From positions 806,001-870,000 of the forward strand of contig NZ_JACHMM010000001.1 of the NCBI RefSeq assembly GCF_014204975.1: a DNA stretch of 64,000 bases, in the 5' to 3' direction. Below, in pieces: positions 1 to 64,000 of this stretch. The DNA comes from Jiangella mangrovi. Lineage in GTDB: Bacteria > Actinomycetota > Actinomycetes > Jiangellales > Jiangellaceae. Position numbers and translations under genes: made by a program. How positions within the stretch are numbered: the stretch's first letter is position 1; every line of letters starts with the position of its first letter. The notes under the pieces were generated by a model that saw only the letters and a program-made list of their open reading frames with translations, was not told the origin of the DNA and searched no databases.

Positions 1-153
1 GTCGGCGGAGTCGGCGCGGGGCCGAGCTGCCGCCGTCGTGCCACCCTTGGGCGCGCGGGCCGCCGGACGACCGGCCCGGCCCGCGCTGGGACGTCGCGCC
101 GTGCCAGCGCCCGCCGCGGGGCGGGCGCTGGGCGAACGACGCGACGTGGCCAC
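1..153 (-). CDS. Putative FtsB/DivIC-type septum formation initiator, N-terminus only (partial)
   Basis: A minus-strand frame starts at GTG (151-153) and stays open to the window edge, giving 51 codons. The visible part is a disordered Ala/Arg/Pro/Ser-rich basic N-terminus, as is typical of actinobacterial FtsB-like septum initiators, whose single membrane helix and coiled coil would follow outside the window. An AGGAG ribosome site overlaps the stop codon of eno, so the gene is probably co-transcribed with eno. The name rests mainly on the conserved actinobacterial order eno then ftsB; no diagnostic domain is visible here, so another small membrane protein is possible. Confidence 0.45.
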   Translation of the reverse strand, partial: MATSRRSPSARPAAGAGTARRPSAGRAGRPAARAPKGGTTAAARPRADSAD

Positions 154-161
154 GGCGGCTC

Positions 162-3861
<3,700 letters not shown>

Positions 3862-3879
3862 GCGTCTGTCCTTCCACCA

Positions 3880-4785
3880 TCACTTGATGCCGGTCATCGC
3901 GATGCCCTGGACGAAGTACCGCTGCACCGCGAGGAACAGCACGACCACTGGCACGACCACGACGACGGCGCCGGCCAGCAGCAGTCCGTACTGCGTGGCG
4001 TTCTGGCCGACGGAGTACAGCGCGAGCGCGACCGGCAGGGTGTACTTGTCCTCCGTCTGCGCCACGACCAGTGGCCAGAGGAAGTTGTTCCACGACGTCA
4101 GGAACGTCAGGATGCCCAGCGTCGCCAGGGCCGGCCCGGTGAGCGGCAGCATGACGCTCCAGAAGATCCGCAGCTCGCCGGCGCCGTCGACGCGGGCGGC
4201 CTGGATCAGCTCGTCCGGCAGCCCCAGGAAGTACTGCCGCATGAGGAACACGCCCAGCGGCCCGACCAGGTACGGCAGGATCAGCCCGGGGTACGTGTTG
4301 GTCAGGCCCATGTTGCTGACCAGCACGAACAGCGGCACGAACGTCACCATGCCGGGCACCATCAGGGTCCCGAGCACGATGACGAACACCAGCCGTTTGC
4401 CGCGGAACTCCAGCTTGGCCAGCGCGTAGCCGAGCATCGAGCCGAACACCAGGTTCCCGAGCGTCACGACGACCGCGACGACGATCGAGTTGACGAAGTA
4501 GGTCGGGAAGCTCAGCCGGTCGAACAGCTCGCCGTAGTTCTCCAGCGTGAACGTCTCAGGCAGCCAGGTCGGCGGGATCGACCGCACCTCGGCCTCGGGC
4601 TTCACCGACGACAGCAGCATCCAGACGAACGGCAGCGCCATGACCAGCACGCCGACGGACAGCACGACATAGAGCCAGCGCGACGGCGCCCGCTCGGCGT
4701 TGGTCCGCCCGGCCGGCTCCGCGTCGCCCGGCCGCAGGCTGTCGCCGTCGTCGATGGTGGACGGGGGTGGGGTGTAGGTGGTCAT
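3880..4785 (-). CDS. Carbohydrate ABC transporter permease, MalG/CUT1 type
   Basis: 301-residue inner-membrane permease with six predicted helices after a proline-rich cytoplasmic N-terminus. The EAA loop that docks the ATPase is visible as LIQAARVDGAGELRIFW followed by LPLTGP. The C-terminus ends RYFVQGIAMTGIK, the usual ending of MalG-like permeases. It lies 10 bp after the MalF-like gene and 18 bp before the glycosidase. No ATPase gene is present in the operon, which is common for actinobacterial CUT1 systems that share an MsiK-type ATPase encoded elsewhere. Confidence 0.92.
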   Translation of the reverse strand: MTTYTPPPSTIDDGDSLRPGDAEPAGRTNAERAPSRWLYVVLSVGVLVMALPFVWMLLSSVKPEAEVRSIPPTWLPETFTLENYGELFDRLSFPTYFVNSIVVAVVVTLGNLVFGSMLGYALAKLEFRGKRLVFVIVLGTLMVPGMVTFVPLFVLVSNMGLTNTYPGLILPYLVGPLGVFLMRQYFLGLPDELIQAARVDGAGELRIFWSVMLPLTGPALATLGILTFLTSWNNFLWPLVVAQTEDKYTLPVALALYSVGQNATQYGLLLAGAVVVVVPVVVLFLAVQRYFVQGIAMTGIK

Positions 4786-4795
4786 CGCCGGCCCC

Positions 4796-5749
4796 TCACG
4801 TCTTCGGCCGGAGCACGCGGAACTGGATCGCCGTCAGGACGACGATGGCCACGAAGAGCACGTAGCTGGCCGCCGAGGCGTAGCCGTAGTTCCCGAAGCT
4901 GAACTGGTCGTAGGTGTAGTAGGCCACGGAACGGGTCGCGTTGAGCGGCCCGCCGTTGGTCATGACGAACGACTCCTCGAAGAACTGCAGGTAGCCGATG
5001 CCGGTGATGACGGCGCCGAACAGCAGCACCGGGCGCAGCAGCGGCAGCGTCACGTGCCGGAACCGCTGCCAGCGCCCGGCGCCGTCGACCTCGGCCGCCT
5101 CGAGCAGCTCACGCGGCACCGTCTGCAGCCCTGCCAGGAAGATCACCATGAGCGTGCCGAGGTTGCGCCAGGTCGCCATGGCGATGACCGACGGCAGCGC
5201 CAGCGACGGCTCGCCCAGCCAGTCCGGGCCGTCGATGCCGACGACCCCCAGCAGCTGGTTGATCGGCCCGGTGTCCGGCTGCAACAGGAAGCGCCAGACG
5301 ACGGCGACGGCGACGATGCTGGTGACGACCGGCAGGTAGAACCCGAGCCGGAAGAACGCCCGCAGCCGGGTGATGCGGTTCAGCCCGACCGCCGCCGCCA
5401 GCGCCAGCACCATGGTCAGCGGCACGCCCACCGCCACGAAGATCGCCGTGTTGAGCGCGACCTTGCGGAACAGCGGATCCTGGAACAGCGCCGTGTAGTT
5501 GTCGATGCCGGCGAGGTCGACGGCGAACGGCGTGCGCACGTCGGTGCTGCGCATGTCGGTGAAGCTCATCACCAGCGACGCGAAGACCGGGCCGACGGTG
5601 AAGGCCGCGAACAGCAGCAGGAACGGCAGCGCGAGCAGCCAGGCGGTGCGGGTCTGCCGTCGCTGCAGCAGCGACCGGCGCCGTTTGGTGCCCGGCGAGC
5701 CGCCCACGGGGGACGGGCGGCTCGCCGGAGCCGTGGTGGCGGTGGCCAT
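4796..5749 (-). CDS. Carbohydrate ABC transporter permease, MalF/CUT1 type
   Basis: 317-residue membrane protein that should form the permease heterodimer with the next gene. It has six hydrophobic helices from about residue 35 and an EAA motif, LLEAAEVDGAGRWQRFRHVT then LPLLRP. The segment FFEESFVMTNGGP is a hallmark of MalF-type subunits. It starts at ATG 5749, 11 bp after the binding-protein stop. It imports an oligosaccharide whose identity can only be guessed from the GH39-like gene in the operon and the GH15-like gene divergent to it. Confidence 0.92.
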   Translation of the reverse strand: MATATTAPASRPSPVGGSPGTKRRRSLLQRRQTRTAWLLALPFLLLFAAFTVGPVFASLVMSFTDMRSTDVRTPFAVDLAGIDNYTALFQDPLFRKVALNTAIFVAVGVPLTMVLALAAAVGLNRITRLRAFFRLGFYLPVVTSIVAVAVVWRFLLQPDTGPINQLLGVVGIDGPDWLGEPSLALPSVIAMATWRNLGTLMVIFLAGLQTVPRELLEAAEVDGAGRWQRFRHVTLPLLRPVLLFGAVITGIGYLQFFEESFVMTNGGPLNATRSVAYYTYDQFSFGNYGYASAASYVLFVAIVVLTAIQFRVLRPKT

Positions 5750-5760
5750 GGCCGGGGCTC

Positions 5761-7053
5761 CTACTGCAGCCCGGTCCCGATGGACGACGCCTGCGACTGC
5801 ATGTCGGCGACGGCGTCAGCAGCGGGGATGGTGCCGCGCACGGCTGCCTCGACGTTGCCGTCGATGACCGTCGCGACCTGCTCCCACGTCGGGACGGCGG
5901 GCGGCGCCTCGGTCTGCTCGAGCTGCTCGCCGAAGACCGCGACCAGCGGGTCCTCGGTCAGCGGGCCGCCCTCCCAAGCGTCGGGGCGCGACGGCAGGCC
6001 GGTGGCGGTCTCGTACCAGCTCTGCTGCACCTGCGACTCGGTGAGGTACTGGACCAGCTTCCAGGCACCGTCCTTGTTGTCGGAGTCGGTGAAGACGGCC
6101 AGGTTGCCGCCGCCGACGAACGACGTGCCGGGCGCGTCGTCCTTGCCGGGCAGCGGGACGACGTCGAAGTTGTCCGTCGCGCCGGCGCCACGGACCAGGC
6201 CGATGTGCCAGGGCCCGGAGATGAACGAGCCGATGGCGCCGTCGGCGAACATCTGCTCCAGGGCACCCGGCTGCAGCACGGTGTCCTGCGACAGGCCCTC
6301 GGAGAAGTAGGACATGTAGTACTCGAGCGCCTCGGTCATCTCGGGGCTGTCGAGGGTGTAGGCGTCGCCGTCGGTCAGCGTGGCGTCGTTCTGCCAGGCG
6401 AACGGCATGAACGTCTGCCACGAGCCGGCCTGGCCGGGCTGCAGGTAGATGCCCTGCTGGGCACCCGCCCCCTGCAGGCCCTGCGCGAACGCCTTGAGGT
6501 CGTCCCAGCTGGCCGGCGGCTCGAGGCCGGCGGACTCGGCGAGGTCGGTGCGGTAGAACAGCGCGCGCGTCTCGACGTACCAGGGGACGCCGTAGGAGGT
6601 GCCGTCGACGACGGTGGACGCCCACGGGCCGGGGAAGAAGTCGTCCTCGGCGAACACGTCGGTCGGCGTGGCCTCGAGGCCGCCGGTCGCGGCGAACTCG
6701 CCCATCCAGGTGGTGCCGATGAGGCTCACGTCGGGGGTCTCGCCGGCCGCGATGGCGGTGGCGATGCGGTCGTGCGCGCCTTCCCACGGCACCGGGGTCA
6801 CCTCGACGGTGGCGTCGGGGTTGGCCTCCTCGAAGTCGGCCAGGAAGTCGCCGAGGAGCTCGCCCTCGGTGCCCATGGCCCAGACCTCGATGGTGCCGGT
6901 GGCGGGGCCGTCGCTGATGTCGGCGGACGGGGCGGCATTGCCGTCGCCGCCGTCCCCGCCGGACCCGGAGTCGGAGTCGCGGCCGCAGGCGGTGAGGGCG
7001 AGGGCGGTGGCAGCGGCCAGGGCGGTCGCGGTGATGATGGGTCGTCGACTCAT
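5761..7053 (-). CDS. Sugar ABC transporter substrate-binding lipoprotein
   Basis: 430-residue extracytoplasmic binding protein of the CUT1 family (SBP_bac_1 type). The N-terminus MSRRPIITATALA begins a type II signal peptide ending in lipobox LTAC with Cys23, followed by a Ser/Gly/Asp-rich tether. The body contains the expected FEEANPDATVEVTPVPWE strand region and a late EGGPLTEDPLVAVF hinge region. ATG at 7053 is preceded by GAAGGAGG. The start codon overlaps the lacI stop as ATGA, so its translation is probably coupled to the repressor. Confidence 0.92.
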   Translation of the reverse strand: MSRRPIITATALAAATALALTACGRDSDSGSGGDGGDGNAAPSADISDGPATGTIEVWAMGTEGELLGDFLADFEEANPDATVEVTPVPWEGAHDRIATAIAAGETPDVSLIGTTWMGEFAATGGLEATPTDVFAEDDFFPGPWASTVVDGTSYGVPWYVETRALFYRTDLAESAGLEPPASWDDLKAFAQGLQGAGAQQGIYLQPGQAGSWQTFMPFAWQNDATLTDGDAYTLDSPEMTEALEYYMSYFSEGLSQDTVLQPGALEQMFADGAIGSFISGPWHIGLVRGAGATDNFDVVPLPGKDDAPGTSFVGGGNLAVFTDSDNKDGAWKLVQYLTESQVQQSWYETATGLPSRPDAWEGGPLTEDPLVAVFGEQLEQTEAPPAVPTWEQVATVIDGNVEAAVRGTIPAADAVADMQSQASSIGTGLQ

Positions 7054-8102
7054 CGATGAGCCTCCTTCGAGTGCGGCCCGCAACTGCGGCGGACCACGAG
7101 CTGGGTGGTCAGGACGTCGTGACGTGGTTCGGAACGGTCCCCGCTGATCCGGGCGTCGAGCATCTGCGCCGCCCTCGCCCCCATCTCGCGCATCGGCTGA
7201 CGGACCGTCGTCAGCCCCGCATAGCGCGCCGCCATGACGTCGTCCCACCCGGTGACGGCGACCTCCCCCGGTACCTCGATCCCCTCTTCGGCCAGCGCGA
7301 CCGTGAGGCCGAGCGCCAGCTCGTCGTTCGCGCAGACGACCACGTCCGGCAGGCCGTCGGCGATGAGCGCGGCCGCCACGCGGGCGCCGTCGTCCTCTTT
7401 GAAGCCGGCCGGGATGGCCCGTTCCGGCACGTCGACCCCGGCCTGCGCGAGCGCGCCGCGGAACCCGGCCCAGCGCTCGGCGACGTCGGTGGAGTCGACC
7501 GGGTCGCCGAGGAACGCCATGCGGCGGTGCCCGTCGGCCAGCAGGTGGTCGACGACGGAGGTCGCGGCGACGACGTTCTCGGTGCGGACGGAGTCGGCGC
7601 CCTCGATCTCGGTGCGGGCCATGAGCACGACGGGGACGCCGCGCTGCACGATCTCGGCGACGACGTCGTCGTGCACCGTCCGCCCGAACACGGCCAGCCC
7701 GTCGACCCGGCCGGCGAGGTCGAGCACCATGTCGCCGGCTGACTCGCGGTTGTGCGTGCTGAGGATGAGCACCGAGCGGCCGAGCGTGGCGGCGACCTCC
7801 TCGTAGCCCAGGACGACCTCGGCGTAGAACGGGCCGGACAGGTCGGGGAAGACGATGCCGTTGGCGGCGTGCCTGCGCTCGGCCAAGGAGCGGCCGAGCT
7901 GGCTGGGCGTGAACCGGAGCTCCTCGATGGCGGCGTCGACCCGCTCGCGGGTGGCCGGGTGGACGAGGTCGCTGCCGCGGAGCGCGCGCGAGACCGTCGC
8001 CACCGAGACGCCCGCGTGCCGCGCCACGTCGCGGATGGTCACGCTGGCGCGAGCGGACGTGCGGCGACGCTGTCCGGTGCTCTTCTGCTCCGCGCTGTCC
8101 AT
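7050..8102 (-). CDS. LacI-family transcriptional regulator
   Basis: 350-residue repressor. The N-terminal helix-turn-helix is VTIRDVARHAGVSVATVSRA (21-40) with the hinge helix near 60-72, followed by a periplasmic-binding-protein-like sugar-sensing domain. It is the first gene of the operon lacI > binding protein > two permeases > glycosidase, and ends within the start codon of the binding protein. Placing the repressor as leading cistron makes the circuit autoregulatory. ATG 8102 has AAAGGAG upstream. Likely operators lie just upstream (8123-8155), shared with the divergent GH15-like gene. Confidence 0.93.
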   Translation of the reverse strand: MDSAEQKSTGQRRRTSARASVTIRDVARHAGVSVATVSRALRGSDLVHPATRERVDAAIEELRFTPSQLGRSLAERRHAANGIVFPDLSGPFYAEVVLGYEEVAATLGRSVLILSTHNRESAGDMVLDLAGRVDGLAVFGRTVHDDVVAEIVQRGVPVVLMARTEIEGADSVRTENVVAATSVVDHLLADGHRRMAFLGDPVDSTDVAERWAGFRGALAQAGVDVPERAIPAGFKEDDGARVAAALIADGLPDVVVCANDELALGLTVALAEEGIEVPGEVAVTGWDDVMAARYAGLTTVRQPMREMGARAAQMLDARISGDRSEPRHDVLTTQLVVRRSCGPHSKEAHR

Positions 8103-8122
8103 GGTCTGGTCGCTCCTTTGGT

Positions 8123-8155
8123 ACCGGTTACATAAACCGGTTACATCGGCTACAT
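8123..8155. promoter_or_regulatory. LacI operator cluster: repeated ACCGGTTACAT
   Basis: ACCGGTTACAT occurs at 8123-8133 and 8136-8146, with a diverged copy ATCGGCTACAT at 8145-8155. Each of the first two contains a central CCGG-symmetric core (ACCGGT and AACCGGTT), as LacI-family sites normally do. They lie between lacI (start 8102, minus) and the GH15-like gene (start 8165, plus), so one cluster could repress both directions. Confidence 0.5.
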
Positions 8156-8164
8156 TCGGGCATC

Positions 8165-9298
8165 ATGGCCGAGCCTGTCAACCCATTGTCCGTAGCCGAT
8201 GCCGCTGACCTGCGACGACTCGCTCGGGTCAGCGTGTCGACCATCGCGGCGGCGCAGGATGCCTCCGGTGCGTACCCCGCGGCGGTGGGCTTCACGCCGT
8301 ACGGGTTCTCCTGGTTCCGCGACGGCGCGTTCATCGCGGAGGGCATGAGCCGGGCGGGCGCCGTCGAATCGGCGACCGCCTTTCACGACTGGTGCGCGCG
8401 CGTGCTGTCGCGGGAGGCGCCGACGGTGTCCGCTCTGGTCGCGCGGGTGTCGGCCGGGTCGCAGCCGGCGGACGGTGAGCTGCTGCCGGCGCGCTACACC
8501 CTGGCCGGCGAGCGCCACGACGACGACTGGTGGAACTACCAGGTCGACGGCTACGGCACCTGGCTGTGGGCGTTGCGGGCACACCTGACGCGGTGGGGGC
8601 TTCCGGTGGAGCCGTACGCGCCGGCGGCCGAGACCGCGGTGCGCTACCTCGTCGCCGTCGGCGCCCGGACCTGCCGCGACTGGTGGGAGGAGCACCGCGA
8701 CCAGACCCACGTCTCGACGCTGGCCTCGGTGTACGGCGGCCTGCGGGCGGCTGAGGCGCTGGGCGTGCTGGCGCCGGAGGCGTCGCGGGCGGCGTCCGAT
8801 ATCGCGGAGCTGGTCACGCGGTCGGGGACCTTCGAGGGCGCGTTGCGCAAGTGGCTGGGGTCGACGGCGGTCGACGCGAGCCTCGTGGTGGCGGGCGTGC
8901 CGTTCGAGCTGTACTCGCCGTCGGGCTCGGTGATGGCGGCGACGGTGGCGCGGGTGGAGTCGGAGCTGACGACGCCCGGCGGCGGGGTGCACCGCTACGT
9001 TGCCGACACCTTCTACGGCGGCGGGCAGTGGCCGATCCTGGCGGCGTTCCTGGGCTGGCACCACGCGGTGATGGGGTCGCGAGGGCGGGCAACGGAGCTG
9101 CTGCGGTGGATCGCCTCGACCGCCGACTCGTCCGGCTGGCTGCCCGAGCAGATGCCGCCGGTCCTCGCGCCGGACGTGCTGCCGGAGTGGCTCGAGCGGT
9201 GGGGCCCGAGTGCCCGGCCGCTGCTCTGGTCGCACGGCATGTACCTGGTGCTGGCGACCGAGCTCGGCGTCACTCCCGAGCCGACAGCCACTCACTGA
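8165..9298 (+). CDS. GH15-like glucosidase (glucoamylase/isomaltose glucohydrolase type)
   Basis: 377-residue (alpha/alpha)6-barrel-like protein without a signal peptide, so cytosolic. Family features: FSWFRDGAFIAEG (48-60), the DDDWWNYQVDGYGTWLWAL region (119-137), the acidic pair in DWWEEHRD (Glu175/Glu176, candidate general acid) and a late Glu328 in GWLPEQ (candidate base). Short intracellular GH15 members of this kind hydrolyse alpha-1,6-linked glucose disaccharides. It is divergent from the lacI-ABC operon across shared operators, so it probably processes the imported sugar. Specificity is inference. Its 3' end overlaps the convergent P-loop gene by 29 bp. Confidence 0.7.
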   Translation: MAEPVNPLSVADAADLRRLARVSVSTIAAAQDASGAYPAAVGFTPYGFSWFRDGAFIAEGMSRAGAVESATAFHDWCARVLSREAPTVSALVARVSAGSQPADGELLPARYTLAGERHDDDWWNYQVDGYGTWLWALRAHLTRWGLPVEPYAPAAETAVRYLVAVGARTCRDWWEEHRDQTHVSTLASVYGGLRAAEALGVLAPEASRAASDIAELVTRSGTFEGALRKWLGSTAVDASLVVAGVPFELYSPSGSVMAATVARVESELTTPGGGVHRYVADTFYGGGQWPILAAFLGWHHAVMGSRGRATELLRWIASTADSSGWLPEQMPPVLAPDVLPEWLERWGPSARPLLWSHGMYLVLATELGVTPEPTATH

Positions 9299-9899
9299 CA
9301 GCGCGCGCCGTCTGCTCGATCGGCACGCCGGTGGTGTCGAGCAGCGTCATCGGCGGGTCCATGGTGGCCGCGTTCGCGTCGATCCAGGCGGCGAAGTCGA
9401 GAGTCTCGGTGATCCGGGGCTCGTCCCACTCGCGCCACTTCGGTCGTGCGCGGAGGCGTTCGGCGAGCACGTCGGGATCGCAGGTGAGGCACAGGTAGTC
9501 GATGCGCTCGAACAGCGCCCGCTCCGGCAGGGGCTCGAACTCCGGCGGCACCACCGTCCCGCACAAGACCACAGGCCGGCGGCTCTGGTTGATCATCGCC
9601 GCCATGCGCAGCCAGGTGGACCGGAACGGCCGGTGCTCGGCGCCGTCGTCACGCAGCCCGGCGACCCACAGCACGTCCTGCTCGAGGACGACGAACCGGT
9701 CGGCCAGCCCGGGCTCAGCGGCGAGGAGGCGCTGGACGGTGGACTTGCCGGTGCCGCTCGGGCCCGTCAGGCAGTAGAGCGGGAGGCGCAGGATGGGCCA
9801 CCGGTGGCCGCAATGGGCGCACCGGATGACCGCTTCCGTCTTCTCGACCTGCGGGTGGTCGGCGCGTTCGCCGCAGCGCTCGCAGATCAGCAGGTTCAC
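9270..9899 (-). CDS. P-loop nucleotide kinase-like protein with N-terminal zinc ribbon
   Basis: 209 residues from GTG 9899. The N-terminus carries a four-cysteine zinc-ribbon (CERCGERADH and IRCAHCGHRW), followed directly by a Walker A motif GPSGTGKST and a small kinase-like alpha/beta domain with a late CDPDVLAERLRAR segment. This resembles AAA/adenylate-kinase-like ATP-binding proteins, but the substrate is unknown. It begins 7 bp after the zinc-ribbon gene at 9907-10245, so the two are probably one transcript. Zinc ribbon and kinase-like domain in one polypeptide is unusual. Confidence 0.55.
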   Translation of the reverse strand: MNLLICERCGERADHPQVEKTEAVIRCAHCGHRWPILRLPLYCLTGPSGTGKSTVQRLLAAEPGLADRFVVLEQDVLWVAGLRDDGAEHRPFRSTWLRMAAMINQSRRPVVLCGTVVPPEFEPLPERALFERIDYLCLTCDPDVLAERLRARPKWREWDEPRITETLDFAAWIDANAATMDPPMTLLDTTGVPIEQTARAVSEWLSARE

Positions 9900-9906
9900 G
9901 TCTCGA

Positions 9907-10245
9907 TCAGTCGAAGAGCTGGTCGAAGATGCTGCGCTTGCGCTTCTTGCCGTAGCCGTAAGGGCTGGGCGAGTCGGAGTAGCCGCCGCGCCCGTACGGG
10001 GACGGGCTGTCGGGGCGGCCGCGGTACGGCTGCTGGTACTGCTGCTGCGGGTGCTGCGGCGGGGGCGCCTGGCGGCCGCCGTAGTCGAGGGGCGGCGGCG
10101 GCGCGTTGTACTGCTCCTCGGCGGCGACGATCTGCTCGAGCTCGCCCTTGTCGAGGAAGATGCCCTTGCAGTCGTCGCACTGCTCGACGTGCACGCCCAA
10201 CCGGTCATACGTCTTCATCTGGCCGTTGCACTTCGGACAGGTCAC
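9907..10245 (-). CDS. TFIIB-type zinc-ribbon protein
   Basis: 112 residues. The N-terminal zf-TFIIB-like ribbon reads CPKCNGQM ... VEQCDDCKGIFLDKGELE, the standard pattern of small bacterial zf-TFIIB proteins. It is followed by a Pro/Gln/Tyr/Gly-rich low-complexity region (about 48-98) and a basic end KKRKRSIFDQLFD. GTG start at 10245 with AAAGGA upstream. Function unknown; the tail suggests a disordered interaction region. It is divergent from the predicted toxin gene. Confidence 0.75.
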   Translation of the reverse strand: MTCPKCNGQMKTYDRLGVHVEQCDDCKGIFLDKGELEQIVAAEEQYNAPPPPLDYGGRQAPPPQHPQQQYQQPYRGRPDSPSPYGRGGYSDSPSPYGYGKKRKRSIFDQLFD

Positions 10246-10369
10246 GGATCTCGTCCTTTCGCCGACGACGTCGTCGTCGTAGCTGATAGTCGTTATCTGG
10301 TGACAACGCTACCGGTCTGGCCAGGGTTCCGGGCCGTCCGGACTGCATCGGCGCAAGGTGGCCGGTAGC

Positions 10370-11527
10370 GTGGCGGAGGTGACGCAGCCTCCCGCGCAGC
10401 CGCCGGAGCGCGGTGCCCTGCGTGCGGCCATCGAAGGCCTCCTCCGCACCTGCGTCGACCTCGAGCGCCAGGCGGAGGGTGCGAGCGCCGACGCGGCGAA
10501 GCGGGTGCGCGGCATCGCCGAGACGCTGTCCGCCGTGCACGTCCCCGGGACCGTCCTCGACGTTCCCGCTCTCGTGCAGGAGATCAGCGGTGTCGGCCGG
10601 CAACTGGACGCGGACCTGAACGGGCAGCTCGCCGAGGCCCGGCGACCGCTGGTGACGGAGATCCACGCCCTGCTCGCCCTGCTCGCTCCCTGGCACGGGT
10701 TGACGGCGCCGCCGCCGCTGGTCCCGGCCGGCCCGCTCGCGCAGCTCCCCGACCACTTTCCGCCCGGCTTCGCGCACGACTACGTCGACGACCTGCTCGG
10801 CACCGTCGATACCAGCGTCACCCTGACCGCACAGACGGCCAACCAGGTTTCCGTGCCGTCAGAAGAACTCATCGATGCCGTGCCGGGATCGGTCGGTGGT
10901 CACCTACCGGACACCGACCGGCTGGAGGGCATCGCGATGCTCAAAGGCAGCGATTGTCACGCCGTGGAACGGCACGGCCCCCACATCCCGTTGCAGGCCC
11001 AGCTCGCACGCTTGCTCTGGCTGAAGGATCCATCGGGGCACGGGCCATGGCAGCTCCTGCCGGACGGTGGCGCTGAGTCCGACCACCGATGTGGACCCAT
11101 CGCGGGTGGATTCGCCTCCGCCGAGGCGATGGCCAAACCACTCGAGGCGATCCTTCGATGGGCGCGTGTCCACGCCGGTGGCTTGGACGAGCTGCTCACG
11201 AACAACACCAAGGCGAAGACCAAGCGCATCAGCATCCACGTGAGCGCGACATCGGCCGGCCTCGCAGCCGGCGACACGCACGGATACCGAGGCACGGCGA
11301 CATCGAGCCGTGCCATGGCGGACGATTGGCTGGATGCGCGCACGTACGCGATGGCCCACGGTGCACCACCCGTGTACGCGGTGCCCTACGACCCCATCGC
11401 CGAAGGCGATGATCCGGGAGTATTTCTCCAGTTCAAGCGACTCGGGACGACGAGCTGGGCGCTCGTGACGTGCTACCCGGTCGGCGAGCGAAACCCGAAC
11501 TGCAAACGCATGGAGGACCTCACATGA
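10370..11527 (+). CDS. Predicted polymorphic toxin with C-terminal RNase A-like (CdiA-CT) domain
   Basis: 385 residues. Residues 1-110 are mostly helical, followed by a linker. From about 185 the sequence fits the bacterial RNase A-like toxin domain of contact-dependent inhibition proteins: a helix with DCHAVERHG (His197, His202) and QLARLLWL (Arg214), a middle GGFASAEAMAKPLEAIL segment, and a terminal strand WALVTCYP (Thr367, Tyr369). The His/Arg/Thr/Tyr set matches the catalytic residues described for that family. No signal peptide is visible. GTG 10370 is preferred because AAGGTGG lies 8 bp upstream; GTG 10358 and 10379 are alternatives. It overlaps the next gene by ATGA. Family match is by eye. 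Confidence 0.62.
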   Translation: MAEVTQPPAQPPERGALRAAIEGLLRTCVDLERQAEGASADAAKRVRGIAETLSAVHVPGTVLDVPALVQEISGVGRQLDADLNGQLAEARRPLVTEIHALLALLAPWHGLTAPPPLVPAGPLAQLPDHFPPGFAHDYVDDLLGTVDTSVTLTAQTANQVSVPSEELIDAVPGSVGGHLPDTDRLEGIAMLKGSDCHAVERHGPHIPLQAQLARLLWLKDPSGHGPWQLLPDGGAESDHRCGPIAGGFASAEAMAKPLEAILRWARVHAGGLDELLTNNTKAKTKRISIHVSATSAGLAAGDTHGYRGTATSSRAMADDWLDARTYAMAHGAPPVYAVPYDPIAEGDDPGVFLQFKRLGTTSWALVTCYPVGERNPNCKRMEDLT

Positions 11528-12072
11528 CCCCGCCGAGCGAGAACTTCAAGGAACACTTCGGCGGAGGATTCGGCCTGGCCGATGAGACGCCGGAGGCCTA
11601 CATCGAGGAGTGCGAAGAGGCCGCCGCCAGGTTGGAGGACGACGAGGACGGCTCGTTCCACGCCTTCCTTGACGAGTTCGCCCGCCACATCCGCGATTCG
11701 TCCTATCCGCCGCACCGCGTCGCCGACTCGCAATGGATCACCGACGAGTGGCTCCGCAACATCTGGTACGACGCGTTCGGTCCGGAACCATCGCCCGGCG
11801 ACCCGTACCCCGTGCCCGCGGAGGACTGGGGCCGTCGCCGTCGCACGCCCTACATGACGTACGCCGTCAACCGGCGGCCGGAACTCAGTTCGCCCGGTGT
11901 GCCGGACTGGCTAGAAGCCCGCGGCCTGACCTTCGATGATGCGAACGCCGGGATCGGTATCTCACTCAGCGGCCAGTTCGCGAGTGCACGACCGGCGCCG
12001 GAGGGGTGGCTGGAGCGGCTGCACGACCTCACCGCGCGCGGGCTGCGCGCCGAACAGCCGGGCGAGCGCTAG
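11524..12072 (+). CDS. Putative immunity protein for the RNase A-like toxin
   Basis: 182-residue soluble acidic protein with no recognised domain. Its ATG overlaps the toxin stop as ATGA, the typical arrangement for toxin-immunity pairs. The N-terminal third is rich in Glu/Asp (AYIEECEEAAARLEDDEDG), suitable for binding a basic nuclease surface. The middle contains IRDSSYPPHRVADSQWITDEW. A hairpin lies 38 bp after the stop. Base composition through this gene and the end of the toxin is visibly less GC-extreme than the flanks. The immunity role is inferred from position only. Confidence 0.5.
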   Translation: MTPPSENFKEHFGGGFGLADETPEAYIEECEEAAARLEDDEDGSFHAFLDEFARHIRDSSYPPHRVADSQWITDEWLRNIWYDAFGPEPSPGDPYPVPAEDWGRRRRTPYMTYAVNRRPELSSPGVPDWLEARGLTFDDANAGIGISLSGQFASARPAPEGWLERLHDLTARGLRAEQPGER

Positions 12073-12109
12073 TCGAGCCCGCGCTCCGGTCAGCAGAGTC
12101 CATCATCGA

Positions 12110-12153
12110 CGTGTAGACGCTGAGGCCAAGCTGTTGGCATCAGCGTCTACACG
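12110..12153. terminator. Long two-part hairpin after the toxin-immunity pair
   Basis: A perfect 14-bp stem (CGTGTAGACGCTGA at 12110-12123 with 12140-12153) encloses a second 5-bp stem GCCAA/TTGGC with a GCTG loop, separated by one G/A mismatch. It lies between convergent genes (stop at 12072 on plus; stop at 12193 on minus) and could terminate both. There is no U tract, so a Rho-independent role is uncertain; it may also be a mobile palindromic repeat. Confidence 0.55.
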
Positions 12154-12192
12154 TGCGACAAGTACTCTGCCGCCCCCGGCGAGCGCTAACGG

Positions 12193-12687
12193 TCAGAAGG
12201 TGTAGCGGGTCTGGCTGTACGGCTGCTTGGTGAAGGCCAGCACCTTGGCCGGGGTCAGCGCGAAGACCACGGCCTGGTGGTCCGGGTTGCCCTCGTCGAG
12301 GAACACGCCGTCGCCGACGGTGAAGTGCCAGCCGATCTTCTCCATCCAGAGCGCGGCCAGGCGGGCGAGCTGGTCGTTGCCGGTCTCGCGGGCCACCGGG
12401 CCCTCGACCACGACGTCGATGCCCGACCGGAACGCGTTGGTACCGGTGGTCAGGGCCACGTCCTGGTTGACCTCGATGTTCTTCGCCTTCTGCTCGTGCG
12501 CCCCGGTGCAGAAATGCAGCCTGCCGTCCAGCCACATGGCCGGCAACGGGGCCACGTGCGGGCGGCCCTCGCGGCGCACCGTGGACAGCCAGAACATCTC
12601 CGCCGACTCGATGACCTCGAGCGCCCGCTCCCAGGGCAGGGCCTCGGCCTGGGGATCACTGAACTCCGCGACGAGCGCTGTCTCCAT
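12193..12687 (-). CDS. Pyridoxamine 5'-phosphate oxidase/F420-type split-barrel family protein
   Basis: 164 residues with the split-barrel flavin/F420-binding fold. The N-terminal strands MFWLSTVRREGRPHVAPLPAM are diagnostic of this superfamily; the end PYSQTRYTF is common in actinobacterial members. Such proteins use FMN, F420 or heme; the exact cofactor and substrate are not visible. ATG 12687 is chosen since the preceding open frame is antisense-like arginine-rich sequence. It lies 10 bp downstream of mazG on the same strand, so may be co-transcribed. Confidence 0.8.
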   Translation of the reverse strand: METALVAEFSDPQAEALPWERALEVIESAEMFWLSTVRREGRPHVAPLPAMWLDGRLHFCTGAHEQKAKNIEVNQDVALTTGTNAFRSGIDVVVEGPVARETGNDQLARLAALWMEKIGWHFTVGDGVFLDEGNPDHQAVVFALTPAKVLAFTKQPYSQTRYTF

Positions 12688-12697
12688 GAACAGCACC

Positions 12698-13606
12698 CTA
12701 GACGGGGCGACCGACAGACTCCGCGGCCTTGACGGCGTCGATGTAGCGGCGGGCGGCGTCGCGGAGGGCCTGTTCGGGGTCGAGTCCGTGCTCGCGCCCG
12801 GCCGCGGCCAGCGCGAACAGCGCGTCCCCCAGCTCGTCCGCTGACGACGGAACGACCGGCGGAGACGAGACCTGCACCGGCACGCCGGCCTTCTCGACCC
12901 GGTGGACGAGCTTCGCGGCAAGCGACAGCGCGGGCTGGGCGAGCGGCACACCGTCGACGGCGGAGGAGCGGTTCTTCTCCTCGCGCTTCAGCCGCTCCCA
13001 GCGCTCCCCCACGTCGGAGGCGGACGACGCCTCGGCGTCGCCGAAGACGTGCGGGTGCCGGCGGACCAGCTTGTCGGCGATGCCGGCCGCGACCTCGTCG
13101 ATCCCCCACGGACCGGACGGGCGCTCCTGCGCCAGCCGCGCGTGGAACACCACCTGCAGCAGCAGGTCGCCCAGCTCTTCACGCAGGTCGTCGTCGTTGC
13201 CGGACTCGATGGCCTCGAGGGTCTCGTACGTCTCCTCGAGCAGGTACGTCGCCAGGCTGCGGTGGGTCTGCTCGGCGTCCCAGGGGCAGCCGCCGGGCGA
13301 GCGGAGCCGGTCCATGACGGCGACGAGGTCGAGCAGCCGCGACCCCGGCAAGTCCTCGGACCCGACCACGACGGTCGCATCCGCGAACTCGGCACCATCG
13401 GAACCCGGCGGAAGCAGCCACACACCGTCAGCGGGCGGCGCAGCTGCCACCGTCACCGGAACACCGGCCGCACGCAACGGCGCGACCTGCGGGTGCGACT
13501 CGTCGGCGACGTAGACCGCGGCGGCCGAGCGCAGCACCTCCCACGCGTCCGCCGACAACAGCCCGGGGGCGACCCGCGGGCTGGTGACCAGCAGGACCAG
13601 GCTCAC
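12698..13606 (-). CDS. mazG: MazG-family nucleoside triphosphate pyrophosphohydrolase
   Basis: 302 residues. The catalytic MazG domain spans about 95-205: the typical RLRSPGGCPWDAEQTHRSL entry, the metal-binding LLEETYETLEAI and a second motif DDLREELGDLLLQVVFHA. A second, weaker helical repeat with DELGDALFALA follows near 255-270. The first 90 residues are an Ala/Val-rich degenerate domain, as in mycobacterial MazG. It hydrolyses (d)NTPs to NMP and PPi, probably for house-cleaning. The start overlaps the SurA-like gene stop by 4 bp (ATGA). Confidence 0.9.
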   Translation of the reverse strand: MSLVLLVTSPRVAPGLLSADAWEVLRSAAAVYVADESHPQVAPLRAAGVPVTVAAAPPADGVWLLPPGSDGAEFADATVVVGSEDLPGSRLLDLVAVMDRLRSPGGCPWDAEQTHRSLATYLLEETYETLEAIESGNDDDLREELGDLLLQVVFHARLAQERPSGPWGIDEVAAGIADKLVRRHPHVFGDAEASSASDVGERWERLKREEKNRSSAVDGVPLAQPALSLAAKLVHRVEKAGVPVQVSSPPVVPSSADELGDALFALAAAGREHGLDPEQALRDAARRYIDAVKAAESVGRPV

Positions 13607-14181
13607 GAAGCCGGTTCGGAGATCGACCCGGTGTCGGCGCTGACGGCGATGTCGTCGCCCCAGGTGCCGAAGCGCGGGTTGACCTCGACGCCCATCTCGG
13701 TGCCGAGGTCGGCGAGGGTCTGGGTGAGGACGGCGTTGTCAGCGCCGGTCTCTTCAGCGAACGACTGCGCGATGAGCTGGTCGGCGACGGCGGCGCGGAA
13801 GCCGGCATCGGTGTAGCCGGCCTGCGCGATCGCCGCGTCGAGGTCGCCGCCGGGGGCCTGGGCCGCGATGCCCTCGATGGCGTCGTCGATGTCGGCCTCG
13901 GTGACCTCGAGGTCCTCGTCCTCGGCCAGCCGCAGGAAGATCTGGTGCTGGATGTGGCGAGTGAGGAGGGTCCGCTGGAACGCCGGCATGCCGCCCGCGG
14001 CCTCGACGTCGAAGCCCTCGAGTCGCTGCACGTGCTCGACCTCGTTCTGCAGGTCGTCGACGGTGAACCGGTCGCCGTCGATGACGACGGCGGAGCCGAT
14101 CTGCTCGGAGTCGCACGCGGTCAGCGCGACGGCGCTGGCCGCGGCGAGGGACGCGATGACGATGCGTCGGATGGTCGACAC
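13603..14181 (-). CDS. SurA N-terminal domain-like lipoprotein
   Basis: 192-residue exported lipoprotein. GTG start at 14181 with AGAGGA upstream gives VSTIRRIVIASLAAASAVALTAC, a type II signal peptide with lipobox LTAC. The remainder is helical and similar to the SurA/PrsA N-terminal chaperone domain (GDRFTVDDLQNEVEHV; AEDEDLEVTEADIDDAIEGI), with no PPIase (parvulin) domain visible. A lipoprotein near mazG/eno is also found in mycobacteria (LpqU region), though not the same family. It lies 61 bp after mfd and overlaps mazG by 4 bp. Confidence 0.75.
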   Translation of the reverse strand: MSTIRRIVIASLAAASAVALTACDSEQIGSAVVIDGDRFTVDDLQNEVEHVQRLEGFDVEAAGGMPAFQRTLLTRHIQHQIFLRLAEDEDLEVTEADIDDAIEGIAAQAPGGDLDAAIAQAGYTDAGFRAAVADQLIAQSFAEETGADNAVLTQTLADLGTEMGVEVNPRFGTWGDDIAVSADTGSISEPAS

Positions 14182-14242
14182 GGTGATCCTCTTCGTCGGT
14201 ACTCGAGTTCGGCTACGCGGATGGACGATGCCCGCGCGCATC

Positions 14243-17200
14243 CTATCCAGCCCTGCTTCCGGCCCGGTCGGGCTGGTGGGCGATGACGTCGTCGATGACG
14301 GTCTTCGCCCAGGCCAGGAGCTCGACGCCGCGCAGCTGCGGCCCGCCGATCTGGGTCGGCCGCGGCCGGGGCACCAGCATGGTGCCGACGGCGTCCTTGA
14401 CCAGCGACTTCGGGTACAGCCGGCCGAGGCGCACCCGCTGCCAGTCGGCCAGCTCGACGTGCGCGAACCGGATGTAGGTGCCCTGGACGGTGACCTCGGA
14501 GAGTCCCGCCCGCCGCGCGTGCGCCCGGAACCGGGCCACGGCCAGCAGGTTCTCGACCGGCTCCGGCGGCGGGCCGTAACGGTCGGCCAGCTCCTCGAGC
14601 ACGGCGTCGACGGCGGCGTCGTCGGCCGCCTCGGACAGCCGCCGGTACGCCTCGAGCCGCAGCCGCTCGCTGGCGACGTAGTCGTGCGGGATGTGCGCGT
14701 CGACCGGCAGCTCGATGCGGACCTCGGGCATCGCCTCGGCGCCGTCGCCGCGGTAGTCCGAGACCGCCTCGCCGACCAGCCGCACGTAGAGGTCGAACCC
14801 GACGTCGGCGATGTGGCCGGACTGCTCGCCGCCCAGCAGGTTGCCGGCGCCGCGGATCTCGAGGTCCTTCATGGCGACCTGCATGCCGGCGCCGAGGTCG
14901 GAGTGCTGCGCGATGGTGGCCAGCCGCTCGTGCGCCTCTTCGGTCAGCGGCGTCTCACGCGGGTAGAAGAAGTACGCGTAGGCCCGCTCGCGGCCACGCC
15001 CGACGCGCCCGCGCAGCTGGTGCAGCTGCGAGAGGCCGAGCCGCTCGGACCGGTCGACGACGAGGGTGTTGGCGTTGGAGATGTCGAGGCCGGTCTCGAC
15101 GATGGTCGTACACACCAGGACGTCGATCTCGCGGTGCCAGAACGCGTTGATGACCTGCTCGAGCGCGTGCTCGCCCATCTGGCCGTGCGCCGTCGCCACC
15201 CGCGCCTCGGGCACCAGCTCGCGCAGCCGGGCCGCGACCTTCTCGATGGTCTCGACCCGGTTGTGCACGAAGAACGCCTGGCCGTCGCGCATCAGCTCGC
15301 GCCGGATGGCCGCGCCGACCTGCTTCTCGTCGTAGCCGCCGACGTAGGTGAGGACGGGGTGGCGCTCTTCGGGCGGGGTGGTGATGACGCTCATGTCGCG
15401 GATGCCGGTGATGGACATCTCGAGCGTGCGCGGGATCGGCGTCGCCGACATGGTCAGCACGTCGACGTTGGCGCGCAGGTGCTTCAGCTTCTCCTTGTGC
15501 TCGACGCCGAAGCGCTGCTCCTCGTCGACGATGAGCAGGCCGAGGTCCTTGAACCGGACGTCGCCGGTGATGAGCCGGTGGGTGCCGATGACGACGTCGA
15601 CGCTGCCGTCGAGCAGCCCCTCGATGGTCTCGGCGGCCTCGCTGTCGGACTGGAACCGCGACAGCGCCCGGATGGTGACGGGGAACGGCGCGAACCGCTC
15701 GGAGAACGTGGCGAGATGCTGCCCGACCAGCAGCGTGGTGGGCACGAGCACGCCGACCTGCTTGCCGTCCTGCACCGCCTTGAACGCGGCCCGGACGGCG
15801 ATCTCGGTCTTGCCGTAGCCGACGTCGCCGGCGATGACGCGGTCCATGGGGATCTCGCGCTCCATGTCGGCCTTGACCTCGTCGATGGTCGACAGCTGGT
15901 CGGCGGTCTCGACGTAGGGGAAGGCGTCCTCGAGCTCGCGCTGCCAGGGGGTGTCCTGGCCGAACGCGTGCCCCGGCGCGGCCTGGCGCGCGGCGTACAG
16001 CTTGATCAGCTCGGCCGCGATCTCCTTGACCGCCTTGCGGGCGCGGCCCTTGCGCTTGGCCCAGTCGCTGCCGCCGATGCGGTCGAGGTGCGGGGCGTCG
16101 CCGCCGACGTACTTGGTGACCTGCTCGAGCTGGTCGGTCGGGACGTACAGGCGGTCGGCCGGCTGGCCGCGCTTGGACGCGGCGTACTCGACCACGAGGT
16201 ACTCGCGGGTGGCGCCCTGCACCGTCCGGCTGGTCATCTCGACGTACCGCCCCACGCCGTGCTGGTCGTGGACGACGTAGTCGCCTGGCTTGAGCTGGAG
16301 CGGGTCGACCTGGTTGCGCCGGCGGCTGGGCATGCGGGTGGTGCCCTTGGTGGACACCCGCTGGCCGGTGAGGTCGTCTTCAGTGAGGACGGCGAGCGCT
16401 GCGGCCTGGGCGACGAAGCCGTGCTTCAGCCCGCCCGTGGTGACGAGAACGACGCCCGGCTCCGGCGCGGTGTCGACGTGCTCGGTGTAGCGGGCGGGCA
16501 CCTCGGACTCGCCCAGGACCTCGACGACGCGCTCGGCGGTGCCGTGGCCGCCGGTGACGAGGACGGCGCGGCCGCCGGTGGCCAGCCAGCCGGAGAGGTC
16601 GGCGACGGCGCGCTTGGTGTCGCCGCGGTAGGTCTCGGCCGGGCGGACGTCGAGCTCGCGGGTGTCGACGGCGCCGGCGGTGACCATGTCCTCGCCGAGG
16701 TCGACGGCGTACAGGTCGGCGTCGAGGTCCTCCTTCTCGGCACGCGCCGGACGCGCGCCGTCGCCGTCGGGACCGCTGACGCCGTCGGCCGAGCCCAGCC
16801 CGAACGAGCTGAGGCTCCACCACGGCAGCCCCTGGCGGATCGCCTGCGCCCGGACGTCGCCGAGCGTGTGGTACGCCGCCGCGCCGAGGTCGATGGGTGC
16901 CTTGCCGCCGCCGGCCGCCGCCGCCCACGACGCGTCGAGGAACTCCTGGCTGGTGGCGACCATGTCGTGCGCCCGGGTTCGGACCCGCTCGGGGTCGCAG
17001 ACCAGCACGTGGGTGCCGGCCGGCAGCAGGTCGACGAGCATCTCCATGCGGTCGACCAGCACGGGCGCCAGCGACTCCATGCCCTCGACGGCGATGCCGG
17101 CGGCGATCTTCTCGAGCATCTCGCCCAGCTCGGGGTGGGCGTCGGCGAGCGCGGCCGCACGCCGGCGGACGTCGTCGGTCAGCAGCAGCTCGCGGCACGG

Positions 17201-17914
17201 CGGCGCCCACAGGCCGTGCTCGGCGACGTCGGTCGAGCGCTGGTCGGCGACGGTGAAGTACCGCACCTCCTCGACGGTGTCGCCCCAGAAGTCGACCCGC
17301 AGCGGGTGCTCCTCGGTGGGCGGGAAGACGTCGACGATGCCGCCGCGGACGGCGAACTCGCCCCGTCGTTCCACGAGGTCGACGCGCACGTACGCGGCCG
17401 CGGCCAACTGCTCCACGACGGAGTCGAGGCTGACGTCGTCGCCGGGGCGCAGTGCGACGGGACGGAGGTCGGCCAGGCCGGCGACCTGCGGCTGCAGCAC
17501 GCTGCGCACCGGCGCGACGACCACCTTGACCGGCCCGCCGGACTCGTCATCGGGGTGGACCAGGCGGCGCAGCACCGCCAGCCGGCGCCCGACGGTGTCG
17601 CTGCGCGGCGAGAGGCGCTCGTGCGGCAGCGTCTCCCAGGCCGGGTACTCGACGACGGACTCCGGCGGCAGCAGGCAGCGCAGCTCGGTGGCGAGGTCCT
17701 CGGCCTCGCGCCCGGTGGCGGTGACGGCGAGCACCGTCCGGCCCGCACCCACGCCGTCGGCCGCGATGGCGCCGGCCACGAACGGGCGCAGCGCCGGCGG
17801 CGCGGTGAGGTCGAGGGCGGTGACCGCGCCCGTGCGCGCGTCGGCGACGGCCGAGCGCAGGGTGGGGTCGCCGTCGTCGCCGAGCAGGGCGGACAGCAGG
17901 CCGCTGAGACTCAT
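14243..17914 (-). CDS. mfd: Transcription-repair coupling factor Mfd
   Basis: 1223-residue ATP-dependent translocase that removes RNA polymerase stalled at lesions and recruits UvrA. Seen: UvrB-homology region in the first 350 residues ([16 protein letters not shown] near 91-106), CarD-like RNAP-interacting domain [18 protein letters not shown] (541-558), Walker [10 protein letters not shown] (696-704), DEEQ box (797-800), helicase motif [12 protein letters not shown]-like [14 protein letters not shown], and the QLRGRVGR motif VI. ATG 17914 is the conserved start [11 protein letters not shown]. First gene of the mfd-SurA-mazG group. Confidence 0.97.
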
Positions 17915-18013
17915 GTGGACCTTCCGGGCACGCAGACATGCCCCCCACACCTGCTGGGGTGGGGGGTACTACGAGCTTACGACGTCTCGCCGACAGAGTC
18001 GCGACCCTCGACT

Positions 18014-18066
18014 CATGATCATGTCCCCTCGCGGCGCCGCAGCGACCGCGAGGGGACATGATCATG
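18014..18066. terminator. Perfect 21-bp inverted repeat between the MMPL gene and mfd
   Basis: Arms at 18014-18034 and 18046-18066 are perfectly complementary over 21 bp with an 11-nt loop. The outer arm includes the self-palindrome CATGATCATG and the inner part TCCCCTCGCGG. It lies 9 bp after the stop of the minus-strand MMPL gene, so it can act as its transcription terminator and insulate mfd. The arm length and the perfect identity are unusual for a simple terminator. Confidence 0.55.
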
Positions 18067-18075
18067 GAAACGGCG

Positions 18076-20307
18076 TCAGTGATCCAGTGCCGGAAGGCGC
18101 TTCAGCGGCTTCGGGAGCCACCAGTTGCGCTCCCCCAGCAGCACCATGATCGACGGCAGCAGCACTGCCCGGACGATGGTCGCGTCGATGAGGATCGCCG
18201 CGGCCAGGCCCACGCCCATCTGCTTGAAGTCGATGGCGCCGAGCGTCGCGAAGATCGAGAAGACGGCGACCATGACGATGGCAGCGCTGGTGACGACGCC
18301 GGCGGAGCGGATGATGCCGGTGCGCACCGCCTCTCGCGTCGTCATGCCGGCCTTGGCGCCCTCGCGGATCCGGCTGACGACGAACACGTGGTAGTCCATC
18401 GACAGGCCGAACAGGATCACGAAGAGGAACAGCGGCAGCCAGGTGATGATCGCGCCGGTCGACTCGAAGCCCAGCAGCCCCTCGGCCCAGCTGTTCTGGA
18501 ACACCAGCGTGAGCAGACCGTAGGACGCGGCGACGGATAGCAGGTTCAGGCCCGCCGCGGTCAGCGCCACGGCCAGCGACCGGAACGCCATCACCAGCAC
18601 GACGATGGTCATGAGCAGGACGAACCCGATGACGATCGGCATCCGGTCGGCCAGCAGGCCGCGGAAGTCGACGTTGCCCGCCGTCATGCCGGTGACGCCG
18701 CTTTCCGTGTTGGGCAGGTCGTCGAAGGCGGCCGGGACCAGGTCGTCGCGCAGCGTCTGCAGCGAGGCCTCGGCGCGGTCGTCGTCGTGCTCGTACGGGA
18801 CGGGGACGGTGATCTCGGCGACGGAGCCGTCGACCGAGTAGTCGGCGACCAGGCCGTCGGCCGCGGCGAACTCCGGGTCGGCGGCGACGGTGTCGCTCAG
18901 CTGCGCGACGGCGGCGTCGACGGCGTTCTGGTCCAGCGGCGAGCCGTCGGGCGTCCAGACGCCGATGTCGTGCGCGGCGCCCTCGGACGGGAACGCCGTC
19001 GTGATCGCGTCGTAGGTCTGCACCGCCGGCACGTCCTTGGACAGGTCGGAGATGCCGGGCTGCGAGAGCTTCATGCCGATCGCCGGGGCGGCCAGCGCGA
19101 GCAGCGCCAGCAGGCCCGCCGTCAGCGCCGTCTTCGGGTGCCGCAGCACCGGGCCGAGGATGGCGCGCCACACGCGCGGCTCGCTGCCGTCGCGCTTGCG
19201 CAGCCGCCACAGCAGCGGGATCCGCGGCCGGTCGATCCAGCGGCCGAAGATCGAGAGCAGCGCCGGCAGCGCCGTGACGGAGCCGACGACGGCCACCGCG
19301 ACGACCAGGATGGTGCCCACGGCCAGCGACTGGAAGGTCGCCTCGCCGGCGAAGAACATGCCGGCCATCGCGATGATGACGGCGAGCCCGGACACGACGA
19401 CCGCGCGCCCGGACGTCGCGGCGGCGACCGCGACCGCGTCCATGGTGCCGCGGCCCTTCTCGCGCTCCTCGCGCTCGCGGCGGACGTAGAACAGCGAGTA
19501 GTCGACGCCGACGGCCATGCCGACGAGCAGCACGACCGACGCCAGGATGTCGGTCGACGGCACCACGTACGACGCGAACGCCGAGAGTCCCATGGCCGCA
19601 ACCACCGACGACAGCGCCAGCAGCACCGGCACCGCGGCGGCGATCAGCGCGCCGAACACGACGAGCATGATGAGCAGACTGACCGGCAGCGACAGGTACT
19701 CGGCGCGCTGCAGGTCGTCCTCGTAGACCTTGTCCAGCGCGTCGCCCAGGCTCGCGTCGCCGACCTGGCCGACGACGAGGCTCTCATCGCTGCTGGCGTC
19801 GATGGCTTGGCCGATCTCGGCGGCGGCCGCGCTGGCGGCGTCCTCCTCCTCGGCGTCGGTCCCCTCGGGGACGTCGAGCGTCACCTCGTAGAGGGCCGCG
19901 GTGCCGTCCTCGGACACCTGCGGCTCGCCGACGGATGCGACGCCGGGTGCGGCGGCCAGGTTCGCGGTGAGCGTGCCGACAGCGTCCGAGCCGGTGTCGA
20001 CGGCGCCCCCGCCGGCCGACTGGACCAGCACGGACTCGGTGACCGGGTCGTCGAAGTCGGCCTGCATGAGCGCCTTGTCGGCACCGGCCGAGGCGCCGAC
20101 GCCGCTGTCGCCGTCCTCCACCTCCTTCGTGCCGACGGCGCCGCCACCGACGATCGCGGCGGCGACGAAGGCGAGCCAGAGAACGAGGGCCAGCCACTTG
20201 TGGGTCGCACTCCAGCGGGCGACGCGCACGACGAGGCCGCGGCTGGGCGGCGGAGGCAGTGGCGGGGTCGGTGCGGGTGGCCGGTCGAGCGGCAGGGTCG
20301 TGGTCAT
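18076..20307 (-). CDS. MMPL/RND-family exporter
   Basis: 743-residue membrane transporter with the duplicated RND topology: TM1 near 40-60, an extracytoplasmic domain, TMs 2-6 with VGMAVGVDYSLFYVRREREE (the family GxxxDY motif), then TM7, a second extracytoplasmic domain, and TM 8-12 with ILFGLSMDYHVFVVSRIREG. These paired Asp-Tyr motifs carry the proton-relay aspartates. MMPL proteins export lipids, siderophores or drugs; the cargo is not indicated by neighbours. ATG 20307 is selected because the residues before it are out of family. A strong hairpin follows the stop. Confidence 0.88.
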   Translation of the reverse strand: MTTTLPLDRPPAPTPPLPPPPSRGLVVRVARWSATHKWLALVLWLAFVAAAIVGGGAVGTKEVEDGDSGVGASAGADKALMQADFDDPVTESVLVQSAGGGAVDTGSDAVGTLTANLAAAPGVASVGEPQVSEDGTAALYEVTLDVPEGTDAEEEDAASAAAAEIGQAIDASSDESLVVGQVGDASLGDALDKVYEDDLQRAEYLSLPVSLLIMLVVFGALIAAAVPVLLALSSVVAAMGLSAFASYVVPSTDILASVVLLVGMAVGVDYSLFYVRREREEREKGRGTMDAVAVAAATSGRAVVVSGLAVIIAMAGMFFAGEATFQSLAVGTILVVAVAVVGSVTALPALLSIFGRWIDRPRIPLLWRLRKRDGSEPRVWRAILGPVLRHPKTALTAGLLALLALAAPAIGMKLSQPGISDLSKDVPAVQTYDAITTAFPSEGAAHDIGVWTPDGSPLDQNAVDAAVAQLSDTVAADPEFAAADGLVADYSVDGSVAEITVPVPYEHDDDRAEASLQTLRDDLVPAAFDDLPNTESGVTGMTAGNVDFRGLLADRMPIVIGFVLLMTIVVLVMAFRSLAVALTAAGLNLLSVAASYGLLTLVFQNSWAEGLLGFESTGAIITWLPLFLFVILFGLSMDYHVFVVSRIREGAKAGMTTREAVRTGIIRSAGVVTSAAIVMVAVFSIFATLGAIDFKQMGVGLAAAILIDATIVRAVLLPSIMVLLGERNWWLPKPLKRLPALDH

Positions 20308-20517
20308 GGTGCGTCCCGTCGGCAGAGTCGGTGAGGTCGGTCTCACTCTCGCCGGGACGGGAACTCGCGGTAACCCGGAAAGCCCCCGATTCGCCCTGGG
20401 GGAATCCCCCGGTTCCTTGCTGGGGACAACCCAGAGACCGGGCCCTGACCAGCTAGTTCTTCACTCTGCCTCAGGGCAGGCCGGGGTGATGAGGTTCTGC
20501 CGGGTGGTGGCGGGGCT

Positions 20518-20653
20518 CCCCGTCCCCCTGCTGCCCAGTCTCTTAGCCGCGCAACCGCGCCTCAAGTCCGACGATAGAGGCGCTTCGCGCCGGAGAGACG
20601 GACTTGACCCGCGGTCCCGCGGCCAAGAACCTGGCAGCTATCAGGGGACGGGG
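20518..20653 (-). repeat. Repeat core A (minus orientation)
   Basis: Starts CCCCGTCCCCCTGCTGCCCA, passes through TTAGCCGCG, CTCAAGTCC and GGACTTGACC, and ends CTGGCAGCTATCAGGGGACG. The two ends are complementary to each other, so a single strand can fold into a long stem. Cores at 20885-21034 and 29698-29831 show the same order in the opposite orientation. Confidence 0.7.
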
Positions 20654-20678
20654 AGACCCTGGGCACGCCTCGCGGTTT

Positions 20679-20844
20679 CCGTGTCCGTTTCGTCCCGCCT
20701 TGGTGGCCTGTGGACAGCGATGATCATCAACGATCCGCTACATCATGAGGCTTACGCGAGCCTCAACACGGTTGTAGGCGTGATGAGGCTCGGGTAAGCG
20801 TGGTGGGCGGCCCAGAAAACGCCCCCCAAATCCCACATCGTGGA
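20679..20844 (+). repeat. Central repeat unit 1 (GATGATCATC unit)
   Basis: About 166 bp closely matching 29294-29459. Shared blocks are CCGTGTCCGTTTCG, TTGGTGGCCTGTGG, AGCGATGATCATCAACGATC, CGCTACATCA and GGTGGGCGGCCCAGAAAACG. The internal hairpin around GCTTACGCGAGCC/GGCTCGGGTAAGC is imperfect in this copy. Confidence 0.75.
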
Positions 20845-20884
20845 CGTCAGCAGGCACGCCGACCCCGCACCCGTCGCCAGACTC

Positions 20885-21034
20885 CCCCGTCCCCCTGATA
20901 GCTGCCAGAGTTCTTGGGCCGCGCGGGTGCGGTCAAGTCCAAGCGCCCCCAGCACAGCAGCGACTCAACACCAGAGCGCGCGGACTTGAGGGCACCCGCG
21001 CGGCTTAAGAGAATGGGCAGCAGGGGGACGGGGG
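20885..21034 (+). repeat. Repeat core B (plus orientation)
   Basis: Begins CCCCGTCCCCCTGATAGCTG, contains GGTCAAGTCC and later GGACTTGAGG, then GGCTTAAGA, and ends GGGCAGCAGGGGGACGGGG. It is the inverted partner of core A and aligns with core C at 29698-29831, including the left flank CACCCGTCGCCAGACTCCC. Confidence 0.7.
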
Positions 21035-21067
21035 AACCCAACACAACCCCACGACCCCCGCAGAACC

Positions 21068-22183
21068 TCAGGCCGAGACCGTCGTCGAGCGGACGGTGAC
21101 CGAGGCGAGGAAGTCCTCGTCGACGTCGTGGCCGAGGCCGGGCCCCGTCGGCACCTCCACCACGCCCGCGGAGGCGGTGATGGGCGGCACCACCACGTCA
21201 CGCTCGTAGTACTTGTCCGACGCCGACACGTCGGACGGCAGCGTGAAGCCGGGCAGGCTCGACAGCGCGACGTTGGCGGCCCGGCCGATGCCGAACTCGT
21301 GCATGCCGCCGCACCAGACCGGGATGTCGTGCTCGGCCGCGAGGTCGTGCGCGGCGACGGCCGCTCCCAGCCCGCCCATGCGCGACACCTTGATGTTGAG
21401 CACCTTGAGCGCGCCCAGCACGACCGCCACCCGCAGGTCGTCGAGCACCTCGATGGACTCGTCCAGGCAGACCGGCGTCGAAATGTCGCGCTGCAGGGCC
21501 GCATGGGCGAGCAGGTTCCGCGGCGCGAACGGCTGCTCGATCATGGTCAGCCCGAGGTCGTCCAGGGCCCGCAACGCCGCCAACTCAGCCGACGACTCGC
21601 CGTACGCGCCGTTCGCGTCCACGTGCAGCGACAGCGACGGGAACGCCGACCGCACGGCCCGAACCGGCTCGACGTCCCAGCCGGGCGCGATCTTCAGCTT
21701 CACCCGCGGGTAGCCGGCCTCGACCTGCTTGGCCACCTCCGCGAGCAGGTCGTCGACGGACGGCTCGATGCCCAGGGACACCCCCGCGACCACCGACCCG
21801 CGAACGCCGCCGAGCGCGCGGGCCAGCGACACCCCGCCGGACTGCGACCACAGCGCCCAGGCCGCCATGTCGACGCCGGCCTTGGCGAACCGGTGACCCC
21901 GCACCTTCGTCCACAGCCCGGCCACCTCGGCCGGGTCGTCCCACCGAGAACCGACCACGGCCGGCAGCAGATACCGCGACGCCACCAGCCAGCAGGTGTC
22001 CGCCGTCTCGGGCGAGTAGAAGGGATCCGACGGCGACGCGATCTCGCCCCAGCCGACGGCGCCGGACTCGTCGGTGAGCCGCACCAGGATGTGCTCGAGG
22101 TGGTCCTTGGCGTGCGAGCTGGTGCGGAACCGGTGCACCAGCGGCAGCCGCACCAGGTGCAGCGACGCATGGGTGACGCGCAC
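21068..22183 (-). CDS. Enolase-superfamily N-succinylamino acid racemase / o-succinylbenzoate synthase-type enzyme
   Basis: 371-residue barrel enzyme of the NSAR/OSBS subfamily. Catalytic lysines Lys162 and Lys164 (VKLKIAPGWD), metal ligands Asp189 (VDANGAYG), Glu216 (MIEQPF) and Asp241 (CLDES), and the opposite lysine Lys265 (NIKVSR) are all present. The C-terminal GGMHEFGIGRAANVAL is typical. The lack of menaquinone genes nearby and the operon with a GNAT and SIS protein, opposite an M20 hydrolase, favour racemisation of N-succinyl amino acids over MenC function. GTG 22183 is 2 bp after the SIS gene stop. The TGA stop lies in the border of the composite repeat. Confidence 0.8.
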   Translation of the reverse strand: MRVTHASLHLVRLPLVHRFRTSSHAKDHLEHILVRLTDESGAVGWGEIASPSDPFYSPETADTCWLVASRYLLPAVVGSRWDDPAEVAGLWTKVRGHRFAKAGVDMAAWALWSQSGGVSLARALGGVRGSVVAGVSLGIEPSVDDLLAEVAKQVEAGYPRVKLKIAPGWDVEPVRAVRSAFPSLSLHVDANGAYGESSAELAALRALDDLGLTMIEQPFAPRNLLAHAALQRDISTPVCLDESIEVLDDLRVAVVLGALKVLNIKVSRMGGLGAAVAAHDLAAEHDIPVWCGGMHEFGIGRAANVALSSLPGFTLPSDVSASDKYYERDVVVPPITASAGVVEVPTGPGLGHDVDEDFLASVTVRSTTVSA

Positions 22184-22185
22184 GG

Positions 22186-22827
22186 TCAGTCCTCCCAGTA
22201 GAGGTCGAGGTCGCGGGCGAGCCGGTCGCGCTCGGCCAGCCGGCGGCGGGCGCCCTTGGCGCTGGCGGTCGTGAGAGTGGCCAGCAGGTGCAGGACGGCG
22301 GCGACGGCGGTCGGCGAGTCGGCGAACGAGGCGCTGGCGGTGGGCACGACGATCGACTGGCCGGCCACGGGAACCAGCGGCGACGAAGCACTGTCGGTGA
22401 CGGCGACGACGGCGCCCCCTGCGGCCGCGAACCGCTCGGCCAGGGCGACGGTCTCGCGGCGGTACCGGCGCAGCGACACCGCGACCAGCACGTCGGTGTC
22501 GCGGACGTCGGCCAGCACGTCGAGGTGCCGCACCAGCGTGCCGTCGACCAGCGTCACGTTGGACAGGCCGGCCGACAGGTCGACGGCCAGCAGCGACGCG
22601 TAGGCGAACGACTTGCCGGTGCCCGCGACGAACCGGCGCCGCGCGGCCACGACCGAAGCGGCCGCCGCCGCCACCGACCCGTCGGCCGCCACCTTCTCGA
22701 GCGCCTCGGCCAGCGTCCGCGTCTCCTGCTCGATGACCCGCGCCTGCAGCGCCGCCGACGACGACGGCCGCTGCAGCCGCGCGCCGAAGCGCTGCGACGG
22801 GCTGGTCAGCTCCTCGGCGGCGCTCAT
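22186..22827 (-). CDS. SIS-domain protein related to MurR/RpiR regulators but lacking the HTH
   Basis: 213 residues. The core (about 60-190) is a phosphosugar-binding SIS fold: RRRFVAGTGKSFAYASLLAVDL, DTDVLVAVSLRRYRRETVALAERF and GAVVAVTDSASSPL are the usual strands and loops of RpiR-type proteins. The preceding helix ALQARVIEQETRTLAEALEKV matches the linker that normally follows the DNA-binding domain, but the roughly 75-residue helix-turn-helix is absent from ATG 22827. It overlaps the GNAT gene by ATGA. Either a truncated regulator or an enzyme-like sensor; the role in amino acid racemisation is unknown. Confidence 0.7.
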   Translation of the reverse strand: MSAAEELTSPSQRFGARLQRPSSSAALQARVIEQETRTLAEALEKVAADGSVAAAAASVVAARRRFVAGTGKSFAYASLLAVDLSAGLSNVTLVDGTLVRHLDVLADVRDTDVLVAVSLRRYRRETVALAERFAAAGGAVVAVTDSASSPLVPVAGQSIVVPTASASFADSPTAVAAVLHLLATLTTASAKGARRRLAERDRLARDLDLYWED

Positions 22828-23567
22828 GGCGCGACCCGGGCGAAGCGATAGGCGGCGGTCGACGGCGACACCACCACGCACGATGTGGCGACGGAGCCGT
22901 CGTCGATGAGCCCGCCGACGACGGCGCCCAGCTCACGCCGCTGCTCGGGACCGGCCTCGATCGGCAGCGGCAGCCAGGTGTCGGGGCCGGACGGACGGGG
23001 TCGCAGCCAGCCGGCGGGGTCGGCGAGGTCGGCGGGCAGCCCGGCCGGGGCCGGCGCCTCGCGGGCGCGCCGCTCGTCGTCGAGGTCCCAGTCGACGATG
23101 AGGCGGTCGGTGCCGGGCAGCCCGAAGAAGTCGGCCCGGAACCACCGCCCGACCGCTCCCAGCACGTCGAGGTTGAAGTGCGCGTTGCGGGTGACCGACG
23201 GGTCGAACGACCAGCGCATCCGGGTCTGCCCGCAGGCCAGGGCGACCTCGCGCTGGCCGCGCTTGAGCGCGCGGCCGAGGCCCAGCCCCTGGTGCTTCGC
23301 GTCGACGACCGCGGCCTGCGAGTAGTGGTAGACCTCGCCGCCGTCGATGCCGACGAACCCGTACGCGAACGCCACCAGTGCGCCGTCGTCGCCCCGGACG
23401 CCGACCACCGAGCCGCCGTTGGCCGCCAGCGAGGCGAGCAGCCGCGGGTTCACCGAGTGCGCCGGGTCCTGGTAGCCGAAGACCTCGCGGTAGAGGCGGG
23501 CGGCGCCGGCGAGGTCGGCCGCGGACGTGAGCCGCTCAACCTGCGGGTGATCTGATTCGTAAGTCAT
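22824..23567 (-). CDS. GNAT-superfamily acyltransferase (COG3375-like; possible D-amino acid N-succinyltransferase)
   Basis: 247 residues. GNAT features: LTSAADLAGAARLYREVFGYQ at the start, the strand ALVAFAYGFVG, the acyl-CoA loop VVDAKHQGLGLGRALKRGQRE, and then WSFDPSVTRNAHFNLDVLGAVGR, which is characteristic of the predicted acetyltransferase group often found with NSAR. In Geobacillus a GNAT protein succinylates D-amino acids as the first step of D-to-L conversion; this role is proposed here from context. It is the first gene of the operon, divergent from the M20 hydrolase. Confidence 0.75.
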   Translation of the reverse strand: MTYESDHPQVERLTSAADLAGAARLYREVFGYQDPAHSVNPRLLASLAANGGSVVGVRGDDGALVAFAYGFVGIDGGEVYHYSQAAVVDAKHQGLGLGRALKRGQREVALACGQTRMRWSFDPSVTRNAHFNLDVLGAVGRWFRADFFGLPGTDRLIVDWDLDDERRAREAPAPAGLPADLADPAGWLRPRPSGPDTWLPLPIEAGPEQRRELGAVVGGLIDDGSVATSCVVVSPSTAAYRFARVAP

Positions 23568-23603
23568 CTACTGAACACCCTACTGACGACGCCATGACCA
23601 CGG

Positions 23604-23616
23604 ATACGAATCGTAT
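23604..23616. promoter_or_regulatory. ATACGA-A-TCGTAT palindrome between GNAT and M20 genes
   Basis: A 6-bp perfect inverted repeat with a single central base lies 10 bp upstream of the M20 start, in the 58-bp divergent spacer; a half-site ATTCGTA occurs at 23555. TATAGT immediately follows and may be the -10 of the M20 promoter, so the palindrome would overlap the promoter. Confidence 0.35.
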
Positions 23617-23625
23617 AGTGGCGAG

Positions 23626-24753
23626 ATGAACGGTACCGCACCCGACCTCGGCGCGATGCTCGCCCGGCTCGAGACCTACGTCCGCCACGAGACCCCCACC
23701 GGCGACCCCGCCCGCCTCGACGCGTTCGGTGAGGTCCTGCTGGCGCGGCACCGCGAGCTGGGCGCGACGGTGCGCCGGGTCGCGTCGGACACCGGCGACC
23801 ACCTGGTCATGGAGCACCCCGGGCGGGGCGCGAGGGCCGGCGCGGCGCCGGTGCTGTTCCTCGGCCATCACGACACGGTGTGGCCGGCCGGTCAGCTCGA
23901 CGGCGTCATGCCGTGGCGGGTCGACGACGGCGTCGCGCACGGGCCGGGCGCCTACGACATGAAGAGCGGCCTGGTCGTCATGGAGACGGCGCTCGAACTG
24001 GCCGGCACCGCCGGTGCCCACCCACCGGTGCGGGTCGTCGTCGTGGCCGACGAGGAGGTCGGCTCGCCGACGTCGTCCGCCCTGGTCACCGAGGCCGCAG
24101 CTGACGCCGTCGCCGCCCTGGGGTTCGAGTCGCCGCACCCGGACGGAACCCTGAAGGCGGGCCGGCGCGGCAGTACGCGGCTGCGGCTGGCGGTCGAGGG
24201 GGTCGAGTCGCACGCGGCGCTCGACCCCGAGTCGGGCGTCTCCGCCGTCGACGAGCTGGTCGACCAGCTGATCCTGGTGCGCTCGATCGTCCGGCACGCG
24301 CCCGGGAACGTGCTGTGCAACGTCGGGACCGTCGCCGGCGGCGGACGCACCAACGTCGTCCCGGCCGCGGCGCGCGCCGACATCGGGCTGCGCTTCGCCG
24401 ACGCCGAGTCCGAGCGGGTGGTGCTCGACGGCCTGACGTCGCTGCGCCCCATCAGGTCCGGCGCCGCGGTGACCGCCGAGGTCATGTCGCGGCGGCCGGC
24501 GTGGTCGGCGGGCGAGGCGACGGCCGCACTGCTCGCCACGGTGCGACAAGCGGCAGCGAGCGTCGGCCAGGACATCGACGGCGCCCCGGCCGCGGGCGGC
24601 GCCGACACCAACACCACCGGCGCGCTCGGCGTGCCGACGCTCGACGGGTTCGGCCCGCGCGGCGCCGGCGCGCACGCCGTCCACGAGCAGGTGGTCGTCG
24701 CGTCGATGGCCGAGCGGGCCCGGCTGGTCGCGGCGCTGCTCGCCGAGCTCTAG
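23626..24753 (+). CDS. M20-family metallohydrolase (amidohydrolase/carboxypeptidase)
   Basis: 375 residues of the M20 (carboxypeptidase G2/ArgE/DapE) family. Zinc ligands and catalytic residues are visible: GHHDT (His81, Asp83), GAYDMKSG (Asp111), DEEVGS (Glu143 catalytic, Glu144 ligand), and a late histidine in AHAVHE. A dimerisation lid lies between about 180 and 290. With the divergent NSAR-like and GNAT genes, hydrolysis of N-succinyl-L-amino acids is a reasonable hypothesis; cleavage of acyl-glutamates is the alternative. ATG 23626. The TAG stop is shared with the convergent DUF1801 gene through a CTAG. Confidence 0.88.
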   Translation: MNGTAPDLGAMLARLETYVRHETPTGDPARLDAFGEVLLARHRELGATVRRVASDTGDHLVMEHPGRGARAGAAPVLFLGHHDTVWPAGQLDGVMPWRVDDGVAHGPGAYDMKSGLVVMETALELAGTAGAHPPVRVVVVADEEVGSPTSSALVTEAAADAVAALGFESPHPDGTLKAGRRGSTRLRLAVEGVESHAALDPESGVSAVDELVDQLILVRSIVRHAPGNVLCNVGTVAGGGRTNVVPAAARADIGLRFADAESERVVLDGLTSLRPIRSGAAVTAEVMSRRPAWSAGEATAALLATVRQAAASVGQDIDGAPAAGGADTNTTGALGVPTLDGFGPRGAGAHAVHEQVVVASMAERARLVAALLAEL

Positions 24754-25178
24754 AGTCCGGCGGCCTGCTTCACCAGCGCGACCAGCTGCTTCTCGTTCTC
24801 GGCCGACAGCTTGCGCAGGCCGAACGCCGTCGGCCACATGGTGCCGTTGTCGAGCAGCGGCGCCTCGTTGAAGCCGAACGTCGCGTAGTCGGTGCCGAAC
24901 TTCGCCGCCGCCTGGAAGAAGCAGAGGACCTTGCCGTCCTTGGCGTAGGCGGGCTGGCCGTACCAGGTCCGCGGCGTGAGCTCGGGCACCTCGGCGCTGA
25001 TGAGGGCGTGGATGCGCTCGGCGAGCACGCGGTCCTCGTCGGGCATCTCGGCGATCTTCTCCAGCAGGTCGGCCTCGGGATCGACCTTGCCCTTCTTCTT
25101 CTTGAGCTCCTTGGCCCGCTCCTTCATTGCGGCGCGCTCGGCCTCGTCGAAGCCGTCGTAGCTCTTCTCGGTGCTCAT
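24750..25178 (-). CDS. DUF1801/YdhG-like domain protein
   Basis: 142 residues. An N-terminal charged helical part contains MKERAKELKKKKGKVDPE; the rest fits the DUF1801 fold (AEMPDEDRVLAERIHALISA; TPRTWYGQPAYAKDGKVLCF; FGTDYATFGFNEAPLL). Family members are small soluble proteins of unclear function, sometimes called iron-chaperone-like. The ATG at 25178 has GGGAGAG upstream. It converges with the M20 gene; the two stop codons overlap at CTAG. Confidence 0.7.
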   Translation of the reverse strand: MSTEKSYDGFDEAERAAMKERAKELKKKKGKVDPEADLLEKIAEMPDEDRVLAERIHALISAEVPELTPRTWYGQPAYAKDGKVLCFFQAAAKFGTDYATFGFNEAPLLDNGTMWPTAFGLRKLSAENEKQLVALVKQAAGL

Positions 25179-25338
25179 CGGACTCTCCCTCGACGCGTTC
25201 CCTGGTGACACGTTCACGCTACGGACCCAGCGGCGACCACCGCTTCTCGAAATCTGATCGGTCTTGTGCGACCCGCATTATGACAGTTACTCTCAGAAAC
25301 AAGGAACCTTCTACACCGAGTCACTGTCGGAGGATGTC

Positions 25339-27552
25339 GTGGCAACCCTGCTGTACCGGATCGGGCGGTTCTCCTACCGCTCCCGCCGGCTGGTCGGAGC
25401 GATCTGGCTGGCGGTGATCGTGCTGGCCGGACTGGCGGCGGCCACGCTGTCCAACCCGACGTCGGACTCGTTCGCGATCCCGGGCACCGAGTCGCAGGAG
25501 GCGTTCGACCTGCTGCAGGAGCGGTTCCCGGGCTCCTCCCCCGACGGCGCGGCGGCCCGGCTGGTGTTCGCGGCGCCCGACGGCGGCACCGTCACCGACC
25601 CCGCCCACGAGCAGGCGATCACCGACGCGGTCGCGCGGATCGACGCCGGGCCGCAGGTGGCCGCCGTCGTCGATCCGTTCACGGCCGGTCTGGTCTCCGA
25701 GGACGGGCGGATCGCGCTGGCCGAGGTCACCTACGCCGTCGACTTCTTCTCGCTCGAACCGAAGGCCCGCGAGACGCTCGACGACGCCGTCGAGACCGCC
25801 CGCGAGTCCGGCCTGCGGGTCGAGCTGGGCGGCACCGCGGCGGAGCCGGAGCCGGAGCTGGGCGGCGAGCTGCTCGGCATCGCCGTCGCCGCGCTGGTGC
25901 TGGTCATCACGTTCGGGTCGCTGATCGCGGCGGGCATGCCGCTGCTCACCGGCATCGTCGGCGTCGGCGTGGGCGTCGCACTGGTCACCGCGGCCACGGC
26001 GTTCGTCGACCTCAGCACCATCACTCCGATCCTCGCCACCATGCTCGGCCTGGCCGTCGGCATCGACTACGCGCTGTTCATCGCCTCGCGGTACCGGCAC
26101 GAGCTGGCCACGGGCCTCCCCGGCGACGAGGCCGCCGGCCGGGCCATCGGCACCGCCGGCACCGCGGTCGTGTTCGCCGGGCTCACGGTCGTGATCGCGC
26201 TGGCCGGGCTGACCGTCGTGGGCATCCCGATGCTGACCGAGATGGGCCTCGCCGCGGCCGTCACCGTCGCGATCGCCGTCGTCATCGCGCTGACCCTGCT
26301 GCCGGCGCTGTTCGGTTTCGCCGGACGGCGGATGCTGGCGCGCCTGCCCGGGCTGCGGTCCCGGGCCACCGACCCCGAGGACGACGACGCGCCGCGCCTG
26401 AGCACCCGGTGGGCCGGGCTGGTCACCCGGCACCCGGTCGTGGCGGTGACGGCGAGCGTCGCCGGTCTCGCCGTGCTCGCGCTACCGATGCTGGACGTCC
26501 GGTTCGGCCTGCCCGACGAGGGCACCTACCCGGCCGACTCCACCCAGCGGCAGGCCTACGACCTCACCGCCGAGGGCTTCGGGCCGGGCTTCAACGGGCC
26601 GTTGCTGGTGCTGGTCGACGGCGGCAGCGGCGGCTCCGTCGGCGTCGAGGCAGCGGCCGCGTCGGTGGCGGAGGGACTGCAGGGTCTCGACGGCGTCGCG
26701 CTCGTCACGCCGCCGGAGCCGGACGAGGCGGGCCGGACCGCCGTCGTCACCGTCGTCCCCGAGGGCGGTCCCAGCAGTCCGGAGACCGAGCGGCTGGTCG
26801 AGGCGATCCGGTCCTCGTTCGGCGGCGACGACGCCCCCGACGGTGCGCGGGTGCTGGTGACCGGCATGACGGCGCTCTTCATCGACTTCTCCGAGCGGAT
26901 GTCCGCGGCCCTGCTGCCGTACCTGCTGGTGGTCGTCGGCCTGTCGTTCCTGCTGCTCATGCTCGCGTTCCGGTCACTGGTCGTGCCGGTGAAGGCGACG
27001 CTCGGGTTCCTGCTGACCATGGCCGCGACGTTCGGCGCGATGGTCGCGGCGTTCCAGTGGGGCTGGCTGACCGGCCTCGGCGTCGAGGAGGTCGGCATGA
27101 TCAACAGCATGCTCCCGATCATCGTGGTCGGCATCGTGTTCGGCCTGGCCATGGACTACGAGGTGTTCCTGGTGACGCGGATGCGCGAGGCGTACGTGCA
27201 CGGCGAGCCGGCGCTGCGGGCCGTCACGACGGGGTTCGGGCACGGCGCGCGTGTGGTCACCGCGGCGGCGATCATCATGATCAGCGTCTTCGGCGGGTTC
27301 GTGTTCCACGAGGCGGCCGACGTCCGGCAGCTGGGCTTCGCCCTCGCCGTCGCGATCGCCGTCGACGCCTTCGTGGTGCGGATGACCATCGTGCCGGCGG
27401 TGCTGGCGCTGGTCGGCGAGCGGGCGTGGTGGCTGCCGCGGTGGCTGGACCGGCTGCTGCCCGACGTCGACATCGAGGGCGCCCGGCTGACCGGGGCCCT
27501 CGAGGACGATCAGAACCGCCAGCGGGTCGCCGTCAGCCCGTCGGGGCCGTAA
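25339..27552 (+). CDS. MMPL/RND-family exporter
   Basis: 737 residues from GTG 25339, preceded by GGAGG; an upstream in-frame ATG at 25264 would add 25 residues out of family. The twelve-helix RND arrangement is seen with motifs LGLAVGIDYALFIASRYRHE in the first half and FGLAMDYEVFLVTRMREAY in the second. Two extracytoplasmic domains lie after TM1 and TM7. A distinct paralogue of the exporter at 18-20.3 kb. Cargo unknown. Its 3' end overlaps the convergent split-barrel gene by 43 bp. Confidence 0.9.
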   Translation: MATLLYRIGRFSYRSRRLVGAIWLAVIVLAGLAAATLSNPTSDSFAIPGTESQEAFDLLQERFPGSSPDGAAARLVFAAPDGGTVTDPAHEQAITDAVARIDAGPQVAAVVDPFTAGLVSEDGRIALAEVTYAVDFFSLEPKARETLDDAVETARESGLRVELGGTAAEPEPELGGELLGIAVAALVLVITFGSLIAAGMPLLTGIVGVGVGVALVTAATAFVDLSTITPILATMLGLAVGIDYALFIASRYRHELATGLPGDEAAGRAIGTAGTAVVFAGLTVVIALAGLTVVGIPMLTEMGLAAAVTVAIAVVIALTLLPALFGFAGRRMLARLPGLRSRATDPEDDDAPRLSTRWAGLVTRHPVVAVTASVAGLAVLALPMLDVRFGLPDEGTYPADSTQRQAYDLTAEGFGPGFNGPLLVLVDGGSGGSVGVEAAAASVAEGLQGLDGVALVTPPEPDEAGRTAVVTVVPEGGPSSPETERLVEAIRSSFGGDDAPDGARVLVTGMTALFIDFSERMSAALLPYLLVVVGLSFLLLMLAFRSLVVPVKATLGFLLTMAATFGAMVAAFQWGWLTGLGVEEVGMINSMLPIIVVGIVFGLAMDYEVFLVTRMREAYVHGEPALRAVTTGFGHGARVVTAAAIIMISVFGGFVFHEAADVRQLGFALAVAIAVDAFVVRMTIVPAVLALVGERAWWLPRWLDRLLPDVDIEGARLTGALEDDQNRQRVAVSPSGP

Positions 27553-28034
27553 CCGAAGGCCTTGGCCAGCGTGATCTCGAAGAACGCGTACTCCGGCGAG
27601 CCCGGCAGGCTGTCGTCGAAGATCCGGCCGTCGCGCAGGGCGAACCGCCAGTCGTACGTCGCGGCGAACGCGGCGGCGACGGCGTCCTGCCGGGCGAGGC
27701 CGGTGACGTGGCGGGCGGTGCCCTCGAGCACGAGGTCGCCGAGGTCCGTCGCCGCGGTGACGACGCAATGACCACCGCCGCCGGCGCCGTCGCGGAGCAG
27801 GTTGCGGCCCTTGACCGAGCCCGGCCGGCAGCTGATGGCGAGCGTGGCACCGAGCCAGACGCCGAGCACCGGCATCACGTGCGGCCGGCCGTCCGCACGC
27901 CCCGTCGCCAGCCAGTACTTCGGCGCGGCGGCGAACTGCTCGGCGGCGGCCGGCCACGGCATCAGGTCGGCCTCGTCGGTGCTCATCGGGGTGGCGTCCT
28001 CGGGCCGGAACAGGAACTCGGTCGTGGGCGTCAC
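27510..28034 (-). CDS. Pyridoxamine 5'-phosphate oxidase-like split-barrel protein
   Basis: 174 residues from GTG 28034, or 158 from ATG 27986. The KYWLATGRADGRPHVMPVLGVWL strand pair is the superfamily signature and ITLAKAFGYG is a normal ending. GTG 28034 is favoured because it overlaps the DUF899 stop as GTGA, which would couple translation. It is a paralogue of the protein at 12193-12687 and likely binds a flavin or F420. Its co-expression with DUF899 and control by HxlR suggests a stress or redox response. Confidence 0.7.
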   Translation of the reverse strand: MTPTTEFLFRPEDATPMSTDEADLMPWPAAAEQFAAAPKYWLATGRADGRPHVMPVLGVWLGATLAISCRPGSVKGRNLLRDGAGGGGHCVVTAATDLGDLVLEGTARHVTGLARQDAVAAAFAATYDWRFALRDGRIFDDSLPGSPEYAFFEITLAKAFGYGPDGLTATRWRF

Positions 28035-28699
28035 GGGGTGACCTCGGCCGAGGCGTACTCGTCGTGCAGGCGCCACCACTCGTAGGGCGCGGTCTGCGGC
28101 CGGCCGGCGGGCGTGTCCTCCCACGTCTCCTGCCGGCCGAGCGGGGTGAGGTCGAGGATGGTGAACTCGAACCGCAGGTGGTCCACGCCGCGGGCCGTGG
28201 TGCTGTAGGTCCGGTAGACGTCGTCGCCGTCGCGCAGGAACACCGTCAGCGCGAATCCGCTGGCGGCGCCGCAGTCGGCCGCGAACGTGCTGTCGCGCGA
28301 CGAGTAGAACGGGATGGCCCACTCCATACGCCGCCAGTACGCCGTCAGCTGCTCGATCGGCATGTCGCTCACCACGGCGAACGTGGTGTCGCGGGCGTTC
28401 AGGTGGGCCAGGTGCCCGACGCTGTCCATGACGGCCGCGCAGCCCTCGCAGTAGTCGTCGGGGCCGTTGTCCATCATCTGGTAGACGACCAGCTGGCGGC
28501 GACCCTCGAACAGGTCCGGCAGTGTGCGCGGGCCATCCGGGCCGGTCAGGTCGTAGTCGCCGGCGAACCGGGTCATCGGCAGCCGACGACGCTCCGCCGC
28601 CAGTGCGTCGAGGGCCCGGGTGGCGGCCTTCTCCTTCTCGAGCAGGTGCTCGCGGGCGTCCTGCCAGGCGTCCTGGGTCACGATCGGCGGTAACTGCAT
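28031..28699 (-). CDS. DUF899 thioredoxin-like family protein
   Basis: 222 residues. The fold is thioredoxin-like: strand RQLVVYQMMDNG, a CEGC motif (DDYCEGCAAVMDSV) at the redox position, and TFAVVSDMPIEQLTAYWRRM as the following helix. It ends with EFTILDLTPLGRQETWEDTPAGRPQT, typical of the family. The biochemical function is unknown; the CxxC suggests redox chemistry. First gene of a two-gene unit with the split-barrel protein, facing the HxlR gene over two operator-like palindromes. Confidence 0.85.
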   Translation of the reverse strand: MQLPPIVTQDAWQDAREHLLEKEKAATRALDALAAERRRLPMTRFAGDYDLTGPDGPRTLPDLFEGRRQLVVYQMMDNGPDDYCEGCAAVMDSVGHLAHLNARDTTFAVVSDMPIEQLTAYWRRMEWAIPFYSSRDSTFAADCGAASGFALTVFLRDGDDVYRTYSTTARGVDHLRFEFTILDLTPLGRQETWEDTPAGRPQTAPYEWWRLHDEYASAEVTP

Positions 28700-28717
28700 C
28701 GTCCGTCCTCCTTCGTG

Positions 28718-28734
28718 AGTTCCTTGAAGAAACT
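28718..28734. promoter_or_regulatory. HxlR operator candidate, site 1
   Basis: AGTTCCTTGAAGAAACT is a near-perfect palindrome of the form AGTTnCTTnAAGnAACT. It lies 19 bp upstream of the DUF899 start, where a bound regulator would block its promoter. Confidence 0.6.
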
Positions 28735-28749
28735 GACGCTAACGGAGTA

Positions 28750-28766
28750 AGTTCCTTGAAGCAACT
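28750..28766. promoter_or_regulatory. HxlR operator candidate, site 2
   Basis: AGTTCCTTGAAGCAACT, nearly identical to site 1, lies 32 bp away (three helical turns) and 21 bp upstream of the HxlR start. The pair suggests cooperative binding and autoregulation. Confidence 0.6.
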
Positions 28767-28787
28767 GACTGGTCTGGAGGTGGCGCC

Positions 28788-29243
28788 GTGCAGCGGACCG
28801 ACTTCGGCGACATGGTGTGCTCGATCGCGCGGACGCTCGACATCGCCGGCGAACCCTGGTCGCCGCTGATCATCCGCGATGTCTGGGTCGGCATCCGCCG
28901 CTTCGACGAGCTCCAGCGAGACCTCGGGATCTCGCGGAAGGTGCTCACCGAGCGGCTGTCCTGGCTGGTCCGGAACGGTGTGCTGGAACGGCGGCCGTAC
29001 TCCGACCGCCCTGCGCGTTACGAGTACGTGCTGACACAGAAGGGGCTGGAGCTCACCGAGGTCCTGATGGTGATCAGCGCGTGGGGCGATCGCTGGACGG
29101 CCGGGGAGGCCGGGCCGCCGACGCTGCTGCGGCATCGCTCGTGTGGGAAGCACGTGCACGCCGAGGTCCGGTGCTCACACTGCGGCGAGCTGCTCCACGG
29201 CGACGAGGTCGACGTCGAGGACGGCCCCGGCGCTCGGGGCTGA
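28788..29243 (+). CDS. HxlR-family winged-helix regulator
   Basis: 151 residues from GTG 28788. The MarR/HxlR winged helix spans about 10-100: IAGEPWSPLIIRDVWVG, FDELQRDLGISRKVLTERL (recognition helix) and the wing RRPYSDRPARYEYVLT. A short C-terminal part has CGKHVHAEVRCSHCGELL, whose cysteines and histidines might bind zinc or sense redox state. Divergent from DUF899; two matching palindromes sit in the spacer. Its TGA stop is the first three bases of the composite repeat border. Confidence 0.92.
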   Translation: MQRTDFGDMVCSIARTLDIAGEPWSPLIIRDVWVGIRRFDELQRDLGISRKVLTERLSWLVRNGVLERRPYSDRPARYEYVLTQKGLELTEVLMVISAWGDRWTAGEAGPPTLLRHRSCGKHVHAEVRCSHCGELLHGDEVDVEDGPGARG

Positions 29244-29293
29244 GGTTCTGCCGGGGTGGCGACGTGGGCTCCGCCTCGCCCCTCCCTCCCCCT

Positions 29294-29459
29294 CCGTGTC
29301 CGTTTCGCCCCGTTTTGGTGGCCTGTGGCCAGCGATGATCATCAACGATCCGCTACATCACCACGATTACCCGAGCCCCAACACGATTGCAGGCGTGTCG
29401 AGGCTCGGGTAATCGTGGTGGGCGGCCCAGAAAACGCCCCGAAATCCCACATCGCGGAC
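29294..29459 (+). repeat. Central repeat unit 2 with perfect 19-bp hairpin
   Basis: Close copy of 20679-20844. Here CACCACGATTACCCGAGCC (29359-29377) pairs perfectly with 29402-29420 across a 24-nt loop, whereas copy 1 is mismatched at several positions. The GATGATCATC palindrome precedes the stem. The perfect stem may indicate a more recent or functional copy. Confidence 0.75.
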
Positions 29460-29697
29460 CGCCACGAGGCGTCGCGGGAGAGTTACTACCGCTCTGGCAG
29501 CAGTAACCCGCCCACGACACACGTCAGGAGGGAGTTCTCCCCGCCATAGCGGGAAGAACTCCCTCCCCACACCGCCACCTCCTGGGTCTGACGCGCGCGA
29601 AACAGCCGAATCGGCCCCAACAGCGCGACTCACACCCAGGACGCGCGCCACACCCAGGACCAAGCAGACCTGCCGACCACCCACCCGTCGCCAGACT

Positions 29698-29831
29698 CCC
29701 GTCCCCCTGATAGCTGCCAGGTTCTTGGCCGCGGAGCCGCGGGTCAAGCGGACCCCCGGGGCGCGCAGCGCCCACCGGTCCGCTTGAGGCGCGGATTCGC
29801 GGCTACGACACTGGGCAGCAGGGGGACGGGG
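29698..29831 (+). repeat. Repeat core C
   Basis: Same order as core B: CCCGTCCCCCTGATAGCTGC, GTTCTTGGCCGCGG, GGGTCAAGCGGACC, then GGTCCGCTTGAGG, GCGGCTACGA and CTGGGCAGCAGGGGGACGGG. The inner arms GTCAAGCGGACC/GGTCCGCTTGA pair, with changed bases compensated relative to core B, which points to selection on the folded form. Confidence 0.7.
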
Positions 29832-29863
29832 CCACCCAACCCAACACCACGAACCTCAAGAGC

Positions 29864-31048
29864 TCAGTCCAGCGCGGCGCGGGCGCGGACGAAGGCCTGC
29901 GTCGCGGCGCGCAGGTCGTCCAACGAGTGCGCCGCCGACACCTGTGTGCGGATGCGCGCGGCACCGTGCGGGACCACGGGGTAGCTGAAGCTGACCGCAT
30001 AGACGCCCTCGGCGAAGAGCAGCTCCGACAGCCGGGCGGCCCGCGACGCGTCGCCGATCATGACCGGCACGATCGGGTGCTCGCCGGGGAGGACGTCGAA
30101 CCCCAGCGATGTCATCTCGGCCCGGAAGAACGACGTGTTCTCGCGCAGCTTCGCCCGCAGGTCGCCGCCCGACACCAGCCGTTCCAGCACCGCCGAGGCC
30201 GCCGTCACGATGGACGGCGCGACGGAGTTGGAGAAGAGGTACGGGCGCGAGCGCTGCCGCAGGTACTCGACGATCTCGGCGCGGCCGGAGGTGTAGCCGC
30301 CGCTCGCCCCGCCGAGGGCCTTGCCGAGGGTGCCGGTGACGATGTCGACGCGGTCGCGCACGCCGAAGTGCTCCGGTGTCCCGCCGCCGTTCTCGCCGAT
30401 GAACCCGACCGCGTGCGAGTCGTCGACCATGACCAGGGCGTCGTACTGCTCGGCCAGGTCGCAGATCTTGTCCAGCGGCGCGAGGTAGCCGTCCATGGAG
30501 AACACGCCGTCGGTCGCGATGAGCCGGAACCGCGCATCGGCCGACTCCTTCAGCCGCGCCTCGAGCTCGGCCATGTCGGCGTTGGCGTAGCGCAGCCGGC
30601 GCGCCTTCGACAGCCGGATGCCGTCGATGAGGCTGGCGTGGTTGAGGGCGTCGGAGATGACGGCGTCCTCGGGGCCGAGCAGCGTCTCGAAGAGTCCGCC
30701 GTTGGCGTCGAAGCAGGAGCCGTACAGGATGGTGTCCTCGGTCCCCAGGAACGACGAGATGTTCCGCTCCAGCTCGGTGTGGATGGTCTGCGTGCCGCAG
30801 ATGAACCGCACCGACGCCATACCGAAGCCCCACTGGTCCAGCCCCGCCTTCGCGGCGGCGATGAGACCGGGGTCGTCGGCCAGGCCGAGGTAGTTGTTGG
30901 CGCACATGTTGAGGACGGAGCGCCCGTCGGCCAGGGTGACGCGGGCGCTCTGCGGGCTGCCGATGACGTGCTCGGGCTTGTAGAGCCCGGCCGACCGGAT
31001 CTCGTCGAGCTTCTTGCGCAGCTCGTCGCGCATCGCTCCGTACACCAT
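29864..31048 (-). CDS. kbl: Glycine C-acetyltransferase (2-amino-3-ketobutyrate CoA ligase)
   Basis: 394-residue PLP enzyme converting 2-amino-3-oxobutanoate and CoA to glycine and acetyl-CoA, the second step of threonine breakdown. Seen: [10 protein letters not shown] (51-60), substrate region [11 protein letters not shown] (111-121), [15 protein letters not shown] (135-149), PLP-ring Asp in [11 protein letters not shown] (207-216) and Schiff-base Lys243 in [14 protein letters not shown]. Length matches the E. coli enzyme. ATG 31048 with GGAGG upstream; 16 bp after tdh, so one operon. Confidence 0.95.
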
Positions 31049-31064
31049 GACGACTGCCTCCGTC

Positions 31065-32096
31065 CTACTTCGCGGCCCACTCGATGATGACTTTGCCACT
31101 GTGCCCGCTGCCGGCCGCCTCGAAGGCCGCCTCGAAGTCGGCCGCCGGGAACCGGTGCGTCACCACGCGCGAGATGTCGACGCCCGCCGTCACGAGGACG
31201 GAGGCCTGGTACCAGGTCTCGTACATCTCGCGGCCGTAGATGCCGCTGATGGTGAGCATGCGCAGCACGATGCGCGACCAGTCGACCGTGCTCTCCTTCG
31301 ACGGCAGGCCGAGCATGGCGATGCGCCCGCCGTTGGCCATGCCCTCGATCATGTCGTGCAGCGCGGTCGGGTCGCCGGACATCTCCATGCCGACGTCGAA
31401 CCCCTCGGCCATGCCGAGCTGCTGGCGGACCTCTTCGAGCGTGGTCTTCCGGACGTCGACGGTGGTTCCCGCGCCCAGGCGGCCGGCCAGCTCGAGGCGG
31501 TACGGGTTCACGTCGGTGATGACGACGTTGCGGGCGCCCGCGTGCTTGGCGACCAGCGCCGCCATGATGCCGATGGGACCGGCGCCGGCCACGAGCACGT
31601 CCTCGCCGTGCACGGGGAACTTCAGCGCGGTGTGCACGGCGTTGCCGAACGGGTCGAAGATGGCGGCGGCGTCGAGGTCGATGCCGTCGGGGTGACGCCA
31701 CAGGTTGCCGGCCGGCATGGCGATGAACTCGGCGAACGCGCCGTCGCGGTGCACGCCGATGCCCTCGGTGTTCGGGCACAGGTGCCGCTGTCCGGCCCGG
31801 CAGTGCCGGCACCGCTCGCAGACGATGTGGCCCTCGCCGCTGACGACGTCGCCCACCTGGACGCCGCGGCTGCCCGGCCCGACCTCGACCACCTCGCCGA
31901 CGAACTCGTGCCCCACGACGAGCGGCGGCGTGATGTTCGCCTGCGCCCACGGGTCCCAGTTCACGATGTGCAGATCGGTGCCGCAGATGCCGGTGCGCAG
32001 CACGCGGACCAGCGCCTCACCCGCACCCACCACCGGCATCGAGACGTCGGTCAGCTCCAGTCCGGCGCCGGGTCCGGCCTTGACGAGTGCTCTCAC
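31065..32096 (-). CDS. tdh: L-threonine 3-dehydrogenase
   Basis: 343-residue zinc-dependent medium-chain dehydrogenase oxidising threonine to 2-amino-3-oxobutanoate with NAD+. Catalytic zinc ligands Cys38 (GICGTD) and His63-Glu64 (GHEFVG), structural zinc cysteines 93, 96, 99 and 107, and the nucleotide-binding [10 protein letters not shown] loop are present. [10 protein letters not shown] near the C-terminus is a hallmark of Tdh rather than other alcohol dehydrogenases. It is followed by kbl; the order tdh-kbl makes the complete threonine-to-glycine pathway. Confidence 0.95.
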
Positions 32097-32105
32097 CCGC
32101 GCGAG

Positions 32106-32128
32106 CGTAGGCGATGCATTAACCTACG
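32106..32128. promoter_or_regulatory. CGTAGG...CCTACG inverted repeat between tdh and the NAD-binding gene
   Basis: CGTAGG (32106-32111) and CCTACG (32123-32128) flank CGATGCATTAA, centred on the 36-bp divergent spacer. Its location over both putative promoters fits an operator, though such short repeats occur by chance. Confidence 0.3.
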
Positions 32129-32132
32129 CCGA

Positions 32133-32789
32133 ATGCAGGTGGTCATCGCAGGCGGACACGGCCAGATCGCGCTTCGGCTGGAACGGCTGCTCACGCTGCG
32201 CGGCGACAGCGCGGTGGGGCTGATCCGCAACCCCGAGCAGGCCGGCGACCTCGCCTCCGCGGGCGCCACGGCCGTCGTCCTCGACCTCGAGAAGGCGACG
32301 ATCGACGAGGTGGCCGCCGAGGTGCGCGGGGCCGACGCCGTCGTGTTCGCGGCCGGCGCCGGGCCGGGCAGCGGCACGGCCCGCAAGGACACCGTCGACC
32401 GCGGCGCGGCGGCGCTGCTGGCCGACGCCGCCGAGCGGGCCGGGGTGCGGCGTTACCTGCTGGTGTCGTCGATCAACGCCACGACCGAGCCACCGGCCGA
32501 CCCCGAGGACGTGTTCCAGGTCTACCTGAAGGCCAAGGGCGACAGCGAGGCCGACCTGCGCCGCCGCGACCTCGACTGGACCGTGCTGCGTCCCGGAGGC
32601 CTCACGAACGACCCCGGCACCGGCACGGTGGCGCTGGCGCCGTCGGTCCCGCGCGGCAGGGTGAGTCGCGACGACGTGGCCGCCGTCCTGGTCGCGCTGC
32701 TGGACGACGTGCGCACCGCGCGGCTCACGCTCGAACTCGTCGGCGGGGACACCCCGGTCGACGAGGCGGTCGGCGCGCTGGTGGGCTGA
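32133..32789 (+). CDS. NAD(P)H-binding atypical SDR protein
   Basis: 218 residues with a Rossmann fold. The N-terminal MQVVIAGGHGQIALRLERLL has the GGxGxx dinucleotide loop, followed by a second strand with basic residue (LIRNPEQ), GADAVVFAAGAG and RYLLVSSINA. It resembles YwnB/NAD(P)-binding (NmrA-like) proteins that lack the SDR catalytic tyrosine motif. ATG 32133. No pathway can be named; it is divergent from tdh. Confidence 0.85.
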   Translation: MQVVIAGGHGQIALRLERLLTLRGDSAVGLIRNPEQAGDLASAGATAVVLDLEKATIDEVAAEVRGADAVVFAAGAGPGSGTARKDTVDRGAAALLADAAERAGVRRYLLVSSINATTEPPADPEDVFQVYLKAKGDSEADLRRRDLDWTVLRPGGLTNDPGTGTVALAPSVPRGRVSRDDVAAVLVALLDDVRTARLTLELVGGDTPVDEAVGALVG

Positions 32790-32833
32790 GACGGTTTCGG
32801 GCTCGGCCGTACGACGGCCCTAAGCTGTGCGCC

Positions 32834-34129
32834 GTGGCCGCCGAACCGACCCCCGGTCCTGTTCTGACCCCCGATCCGATCACCCTCACCACCATCGAGC
32901 TCGCGCTGCTCGGCATCGCCGTCCCCGGCGCCGCCCCGGAACCGCCGGCCGTCGCCGTCGAGCTCGATCCGCTGCCGGGCAAGAAGCCCGCCCCGGGCAC
33001 CGAGCTCACCCTCACCGACCCCGAGGGCGCGCCCGTCGCCGTCCTCACCGTCGAGACCGCCGCCACGCGCAAGCGCCGCCTCGCGGTCACCGGCCCGGTC
33101 CGCCGCGCGGTCGCCGACGCGGACGACGACGAGCCGCGCGGGCCGTACCCCGAGCTGCGGCGCGCCCCCGGCGAGGTGACCATGACCGGCCCAGCCGCCG
33201 TCGTCGCCCGCGACCCGGTCGACCTGCGCACGCTCGAGGCGGCGACGGCGAAGGCCGGCCAGCCGGTGCTGCTGCTCGTGCTCGACGGGCCGCGGGTCGT
33301 GCCGGGGCCCGACGCCGCCGACGTCGTCGCGGCCACGCTGACGCTGCGCGACCGGCTGCGCCGCGACGGCCGCAGGGCCGAGGTCGTCGTGGTGCGCGCG
33401 CCGCAGTACGGCGACGGCCGCGACGAGGAGCTCGCCGAGCGGATCGCCGTGGCCTACGGCGCCACCCGGGTCGTGCCGGCCACGCCGCCGCGGACCGAGG
33501 CGCTGGCACAGTGGCTCGACGGCACCGCCGCGGAGCCGGCCGACTGGCCGTCGGCGAGCCGGCACGCCTGGCGCCGGTGGCGGCCGCTGCCGCAGGAGCG
33601 CGGGCTGGTGCTGTTGTTCACCGGGCTGTCCGGGTCGGGCAAGTCGACGGTCGCGCGGGCGGTTGCCGACCGCATCGCCGAGGTCGGCACCCGCACCGTC
33701 ACGCTGCTCGACGGCGACGTGGTGCGGCGCAACCTGTCGGCGGGGCTGGGGTTCTCGAAGGAGGACCGCGACCGCAACGTCGAGCGCATCGGCTTCGTCG
33801 CCGCCGAGATCGCCAAGCACGGCGGCCTCGCGGTGTGCGCGCCCATCGCGCCGTTCGCAGCCACCCGGGCCCGGGTCCGGGCGATGGTCGAGGCGCACGG
33901 CGACTTCCTGCTGATCCACGTCGCCACCCCGCTCGAGGAGTGCGAGCGGCGCGACCGCAAGGGCCTGTACGCGCGGGCCCGGGCCGGCGAGATCGCCGAG
34001 TTCACCGGCATCTCCAGCCCGTACGAGGAGCCGGACGACGCCGACCTCGTGCTCGACACGACGGGCCTGACCGTCACCGCCGCCCGCGACGCCGTCATCA
34101 CCCTGCTCGACCAGGGCGGCCGCCTGTGA
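32834..34129 (+). CDS. Adenylyl-sulfate kinase-like protein with novel N-terminal domain
   Basis: 431 residues. The C-terminal 175 residues are APS kinase: Walker A GLSGSGKST (264-272), DGDVVRRNLSAGLGFSKEDR (293-312), RIGFVAAEIAKHGG, and FTGISSPYEEPDDADL. The first 250 residues correspond in position to ATP sulfurylase in PAPSS-like fusions, but contain none of the sulfurylase QxRN or HxxH motifs; a region 140-215 looks like an alpha/beta domain. No sulfate assimilation genes are adjacent. It may make PAPS for sulfation or phosphorylate another adenylylated or sugar substrate. GTG start. Confidence 0.75.
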   Translation: MAAEPTPGPVLTPDPITLTTIELALLGIAVPGAAPEPPAVAVELDPLPGKKPAPGTELTLTDPEGAPVAVLTVETAATRKRRLAVTGPVRRAVADADDDEPRGPYPELRRAPGEVTMTGPAAVVARDPVDLRTLEAATAKAGQPVLLLVLDGPRVVPGPDAADVVAATLTLRDRLRRDGRRAEVVVVRAPQYGDGRDEELAERIAVAYGATRVVPATPPRTEALAQWLDGTAAEPADWPSASRHAWRRWRPLPQERGLVLLFTGLSGSGKSTVARAVADRIAEVGTRTVTLLDGDVVRRNLSAGLGFSKEDRDRNVERIGFVAAEIAKHGGLAVCAPIAPFAATRARVRAMVEAHGDFLLIHVATPLEECERRDRKGLYARARAGEIAEFTGISSPYEEPDDADLVLDTTGLTVTAARDAVITLLDQGGRL

Positions 34130-34164
34130 CATCGGACGGACGAGCCATGGTTGGGTTCGAAGAC

Positions 34165-34208
34165 GGGAGTCGGCTCGCTCCAGAACGGGCTGGCGAGCCC
34201 GGACTCCC
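34165..34208. terminator. Hairpin after the APS-kinase-like gene
   Basis: GGGAGTCGGCTCGC (34165-34178) pairs with GCGAGCC and GACTCCC (34193-34199, 34202-34208), with a two-base bulge. It lies 36 bp after the stop and just before the ATP-grasp gene, so it probably terminates the upstream transcript; a long U run is absent. Confidence 0.4.
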
Positions 34209-34222
34209 ATACGGTTTGCTCC

Positions 34223-35002
34223 GTGACGGCTTGGGTTCTGGAGCGGGACGTCTTTCGGGACGGTCATGAAGGTCTGGCTACGGCGGTCGCCGATGCCGGA
34301 GGAAGGGTTGTCTCGTGGCATGACGATTGGTGGTCCGACGGGCGATGGCCCCGACCGGATGGACCCGTCGTCTTCCACGGCTCGTTGGGGAACGCCGACA
34401 GGATCGGCAGAGAGCTGCCGTGGGCCCCGGGAGCGTACTGCTCAACCGCTCGCTTCGCATGCAGCGAATGGTGGCCTCGGGCTGAGAGATACCTGGTGAC
34501 GCCTCGCTATACGCTCACGACAGTCGGGGACCTCGTAGAGACCGGACCGCCCTCGGAGTTCGGACAACGCGTCTTCGTCCGCCCTGACAGCGCACTCAAA
34601 CCCTTCAGCGGACGCGTGCTGGAGCGCGACCAGATCACCCTCCGTGCGCTGGACCATGGGTTCTTCTACGACGACGATTCCCTTCCCGTAGTCGTCGCTC
34701 CCGAGATCACCATCGGACACGAGTGGCGGTTCGTGGTCGTTGGAGCGACGGTCGTGGCCGGGAGCGACTACACATCCCTGAGTCGAACCGCCGGGGCGGC
34801 GCTCTCACCCGAGCATCCGGCCTGGGGCTACGCGGCTGATCTGGCTTCCAAAGTGGAGCCACCCGATCCCGTGTTCGTCCTGGACGTGTGCGAAACCGAT
34901 GCAGGCTTGCGCCTCTTGGAGTTCAACCCGTTCGGCGGAGCCGACCTGTACGGATGCGACCGCGCCGCCATCGTCGGCGCTGTCCACGCCCTGCTGGCGT
35001 AG
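34223..35002 (+). CDS. ATP-grasp domain protein (DUF4343-like)
   Basis: 259 residues from GTG 34223 (ATG 34151 is possible but would translate the hairpin). The pattern FVRPDSALKPFSGRVLERDQ, VVVAPEITIGHEWRFVVVGATVVAGSDY and a final LRLLEFNPFGGADLYG matches the ATP-grasp fold with its late Glu-x-Asn metal motif. Members are found in small ligase-like systems of unknown product. Codon use and base composition are clearly less GC-rich than neighbours, which suggests recent transfer. It stands alone with 316 bp of non-coding DNA behind it. Confidence 0.6.
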   Translation: MTAWVLERDVFRDGHEGLATAVADAGGRVVSWHDDWWSDGRWPRPDGPVVFHGSLGNADRIGRELPWAPGAYCSTARFACSEWWPRAERYLVTPRYTLTTVGDLVETGPPSEFGQRVFVRPDSALKPFSGRVLERDQITLRALDHGFFYDDDSLPVVVAPEITIGHEWRFVVVGATVVAGSDYTSLSRTAGAALSPEHPAWGYAADLASKVEPPDPVFVLDVCETDAGLRLLEFNPFGGADLYGCDRAAIVGAVHALLA

Positions 35003-35318
35003 CCAGCGACGCCCATCAAGAGTTCCCCGCTCATCGGCAGATCCCCGTGCGCTTCTAGGCGTCGAGCATCAACTCCGTTGAGGCAAGGGCGCGGAGCCGC
35101 TGCACCAAACCGCGTAGTTCCACAGCGTCGCCCCAGTCCACCTCAACATCATCCAGCAATGGACGAGACTTGGGAGTCTCGACTCGCGGCACGGGCGCGC
35201 AGGACCAGGGCGGTCGCCCGTAGTTCCGTCCGGGCAACCATTGCCCCGCAGCTCAGAAGCGTGAGGGCAAGCGTGCGGGCAAGTCCGCGGGCAAGGGTGC
35301 CCGGTGATCGTGGGGCGC
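35003..35318. other. Intergenic region of lower GC with short repeats
   Basis: No frame shows native codon use. A small hairpin GAGACT-TGGG-AGTCTC lies at 35165-35180. Near 35265-35300 the motif GGGCAAG recurs three times at short spacing (GAGGGCAAG, GCGGGCAAG, GCGGGCAAG, GGGCAAGGG). This may include the promoter of the next gene; otherwise I see nothing in it. Confidence 0.4.
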
Positions 35319-36140
35319 ATGAGCGTCACGATCACGGGAGCGCGGCGGCAGACCGGGACCGGCGTGGCCGGCCGGCTCAACGACGAGTGGGACCGGCTGT
35401 GCGCCGACGGCTCCGGCTCGGCCGCCGCCGTCGCGCGCTGGGCCGCCGGGCACCCGGCGCTGGCCGGCTGCCGCGACCTGAGCGACGTCGAGGCGGCGGT
35501 GACGGCGGGCGCTGCCTCCCGGGCGGGTGCCGGCCGGGCGGCCGCCGACGCCGTCCTGCTCGCCCTCCTGCGCCTCGCCCACGACGGCGACGCGCTGGCG
35601 GGACGGACCGTGCTGCAGCTGATGCTCGGCAAGGCGATCCGCATCGCCGGCGGGCACACCGGCCGCGATAGCCGCGAGAGCCTCGAGCAGGCCGCCGTCG
35701 CCGCCCTGTGGACCGTCATCGCCACCTACCCGACCGAGCGGCGGCCCACCAAGGTCGCGGCGAACATCGCCATGGACACCCTCGGCGCGGTCAGCCGCGA
35801 GCTCGCACACCGCCGGGCCGAGACGCCGACCGAGCCGGACACGCTGGCCGCGGCCCTCGGCTGCGACCCGGGCGACGCGGACGGCGGCGACGTCGGCCTT
35901 GCCGAGCTGCTCGCGTGGGCGGCCGACGCCGGCGCGATCACCGCGGCCGAGGCCGGCCTGCTGCTGGACATCTACGCCCCCGCGCCCGGTGTGGCCGGAG
36001 GCGCGGCAGCCGCCGAACGGGCCGGCATCAGCTGGGCCGCGGCCCGCCAGCGGGCCAGCCGCGCGGTGCGCCGCATCGCGCTCGCCGTCCGCGCCGACAC
36101 CGTCGACGACACCCGCGGCGACACCCTCGACGCGGCCTGA
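35319..36140 (+). CDS. Helical protein of unknown function, weakly sigma-factor-like
   Basis: 273 residues from ATG 35319 (GTG 35304 is possible). Almost entirely alpha-helical. A middle segment ESLEQAAVAALWTVIATYPTE and KVAANIAMDTLGAVSRELAHRRAE recalls sigma-70 region 2-like helices, and the C-terminal AERAGISWAAARQRASRAVRRIA recalls a region-4 helix-turn-helix. No -10 recognition motif is convincing, so DNA-binding or a sigma-like role is only a suggestion. Codon use is fully native. No operon partner. Confidence 0.5.
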   Translation: MSVTITGARRQTGTGVAGRLNDEWDRLCADGSGSAAAVARWAAGHPALAGCRDLSDVEAAVTAGAASRAGAGRAAADAVLLALLRLAHDGDALAGRTVLQLMLGKAIRIAGGHTGRDSRESLEQAAVAALWTVIATYPTERRPTKVAANIAMDTLGAVSRELAHRRAETPTEPDTLAAALGCDPGDADGGDVGLAELLAWAADAGAITAAEAGLLLDIYAPAPGVAGGAAAAERAGISWAAARQRASRAVRRIALAVRADTVDDTRGDTLDAA

Positions 36141-36164
36141 ACCGAACCAGTCGGCCCGCGCCGA

Positions 36165-36193
36165 TTGACCCCTCCCCGGGGCGGGTCTACGTT
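36165..36193 (+). promoter_or_regulatory. Candidate sigma-70-type promoter for fdhA
   Basis: TTGACC (36165-36170) and TACGTT (36188-36193) are separated by 17 bp, about 170 bp upstream of the fdhA start. The 220-bp interval from 36141 contains no gene, leaving a long leader. Confidence 0.35.
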
Positions 36194-36360
36194 GAAAATT
36201 CGGGCAGGAGACGCCCAGCGCCTGCGAAGCGATCCCTCGTCCGTGCCGTCCGCCCTGATTCCCGAGGGGGCACGGTGACGAGTTCGGACGGCCCCGCCAC
36301 CGTGGCCGGGAAGGCAGCCGAACTCCGTCACATCCGCCACTCGAGGAGGGGAGCAGGGTC

Positions 36361-37590
36361 GTGCCTGCGAACAGAGCAGTCATCTACCGGGGACCCGGTC
36401 ACGTCGAGGTCGAGTCCATCGACTATCCGACCTTCGAGCTCAAGGACGGGCCGGGCGTCAACCCGGCCAACGTGGGAAGGCAACTGGGTCACGCGGCGAT
36501 CCTCAAGGTCGTCGCCACCAACATCTGCGGCAGCGACCAGCACATGGTCCGCGGCCGCACCACCGCACCCGAGGGACTCGCCCTGGGTCACGAGATCACC
36601 GGCGAAGTGGTCGAGGTCGGACCGGGTGTCGAGTTCATCCAGGTCGGTGACCTCGTATCGGTACCGTTCAACATCGCCTGCGGGCGCTGTCGCAACTGCA
36701 AGGAGGGCAAGACCGGCGTCTGCCTGAACGTGAACCCGGACCGGCCGGGGTCGGCCTACGGGTACGTCGACATGGGCGGCTGGGTCGGCGGCCAGGCGGA
36801 GTACGTGCTGACGCCGTACGCCGACTGGAACCTGCTGAAGTTCCCGGACCGCGACCGTGCAATGGAGAAGATCCTCGACCTCGCGATGCTCGCGGACATC
36901 TTCCCGACGGGGTTCCACGGCTGCGTGACGGCCGGGGTGGGCCCCGGCAAGTCCGTGTACATCGCCGGCGCCGGGCCGGTCGGGCTGGCCGCCGCGACGT
37001 CGGCGTTCCTGCTCGGCGCGTCCGTCGTCATGGTCGCGGACCTGCAGAAGGAGCGGCTCGACCAGGCCCGCTCGTTCGGCTGCGAGACCATCGACGTCTC
37101 CATGGGCGACCCGAAGGAGCAGATCGCCCAGGTGCTCAGTGGCGAGCCGGAGGTCGACTGCGCGGTCGACGCCGTGGGCTTCGAGGCCCGCGGGCACGGT
37201 GCCGACGCCCAGACGGAGCGGCCGGCGACGGTGCTCAACGCCGTCATGGACGTCACTCGGGCCGGCGGCGCCGTCGGCATCCCGGGGCTGTACGTGACCG
37301 GCGACCCGGGCGCGGGCGACGAGGCGGCCAAGGTCGGCTCGCTGTCGATCCGGCTGGGTCTCGGCTGGGCGAAATCGCTGTCGTTCACGACTGGTCAGTG
37401 CCCGGTCATGAGGTACAACAACTACCTCATGGAGGCGATCCTGCACGACCGCGCACCGATCGCCAGGAACGTGAATGCCACGGTCATCCCGCTGGACCGG
37501 GCTCCGGAGGGCTACACGGAGTTCGACCACGGCGCGGCCCGCAAGTACGTCATCGACCCGCACGGGATGCTGGGCTCGGCGATGTCCTGA
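36361..37590 (+). CDS. fdhA: Glutathione-independent formaldehyde dehydrogenase
   Basis: 409-residue zinc-dependent medium-chain dehydrogenase that oxidises formaldehyde to formate with tightly bound NAD+. Catalytic zinc ligand Cys56 in NICGSDQH, GHEITGE (His77), structural cysteines 107, 110, 113 and 121 (CGRCRNCKEGKTGVC) and nucleotide loop GAGPVGLAAA are seen. The long insertion around SAYGYVDMGGWVGGQAEYV and the late LGWAKSLSFTTGQCPVMRYN are typical of the Pseudomonas-type enzyme. GTG start with GGAGGGGAG upstream. Probably monocistronic detoxification. Confidence 0.93.
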   Translation: MPANRAVIYRGPGHVEVESIDYPTFELKDGPGVNPANVGRQLGHAAILKVVATNICGSDQHMVRGRTTAPEGLALGHEITGEVVEVGPGVEFIQVGDLVSVPFNIACGRCRNCKEGKTGVCLNVNPDRPGSAYGYVDMGGWVGGQAEYVLTPYADWNLLKFPDRDRAMEKILDLAMLADIFPTGFHGCVTAGVGPGKSVYIAGAGPVGLAAATSAFLLGASVVMVADLQKERLDQARSFGCETIDVSMGDPKEQIAQVLSGEPEVDCAVDAVGFEARGHGADAQTERPATVLNAVMDVTRAGGAVGIPGLYVTGDPGAGDEAAKVGSLSIRLGLGWAKSLSFTTGQCPVMRYNNYLMEAILHDRAPIARNVNATVIPLDRAPEGYTEFDHGAARKYVIDPHGMLGSAMS

Positions 37591-37663
37591 CACTCGTGGG
37601 ATAATGGATCCGTCGCAACGGGGCGGCGCGTCAGACCCTCAGCCCCCATGGCGTGGTGATCCC

Positions 37664-37864
37664 ATGAGCATCGATGAACGGCTCGACCTGGAGTTCGCGT
37701 ACACCAGCTACGCCGACTCCTGCCGAGATCTCTACTCGCTGACGTACCGGTGCCGGCGGCCGCACGGCCACGACGGCGTGCACGCCGCCGGCTTCGGCAC
37801 GCACCGGGTGCGCTGGCAGCACGACCCGGACCACGGGCTCGACGCCCCGCCGGTCAACCCGTAG
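37664..37864 (+). CDS. Small hypothetical Cys/His-containing protein
   Basis: 66 residues, ATG 37664. Strong G/C third-position bias supports coding. The sequence has SCRDLYSLTYRCRRPHGHDGVHAAG, in which two cysteines and several histidines could bind a metal; otherwise no recognised family. It overlaps the convergent TetR gene by 11 bp. Ribosome site is weak, so expression may depend on a nearby promoter. Not named. Confidence 0.6.
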   Translation: MSIDERLDLEFAYTSYADSCRDLYSLTYRCRRPHGHDGVHAAGFGTHRVRWQHDPDHGLDAPPVNP

Positions 37865-38630
37865 CGGGCGCGCTCCCCTCGACCAGCACGGCCAGGCCGT
37901 CGAGCACGACCTTCAGGCCGAACTCGAACACGTCCTCGTAGCTGAACGTGAACGTGTCCTCGTGCAGCTTCGCCAGCGTCGGGAACCGCCCCGACTCCAT
38001 GACCTTGACGAGCACCGGCTCCTGCGCGGCCCAGAAGTCCTCCTCGGAGATGCCGGTGCGCTGCTCGGCCTGCAGCGCGTTGACCTGTGACCGCGCGACC
38101 GCGGACACGAAGCCGTCGACCACCGAGATCATGAGGACCAGCTGCGTGTCGTCGAGGCCGGTCGGTTTCAGCCGCCGCAGCATGGCGTCCATGCCGGCCA
38201 TGTTGTTGGGCCCGAGCAGCGGGCGCACCTGGTCGACCAGCGGGTACCAGGGGTGGGCGAGGCACAGCTGCCAGATGCCGCGGCCCATCTCGTCGAGCGC
38301 CGCACGCCAGTCGCCGGCGTCGGCCGGCTCGCCCGCGCCGCCCGCATCGTCCTCGTCCGGCCAGGCGACGTAGTCGAGCATGAGGTCGAGCAACTCGGCT
38401 TTGCCCGGCACGTACCGGTAGAGCGACATGGTGCCGACGCCCAGGTGCGCGGCCACCCGGCGCATCGAGAGCGCGGCCAGCCCCTCGGCGTCGGCCACCT
38501 CGACGGCGGCCTCGACGATGCGCTCGAGCGTGAGCCCGGGCTTCGGCCCGCGGGTCGGACGCTGCTGCATCCCCCACAGGAGCTCGAGGCTCTTCGAGAC
38601 GTCGCCGCCGCCACTGTAGTCGGTTGTCAT
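37854..38630 (-). CDS. TetR-family transcriptional regulator
   Basis: 258 residues from ATG 38630; GTG 38642 is an alternative and neither has a strong ribosome site. The helix-turn-helix is [20 protein letters not shown] with [19 protein letters not shown], followed by a TetR_C_1-like ligand domain ([34 protein letters not shown]). It is divergent from a DrrAB-like exporter; the palindrome at 38668-38687 is the likely operator, so it would repress the pump until its drug-like ligand binds. Confidence 0.9.
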
Positions 38631-38667
38631 CAGGGGAAACACTAGTCCGCGAATGAACTGCGCAGGG

Positions 38668-38687
38668 TGTACGCTTCAATGCGTACA
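38668..38687. promoter_or_regulatory. TetR operator candidate TGTACGC-N6-GCGTACA
   Basis: A perfect 7-bp inverted repeat with a 6-bp spacer lies between the divergent TetR gene and the ABC exporter, about 30 bp upstream of the ATPase start. Symmetry, size and place are typical of a TetR-family site; a further GTAC follows at 38690. Confidence 0.55.
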
Positions 38688-38716
38688 ACGTACCCGGTTC
38701 AGCGGAAGGGACTCCC

Positions 38717-39685
38717 TTGAGCGCCTCCAGCCACGCGATCCTCGCCCAGGGACTGCAGAAGAGATACGGCGAGAAACACGCCCTCGACGGGTTCGACCTG
38801 GCCGTGCCGCAGGGCACGGTCTACGGCCTGCTGGGCCCCAACGGCGCCGGCAAGACCACCGCCGTGCGCATCCTGGCCACGCTGGTCCGGCTCGACGGCG
38901 GCCGCGCCGAGGTCGCCGGCTTCGACGTCACCCGCGACGCGCGCAAGGTGCGCCGGCGCATCGGCTTCACCGGCCAGTTCACCGCGGTCGACGAGATCCT
39001 CACCGGCCGGCAGAACCTGCGCATGTTCGGCCGGCTGTTCCACCTGAGCCCGGCGCGCGCGGCCGCCCGCGCCGACGAGTTGCTCGAGCGGTTCGACCTC
39101 ACCGACGCGGCGGACAAGGGCACCAAGGAGTACAGCGGCGGTATGCGGCGCCGGCTCGACCTCGCCGCCAGCATGATCCTCGCCCCGTCGGTGCTGTTCC
39201 TCGACGAGCCGACGACGGGGCTCGACCCGCGGGGCCGCAGCGAGGTGTGGACCGCCGTCCGGTCGCTCGTGGCCGGCGGCACGACGGTGCTGCTCACCAC
39301 GCAGTACCTCGACGAGGCCGACCAGCTGGCCGAGCGGGTCGCCGTCATCGACCACGGCCGGGTGATCGCCGACGACACCCCGGCGGCGCTCAAGCGGCGC
39401 ATCGGCGGCGACCAGCTCGAGGTCGTCCTCGACGAGGCGGTCGACCTGCCGGTGGCCGTCCAGACCGTCGCGAAGGTCGCGGCCGGCGAGCCGGAGGTCG
39501 ACGAGGAGAACCGGCGTGTGACGGCCGCCGTCGACCAGCGGGTCAGCGCGCTCACCGAGGTCGCGCGCACCCTGCAGGACGAGGGCATCGGCGTCGAGGA
39601 CATCGGGCTGCGCCGGCCCACGCTCGACGAGGTGTTCCTCCGCCTCACGGGTCACAAGACGGAGAAGACGGAGGTTCCGGCATGA
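38717..39685 (+). CDS. ABC exporter ATPase, DrrA-like (daunorubicin resistance type)
   Basis: 322 residues from TTG 38717 (GGAAGGGA upstream). Walker [10 protein letters not shown] (40-48), Q-loop [14 protein letters not shown], signature [10 protein letters not shown] (139-148), Walker [14 protein letters not shown] and the H-loop [12 protein letters not shown] are intact. The extra C-terminal about 90 residues, ending [17 protein letters not shown], are characteristic of the DrrA group. It energises the membrane partner that follows with an ATGA overlap. Probably exports a hydrophobic antibiotic or lipid under TetR control. Confidence 0.93.
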
Positions 39686-40500
39686 GCACCACCACCCTGG
39701 ATGCCCCCGAGCGGCGGATGTACTGGGCGATGACCGACGGCTGGACCGTCGCCCGGCGCACGCTGACCCACCTGGTCCGCCAGCCCGCCAACATCGCCTG
39801 GCAGCTCGGCTTCCCGATCGTGTCGGTGCTCCTGTTCGGGTACGTGTTCGGCAGCGCGATGAGCGTGCCGGGCGGCGGCGACTACCGCGAGTACCTCATG
39901 CCCGGCATGTTCGGCATGACCATGGCGATGGGCTTCATGAACACCGCCTACGCCGTCGTGCTCGACACCACGAAGGGCGTCACCGACCGGTTCCGCTCGA
40001 TGCCCATGGCGCCGTCGGCCTCGGTGACCGGACGTGGGCTGGCCGACATCGTCAGCGCCACGCTGGACCTGGCGGTGCTGGCGGTGACGGCGCTGGTCAT
40101 CGGCTGGCGCTCGGACGGCGGGTTCTGGGCGACGCTGGCGGCGTTCGCGCTGCTGCTGTGGCTGCGGTTCGCGCTGATCTGGATCGGCATCTGGATCGGG
40201 CTGCTGACGCCGAACGAGGAGGCGGCCGGCAGCCTGTTCGCCGTCGCGTTCCCGTTCGCGATGATCTCCAGCGTGTTCGTGGCCCCGTCGCAGATGCCGG
40301 ACTGGCTGGGCGCGATCGCGGCGTGGAACCCGGTGTCGTCGACGGTGACGGCGGCGCGCGAGCTGTTCGGCAACCCGGTGGCGCTCGGCGACAGCTGGAT
40401 CGAGCAGAACGCCATGGCGGCGGCGATCGTGTGGCCGCTGGTGCTGACGCTGGTGTTCGTGCCGCTGGCGGTCCGGAGGTTCCAGCGACTCAGCCGGTGA
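39682..40500 (+). CDS. ABC-2 type exporter permease, DrrB-like
   Basis: 272-residue membrane subunit with six helices (about 38-60, 75-95, 118-140, 150-172, 180-200 and 240-262). The pattern [42 protein letters not shown] is the standard DrrB-like second helix and cytoplasmic loop, and [18 protein letters not shown] follows. Its ATG overlaps the ATPase stop. Two DrrA and two DrrB subunits would form the pump in the cell membrane. Confidence 0.92.
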
Positions 40501-40601
40501 CACGGTGTGAAAATTGAAGCGGGGCGAAGGGTAGCGAACTGTGACAAGGGCGGCCACTATGTGGCGTACAACGTCATATAGTCCTGCCCCGGGAGTGGCT
40601 C

Positions 40602-42992
40602 ATGGCCCCGCAGACCCCCCGCCCCCGCCGTCGGCTGGCCTGGTTGGCAGCCCTGCCCCTGCTCTTGGCCGGGCTGCCACTGGCCGCCGGCGCCGAGCCC
40701 GATCCCGACGACACCCCAGTGCCGCTCTCGGCCGTCGACTCCGCCGGCCAGGCCACTGACATCGTCGAGGTCACCGTCGCCGACCAGGACGCCGTCGTCG
40801 GCCTCATCGAGGCCGGCGCGGACGTCACCGAGTACACCCGTCCCACCGAGGGCGGCCTCGTCGTCCACGTCGTCGCCACCCCGGCCGAGCAGGCGGCGCT
40901 GCGCGACCTCGGCTACGCCGTCGGCGAGGTCGTGGTCAGCGCCGCCGACACCGCCGCCGTCGTCGCCGAACGCAACGCGGCCGTCCGCCGGGCGAACCAG
41001 GTGCTCGCCCGCCAGGCGGAGACGCTGACCCCGCTGCGCGCCGAGTGGTTCGAGAGCGTCGGCGGCCACACCTACATCGGAGTGGAGGTGAAGAGCTCAC
41101 TCGGCGCCCCCGCCGTGCTGACCGTGAGCTACGACGGCCAGAGCGTCACGATGGACGAGTTCGTCGACGCGGGCCAGTACATCTACCACACGTTCAACGC
41201 GCCGGTCCCGGTCGACGACGTCCCCGCCGAGGTCACCATCACCAGCAGCGGCGGCGGCTCGATCACCGTCCCCGTCGTCGAGTGGCTCGGCGACCCGCGG
41301 CCGGACCCCGGCCCGCACTACGCGACCGGCTTCGTCGACCACTACATGGACCCGACCGAGCTGTACGACCGGATCGAGGCGCTGGCCGCCGAGTTCCCGG
41401 AGCTCACCGAGATCATCGAGCTGCCGTACCAGTCCAACGGCTACCGCCGGAAGGCGCAGGCCATGATCGGCAGCGGCGCGACGGCGTTCTACGTGACGTC
41501 GCGCGCCTGGGGTCACGAGGGCGGCAACGACCTGCGACTGGAGTCGGCGAACCCGGGCGTGGCGAACAGCCCGCTCTCGGTCGCCGTCGACGGCGGCACC
41601 GTCCGGGTCTCGCTGGCCACCGACGCGGCCGGCGCGCCCAGCAGCACCGCGGCGCAGGTCGTCGCGGCCCTCAACGCCTCGCCGGCGGCCTCGGCGCTGC
41701 TGACGGCGTCGACCTACCGCCTGACGGGCGGCACCGGTGTCGCCGTCGCCGGTGCGCAGGACCTTACCGACGGCCTGGACGCCCCGGCACACATCTCGCG
41801 CGAGCCCTGGACGCTCCGGGCCATCCGCATCGGCAGCGACCGCGACGGATCGAAGACCGGCGTGTTCGCCTACAGCCAGGAGCACGCCCGCGAGTGGGTG
41901 ACGCCGCTGGTCGCGGTCGAGACGGCCGAGCGGCTGCTGCGCAACTACGCCACCGACGCCGAGACGAAGAAGCTGGTCGACGACCTCGACATCTTCATCG
42001 TGCCGTCGGTCAACCCCGACGGCGGCCACTTCTCCTTCTACGACCGCGCGGGTCAGCGGCGCAACATGACCAACCACTGCGGCCCCGAGGACTCCGACCC
42101 CGCCCGCGCCGCCAGCAGTTGGGGCGTCGACCTGAACCGCAACTTCAGCGTCGGGTCGCGGTTCGACGGCTACAGCGGCGCGTCCGCGTCGTGCATCAGC
42201 GACACCTACTCCGGGCCGGCCGAGCTGTCCGAGCCGGAGGCGCGCAACGAGGTGTGGCTCACCGAGGAGTACCCGAACATCAAGTTCGCGATGAACGTGC
42301 ACTCCTACGGCGGCTACTTCATGTGGCCGCCCGGGGCGTACGTCGCCAACGGCCGCATTCCGCTGCCCCGCCCGACCCTGGGCGAGGAGAACTACTTCTG
42401 GGCCGCGTCCAGCCACATCCTGTCCGCCGTGCAGGACTGGCGCGGCACGGCGGTCTGGCCCGGCCGCACCGGCCCGGTGAGCGACGTGCTGTACTCGGCG
42501 GCCGGCAACTCCGCCGACGAGCACTGGTACAACCGGGGCATCTTCGGCTGGGACTTCGAGGTCGGCGCGGACCTGTGGGACCCGGTCGAGCAGGAGTGGG
42601 ACCAGCAGGGCTTCCAGCCGCCGTTCGCCGAGGGCTACGAGCAGGCCATGGAGTTCTCCAACGGCCTCGTCGGCATGCTCGAGGTCGCCCGCGCCTACCA
42701 GAACGACCGCCGCCCGCCGCGCACGATGCTGGAGCTCACCGACGAGGGCGTCACGTTCGAGTCGACCGAGCCGGTCACCATCCACTACACGCTCGACGGC
42801 AGCCGCCCGACGTACGCGTCGCCGCGGGTGGAGTCGGCCGGGCTGCGTGAGGACGCGGCGCCCATCCCGGTGAGCGCCGGGTCGACGCGGGTGCACTGGT
42901 TCTCCGTCGACGTCGCCGGCAACGTCGAGAACCGGTACGACCCGGTCCGCGGCGGCTCGAACTACCGGAAGGAGACCGTCGTGGTCGACTGA
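40602..42992 (+). CDS. Secreted M14 zinc carboxypeptidase with inserted domain and C-terminal chitobiase-like domain
   Basis: 796 residues with an Arg-rich signal peptide (MAPQTPRPRRRLAWLAALPLL..., cleavage near residue 31). Residues 45-240 look like a propeptide/beta-sandwich region. The M14 catalytic domain runs about 245-690: zinc ligands His428 and Glu431 in SQEHAREWV, arginines in DLNRNFSVG, His567 in NVHSYGGYF and catalytic Glu653 in WDFEVGAD. An unusual 115-residue insertion (about 290-405) separates the first strands from the zinc motif. The end, with TIHYTLDGSRPTY, resembles a chitobiase/beta-hexosaminidase C-terminal domain. Secreted protease acting outside the cell. Confidence 0.9.
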   Translation: MAPQTPRPRRRLAWLAALPLLLAGLPLAAGAEPDPDDTPVPLSAVDSAGQATDIVEVTVADQDAVVGLIEAGADVTEYTRPTEGGLVVHVVATPAEQAALRDLGYAVGEVVVSAADTAAVVAERNAAVRRANQVLARQAETLTPLRAEWFESVGGHTYIGVEVKSSLGAPAVLTVSYDGQSVTMDEFVDAGQYIYHTFNAPVPVDDVPAEVTITSSGGGSITVPVVEWLGDPRPDPGPHYATGFVDHYMDPTELYDRIEALAAEFPELTEIIELPYQSNGYRRKAQAMIGSGATAFYVTSRAWGHEGGNDLRLESANPGVANSPLSVAVDGGTVRVSLATDAAGAPSSTAAQVVAALNASPAASALLTASTYRLTGGTGVAVAGAQDLTDGLDAPAHISREPWTLRAIRIGSDRDGSKTGVFAYSQEHAREWVTPLVAVETAERLLRNYATDAETKKLVDDLDIFIVPSVNPDGGHFSFYDRAGQRRNMTNHCGPEDSDPARAASSWGVDLNRNFSVGSRFDGYSGASASCISDTYSGPAELSEPEARNEVWLTEEYPNIKFAMNVHSYGGYFMWPPGAYVANGRIPLPRPTLGEENYFWAASSHILSAVQDWRGTAVWPGRTGPVSDVLYSAAGNSADEHWYNRGIFGWDFEVGADLWDPVEQEWDQQGFQPPFAEGYEQAMEFSNGLVGMLEVARAYQNDRRPPRTMLELTDEGVTFESTEPVTIHYTLDGSRPTYASPRVESAGLREDAAPIPVSAGSTRVHWFSVDVAGNVENRYDPVRGGSNYRKETVVVD

Positions 42993-43014
42993 CCCGGCCC
43001 GTCCTCGCACAAGG

Positions 43015-43048
43015 GGACGCCCCCGGCGCCGCGGTGCCGGGGGCGTCC
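43015..43048. terminator. Strong intrinsic terminator between convergent genes
   Basis: GGACGCCCCCGGC (43015-43027) pairs perfectly with GCCGGGGGCGTCC (43036-43048) over 13 bp with an 8-nt loop, followed by TTCTGT. It lies between the M14 gene stop (42992) and the LPXTG gene stop (43064), so it can serve both strands. Confidence 0.75.
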
Positions 43049-43063
43049 TTCTGTGTGGTGCGA

Positions 43064-44173
43064 TCAGCTGGTCAGGCGCTGACGGTAGCGAGCGACCAGA
43101 GCCGCTCCCCCGCCCAGCGCCAGCAGGGCCGCGCCGGCCCAGAGCAGCGAGCCCCCGGCACCGGTGTCGGGCAGCTCGTCACCGTCGCCGTCACCGGTGC
43201 CGTCGTCGCCACCGGAGCCGTCATCGCCACCGGAGCCGTCATCGTCGCCCGACGGGGACGGGCTCGGGCTCGCACTCGGGCTCGGGCTCGGGCTGGGCGT
43301 GCCGCCGTCGTCGGCCCCGGTCTCGGTGCCGCCGTCGTCAGTGCCGGACTCGCCGCCGTCGTCGGTGCCGTCGTCGTCGCCGGAGCAGCCGGTCGGCTCC
43401 TCCGCCGTCAGGACCCAGCCGTGGACCAGGACGGTGTCGTCGGCCGCCAGCCAGGCCATGACCTCGTGGTCGCCGGGCGCCGCGTCGTACTCGCCGGCGT
43501 CCACGGGGGCGTCTTCGAGGGTGTACGCGTAGCCGGCCGCTGCCGGGATCGTGAGCGTGCCGACCGGATCCTCGCACGTCGGCTGCACGAGGGTGGGCTC
43601 GACCGGGGGGACGAAGATCACCGGCTCGCCACCGACCCTGAGGTCGCTGAAGCGGACGGTGCCCTCGACGCCGCCGTTGCTGGTGTCGTAGACCAGCCCC
43701 AGGTGGCCGATGGTGCCGTCGGCCGCAGCCGTGAGCGAGAGCGTGCCGGAGGTGCTGCCGTCGTCCGGCGCAGCGTCATGTGCCAGGGGCGCCGCACCGA
43801 CCACGGCGAAGAGCCGGACCGCGCCCGCGGCCGGGTCGGCGCCACCGACCAGCTCGTACTGCACGCTGATCTCGGCGCCGGCGGTGACGGCCGCGCCGAG
43901 GTTCGTCGTCTCGGCGGACGTGCCGAGCGAGGCGCCTTCGACGTCAGCGGACCAGATCAGGTCCACCGAAGTCGCCCCGGTGAACTCGGAGAGTTCGGAG
44001 TCGTGTTCCAGCCCGGGCGCCCAGACGGTGCCCGGGCCGGTGTCGAGTGTCTTCCATGGAGCGGTCGCGAGGATGAAGCCCTCGCCCGCCGTGTCCTCAG
44101 CGAATGCCGCCGGTGCCAGCCCCCCGATGGAGAGGGCCACCGCACCGACCGCCGCACCGATGAGCTTGCGCAC
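43064..44173 (-). CDS. LPXTG-anchored cell-surface protein
   Basis: 369 residues from GTG 44173 with GAAAGGA upstream. Signal peptide VRKLIGAAVGAVALSIGGL ends near AFA-ED. The body (30-250) contains beta-sandwich-like segments; a long Asp/Gly/Ser/Thr/Pro-rich spacer (about 255-332) with repeated DDG and SPSPS follows, then the sorting signal LPDTG (334-338), a membrane helix and a basic tail RYRQRLTS. A sortase would link it to peptidoglycan; none is in the window. Function of the exposed domain unknown. Confidence 0.8.
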   Translation of the reverse strand: MRKLIGAAVGAVALSIGGLAPAAFAEDTAGEGFILATAPWKTLDTGPGTVWAPGLEHDSELSEFTGATSVDLIWSADVEGASLGTSAETTNLGAAVTAGAEISVQYELVGGADPAAGAVRLFAVVGAAPLAHDAAPDDGSTSGTLSLTAAADGTIGHLGLVYDTSNGGVEGTVRFSDLRVGGEPVIFVPPVEPTLVQPTCEDPVGTLTIPAAAGYAYTLEDAPVDAGEYDAAPGDHEVMAWLAADDTVLVHGWVLTAEEPTGCSGDDDGTDDGGESGTDDGGTETGADDGGTPSPSPSPSASPSPSPSGDDDGSGGDDGSGGDDGTGDGDGDELPDTGAGGSLLWAGAALLALGGGAALVARYRQRLTS

Positions 44174-44370
44174 GGTCGATCCTTTCGTTGGCCGGACGGC
44201 GGCAGCTGCCTGCCGCCGACGCGCGGGACCGTAGCGCACATTCGGCCAATGTATGGTGAAAGTCACATGAGAGAACGATCATGAGGGGTTTCACCTTCGG
44301 GACCCAGGGTGCATACCGGCTCGTCGTGCGGTCGTAGGATTCAGGACGTCGTTGACCGGATCGGGCACTG

Positions 44371-44922
44371 GTGGGGGCCAGCATCGACGTTCTCTTCGTC
44401 TGCACGGCCGGCCGCTGCCGCTCACCCATCGCCGCCGCCATGCTCGACGCCTACGCGCCGCGGGCCGGGTCGCCGCTCGCCGGCCGGTCCGGCGCGCTGG
44501 TGGGCGCGCACGGGTCGGTGCCGCCGGTGGGCATCACCGTCATGCGCGAGCGCGGCCTCGAGCTCGGCGGGCACCGCAGCCTGCCCGTCACCGCCGCGTC
44601 GGTCGCGTCGGCGGCGCTCGTGCTGGGCATGGAGCGCGAGCACGTCCGCGCCGTCGTCGGCGAGCACCCGGACGCCTGGGTGAAGACGTTCACGCTCAAG
44701 GACTTCGTGCGCCGCGTCGAGAAGGCCGCGCCCCGCGGCCGGCACCAGCGCTTCACCGACTGGCTCGAGCAGATCGGCGAGGGCCGCACCCGCGACGACG
44801 TCGCCGGCGAGAGCCCCGAGGACGACATCGTCGACCCCTACGGCCAGCGGGCCTCGGTCTGGCGGGAGGTCGTGGACGAGATGGACGACCTGGTCCGCCG
44901 ACTCATCCCGAACGTCGGCTGA
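44371..44922 (+). CDS. Low-molecular-weight protein tyrosine phosphatase family protein
   Basis: 183 residues from GTG 44371. The phosphate loop CTAGRCRS (Cys11 to Arg17) fits CX5R, and the general acid is in DDIVDPYG. The family dephosphorylates phosphotyrosine, in envelope loci usually to regulate polysaccharide polymerase/co-polymerase proteins. It converges with the HprK-like gene by 20 bp. No tyrosine kinase is visible in the window, although two Wzz-like proteins are; a kinase or phosphatase partner may be elsewhere. Confidence 0.9.
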   Translation: MGASIDVLFVCTAGRCRSPIAAAMLDAYAPRAGSPLAGRSGALVGAHGSVPPVGITVMRERGLELGGHRSLPVTAASVASAALVLGMEREHVRAVVGEHPDAWVKTFTLKDFVRRVEKAAPRGRHQRFTDWLEQIGEGRTRDDVAGESPEDDIVDPYGQRASVWREVVDEMDDLVRRLIPNVG

Positions 44923-45589
44923 GCAGGTCGCGCACCGCGTCGGCGCCCTCGTCGAGGCCGGACACCTCGAGCCGCCAGCCGCGCGCGCCCCTGGCGAGCG
45001 CCGCCGCGGCCGCCCAGGCGCCGGCCCCCAGGCGGTAGTGGTTGAACCCGGCCCTCAGCACCTGGGCCAGCACCTCTCCGGCCGGCCGCGGCACCAGCCG
45101 GGTCTGCGGGGCGCCGCGGCGCAGCTCGACGACGTGGGCCACCGGGAGCGTGGCCGCGACGGCGGTGGCGCCGAGGCGGTCGCAGGGCACCGCCGCCTTC
45201 GTGGCGTGCGCGGCGGTGGCCAGGGCGGTGCCGGGTCCGACGGGGCCGAGGCCCAGCGCGCCCTGTGCCCAGGCGGTCAGCATGAGCGGCCTGGCCCACC
45301 CGGTGACGCACCCGGTGTCCGTCTCGACGGCGACCAGCTCGTCGCTCAGGTAGTCGAACCCGCGGCGCAGGCACGCGGCGACCATGGTGCTCTTCCCCGT
45401 GCCGGACTCGCCGGGGAACAGGACCGCCCGCCCGTCGCGGGCGACCGCGCCGGCGTGCAGCAGCAGCCGCGGCGACCGCTCGATGGCCACCAGGGCGGCC
45501 GCGGCGTAGAGCTCCTCGGCCGGGGCGCCGTCGGGCGCGGACACCTCGACGGGAACGCCGACGACGTCCAGCACGAGCCGCTCGGTCAT
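44903..45589 (-). CDS. HPr kinase-like (HprK-related) P-loop protein
   Basis: 228 residues from ATG 45589. The core resembles the C-terminal half of HPr kinase/phosphorylase: RSPRLLLHAGAVARDGRAVLFPGESGTGKSTMVAACLRRGFDYLSDELVAV includes the His (His45), the Walker A GESGTGKST (60-68) and the downstream SDE acidic residues. The HPr-recognition N-terminal domain of true HprK is absent. It overlaps the PqqD-like gene by ATGA. Such HprK-like/PqqD/nucleotidyltransferase groups occur in envelope glycan and RiPP loci, with unknown substrate; a lasso-peptide kinase is the alternative. Confidence 0.75.
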   Translation of the reverse strand: MTERLVLDVVGVPVEVSAPDGAPAEELYAAAALVAIERSPRLLLHAGAVARDGRAVLFPGESGTGKSTMVAACLRRGFDYLSDELVAVETDTGCVTGWARPLMLTAWAQGALGLGPVGPGTALATAAHATKAAVPCDRLGATAVAATLPVAHVVELRRGAPQTRLVPRPAGEVLAQVLRAGFNHYRLGAGAWAAAAALARGARGWRLEVSGLDEGADAVRDLLSRRSG

Positions 45590-45873
45590 CCCGGCGACGG
45601 GAGGTCGACGACGTGGTGGGCGGCGAGCTGCGCGAGGGCGGCCTCGACGCCGCCGCGGACGTCGTCGGGACCGGCGCCGTAGGAGCTGGCGAGGAGCCGG
45701 ACGATGTCGTCGGCGGTGCGCTCGCCGTCGACCAGGCGCCAGACGTCGCCGGCGGTCTCGTTGAGGACGAGGGCCGTCTGCGTGGGCTCGTGGAAGAGGG
45801 TGACCTCGCCGTCGATGTCCATCTCGCGGACCGCGGGCGCGGGGACCGGCGCAGATCGAGTCACGGGCGCCAT
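45586..45873 (-). CDS. PqqD-like peptide-recognition protein
   Basis: 95 residues. The small winged-helix PqqD/RRE-like domain is seen in VREMDIDGEVTLFHEPTQTALVLNETAGDVWRLVDGERTADDIVRLLA, with the family pattern LNxTAxxVW. Members bind a leader peptide and present it to a modifying enzyme. It is the first gene of the pair with the HprK-like protein, divergent from the small Tat/LPxTG protein at 45985, whose N-terminus is a plausible peptide for recognition. No radical-SAM, transglutaminase or cyclase is nearby. Confidence 0.75.
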   Translation of the reverse strand: MAPVTRSAPVPAPAVREMDIDGEVTLFHEPTQTALVLNETAGDVWRLVDGERTADDIVRLLASSYGAGPDDVRGGVEAALAQLAAHHVVDLPSPG

Positions 45874-45984
45874 CGTAACGACCTCGTGACCGCTCTCTGT
45901 ACCTTCGACAAGACAGATCGGTCATTTGGCCGGTATCATCCTGGCCAGTCGCACGGGGGGCGTGCGCACCGAGAGGCGTTGCTG

Positions 45985-46446
45985 ATGCAGCAGAACCAGT
46001 CCACCGGCCTGAACCGCCGTCAGATGCTGGCCAAGGGGGCCGCGCTCGGCGGTGTCGTCTGGGCCGCTCCGACCGTCACCGCCATCACGTTGTCCCAGGC
46101 CAACGCGGCCGTGCCCAGCGGTCCGCCGCCGGAGCCGTCCGAGCCGCCGAAGCCGCCGGAGACCCCGCCGGAGAAGCCTCCGACGCAGCCTCCCACCACG
46201 CCGCCCGACGACCACACGCCGGAGCCGAGCCCGCCCGCCGAGACGCCGGCTCCCAAGCCGCCGCCCGGCGACGACGAGGACGTTCCCGTGGGTGGCCCGG
46301 AGCTGCCGAACACCGGCCCGGGCGACGTCGCCCGCACGGTGGCGGTCGGCGGCCTGCTCGCGGCGGCCGGCGCCTCAGCCGTCTACGTCGCGTCCAAGGA
46401 CGGCCAGCAGTCCGCCGACGAGCCCGGGCAGGGGACCCCGGCCTAG
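45985..46446 (+). CDS. Small Tat-exported, proline-rich LPxTG surface protein
   Basis: 153 residues. The N-terminus has a twin-arginine signal (LNRRQMLAKG, Arg11-Arg12) with hydrophobic stretch GGVVWAAPTVTAITL to about residue 40. Residues 43-105 are nearly all Pro/Glu/Ser/Thr, lacking folded structure. The sorting signal LPNTG (107-111), a membrane helix (114-137) and a short tail follow. Tat export of an unfolded, sortase-anchored peptide is odd. It sits between the divergent PqqD/HprK pair and the glycan genes, so it may be their modified or glycosylated target; this is inference. Confidence 0.75.
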   Translation: MQQNQSTGLNRRQMLAKGAALGGVVWAAPTVTAITLSQANAAVPSGPPPEPSEPPKPPETPPEKPPTQPPTTPPDDHTPEPSPPAETPAPKPPPGDDEDVPVGGPELPNTGPGDVARTVAVGGLLAAAGASAVYVASKDGQQSADEPGQGTPA

Positions 46447-46480
46447 CTCGGCGCACTGAGACCAAAGGCCTGGGGGGGTC

Positions 46481-47731
46481 ATGGGGGTGTTCGGTGGGGT
46501 CGCTCGACGCCGCGCAGGGGCGTCGACGCGGGTACTGATCGTCGTTCAGAACATTCCGCTGCGCTACGACCGGCGGGTCCGCAACGAGTGCAGGGCACTG
46601 CTCGACGCCGGCTACGGCGTCACCGTCATCTGCCCGAAGGACACCGCCGACGAGCCTGACGAGCACGTGCTCGACGGCGTGGTCGTGCGGTCGTACCAGC
46701 CGCCGCCGGCCACGTCGGGGCTGGTCAGCTACCTGGTCGAGTTCATCGTCTGCTGGCTGCGCACGGCCCGGCTGTCGCTGCGCGCCGCCCGCGCCGAGGG
46801 CTTCGACGTCCTGCAGGCGTGCAACCCGCCGGACACCTACTGGCTGCTCGGGCTGCTGTGGAAGGTGCGCGGCAAGCGGTTCGTGTACGACCAGCACGAC
46901 CTGTGCCCCGAGGTCTACGAGGCGCGCTTCGGCAAGCGCGGCCTGCTCCACCGAGCGCTGTTGCTGCTCGAGCGGGCCACGTACGCCACCGCCGACCGCG
47001 TGGTGAGCCCGAACCCGTCGTACCAGGAGATCGCCCTCACCCGCGGCAAGCTGCCCATCGGGCGCACCGCCGTCGTCATGAGCTCGCCCGACCCGGAGCT
47101 GATGAAGCGCGGCGAGGCGCATCCGGAACTGCGCGGCGGCCGCGACTTCCTGGTCTGCTACATCGGCATCATGGGGCCGCAGGACGGCGTCGACCGCCTG
47201 CTCGACGCCGCCGCCCACTACGTGCACGTGCTGGGCCGGCGCGACACCCGGTTCGCGCTGCTGGGCTACGGCGACAGCCTCGACGACCTGCGCGCGCAGT
47301 CCACCCGTCTGGGGCTGGACGAGTGGGTGACGTTCACCGGGCGTGTCGACCAGGTCGAGCTGGGCCGCTGGCTGTCGACGGCGGACATCGGCGTCACGCC
47401 GGACCCGCCCTGCGAGTTCAACCACCGCTCGACCATGAACAAGACGCTCGAGTACATGGCGCACGCCGTGCCCGTGGTGGCGACCGACCTGCGCGAGACC
47501 ATGCGCTGCGCCGGGCCGGCCGCCGAGTACGTGCCCGACGGCGACCCGGTCGTCATGGCCAAGACCATCGCCGCGCTGCTCGACGACCCGCGCCGCCGCG
47601 CGCACATGGGTGCCGCCGGGCGCCAGCGCATCGAGACCGAGCTGGCCTGGCAGCTGCAGGCCACCGCCTACGTCGACCTCTACCACGGACTGCTGAACGC
47701 GAACGGCACCACCAACGGGGGGAACCAGTGA
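46481..47731 (+). CDS. Glycosyltransferase family 4 protein
   Basis: 416 residues with a GT-B fold. The N-terminal domain opens STRVLIVVQNIPLRYDRRVRNE, typical of surface-glycan GT4 enzymes; VYDQHDLCPEVYEARFG follows. The nucleotide-sugar site in the C-terminal domain includes YIGIMGPQDGVDRLLDA and FALLGYGDSLDDL, then VTPDPPCEFNHRSTMNKTLEYMAHAVPVVATD containing the EX7E-like region. Probably transfers a sugar in the surface-glycan pathway. The stop overlaps the cytidylyltransferase start by GTGA. Confidence 0.9.
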   Translation: MGVFGGVARRRAGASTRVLIVVQNIPLRYDRRVRNECRALLDAGYGVTVICPKDTADEPDEHVLDGVVVRSYQPPPATSGLVSYLVEFIVCWLRTARLSLRAARAEGFDVLQACNPPDTYWLLGLLWKVRGKRFVYDQHDLCPEVYEARFGKRGLLHRALLLLERATYATADRVVSPNPSYQEIALTRGKLPIGRTAVVMSSPDPELMKRGEAHPELRGGRDFLVCYIGIMGPQDGVDRLLDAAAHYVHVLGRRDTRFALLGYGDSLDDLRAQSTRLGLDEWVTFTGRVDQVELGRWLSTADIGVTPDPPCEFNHRSTMNKTLEYMAHAVPVVATDLRETMRCAGPAAEYVPDGDPVVMAKTIAALLDDPRRRAHMGAAGRQRIETELAWQLQATAYVDLYHGLLNANGTTNGGNQ

Positions 47732-48501
47732 AGACCGCCATTCTGGCCGGCGGACTCGGCAGCAGGCTGGCCGAGGAGACCGTCGTCCGGCCCAAGCCGA
47801 TGGTCGAGATCGGCGAGCGCCCGATCCTCTGGCACATCATGCGCCACTACCTGCACTACGGCCACGACGAGTTCGTCATCGCCTGCGGCTACAAGGGCGA
47901 GGTCATCAAGCGCTGGATGCTGGACTACGCGACGCTCAGCGCCGACGTCACGGTCCGGCCGCGCCGGGGCGAGGTGACGGTGCACCGCTCCGACGTCAGC
48001 GAGGACTGGGCGGTCGACGTCGTCGACACCGGGCAGACGACCAATACCGGCGGGCGCATCAAGCGGCTCGCCCCCTGGGTGGGCACCGACACGTTCATGC
48101 TGACCTGGGGCGACGGCGTCAGCGACGTCGACCTCGACGCGCTGCTGGCCTTCCACCGCAGCCACGGGCGCATCGCGACGCTGACCGCCGTCCGCCCGCC
48201 GGCGCGGTACGGCCACATCGTCACCGACGGCGACCAGATCGTCGAGTTCTCCGAGAAGCCGCAGATCGGCGAGGGCTGGATCAACGGCGCCTTCTTCGTG
48301 CTCGAGCCGGCGGTCTTCGACTACATCGAGGGCGACGACACCCAGTTCGAGAAGGAGCCCCTGGAGCAGCTGGCCAAGGACGGTCAGCTCATGGCCTACC
48401 ACCACCACGGGTTCTGGCAGTGCATGGACACCGTGCGCGAGAAGCACATCCTCGAAGAGTTGTGGCGCAGCGGGAACGCGCCCTGGAAGATCTGGGAGTA
48501 A
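47728..48501 (+). CDS. rfbF: Glucose-1-phosphate cytidylyltransferase
   Basis: 257 residues, the usual length. Converts glucose-1-phosphate and CTP to CDP-glucose, the entry to CDP-3,6-dideoxyhexoses and other CDP-sugars. Motifs: ILAGGLGSRLAEETVVRPKPMVEIGERPILWHIM (nucleotide loop and lysine), HDEFVIACGYKGEVIKRWMLDY, GVDTFMLTWGDGVSDVDL-like TFMLTWGDGVSDVDL (metal Asp), and HGFWQCMDTVREKHILEELW. GTG start 47728 coupled to the preceding glycosyltransferase. The following SDR and C-methyltransferases likely use its CDP-sugar. Confidence 0.93.
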   Translation: MKTAILAGGLGSRLAEETVVRPKPMVEIGERPILWHIMRHYLHYGHDEFVIACGYKGEVIKRWMLDYATLSADVTVRPRRGEVTVHRSDVSEDWAVDVVDTGQTTNTGGRIKRLAPWVGTDTFMLTWGDGVSDVDLDALLAFHRSHGRIATLTAVRPPARYGHIVTDGDQIVEFSEKPQIGEGWINGAFFVLEPAVFDYIEGDDTQFEKEPLEQLAKDGQLMAYHHHGFWQCMDTVREKHILEELWRSGNAPWKIWE

Positions 48502-48508
48502 CACCTCG

Positions 48509-49558
48509 ATGCGCATTCTCGTCACGGGCCACGACGGCTACATCGGCACCGTCCTCGTCCCGCTGTTCCAGCAGGCCGGGCACGAGGTCGTCGGAGTCGA
48601 CAACGGGCTCTTCTCCACCTGCGCGTTCGCACCGGACCGCGCCAAGCCCGACGCCGAGCTGCGTCTGGACATCCGCGACCTGCGCGAAGACCACTTCGAG
48701 GGCGTCGACGCGGTGGTCCACCTGGCCGGCATCTCCAACGACCCGGTGGGCGACCTCAACCCGTCGACCACCTACGACATCAACCACCTCGCCACCGTGC
48801 ACGTCGCCCGCACCGCCAAGGCCGCCGGCGTCCCGCGGTTCGCGTTCTCGTCCTCGTGCAGCATCTACGGCGCTCACGGCGACGACGTCCTCGACGAGTC
48901 CGCGGAGTTCTACCCGGTCACGCCGTACGGCGAGTCGAAGGTGCTGAGCGAGCGCGACCTCACCGCGCTGGCCGACGACGACTTCAGCCCGACGTTCCTG
49001 CGCAACGCGACGGCGTACGGCGTCTCGCCGCGGCTGCGCGGCGACCTGGTGGTCAACAACCTCACCGGGTACGCCGTCACCACCGGCCAGGTGCTGCTCA
49101 AGAGCGACGGCACCCCGTGGCGCCCGCTGGTGCACATCGAGGACATCGCCCGCGCGTTCCTGGCGGTCGTCGAGGCGCCGCGCGACCTCGTGCACCTCAA
49201 GGCCTACAACGTCGGGCGCACCGACGAGACGTACCGCATCCGCGAGGTCGCCGAGATCGTCGCCGAGGTCGTGCCGGACTCCGTCGTGAGCTTCGCGCCC
49301 GGCGCCGGCCCGGACAAGCGCAACTACCGCGTCGACTGCTCGCTGATCGCCCGCGAGCTGCCGTCCTTCCAGCCGCAGTGGACCGTGCGCCGCGGCGTCG
49401 AGGAGCTGTACGCCGCCTACCTCGAGACCGGCCTGACCGAGGACGACCTCACCGGCTCGCGGCTGCAGCGGATCAAGCACATCAAGGCCCAGCAGGAGAG
49501 TGGTCTCGTCGACGAGCAGCTCCGGGTCACCACCCTGAACGGAGCCACCCATGCCTGA
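48509..49558 (+). CDS. NAD-dependent epimerase/dehydratase (extended SDR) for nucleotide sugars
   Basis: 349 residues. The GHDGYIGTVL loop at the N-terminus binds NAD; VVHLAGISNDP, SSSCSIYG, and TPYGESK (catalytic Tyr-x-x-x-Lys) follow. The pattern differs from RfbG-type CDP-glucose 4,6-dehydratases, whose N-terminus and catalytic residues are distinct; it is closer to the SDRs commonly found with C-methyltransferases. Its exact reaction (epimerisation or dehydration) is undetermined. It starts 7 bp after rfbF; its stop overlaps the first methyltransferase by 8 bp. Confidence 0.88.
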   Translation: MRILVTGHDGYIGTVLVPLFQQAGHEVVGVDNGLFSTCAFAPDRAKPDAELRLDIRDLREDHFEGVDAVVHLAGISNDPVGDLNPSTTYDINHLATVHVARTAKAAGVPRFAFSSSCSIYGAHGDDVLDESAEFYPVTPYGESKVLSERDLTALADDDFSPTFLRNATAYGVSPRLRGDLVVNNLTGYAVTTGQVLLKSDGTPWRPLVHIEDIARAFLAVVEAPRDLVHLKAYNVGRTDETYRIREVAEIVAEVVPDSVVSFAPGAGPDKRNYRVDCSLIARELPSFQPQWTVRRGVEELYAAYLETGLTEDDLTGSRLQRIKHIKAQQESGLVDEQLRVTTLNGATHA

Positions 49559-50783
49559 CCCGATCCCCTGCCGCTCCTGCGGCTCCACGGACCTGCGGCC
49601 GTTCCTGTCGCTGGGCAAGACGCCGCTGGCCGACGCGCTGGTCACCGCCGACCGGCTGGACCGGACCGACCCGACCTTCCCGCTCGACGTCGCGTTCTGC
49701 CCCGGCTGCACGCTGGTGCAGATCCTCGAAGAGGTCCCCCCGCAGCAGCTGTTCGTCGACAACTACCTGTACTTCTCCTCGTTCTCCGACCACCTGCTGC
49801 GCCATTCCCGCGAGCACGTCGAGGGCCTGGTGAGGAACCGGGGGCTCAACGAGTCGAACTTCGTCGTCGAGCTGGCCAGCAACGACGGCTACCTGCTGCG
49901 CAACTTCCTGCCCCACGGCGTCAAGGTGCTGGGCGTCGACCCCGCGCCGGACCAGGCCAACGCGGCCCGCGAGGCCGGCGTGCCGACCATCGAGGAGTTC
50001 TTCGGCGTCGAGTCGGCGCGGCGCATCCGGGCCGAGCACGGTCCGGCGGACGTCATCATCGCCAACAACGTCATGGCGCACGTGCCGGCGCTGAACGACT
50101 TCGTCGGCGGCATGGCCGAGCTGCTCGCCGACGACGGCCTGATCACCGTCGAGAACCCGTGGGTCAAGGACCTCGTCGACCACGGTGAGTTCGACACGGT
50201 CTACCACGAGCACCTCTGCTACTACTCGTGCACGTCGGTCGACGCCCTGGTCCGCCGGCACGGCATGTTCCTCAACCACGTCGAGTACTTCCCCGACCTG
50301 CACGGCGGCACGCTGCGCTGGCACATCGGCAAGCGCGAGCAGGTCTCGCCCGACGCGCGCCGCATGCTCGACGCCGAGCTGGCCGCCGGCCTGACGACGT
50401 TCGGCTACTACGCCGACTTCGCGAACCGGGTCGAGAGCATCCGCTCCGGGCTGCGCTCGCTGCTCGAGGACCTCAAGGGCAGCGGCGCGACGATCGCCGC
50501 GTACGGCGCCGCCGCCAAGGGCAGCACGATGATCAACTACGTCGGCCTCGGCACCGAGCTGATCGACTTCGTCGTCGACCGGAACACCTGGAAGCAGGGC
50601 AAGTACATGCCCGGCGTGCACGTGCCGATCCGCCCGGTCGAGGCGCTGCTCGACGAGCAGCCCGACTACGTGCTGGTGCTGGCCTGGAACTTCCTCGCCG
50701 AGATCCTGGAGCAGCAGCAGGAGTACCGGCAGCGCGGCGGCCGCTTCATCCGTCCCGTCCCGGCCCCGGAGATCCTGCCATGA
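49551..50783 (+). CDS. NDP-sugar C-methyltransferase-like protein 1 (TylC3/NovU type)
   Basis: 410 residues. Four cysteines (7, 10, 50, 53) form the N-terminal zinc domain (PF08421-like); the SAM site is VVELASNDGYLLRNFL (105-120); the catalytic region VYHEHLCYYS carries the Tyr-His-Glu-His pattern of TcaB9-type enzymes; a C-terminal Rossmann-like domain starts with AAYGAAAKGSTMINY. It probably adds a methyl group at C-3 of a 4-keto NDP-sugar. First of three tandem paralogues, with the most complete active site. Confidence 0.9.
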   Translation: MPDPIPCRSCGSTDLRPFLSLGKTPLADALVTADRLDRTDPTFPLDVAFCPGCTLVQILEEVPPQQLFVDNYLYFSSFSDHLLRHSREHVEGLVRNRGLNESNFVVELASNDGYLLRNFLPHGVKVLGVDPAPDQANAAREAGVPTIEEFFGVESARRIRAEHGPADVIIANNVMAHVPALNDFVGGMAELLADDGLITVENPWVKDLVDHGEFDTVYHEHLCYYSCTSVDALVRRHGMFLNHVEYFPDLHGGTLRWHIGKREQVSPDARRMLDAELAAGLTTFGYYADFANRVESIRSGLRSLLEDLKGSGATIAAYGAAAKGSTMINYVGLGTELIDFVVDRNTWKQGKYMPGVHVPIRPVEALLDEQPDYVLVLAWNFLAEILEQQQEYRQRGGRFIRPVPAPEILP

Positions 50784-51961
50784 GCACCGCCTGCCCCGCC
50801 TGCGGCTCCGGCGACGCGCGCTCGTTCTACCAGTGCGCCGACGTGCCCGTGCACAGCTGCCTGCTGGTCGACGACGAGCGGACGGCGCTGGACTTCCCGC
50901 GCGGCGACCTCGACCTGATGTTCTGCACGGCCTGCGGCTTCGTCTACAACCGGCTGTTCGACCCGGCGCACAACGCGTACTCGTCGGACTACGAGGAGAC
51001 CCAGGGATTCTCGGCCCGTTTCCAGGACTTCATCGCCGACCTCGCCGGGCAGTGGGTCGACCGCTACGACCTCACCGGCAAGACGGTCATCGAGATCGGC
51101 TGCGGCAAGGGCGAGTTCCTCACCGAGATGGTGCGCGCGGGCGCGGCGCACGGCATCGGTGTGGACCCCGGCGTGCACCCGGAGCGGATCCCCGACGACG
51201 TCGTCGACCGCACCACCTGGGTCCAGGGGTTCTTCCCCCGCGACTATCCGGAGCTGCACGCCGACGCCGTCATCTGCCGGCACACGCTGGAGCACATCGC
51301 CCCGGTGGCCGACTGGATGCGCACGGTGCGCGCCGCCATCGGCGACCGCACCGACACGGCGGTGCTGTTCGAGCTGCCCGACGTTCGCCGGGTGCTCGAG
51401 GAGGGCGCGTTCTGGGACGTCTACTACGAGCACTGCTCGTACTTCTCGACCGGCTCGCTGGCCCGGCTGTTCCGGCGCACCGGCTTCGAGGTGCTGAACC
51501 AGTGGACCGCCTACGACGACCAGTACCTCATCGTCGAGGCGCGGCCGTCGGCCGCGCCGGCGCCGGGCACGCCCGAGGCCGTCGAGGGTGACCTCGACGC
51601 CGTCGGGCTGGCCGCCGACCGGTTCGCCGCCGCGCACGCCGCGATGATGAACCGCTGGCGCGAGCGGCTGCGGCACGTCGCCGACGGCGGCGGGCGCAGC
51701 GTCATCTGGGGCTCGGGTTCGAAGGGCGTCGCGTTCCTCGCCGCCCTCGGCGCCGACGCCGGACTGGTCGAGGCCGCCGTCGACATCAACCCGTTCAAGC
51801 ACGGCCGCTACATGGCCGGCAGCGGGCACCGCATCATCGCGCCGAAGGAGCTCATCGAGCTGCGGCCGGACCTCGTGATCGCGATGAACTCCGCCTACCT
51901 GGACGAGATCGGCCGCGACCTCACGACCATGGACGTCGCCACCACGCTGGAGGCGGTGTGA
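50780..51961 (+). CDS. NDP-sugar C-methyltransferase-like protein 2
   Basis: 393 residues, ATG 50780 overlapping the previous stop by ATGA. N-terminal zinc cysteines are in CPACG and CTACG. SAM motif VIEIGCGKGEFL; the catalytic region reads VYYEHCSYFS, retaining Tyr, Glu and His of the site. The C-terminal domain has WGSGSKGVAFLAAL. Divergence from paralogue 1 is considerable. It may act on a different carbon or sugar, or be a bifunctional partner. The stop overlaps the third gene. Confidence 0.88.
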   Translation: MSTACPACGSGDARSFYQCADVPVHSCLLVDDERTALDFPRGDLDLMFCTACGFVYNRLFDPAHNAYSSDYEETQGFSARFQDFIADLAGQWVDRYDLTGKTVIEIGCGKGEFLTEMVRAGAAHGIGVDPGVHPERIPDDVVDRTTWVQGFFPRDYPELHADAVICRHTLEHIAPVADWMRTVRAAIGDRTDTAVLFELPDVRRVLEEGAFWDVYYEHCSYFSTGSLARLFRRTGFEVLNQWTAYDDQYLIVEARPSAAPAPGTPEAVEGDLDAVGLAADRFAAAHAAMMNRWRERLRHVADGGGRSVIWGSGSKGVAFLAALGADAGLVEAAVDINPFKHGRYMAGSGHRIIAPKELIELRPDLVIAMNSAYLDEIGRDLTTMDVATTLEAV

Positions 51962-53112
51962 GCGGGCTGACGTCCTGCCTGGCCTGCGGTGGCGAGCGCC
52001 TGAAGGGCGTCGCCGACCTCGGCGCCTCCCCGGTGCTCACGGGCGCGCTCTTCGACGACCGCGAGCGCGCCCGCGGCGCCGTGCACGGACGGCTCGACCT
52101 CGCCGCCTGCCTCGACTGCGGCCACGTCCAGAACGTGGCGTTCGACCCGGAGCTGGTCGAGTACGACGTCAGCTACGACAACTCGCTGCACTTCTCCGGC
52201 ACGTTCCAGGCCTATGCCGACGAGCTGGTCGAGCGGCTGGTGCGCCAGTACGACGTCCGCGGCACCCACGTGGTCGAGATCGGCTCGGGCAAGGGCGACT
52301 TCCTCGCCGCGCTCGCGGCCGCCGGCGGCAACACCGGGACCGGTTACGACCCGACGGTGGAGCCGCAGACCCGGATCGAAGGCGTGCGCCTAGTGCAGGA
52401 CTACTTCCGCCCCGGCGACCAGGTCGAGCCGTACGGCCTGCTGGCCTGCCGGCACGTGCTGGAGCACCTGGACGACCCGGCCGCGCTGCTGGCCTCGCTG
52501 GTGCCGGACGCGCCCGCGGGCGCGCTGTACTACGTCGAGGTGCCGTCGGCGGAGTTCAACTTCGGCCCCGACGGGCTCTGGGACTGCATCTACCCGCACG
52601 TCTCCTACTTCTCGGCCGAGTCGCTGGCGGCGCTGCTGCTGCGCTCCGGCTTCGAGATCGTCTCGCTGGAGCGTTCCTTCCACGGCCAGTTCCTGTCCGC
52701 AGAGGTGCGCGTCGGCGACGGCGGCAGCGGTGCGGCCGGCTTCGGCAACCCGAGCGGCCACCTGGCCGTCGTCGGCGAGTTCGGCCGCCGCCACCACGAG
52801 GCGGTCGAGCGCTGGCGCGCCGACGTGGCCGCCGCGGGCGAGCGCGGGCAGACCGTCGTCGTGTGGGGCGCCGGGTCCAAGGGGGTCAACTTCCTCAACG
52901 CCGTCGACCCCGAGGGCGCCCTGGCCGCCGTCGACATCAACCCCCGCAAGCACGGGAGGTACCTGCCCGGCGGCGGGCACCGCGTCGTCGCTCCGGAGTC
53001 GCTGCGCGACCTCGACGTGTCGACGGTCGCGGTGACCAACCCGGTCTACCGCGACGAGATCGCGCGCTCGCTGGCCGAGCTGGGTGTGCCGGCCGCCGTC
53101 GTCACGGTGTGA
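51958..53112 (+). CDS. NDP-sugar C-methyltransferase-like protein 3, altered active site
   Basis: 384 residues from GTG 51958. The same architecture is seen: zinc cysteines CLACG and CLDCG, SAM motif VVEIGSGKGDFL, and C-terminal WGAGSKGVNFLNAV. In place of Tyr-x-Glu-His the catalytic region reads CIYPHVSYFS: Glu is Pro and the first Tyr is Ile, with only His kept. The enzyme may have changed chemistry or be non-catalytic. Its 3' end overlaps the convergent nucleotidyltransferase gene by 11 bp. Confidence 0.87.
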   Translation: MSGLTSCLACGGERLKGVADLGASPVLTGALFDDRERARGAVHGRLDLAACLDCGHVQNVAFDPELVEYDVSYDNSLHFSGTFQAYADELVERLVRQYDVRGTHVVEIGSGKGDFLAALAAAGGNTGTGYDPTVEPQTRIEGVRLVQDYFRPGDQVEPYGLLACRHVLEHLDDPAALLASLVPDAPAGALYYVEVPSAEFNFGPDGLWDCIYPHVSYFSAESLAALLLRSGFEIVSLERSFHGQFLSAEVRVGDGGSGAAGFGNPSGHLAVVGEFGRRHHEAVERWRADVAAAGERGQTVVVWGAGSKGVNFLNAVDPEGALAAVDINPRKHGRYLPGGGHRVVAPESLRDLDVSTVAVTNPVYRDEIARSLAELGVPAAVVTV

Positions 53113-54232
53113 CGCGGCCGGCCTCGGTCTCGACGCCGGCGAGGTAGACGTCGAGGTCGGCGCGCGTGGCGGTGTCGGTGGGCCCGGGCGGCCGCTGCTC
53201 GGGCCCGACGCGGTCGACCACGCCGTGGCCGAACCGGCTGACCAGCTCGCGCAGTGACGCGCCGCCCGTGCGGCGGGCCGAGCGGGCCACGATGCGTGCC
53301 AGCGTGGCCTCGCGGGACAACGCCGGGACGGGCGAGAGCCGGTCGGTGGCGCGCAGCACCAGCCGGTAGGGCGCCGACGAGAGCAGCTCGGCCTCGGCCT
53401 CGCGCGGGACCGGCGTGCCCAGCAGCCGCCGCGCCCGGCCGAGCACGACGGCCAGCGCCGGCCCGGCACCCCAGTCGCGGGCCCGCTCGACGACGTCGTC
53501 CCAGCGCTGCACCCGCCGGGCGAGCGCATCGACGTCGACGAGCAGCAGCATCCGGTCGGCGCCGGTCAGGGTGGCGTGCAGGCAGGCGTGCACCAGGGAG
53601 TCGACGGGGTCGAGGGTCCAGGCCACCCCGAGCCCGACCGGCACCTGGACGCGCCGGGACAGCAGCTCGCGGGTGCCGATGGAGAACTCGACCCGCTCGG
53701 TCTTCATGTTGAGCATGGCCCAGTGCAGGTCGATGATCAGGCCGGCGGGCGTGCGCACGTGCATCTCGCCGGGCGTGGCGCGGTAGCGCAGCGCCTCGGG
53801 CGGGTCGACCACCTGCCAGCCGGCATCGAGCAGCCGGTCGACCCCGCGGCGCAGGTCGGCTGGGTCGAGCAGGATGTCGAGGTCCTGGTAGGTGCGGATG
53901 CCCGGCACCGGGTGCGCCGTCTCGGACAGCACCGGCCCCTTGAACGCGACCCACGAGAGATCGTCGAACAGCTCGCCGAGGGCGCCGAGCGTCGCCACCG
54001 CCCGCAGGTGGTGGGCCATGGCCGCGTTGCGGTCGGGGCGCAGCGCCTCGGCCAACGGCAGGCCGGCCCGGCGCAGGACCACGTGCGCGAGCGGCGCCAC
54101 GCGGTGCCGGCGGACCGCGGCGACGAACCCGGCCTCGGCCTCGGGCGACGCGCCGACCCGCGGCGTCTCGCTCCGGGAGACGGCGAGCACGGCGGCGGCC
54201 GCGCCGCGCGCACTACTCCCCACCGGCCACAC
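53102..54232 (-). CDS. Uncharacterised nucleotidyltransferase-family protein (NTP_transf_5-like)
   Basis: 376 residues from GTG 54232. The motif VAFKGPVLSE followed by IRTYQDLDILLDPADLRRGVDRLLDAGW is the nucleotidyltransferase-fold core of NTP_transf_5-type proteins, with the Asp-x-Asp pair, and DLHWAMLNM follows. Family members occur in exopolysaccharide and lasso-peptide clusters together with PqqD-like and HprK-like proteins, as here (44.9-45.9 kb). The substrate is unknown. It converges with the third methyltransferase and is upstream of a strong terminator. Confidence 0.8.
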   Translation of the reverse strand: MWPVGSSARGAAAAVLAVSRSETPRVGASPEAEAGFVAAVRRHRVAPLAHVVLRRAGLPLAEALRPDRNAAMAHHLRAVATLGALGELFDDLSWVAFKGPVLSETAHPVPGIRTYQDLDILLDPADLRRGVDRLLDAGWQVVDPPEALRYRATPGEMHVRTPAGLIIDLHWAMLNMKTERVEFSIGTRELLSRRVQVPVGLGVAWTLDPVDSLVHACLHATLTGADRMLLLVDVDALARRVQRWDDVVERARDWGAGPALAVVLGRARRLLGTPVPREAEAELLSSAPYRLVLRATDRLSPVPALSREATLARIVARSARRTGGASLRELVSRFGHGVVDRVGPEQRPPGPTDTATRADLDVYLAGVETEAGRVTP

Positions 54233-54240
54233 CCCCCAAA

Positions 54241-54276
54241 GACGACCCGGACGGCAACAGTACCGTCCGGGTCGTC
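54241..54276 (-). terminator. Intrinsic terminator of the malectin/beta-helix gene
   Basis: GACGACCCGGACGG (54241-54254) pairs perfectly with CCGTCCGGGTCGTC (54263-54276) across an 8-nt loop. It lies 15 bp after the stop of the minus-strand gene and before the nucleotidyltransferase start, separating the two transcripts. Confidence 0.75.
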
Positions 54277-54291
54277 ATGGAGCATCCCGAA

Positions 54292-56304
54292 CTACAGCGG
54301 TTCGCCGGTCTCGTGCCAGACGTTCCCGGACAGCGTCACACCGACGATGTTCGTGAGCGGGCCGTAGAAGCCGGACTTGTCGAAGATGGCCGTGCTGAAG
54401 CGGTTGTTGACGATGCGGACGTTGGTCCAGTTCTCGGAGCCGCCGCCCTCGTAGGCGCCGCCGTAGACCGCGTACCCGCCGCCGGAGACGATGTTGTCCT
54501 CGATCAGCAGGTTGGAGCCGTGCGACGTGCCGATCATGATGGCGGCGTTGCCGACCTCGGCGTCCATCTCGAGCACGTTGTGCCGGATGGTGATGTTGCT
54601 GCCGCCGGTCGACTGGATGGCGTCCTGGTGCGCACCCTGGTCGGCGTACTCACCGTGGTCGTGGATCCAGCTGTCCTCGATGAGAACGTCGCCGTTGGCC
54701 CGCGGCCCGTCGCCGAAGCCGTAGATGTTGGCCCGTCGCAGCGTGTACCGGGCATAGCCGATGGCCTCGATGCCGTCGGGGTTGCCGCGCCCGTCGAGCT
54801 CGACGTCCTCGATGACCAGCCCGTGGTTCTCGGGGTTGAAGAAGATCGCCATGCCCCGCGGCTGACGGACGCGCACGTTGCTGATGGTCACGTTGTCGGC
54901 GTTGACGACGATGGACCCGGTGATGTCGAGATCCTTCAGTACGGCGCCGTCCTCGTTGACCGTGACGGATCCCGAGGGCTTCAGCGTGCTGCCGGGCTTG
55001 ATGCCGGTGTTGGAGGCGTTGGGGTAGTCGCCGTTGGACGGCCCGTCGTCCTCCGGCGGCGCCGGCGGCTCCTCGGTCTCGGTGGGCTCCGGGTCCGGCG
55101 TCTCGGTCGGCTCCGGGTCCGGCGTCTCGGTGGGCGTCGGAGTAGGAGTCGGCGTGGGGGTCGGGGTGGGCGTCGGAGTCGGTGTCGGCTCCTCCGGGTC
55201 CGGGTCGGATCCCGTGACGCGGATGACCTCGATGGCCGAGATCATCGGGTCCTCGACGACGGCGTCGAAGCCGACGTCGAGTGTGCCGTCCTCGACGTCG
55301 ACCGTGAACGAGCGGGTGTAGGCCCGGCCGGTGCCGGCCTCGGCCTGCACGTCGAGGTCGGACAGCAGGGTGTCGCCCTCGGCGCTGACGTCGAACACGC
55401 GCTTGCCCGGCGCCGTGAAGATGGTCTCGGCGAAGTGCAGCACCAGGTTGTAGGTGCCGTTCTCGGGCACCGGAAGCGCGTAGCCCGACATGCCCCAGCG
55501 GTGCCGGCCGTAGAGGCGGTCGGCGTCGGTGCCGGCGACGTGCTCGGAGACCTGCCCGCTGGTGTGGCCGCCGTCGAAGTACCGGTCGGACGACCACTTG
55601 CTGCCGTCGGGCGCGGTGTAGCCGCTGCCGGCCGCGGAGATGCGGTAGACGACGTCGCCGTTGGGCGTGGGCGTGCCGGGACTGGCGTCGCCGGTGCAGC
55701 TGGACACGCGGTCGACGCTGATGGCGGAGATCATGGGGTCTTCGACGATCTTCGTGAAGCCGATGTCGAGCAGGCCGTCGCTGACCTCGAGCACGCGGTC
55801 GAGCTCGAGCGGGCGCATGGGGCCGACGGCGTCGACGACGTCGAGCTCGCGGGCCAGCGGCTTCCCCTCGAGGGAGACGCCGAACACCCGCTGCCCCGGC
55901 TCGTCGAAGATGACCTCGGCGAAGTGCAGCTCGACGCGGTAGCGCGCGGGGCAGGGCACCTTCACCTCGTAGTCGGACATGCCCCAGCGGTGCGAGGAGT
56001 AGAGGAGGCGGTCCGCGGTGTCGCGGACCGGGACGACCCCGCCCAGGTGGGTGCTGCCACCGACGTACCCGGCGTCCGGGGACCACGTCGCGCCCGAGGA
56101 GTCGACCCACGGTGTCGCCGCGGTGGCGCGGATGCGCGCCACCGGCTCGGCGGAGAAGGTGTCGTCGGGAGAGGGCGCGGCCGAGCCGATGATGGTGGCC
56201 GACGCCAGAAGTACGGTGGACAGGAGGACGGTTCGAACCGATCGCGCGGAGTACCGCTTCTCGGAGGCACCATTCCGCGCCTTGTATCGGCCGTTCGCAC
56301 TCAT
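54292..56304 (-). CDS. Secreted protein with two malectin domains and a right-handed beta-helix
   Basis: 670 residues. Signal/anchor segment TVLLSTVLLASATIIGSA at about 25-42. Two malectin-like carbohydrate-binding domains (about 52-200 and 218-363) share the motifs RLLYSSHRWGM and DRLYGRHRWGM, YRVELHFAE and YNLVLHFAE, EDPMISAI in both. A Pro-Thr repeat linker (368-420) leads to a parallel beta-helix (425-670) with repeated VTISNVRVR, LVIEDVELDG and ITIRHNVLEMD coils typical of pectate-lyase-like proteins. Probably binds or cleaves surface or plant polysaccharide; catalytic residues cannot be assigned. Confidence 0.85.
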   Translation of the reverse strand: MSANGRYKARNGASEKRYSARSVRTVLLSTVLLASATIIGSAAPSPDDTFSAEPVARIRATAATPWVDSSGATWSPDAGYVGGSTHLGGVVPVRDTADRLLYSSHRWGMSDYEVKVPCPARYRVELHFAEVIFDEPGQRVFGVSLEGKPLARELDVVDAVGPMRPLELDRVLEVSDGLLDIGFTKIVEDPMISAISVDRVSSCTGDASPGTPTPNGDVVYRISAAGSGYTAPDGSKWSSDRYFDGGHTSGQVSEHVAGTDADRLYGRHRWGMSGYALPVPENGTYNLVLHFAETIFTAPGKRVFDVSAEGDTLLSDLDVQAEAGTGRAYTRSFTVDVEDGTLDVGFDAVVEDPMISAIEVIRVTGSDPDPEEPTPTPTPTPTPTPTPTPTPTETPDPEPTETPDPEPTETEEPPAPPEDDGPSNGDYPNASNTGIKPGSTLKPSGSVTVNEDGAVLKDLDITGSIVVNADNVTISNVRVRQPRGMAIFFNPENHGLVIEDVELDGRGNPDGIEAIGYARYTLRRANIYGFGDGPRANGDVLIEDSWIHDHGEYADQGAHQDAIQSTGGSNITIRHNVLEMDAEVGNAAIMIGTSHGSNLLIEDNIVSGGGYAVYGGAYEGGGSENWTNVRIVNNRFSTAIFDKSGFYGPLTNIVGVTLSGNVWHETGEPL

Positions 56305-56508
56305 GTATCAGCCTTCCGCTGGACACCAGGGATGGTTCGCAATCGCCCGCAAGTCAGCACCTCTGAGGTCTTCTCAGGCGGCCGGGCCGGCCAAGCCCGG
56401 GCTGCGACCAGGGCTTATCCTACCCACGGAAGTAGACACGACACCGATAAGGCAAAAAACACCGCGATATGGGCACAGTCTGGCAACTTGTGCCGAGGGG
56501 GGAAGCCG

Positions 56509-57060
56509 GTGGATTCGCCAGAGCGCGACGCTGACCAGGATCGATCGAAGCCTCGTACCTTGCGCCGATGGCCATGGTTCGCCATTGCCGCCATCCTGTT
56601 GGCAACTCTCGAAGCGGTACTCTTCGTCATCCCGCCGACCGATGAACCGACTCCCGCGGACGCCATCGTGATGTTCGACGGACCCGGCGATCGAATTGAT
56701 CGTGCATGGGAGTTGGCCGATATGGGATATGCGTCGTATGTGGTCGTCTCGATCGATGACACCTCCAAATGCACCCCCGAGCGACCGGATATCGAACAGA
56801 TCTGTGTCACCCCCGATCCGCCCACCACTCGGGGCGAGGCGCGGGCCTTCGCCGACCTCGCTCGGGAGCGCGGCTGGGACCATCTGATCGCCGTCTCTAC
56901 GGCCAGTCAGAGCGTCCGGGCGCGGCTCCGGCTCAGCCGCTGCTACGACGGTGAGGTCCAGTACGTGACGGCGCCGGAGTCGTTCCTCGACCGGGTCTAC
57001 CGCGTCATCTATGAGAACGGCGCCCTGCCCAAGGCGCTGATCGTCCAGCGCGACTGCTGA
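56509..57060 (+). CDS. YdcF/ElyC-like (DUF218) membrane protein
   Basis: 183 residues from GTG 56509 with GAGGGGGGAAG upstream. One N-terminal membrane helix (WFAIAAILLATLEAVLFVI), then the DUF218 fold: PADAIVMFDGPGDRIDRAWELADMGYASYVVVS, PPTTRGEARAFADLARERGWDHLIAVSTASQSVRARL (the Thr-Arg-Glu and ST motifs). Members influence envelope polysaccharide or peptidoglycan lipid-carrier metabolism. Base composition here and in the spacer before it is visibly lower in GC than the neighbourhood, indicating likely transfer. Confidence 0.75.
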   Translation: MDSPERDADQDRSKPRTLRRWPWFAIAAILLATLEAVLFVIPPTDEPTPADAIVMFDGPGDRIDRAWELADMGYASYVVVSIDDTSKCTPERPDIEQICVTPDPPTTRGEARAFADLARERGWDHLIAVSTASQSVRARLRLSRCYDGEVQYVTAPESFLDRVYRVIYENGALPKALIVQRDC

Positions 57061-57078
57061 GGCGTCGCCGGCGGACCG

Positions 57079-57747
57079 TCAGCTGCGGGCGCGGCGGCCG
57101 CCACGCCGCACGCGCGCCGTCGCCTCCCGGCCCCGGGCCGCGGCCAGCTGCACGGTCGCGCCCTCGGTGAAGAAGGCCAGGGCGACGGTGCCGGTCAGCC
57201 CGACGGCGACGATCAGCCCGACGGTCAGGGTCCGGCCGACGTAGTCGGACTCGGCGGCGAGGGTGGGCTCGCTGATGACCTGCGTCCGCAGCCAGGTCTG
57301 CTCCGGCGCGCCGACGGCGGACTGCATGGCCTCGAGGTCGGTGCGGAACGCGTCGATGACGTTCTGCGCCGTGGCCACCGCGGCCTCGGCGGAGCCGGCC
57401 CGCGCGTAGACGTCGATGACCGGCAGCTGCAACGGCGAGGGGTCGAAGCCGACGGAGTACGTGGCGCCGTCCTCGGCGAGTGTCGCGCGCCGGCCGTCGG
57501 TCCCGAGCGCGTCCATGACGAGCTTCGCCGGTGCCCGCTCGCTGCCCAGCTGCAGATAGCTGTTCTGGGCGAGGATCTCGTCGGTGACCTCGATGTTCGG
57601 CTTGATCACCAGCACCGAGCCGTACGCGCTCATCCGCTGGTCGGACTCGGAGTAGGCCGAGACGGCGAGCACACCGACCAGCGCGAGCGCGGGAAGGGTG
57701 ATGTACCAGCGACGCACGAGGATGAGAAGAGCGGACAGCACGTCCAC
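57079..57747 (-). CDS. Wzz-like polysaccharide chain-length/co-polymerase protein
   Basis: 222 residues from GTG 57747. An N-terminal membrane helix (WYITLPALALVGVLAVSAY) and a second near 173-196 (TLTVGLIVAVGLTGTVALAFF) bracket an extracytoplasmic helical domain, the Wzz/YveK layout, with a basic end RVRRGGRRARS. No cytoplasmic kinase domain follows. It lies 9 bp after the glycosyltransferase on the same strand, so one unit. It is a paralogue of the protein at 60464-61303. Confidence 0.7.
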   Translation of the reverse strand: MDVLSALLILVRRWYITLPALALVGVLAVSAYSESDQRMSAYGSVLVIKPNIEVTDEILAQNSYLQLGSERAPAKLVMDALGTDGRRATLAEDGATYSVGFDPSPLQLPVIDVYARAGSAEAAVATAQNVIDAFRTDLEAMQSAVGAPEQTWLRTQVISEPTLAAESDYVGRTLTVGLIVAVGLTGTVALAFFTEGATVQLAAARGREATARVRRGGRRARS

Positions 57748-57756
57748 CGGCGAAGT

Positions 57757-58914
57757 CTATCCGGCCGCGGGCAGCCCGGCGGCAGCGGCGAACTGCGCCG
57801 CACGCACCGACCAGTCGCACGTGGCGGCGACCGCGCGCCGGGCGGCCCGCTCCGAGGGCGAGGGCGTCGCCTCCGCCGCGGCAGCCGTCGCGGCAGCGAA
57901 CCCGGCCGCGTCCGGCGCCGCGACCACGTGCTCGGCGAGCACCGACGCGCCGACCGGCAGCTGGCTGGCCACCACCGGCAGCCCGGCCGCGAGGTACTCG
58001 TAGGCCTTGAGCGGCGAGCTGGCGGAGTTGAAGTCGGACCGGACGTACGGCAGCAGGCCCACGCGGGCGCGGCTGTAGTAGCGCGGCAGCTCCTCGTACG
58101 GCACCGGCCCGGTCCAGACGACGTTCGGCAGCGCCGTCAGTGCGCGGAACCGCTCGGCCTGCCACTCCGGGTCGACCGGACCCACGAGCACGAGCGGCAC
58201 GCCCGACGCGGCGACCCGCTCGAACATCTCGATGTCGAGGCGCGAGGTGATGTTGCCGACGTACAGGGCGTGGCCCCCGTCCGGCAGCCCCGGCGCCGGC
58301 TCCGCGTCCTCGCAGCCGGCGAAGGCGCGGGTGTCGCAGCCGTTCTCGACCACGTGCGGCTCGGCGCCCAGTGACCGCCAGCGCTCCGCGAGCACGGACG
58401 AGACCACGACGACGACGTCGGCGCGCGCCAACTGCCGCCGCTCGCGCTCGGCCAGCCACGTGGCATCGCGGTTCATCAGGCGGGCGCCGGCCACGAAGTC
58501 GTCGGTGCCGAACAGGACGGCGGTGCCCGACGGGACGGCGTCCAGCAGCGGCTCCAGCGACGCCACGACGACGGCGTCGGCCCGCCCGCCGAGCGGCCGG
58601 ACCGCACGCGCGATCGCGCGCCGGTGCAGGACGTGGGTGAGCGCTCGGACACCGGGCCTGGTCTGCAGCGGCGGGCCGACCGGAGACACCCGGGTGAGGG
58701 ACGGGCCTACGCGCGTCACCGTCGCCCCCGGCCGCGTCCTGGCCCGCACGAGGGTGGTCAGCGACACCGGCGGGTCGACGTACACGACGTGGCACCACTC
58801 GCTCAGTGCGCCCGCCAGCTGCTGGTCGGTGCCGCGCAGTGCGTCCCAGGCGGTGCCGCCCGCGTACACGACGACCGGCGGCTCGGTGTGCGGCGGCAGG
58901 GGCACGCGCTGCAT
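57757..58914 (-). CDS. Glycosyltransferase (GT4-like)
   Basis: 385 residues from ATG 58914. N-terminal VVVYAGGTAWDALRGTDQQLA and HVVYVDPP are followed by VVVVSSVLAERW and a C-terminal GT-B nucleotide-sugar site with HALYVGNITSRLDIEMFERV, LLPYVRSDFNSASSPLKAYEYLAAGLPVVAS. The Glu in KAYEYLAAG is the usual sugar-phosphate contact. It should extend a polysaccharide with an unknown sugar and is the first gene of the pair with the Wzz-like protein. Divergent from the O-antigen-ligase gene. Confidence 0.85.
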   Translation of the reverse strand: MQRVPLPPHTEPPVVVYAGGTAWDALRGTDQQLAGALSEWCHVVYVDPPVSLTTLVRARTRPGATVTRVGPSLTRVSPVGPPLQTRPGVRALTHVLHRRAIARAVRPLGGRADAVVVASLEPLLDAVPSGTAVLFGTDDFVAGARLMNRDATWLAERERRQLARADVVVVVSSVLAERWRSLGAEPHVVENGCDTRAFAGCEDAEPAPGLPDGGHALYVGNITSRLDIEMFERVAASGVPLVLVGPVDPEWQAERFRALTALPNVVWTGPVPYEELPRYYSRARVGLLPYVRSDFNSASSPLKAYEYLAAGLPVVASQLPVGASVLAEHVVAAPDAAGFAAATAAAAEATPSPSERAARRAVAATCDWSVRAAQFAAAAGLPAAG

Positions 58915-58930
58915 GATAGTCAAGGTACGG

Positions 58931-60370
58931 ATGGCCACCGCACAGGTGGACGCTCGCGAGGGGGGCGGGGACGTGACGACCAACGTCGTCGCACACGAGG
59001 CCGAGCAGGCCGCCGTCGAACGGCGCCCTCCCTACCTCGTCGGCCTGCTCGTGTTCCTGATCCTCGTCATGCCGTCGATGCTGGTCTTCAAGCCGCTGGG
59101 CTCCAGCGCCACGCCCGCGACCATCGCCGGCATGGGGCTGTTCGTGCTGTGGTGCGCCTGGCGGGCCATCGGCGAACCGGCACTGCCCGGCCGGTCCACC
59201 CCCGTGCACTGGGCGCTGCTGGCCTTCGGCGCCGCCATCCTGCTCAGCTACGCGATCATGCACACCCAGGCCGAGCGGCTGCCGCTCGAGATCCGCAGCG
59301 CCGACCGCGGCCTCATGCTCCTCGTCGGCTGGTGCGGCATCGCCCTGTACTGCGCCGACCGGTTGCGCACCTGGCGCGACGTGTCGTTCGTGGTGCGGGC
59401 CGTCGTCCTGGCCGGCGCCTGCGTCGCCACCATCGGCCTGCTGCAGTACTTCGCCGGCTTCGACCTCTCCCAGTTCCTGCAGTTCCCCGGCCTGTCCACC
59501 CGCAGCGACCTCGGCTACATCGGCGACCGGTCCGGGCTGCGGCGGGTGGCCGGGCCGATGATCCACCCCATCGAGTACGGCGTGTGCCTGGCCGCGGTCT
59601 TCCCGCTGGCGCTCGTCAGCGCGATGAGCCGGGGCCCAAAGCTGGACTGGGTGCTGCTCGGCCTGATCGTGTTCGCGCTGCCGACCGCCATCTCGCGGTC
59701 GACCATGGTCGCCATCGCCGTCGGCGCGCTGATCGTCGGGCTGTCGTGGAGCTGGCGGCGCCGGATGATCGCGCTCGCCGCCACGCCGTTCATCCTGGTG
59801 GGCCTGCGGCTGGTGCTGCCCGGCGCGCTCGGCACGATCCTCGCGCTGTTCGAGAACATCGGCAACGACCCCAGCATCTCCGGGCGCACCGAGGACTACG
59901 CGGCGGCGGACAAGTTCATCACCAGCTCGCCGTGGTTCGGCCGCGGTTTCGCCACGTTCACGCCCGAGCTCTACCGGCTGCTGGACAACCAGTACCTGGG
60001 CATGCTCATCGAGGTCGGGTTCATCGGCCTGGTCGCGCTGGTCGCGCTGCTGGTCACCGCGCTGTTCCTCGGCCGCGGCGCCGCACTGCGATGCGGCGCC
60101 ACGACGCCCGAGGGGCAGCTGAGCATCGGGGTGTCGGCGGCCGTCGCCGTCTTCGCGGTCAGCTTCGGCACCTTCGACGGCCTGGGGTTCGCCGCAGCCG
60201 CGAACGCGTTGTTCCTGTTCATCGGCCTGTCCGCCGCGGTCTGGCGCATCGCGGTCGCCGAGCACGGCTTCACCGCGGTCGCGCCGTTCTACGAGCGGCT
60301 GGTCGCCCGAGCGCCGCAGACGGCGCGTCACTCCGCCGGCCGGCGGCGGCCACCGAGCAAGCCGCGATGA
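58931..60370 (+). CDS. O-antigen ligase/polymerase-like membrane protein (Wzy_C family)
   Basis: 479-residue multi-spanning protein with about 10-12 helices, starting LVGLLVFLILVMPSML. The conserved Wzy_C region is visible as SGRTEDYAAADKFITSSPWFGRGFATFTPELYRLLDNQYLGMLIEVGFIGLVAL, with the large extracytoplasmic loop before it. Members polymerise or ligate lipid-linked glycans at the outer face of the membrane. ATG 58931 is chosen; GTG 58973 would also fit. Together with the two Wzz-like proteins it forms a Wzy-type assembly module. Confidence 0.88.
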   Translation: MATAQVDAREGGGDVTTNVVAHEAEQAAVERRPPYLVGLLVFLILVMPSMLVFKPLGSSATPATIAGMGLFVLWCAWRAIGEPALPGRSTPVHWALLAFGAAILLSYAIMHTQAERLPLEIRSADRGLMLLVGWCGIALYCADRLRTWRDVSFVVRAVVLAGACVATIGLLQYFAGFDLSQFLQFPGLSTRSDLGYIGDRSGLRRVAGPMIHPIEYGVCLAAVFPLALVSAMSRGPKLDWVLLGLIVFALPTAISRSTMVAIAVGALIVGLSWSWRRRMIALAATPFILVGLRLVLPGALGTILALFENIGNDPSISGRTEDYAAADKFITSSPWFGRGFATFTPELYRLLDNQYLGMLIEVGFIGLVALVALLVTALFLGRGAALRCGATTPEGQLSIGVSAAVAVFAVSFGTFDGLGFAAAANALFLFIGLSAAVWRIAVAEHGFTAVAPFYERLVARAPQTARHSAGRRRPPSKPR

Positions 60371-60463
60371 CGACTCGGCCGGCCCGGAACCCGCCACGGC
60401 CTAGACTCGTTACGCTGGACTAGAGTTCGCTCGTCATCCGTGTGGGGCCGAGAAGGGTTGAGG

Positions 60464-61303
60464 ATGGACCTGTGGGAGGCGTTGCGGGTACTCGCACGCC
60501 GGTGGGTCGTCGTGGTGCCTCTTCTCGTTCTGACGGCGTTCGGGGCGTTCAACCTCTACTCGACCACTGAGCCCGAGTACACCGTCACCGGCAGCCTGCT
60601 GCTGCGCGGGCCGAGCGTCAGCCAGGACGAGGAGACGGGGCAGCGCAACCCGTACCTCGACTACGGCAACATGGCCGTGCCGGCCCGTGTCGTCACCGAC
60701 ATCGCGCTCACGCCGAGCACGTACCACGAGCTGACCCGCGACACCGGCACCACGTTCGAGATCGGCCTCGACACCACCACCAGCGCCCCGCTGGTCATGC
60801 TGACCGTCAACGGCCCCACGCCCGACGCCGTCGTGGCCGGCGCGCAGAACGTCGTCGACTTCTTCAACACCACGCTCCAGCAGCGCCAGCTCGACGCCGG
60901 GGCGCCCGAGAACACGCTCATCACCAGCGAGATCGTGCAGCCGGCCACCGACGTCCTGCAAGAGAACGCCAGCCGCATCCGCATGCTGGTCGGCGTCACC
61001 GGCGTCGGTGTGCTGTTCTCGGTGGGCATGGCCTTCCTCGTCGAGGCCATCGTGCGGGCCCGTGCCCGGGGCAAGTCGAAGCGGCGGGCCAAGAACGGCA
61101 AGGCCGCCAAGACCACCGAGGAACCGGCCGAGACCACCCGCCCGGTCTCGCCCGCGCCGCCGGTCGTCGAGCCGCACCACTCCTCGGACAACCTGTTCCG
61201 TGCCATCGACGGCAACGGGCTCGGCCTGGGCGCAGGCTCCCGCGCATCGCGACGTGCCTCGAACGAGCCCCAGCGCGGGGACGAGTCCGAAATCTCGCAC
61301 TAA
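60464..61303 (+). CDS. Wzz-like polysaccharide co-polymerase protein with long cytoplasmic tail
   Basis: 279 residues from ATG 60464. TM1 is VVVVPLLVLTAFGAFNLY (about 15-33) and TM2 near 172-194; between them a domain with SLLLRGPSVSQDEETGQRNP and VNGPTPDAVVAGAQNVVDFF. The C-terminal tail is highly basic (ARARGKSKRRAKNGKAAKTTE) and low-complexity, without the Walker motifs of a tyrosine kinase. A tail of this sort could bind a separate kinase or the membrane. Paralogue of 57079-57747, and downstream of the ligase/polymerase. Confidence 0.75.
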   Translation: MDLWEALRVLARRWVVVVPLLVLTAFGAFNLYSTTEPEYTVTGSLLLRGPSVSQDEETGQRNPYLDYGNMAVPARVVTDIALTPSTYHELTRDTGTTFEIGLDTTTSAPLVMLTVNGPTPDAVVAGAQNVVDFFNTTLQQRQLDAGAPENTLITSEIVQPATDVLQENASRIRMLVGVTGVGVLFSVGMAFLVEAIVRARARGKSKRRAKNGKAAKTTEEPAETTRPVSPAPPVVEPHHSSDNLFRAIDGNGLGLGAGSRASRRASNEPQRGDESEISH

Positions 61304-61385
61304 TCCCACTTCACCAGTACAGTGGTCCCACCATTGAGGGGTCCGACTGGGGGGTCGACTCGAACGCGGGGGGCGTGGGGTCAGG

Positions 61386-64000
61386 GTGGGGCACAACTTC
61401 TTGCGGCGCATTGCGCCGGTCATGGCAGGCGCGCTGATCGTCGCGACGCTGCCGGTTCAGACGGTCACGGCCGATCCGGCCGGGGTCAGCGACGGCTTCA
61501 ACCGCGCCGACGGTCCGCTCGGCACGTCCGACAGCGGCCACGCGTGGACCGATCACCGCGGCAGCTCGACGGTCGCCGGCCAGTCGGCGGCACTCGGCAT
61601 GGGCTACGCCCTGGCCGCGGTCACCGCTGACACCGCCGACGTCGAGGCGGCCGTCACGGTCTCCGTGCCGGCGCAGGAGCAGTGGCTGGTCGTGCGGCTG
61701 TCCGGCGGCGGCGACTACTGGCGCTTCGGCCGCGTCGTCGGCACCGGCAGCTACACGCTGCAGCTGATCCGCGGCGACCAGCTGGCCGACGGCGCCGTCC
61801 AGCACCACGCCACCGTCGCGCCCGCGCCCGGCGACCGGCTGAGCTGCTCGTCGAGCGCCGACGGGCTGCGCTGCAGCGTCAACGGCTCGGCGGTCGCGTC
61901 GACCACGCACACCTACAACGCCGCCGCGCGCGGCGTCGGCATCGCCGGCTGGAACAGCGCCAACGGCCGCTTCGACGACCTCGCGGTGGTCGCGCTCGAG
62001 CCCGAGGAGCCCGCCGAGGAGCCCCAGCAGGAGCCCGTGCCCGACGGTGCCCTGGTCTACGACGACTTCGGCGGCACCGGCGGACTCGCCGCCACCCGCA
62101 CCGGGCAGCCGTGGGTCACCCACGCCGGCGCCTGGGGCGCGGCCAGCGGCCGTGCCTCACCGTCGCTGGGCTACGCGCTCGTCTCGGCCGACGCCGGCCG
62201 TCCCGACGTGGTCGCCCGCACGGTGCTGGCCACTCCCTCCGACGAGTTCTGGCTCGTCCTCCGCTTCCGCGACGCCGCCAACTACTGGCGCTTCGGCCGC
62301 TCCTTCGGCGGCACCTACACGCTGCAGCTGGTCGCGAACAACCAGCTCGCCTCTCCGGCGCTGGTCACCAGCGCGACGGTGAGCCCCGCGGCGGGCGACG
62401 TCCTCAGCTGCGCGAGCACCGCCTCCGCCGTCACCTGCTCGGTCAACGGCGTCGAGGTGGTGCGCTCCGCCGACACCCGTGAGGCCACCGCCACGCGCAC
62501 CGGACTGGCCGCCTGGAACGGCACCGCGGCCGCCTTCGACGACTACCTCGTCACCGCCGCACCCGCGGCCGCCGCCCTCACCGCCGCCGTCGACGTCCAG
62601 GGCACGCCGGTCATCGGCGCGCCGGCCACGGTCGCGGTCGCCGTCGACAACGGCTCCGCCGCCACGGCCACCGGCGTCACCGCCGAGCTCGAACTGAGCG
62701 GCACGGCGCCCGTCAGCGGTCTCGCGAGCACGACGCCGGGCTGCACCGTCACGTCGGCCACGACGCTGAGCTGCGCGCTGGGTACCATCGCGGCCGGCGC
62801 CGACGCCGGGGCCGCGGCCACGTTCACCGCCAACGCCGCGGGCTCCGTCCGCGCCGACGTCACGGTCACCGCCACCGGACTCGCGCAGCCGGCCACCGCG
62901 TCGGACCAGGCCACGGCGCGCGCCGACCTCGGCGACCTGGTGGTCTTCGACGACTTCGAGCGCACCGGCTCGACCCCCGGCACCACCGTCACCGAGCACC
63001 CGTGGCAGCTGCTGGCCGGTTCGGCCGGCACCAGCAACGGCCGGCTCAGCCTGGGCGGCGGCTACACGCTGGCCACCGTCGACAGCGGGCTGGCCGAGTC
63101 GACCACGTCGGTCGCCGTGGCCCACCCCGACCACGAGTTCTGGATGGTCCTGCGGCTCTCCGACGGCGCCAACTACTGGCGCTTCGGCCGCGTGAACAAC
63201 GGCGCCTACACGCTGCAGAAGGTGCAGTCCAACACGCTCGGCAACCCGGTTCTCGACGTGAGCCGGACGGTGAGCGCGCAGGCCGGCGACGTCGTGTCCT
63301 GCACGACCACCGCCAGTAGCATCGCCTGCTCGGTCGACGGCGAGCTGGTCGTCAGCACCGACGACACCTTCAACCACCAGGCCACGTCGCACGGCGTCGC
63401 CGGCTACCAGCCCGCGTCGCTGCGCTTCGACGACTTCGCCGTGGGCGAGGTCCCCACCTCGCCGGACCTCTCCGCGCGGGTGACGGCGCCGTCCAGCGGG
63501 CTGGTCGGCGCGACCGCCGAGGTCACTGCCACCGTCCGCAACAACGGCACCGCCACGGCCACCGGCGTCGAGCTGACCGGCACGACGGGTGCAGCCATCA
63601 CCGCCGTCGACGACGGCGCCGCGACCTGCCAGGCCGACGGCGACGAGCTGACCTGCGACCTGCCCGACCTCGCGCCGGGTGCGACCGCGGCCGTCGAGCT
63701 CACGCTGGACCTGCCGGCTCAGCCCGACGACGTCGACATCGAGGTGACGGCCACGCTCTCCGGCGAGGACCGCACCCCGGCCGACAACACGCACAGCCGC
63801 ACCATCAAGGTCCGCAACCCGGTCACGCCGGGCGCGGGCGGCGTGACCGACGCCTTCGAGCGGCCGGACCAGAGCGGCCTCGGCAGCACCGAGACCGGCG
63901 AGACCTGGCGCACCGTCACCGGTGCGGCCGCCGTCGACGACGGCCAGGCCCGTGCCGCGGGCGGCGCCTTCACCATGGCGGTCGTCGACACCGACTACGC
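61386..64000 (+). CDS. Large modular secreted protein with repeated YWRFGR modules (5' part)
   Basis: From GTG 61386 the frame stays open for 871 codons to the window edge. Signal peptide VGHNFLRRIAPVMAGALIV ends near TVTA-DP. The mature part alternates about 170-residue concanavalin-like modules with the recurring YWRFGR...YTLQ signature (three full copies near 61700, 62280 and 63170, a fourth beginning at 63850) and Ig-like DUF11/CARDB domains rich in Thr/Val/Ala (from about 62560 and 63460). Probably a surface adhesin or sugar-binding protein. Its C-terminus, including any anchor, is beyond the window. Confidence 0.75.
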   Translation, partial: MGHNFLRRIAPVMAGALIVATLPVQTVTADPAGVSDGFNRADGPLGTSDSGHAWTDHRGSSTVAGQSAALGMGYALAAVTADTADVEAAVTVSVPAQEQWLVVRLSGGGDYWRFGRVVGTGSYTLQLIRGDQLADGAVQHHATVAPAPGDRLSCSSSADGLRCSVNGSAVASTTHTYNAAARGVGIAGWNSANGRFDDLAVVALEPEEPAEEPQQEPVPDGALVYDDFGGTGGLAATRTGQPWVTHAGAWGAASGRASPSLGYALVSADAGRPDVVARTVLATPSDEFWLVLRFRDAANYWRFGRSFGGTYTLQLVANNQLASPALVTSATVSPAAGDVLSCASTASAVTCSVNGVEVVRSADTREATATRTGLAAWNGTAAAFDDYLVTAAPAAAALTAAVDVQGTPVIGAPATVAVAVDNGSAATATGVTAELELSGTAPVSGLASTTPGCTVTSATTLSCALGTIAAGADAGAAATFTANAAGSVRADVTVTATGLAQPATASDQATARADLGDLVVFDDFERTGSTPGTTVTEHPWQLLAGSAGTSNGRLSLGGGYTLATVDSGLAESTTSVAVAHPDHEFWMVLRLSDGANYWRFGRVNNGAYTLQKVQSNTLGNPVLDVSRTVSAQAGDVVSCTTTASSIACSVDGELVVSTDDTFNHQATSHGVAGYQPASLRFDDFAVGEVPTSPDLSARVTAPSSGLVGATAEVTATVRNNGTATATGVELTGTTGAAITAVDDGAATCQADGDELTCDLPDLAPGATAAVELTLDLPAQPDDVDIEVTATLSGEDRTPADNTHSRTIKVRNPVTPGAGGVTDAFERPDQSGLGSTETGETWRTVTGAAAVDDGQARAAGGAFTMAVVDTDY

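Follow-up and report, generated by a model that had tools for sequence, protein, structure and literature searches.

A PqqD-type RRE and an HprK-like kinase, encoded beside a Tat-signal protein with an LPxTG tail in Jiangella mangrovi, on balance probably belong to a RiPP-style module that tailors an exported surface protein. Together with like loci in many related bacteria, this one suggests that such surface proteins, whose export signal contains the docking motif known for binders of this type, are tagged inside the cell prior to export. The window analyzed is a stretch of 64,000 nt from assembly GCF_014204975.1 (NZ_JACHMM010000001.1, positions 806,001-870,000 of the forward strand) and contains the following features.

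44371..44922, + strand: LMW protein-tyrosine-phosphatase-like protein (Pfam LMWPc 6.9e-17, above cut-off)
44903..45589, - strand: HprK-like kinase, 228 aa (P-loop, invariant residues, AlphaFold/Foldseek fold, tree)
45586..45873, - strand: PqqD-type RRE, 95 aa (Pfam PqqD 6.5e-14, structural matches of the model)
45910..45939, + strand: putative sigma-70-like promoter, AAGACA-18-TATCAT, for the Tat/LPxTG gene (consensus match only)
45949..45967, + strand: inverted repeat CGCACG-GGGGG-CGTGCG, possible operator (near-invariant over 12 aligned loci)
45985..46446, + strand: Tat-signal, proline-rich, LPNTG protein, 153 aa, candidate substrate (inspection, conservation in relatives)
46060..46077, + strand: W26-A-A-P29-T-V31, WxxPx(V/I/L) in the Tat signal, proposed PqqD docking site (consensus match)
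46117..46119, + strand: Ser45, just past the AxA site, candidate phosphorylation site (invariance)
46303..46317, + strand: LPNTG sortase motif (inspection, conserved in relatives)
46481..47731, + strand: group 1 glycosyltransferase, first gene of a polysaccharide run
53102..54232, - strand: NTP_transf_5 nucleotidyltransferase (6.5e-38)

The initial annotation described a PqqD-like and HprK-like pair with an ATGA overlap, opposite a Tat/LPxTG gene, and a phosphatase converging with the kinase; ORF coordinates, Pfam matches and conservation bear this out. The PqqD gene overlaps the kinase start, the Tat/LPxTG gene is divergent from the pair, and the phosphatase gene, now assigned to the LMW tyrosine phosphatases, shares 20 bp with the convergent kinase gene. 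The glycosyltransferase gene lies immediately 3' of the Tat/LPxTG gene, and the PqqD/HprK pair is set among polysaccharide genes both here and in loci from other classes. In 6 of 12 relatives' stretches an LMW phosphatase is encoded 0.9-2.0 kb from the kinase and in the other 6 none was found; it is more likely a polysaccharide-regulation gene than part of the module, and on this distribution a role as the kinase's antagonist is a weak idea only. PADLOC returned no match for the three locus proteins, and a defence function was set aside.

The arrangement is beyond chance, as it is conserved: the kinase, the Tat/LPxTG gene and NTP_transf_5 are present in the same 13 of 22 Jiangella family genomes and all three are absent from the remaining 9. 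The original proposal depended on the Tat/LPxTG gene keeping company with the pair: the gene adjoins the pair in 13 of 13 genomes that encode the pair and is present in 0 of 9 that lack it, and the suggested link to NTP_transf_5 and polysaccharide genes holds in the same 13 genomes and in other-class loci. The 13/9 pattern could also arise if the polysaccharide locus had been lost in one piece, and genes of a locus gained and lost as a unit would all co-occur in this way. The Tat/LPxTG protein might then be a structural exopolysaccharide partner that travels with the locus, while PqqD, HprK and NTP_transf_5 modify another target, such as an HPr-like regulator, a glycan intermediate or a small peptide missed by annotation. 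The polysaccharide setting of the pair, in the window and elsewhere, fits this explanation, but among ORFs of at least 60 aa none next to the pair looked like a small precursor and, with the evidence from other families given below, we regard it as unlikely.

By inspection, the candidate substrate has a twin-arginine motif, a hydrophobic stretch and an AxA site, and the RR, W and P residues are invariant in the family alignment (A1). For the window protein, the NCBIfam scan gave no match to TIGR01409; among the scanned distant homologues, that of L099 passes the TIGR01409 cut-off. The LPxTG tail scores 15.0 bits, just below the NCBIfam cut-off of 15.9, with the motif plain by eye, and 11 of the 13 family rows have LPxTG; of the other two, one is truncated at a contig end and one is C-terminally altered. 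The W-x-x-P-x-(V/I/L) sequence of the Tat signals fits the published RRE-docking consensus [Y/W]xxPx[L/V/I/A/F/Y] (PMC13381572). Ser45 lies 19 residues past W26, a spacing shared by only 2 of the 13 proteins from other classes, and is the one Ser that never varies across the 13 family rows. Within the candidate substrate it is the Tat signal that is conserved and not the proline-rich LPxTG part, which is variable or replaced.

The kinase has a P-loop (GESGTGKS), H45, D83-E84, K131 and N183-H184-Y185, none of which varies among the 13 family rows, with Glu replacing the second Asp of L. casei HprK. Its AlphaFold model (pLDDT 90) has Foldseek matches to the PEPCK and HprK/P fold, and the P-loop, the His and acidic pair of the catalytic region and the predicted HprK/PEPCK fold together identify it as HprK-like. 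The match to Pfam Hpr_kinase_C is weak (E 0.0019, 18.2 bits versus a cut-off of 33.3). The PqqD protein is above the cut-off for Pfam PF05402 (52.5 versus 23.4 bits) and is modeled with an RRE fold. HPr-rel-A cassettes (TIGR04352/TIGR04353) are associated with NTP_transf_5. The likeness to such HPr-related systems, proposed initially, is partial: the enzyme kinds and the surface-polysaccharide setting are the same and the NTP_transf_5 partner is present, sharing its 13 of 22 genomes with the kinase, but both window proteins score under the curated cut-offs, the kinase with 85.6 bits (E 2.9e-24) versus 200 for TIGR04352 HprK_rel_A and the PqqD with 23 versus 35 bits for TIGR04353. A further difference is that a substrate candidate is proposed here.

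The best PDB matches of the PqqD model are the TbiB1-leader complexes 5v1u and 5v1v, PqqD 5sxy and TfuB1 6jx3, placing it closest to lasso RREs with bound leader. Because the protein models as a lasso B1, we considered whether the pair is the remnant of a lasso-peptide or other classical RiPP cluster, with PqqD as B1 and HprK as the lasso kinase. A lasso-like cluster, in which B2, C and the precursor are recognized by eye (L004), is present ~46 kb away in the same genome, and lasso kinases are described as HPr kinase homologues (PMC8498205). In phosphorylated and phosphoglycosylated lasso peptides (paeninodin, pseudomycoidin) the HPr kinase homologue phosphorylates Ser and a nucleotidyltransferase adds a hexose to the phosphorylated peptide (PMC8498205); these systems share with the Jiangella locus an HPr kinase homologue, a nucleotidyltransferase and a B1-like RRE. 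However, no B2 protease, C cyclase or lasso precursor was recognized near the pair among the window ORFs and Pfam-scanned genes. In the kinase tree a 100/97 branch separates 28 of 29 kinases of Tat loci from 8 of 9 of lasso loci; the lasso-locus kinase of the same genome falls across this branch from the window kinase and aligns with it (38%) mainly over 50 residues around the P-loop. Together these results largely exclude a lasso origin, which we judge very improbable. The Tat-locus kinases do not form one clean clade and there are 7 label changes on the tree.

PqqD-HprK fusions are encoded in L104, L105 and L250. A PqqD-NTP_transf_5 fusion in L160 was dropped (NTP_transf_5 is clear; the N-terminal PqqD likeness was seen by eye, with an hhalign E of 0.26), and a PqqD-Tat fusion in L113 (hhalign E 0.001, probability 21; Pfam 0.061 for one copy and none for the other) was left out of the main argument. 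When alignments were read by eye, the position of LppB Phe74, a pocket Phe of known RREs, was occupied by Ala in the PqqDs of the Jiangella family, a point against the proposed module. Many of the distant Tat-linked PqqDs carry Ala, Leu, Val, Ile or Thr there; Phe is found in L151, L213 and one each of L214, L216, L241 and L248, and is present in 4 of 5 PqqDs from lasso-type loci. This pattern in the RRE pocket is suggestive only.

The association of the Tat/LPxTG gene with the pair, as initially proposed, reaches other families and classes, across which the cargo domains change. In seven genomes from six other actinomycete families, a Tat gene is within 5 kb of 10 of 11 strong kinase loci; G092 has a strong kinase locus with neither a Tat gene nor a match to A4, a 43-residue profile of these Tat signals, and its contig starts 0.8 kb upstream. 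By eye, kinase and Tat genes in L097 and L099-L101 are beside rplY/pth- or mfd-like genes, with family-2 glycosyltransferase-like genes near in L099 and L100. Such pairing of the kinase with Tat genes of unrelated cargo, in a different setting, argues against the Tat protein being only a travelling exopolysaccharide partner, as does the retrieval of HprK/PqqD loci by the Tat-signal profile by itself. Applied out of sample, A4 found 13 genomes in other classes; of their 18 stretches, 12 have HprK or PqqD no more than 9 kb away and 6 have neither nearby. PqqD is encoded in all 13 versus 96 of 382 other genomes (hypergeometric p 3e-8, uncorrected for phylogeny). In G372, reached through A4 in the class run, genes for an LMW-PTP, PqqD, NTP_transf_5, a Tat protein, HprK and a second Tat protein are adjacent to one another.

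A different explanation for the motif is that WxxP is a general feature of actinobacterial Tat signals, shared by ancestry and with no role in RRE binding, the adjacency then reflecting some other shared function. Consistent with this, some WxxP Tat signals have no pair nearby: of the 16 WxxP loci that the class run added, only 3 have HprK or PqqD within 7 kb, versus 1 of 14 non-WxxP loci (p 0.35). Seven of the 13 distant WxxP loci come from one family (f26), where G108 and G294 encode the pair in another part of the genome and G157 has it next to a different Tat gene, and three are in G082 and G096, whose module sits elsewhere in the genome. The remaining three are in genomes with no PqqD match and encode what we take to be phospholipase-like proteins. 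On the other side, WxxP is present in none of the 22 other recognizable Tat signals among 30 of 89 matches from five of these genomes, and 28 of 29 class-level A4 matches with E <= 1e-12 are in HprK and/or PqqD loci, mostly by construction as training rows; the remaining one lies on a short G096 contig. The training rows were partly chosen by the WxxP pattern and conservation of the motif in A4 is therefore also partly by construction. Overall, we consider a purely ancestral WxxP to be rather improbable.

In the divergent intergenic region, the sigma-70-like promoter match compares with a mean of 0.0 when the 1.1 kb region was shuffled 50 times. The inverted repeat folds as RNA no better than shuffled sequences (z 0.78) and there is no Rfam match in 43000-47000, so that an RNA element was rejected and the repeat is more likely an operator.

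The tailoring module proposed here most resembles the LPP (Linear Polyphosphorylated Peptides) RiPP clusters of Bacillota (LppA/K/B/S/D/N), which likewise combine a discrete RRE, an HprK-like kinase and an NTP transferase and have a [Y/W]xxPx docking motif in the leader where the Tat signals have WxxPx (PMC13381572). LppK phosphorylates Ser3, 18 residues past the docking Tyr (counted Y-16 to S3), versus 19 from W26 to Ser45, and LPP expression is described there as rising together with that of an exopolysaccharide gene (PMC13381572). In contrast to LPP, the leader is here a Tat signal, the host phylum is Actinomycetota, and the proposed substrates are Tat-exported, partly sortase-tailed and varied in cargo; the Pfam-scanned genes flanking the pair included no recognizable SpI peptidase or MsbA-like exporter of the dedicated LPP kind. 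In the literature searched, mostly outside subscription journals, we found no report joining PqqD with a Tat signal, or PqqD with exopolysaccharide and HprK, and none naming the substrates of an HprK-related kinase, PqqD and NTP_transf_5 in surface-polysaccharide loci.

As we envisage the module, the 153-aa LPxTG protein would use its Tat signal also as a leader, with the PqqD-type RRE docking on W26-x-x-P29-x-V31 in the hydrophobic part of the signal. The docked RRE would keep the precursor in the cytoplasm and offer it to the HprK-like kinase, which would phosphorylate a Ser or Thr near the mature N-terminal start, Ser45 being the best candidate. TorD, DmsD and NapD are Tat proofreading chaperones; the RRE would resemble them as a cytoplasmic protein that stays bound to a Tat signal while the cargo is being readied but differs in having an RRE fold and in awaiting a modification instead of a cofactor. 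NTP_transf_5 would next move a sugar or nucleotide-borne group onto the phosphate. With the RRE released, Tat would export the tagged protein, signal peptidase would cut after AxA, sortase would fix the protein to the wall, and the wall-bound tag could join or nucleate the exopolysaccharide of the locus.

More tentatively, and with considerable doubt, these Tat signals may constitute an Actinomycetota-wide class of RiPP leaders, in which the RRE reads WxxPx(V/I/L) and gates export, the HprK-like kinase and NTP_transf_5 build a phosphodiester-linked sugar on the cargo and, with sortase, the capsule or exopolysaccharide is thereby tethered covalently to the cell surface. A specific substrate candidate is now named for these enzymes, and its 43-residue export signal makes it recognizable in several of the phylum's classes. 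If the proposal is correct, RiPP-style recognition would widen from small peptides to exported surface proteins, the Tat signal would have a second recognition role, and Gram-positive bacteria would have a possible route for attaching polysaccharide to wall proteins.

The four genes that the initial annotation placed here, for a phosphatase, a kinase, a PqqD-like protein and a Tat/LPxTG protein, are present at the positions claimed, as judged from ORF calls and sequence, and the NTP_transf_5 gene claimed at 53.1-54.2 kb was also found. The window covers 806001-870000 of a 7.16 Mb genome assembled as one contig.

44371-44922, + strand, LMW phosphatase
44903-45589, - strand, HprK-like kinase
45586-45873, - strand, PqqD-like protein, ATGA overlap with the kinase gene
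45985-46446, + strand, 153-aa Tat/LPNTG protein
53102-54232, in the downstream run, NTP_transf_5 protein (E 6.5e-38)

The 153-aa protein has RR at residues 11-12 together with an AxA site, a proline-rich segment and an LPNTG motif, and its gene is followed by glycosyltransferase, epimerase and methyltransferase genes. The likeness to HPr-related systems that had been proposed holds in part: the kinase resembles HprK_rel_A (E 2.9e-24), yet falls below that family's cut-off, and the PqqD protein is above the Pfam cut-off and below that of TIGR04353. Of the two loci that matched in a contig scan with the kinase as query, the nearer one (77% identity) is from Jiangella anatolica. Judging by its protein family, the LMW phosphatase is more likely to act in the control of polysaccharide. 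Its gene adjoins one for a second sortase-type protein (43064-44266; LPDTG tail, acidic/Pro-rich spacer), and a Malectin and beta-helix protein (54292-56304) adjoins NTP_transf_5. Between the divergent genes, directly following a promoter-like -10, an inverted repeat (45949-45967; CGCACG-GGGGG-CGTGCG) is nearly invariant in 12 aligned family loci; its pattern, CGCACRGGGGGCGTG, has no exact occurrence in any fetched locus of another family.

The Tat/LPxTG gene had been put forward as encoding a candidate substrate of the kinase-PqqD pair, and its co-occurrence with the pair is conserved in relatives. Among 22 family genomes, two at only 75% and 81% completeness, 13 encode the kinase (E <= 1e-5), and in all 13 a Tat gene with a like signal is divergent from and adjacent to pqqD. 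One genome, G002, has a second, weak kinase match within a lasso-type locus (L036, by eye). LPxTG is present in 11 of the 13 Tat proteins, the others being cut by a contig end (one) or altered at the C-terminus (one). A1, a profile of the whole Tat/LPxTG protein, matches from its start in precisely these 13 genomes and in none of the nine without the kinase, seven of which match only from position 35 on and two not at all. NTP_transf_5 has the same distribution (13 and 0 of 9). PqqD is absent from six of the seven kinase-free family genomes searched, and in the seventh, G020, is in a lasso-like locus. The whole polysaccharide locus may have been lost together in the nine genomes, giving the 13/9 pattern. 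The gene association is itself very likely genuine.

A search of 393 class genomes with the kinase gave 11 further loci (E <= 1.4e-18) from 7 genomes of 6 families, with a Tat-signal gene within 5 kb of the kinase in 10. At the eleventh, in G092, there is no Tat gene within 5 kb, the contig starts ~0.8 kb upstream, and the genome has no match to A4, a 43-position profile (22 rows) of Tat signals beside the pair. The cargos include short proteins with sortase-like tails above the LPXTG cut-off (L099) or below cut-offs (L097, LASTG; L100, LAYTG), a Ser/Thr/Pro-rich protein (L101) and various larger, unrelated domains. A single ORF that fuses PqqD and kinase lies between two Tat genes in both G082 and G096. 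Of the weaker kinase loci, ten were examined (L108-L116, L149): only L113 has a Tat gene nearby, and several of the others look lasso-type by eye. By eye, the pair or its PqqD adjoins rplY/pth- or mfd-like genes in L097, L099, L100, L101 and L147, an indication that distant actinomycete families share an old site on the chromosome; the window also has an mfd-like gene (14243-17950). A DUF6065 gene beside HprK-like kinases (L098:1602-2414, at 8.2e-88; L116:4536-5435, judged by eye) possibly encodes a further partner.

A4 was searched against the class genomes and against 396 genomes of the phylum. Of the 29 matches at E <= 1e-12 in the class run, 28 fall in loci that encode HprK and/or PqqD, most of them training loci, and one is on a short G096 contig. 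The 28 include a new locus in G060 that has PqqD and whose contig stops at the expected place of the kinase. Through the same run, G372 was found to have, in a row, LMW-PTP, PqqD, NTP_transf_5, Tat, HprK-like (4.9e-14 by a purpose-built profile, with no Pfam Hpr_kinase match) and Tat genes, and G148 to have Tat, NTP_transf_5 and HprK-like genes within 6 kb. The phylum run gave matches (E <= 1e-5) in 13 genomes of eight families besides the window's genome, all of them outside both the class sample and the training set. Of the 18 stretches fetched, 12 have HprK or PqqD within 9 kb (ORF midpoint) and 11 within 3 kb, and nine of the 12 have HprK; two of the six without either are near a contig end (within ~2 kb). 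PqqD is encoded in all 13 matched genomes, versus 96 of 382 others (p 3e-8, kinship ignored). Three of these loci (L241, L248, L256) also have NTP_transf_5 and, by eye, polysaccharide-type genes.

The best structural matches of the PqqD model (pLDDT 83) are lasso RREs in complex with leader peptides (TbiB1, 5v1u/5v1v; TfuB1, 6jx3) and PqqD 5sxy. According to the paper on LPPs (Linear Polyphosphorylated Peptides), RREs dock on the consensus [Y/W]xxPx[L/V/I/A/F/Y], and paeninodin leaders carry tryptophan (PMC13381572). The window Tat signal reads W26-A-A-P-T-V; the genome's lasso-type leaders read Y-E-P-P-V-L and Y-E-A-P-T-L. Across five genomes there were 89 TIGR01409 Tat matches; among the 30 given as loci, two are the module's own, six are unreadable as Tat signals, and WxxPx occurs in none of the other 22. 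The W and P of A4 are partly fixed by row choice; the majority of the distant Tat genes had come to light with no WxxP filter applied. In 30 newly found class-run loci, HprK/PqqD lies within 7 kb in 3/16 with WxxP versus 1/14 without, a non-significant difference. Seven of the 13 distant WxxP loci are from a single family, f26, in which the pair lies at a different place in the genome in G108 and G294 and next to a different WxxP Tat gene in G157, an arrangement compatible with action in trans without being evidence for it; three more are in G082/G096, whose module sits elsewhere. Three Tat proteins of genomes with no PqqD match, which we take to be phospholipase-like, carry WAAP. Because WxxP Tat signals thus occur away from the pair, the motif alone is insufficient. 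Two L105 proteins fall outside the strict pattern; in one of them, the final motif position is Met. In L113, two ORFs near an HprK-like gene (6146-8123 and 11028-12161) appear to couple a weak PqqD-like domain with an internal Tat signal without WxxP, as if the motif were dispensable once the binder is fused in cis. L106 and L107 have HprK-like genes between two WxxP Tat genes, with one cargo showing partial similarity, well short of the cut-off, to a family of S-layer glycoproteins; L106 also has a metallo-beta-lactamase-fold gene.

The kinase model (pLDDT 90) matches PEPCK and HprK/P. All 13 family rows conserve the P-loop, H45 and D83-E84 unchanged; the second HprK aspartate is glutamate in the window kinase. 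In a tree of 46 kinases, labelled by eye, a 100/97 branch divides the rows into 33 (28 Tat-locus, 4 other, 1 lasso-locus) and 13 (8 lasso-locus, 4 other, 1 Tat-locus). Among the 33, the one with a lasso label, L098_806, belongs to that contig's separate PqqD-HprK pair; among the 13, the one with a Tat label is a second kinase in L254. With 7 label changes versus a shuffled mean of 14.0, Tat-locus kinases are clustered, yet not a single clade. A useful internal comparison lies 27 kb beyond the window (L004:7363-10924; G000:C1 897.4-900.9 kb), where a lasso-peptide-like cluster encodes an HprK-like kinase of its own and PqqD, along with two precursor-like ORFs, whose leaders contain YEPPVL and YEAPTL, and genes that by eye are B2-like and Asn-synthetase-like.

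The Tat route suits cargo needing modification before export, and in the simplest reading the Tat signal would double as leader. PqqD would dock on it, an interaction we slightly favour, and the kinase would phosphorylate the cargo while in the cytoplasm. In the LPP pathway, LppK phosphorylates Ser3, which lies 18 residues beyond a docking Tyr at position -16 (PMC13381572); in the window protein Ser45, invariant in 13/13 family members, is 19 residues past W26. Since Ser has this spacing in 10/17 hand-chosen class representatives and 2/13 other-class proteins, Ser45 is a candidate phosphosite for the family and nearer relatives only, and its phosphorylation is a tentative proposal. NTP_transf_5 might then add to the phosphate, a step modelled on the pseudomycoidin pathway, for which such an addition is reported (PMC8498205). 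This is the least certain part of the mechanism, because LppN was without effect in the heterologous host used for LPPs (PMC13381572). Tethering of polysaccharide by the module is unlikely. The Tat protein is probably a substrate of the pair, and once finished would be exported by Tat and then anchored by sortase.
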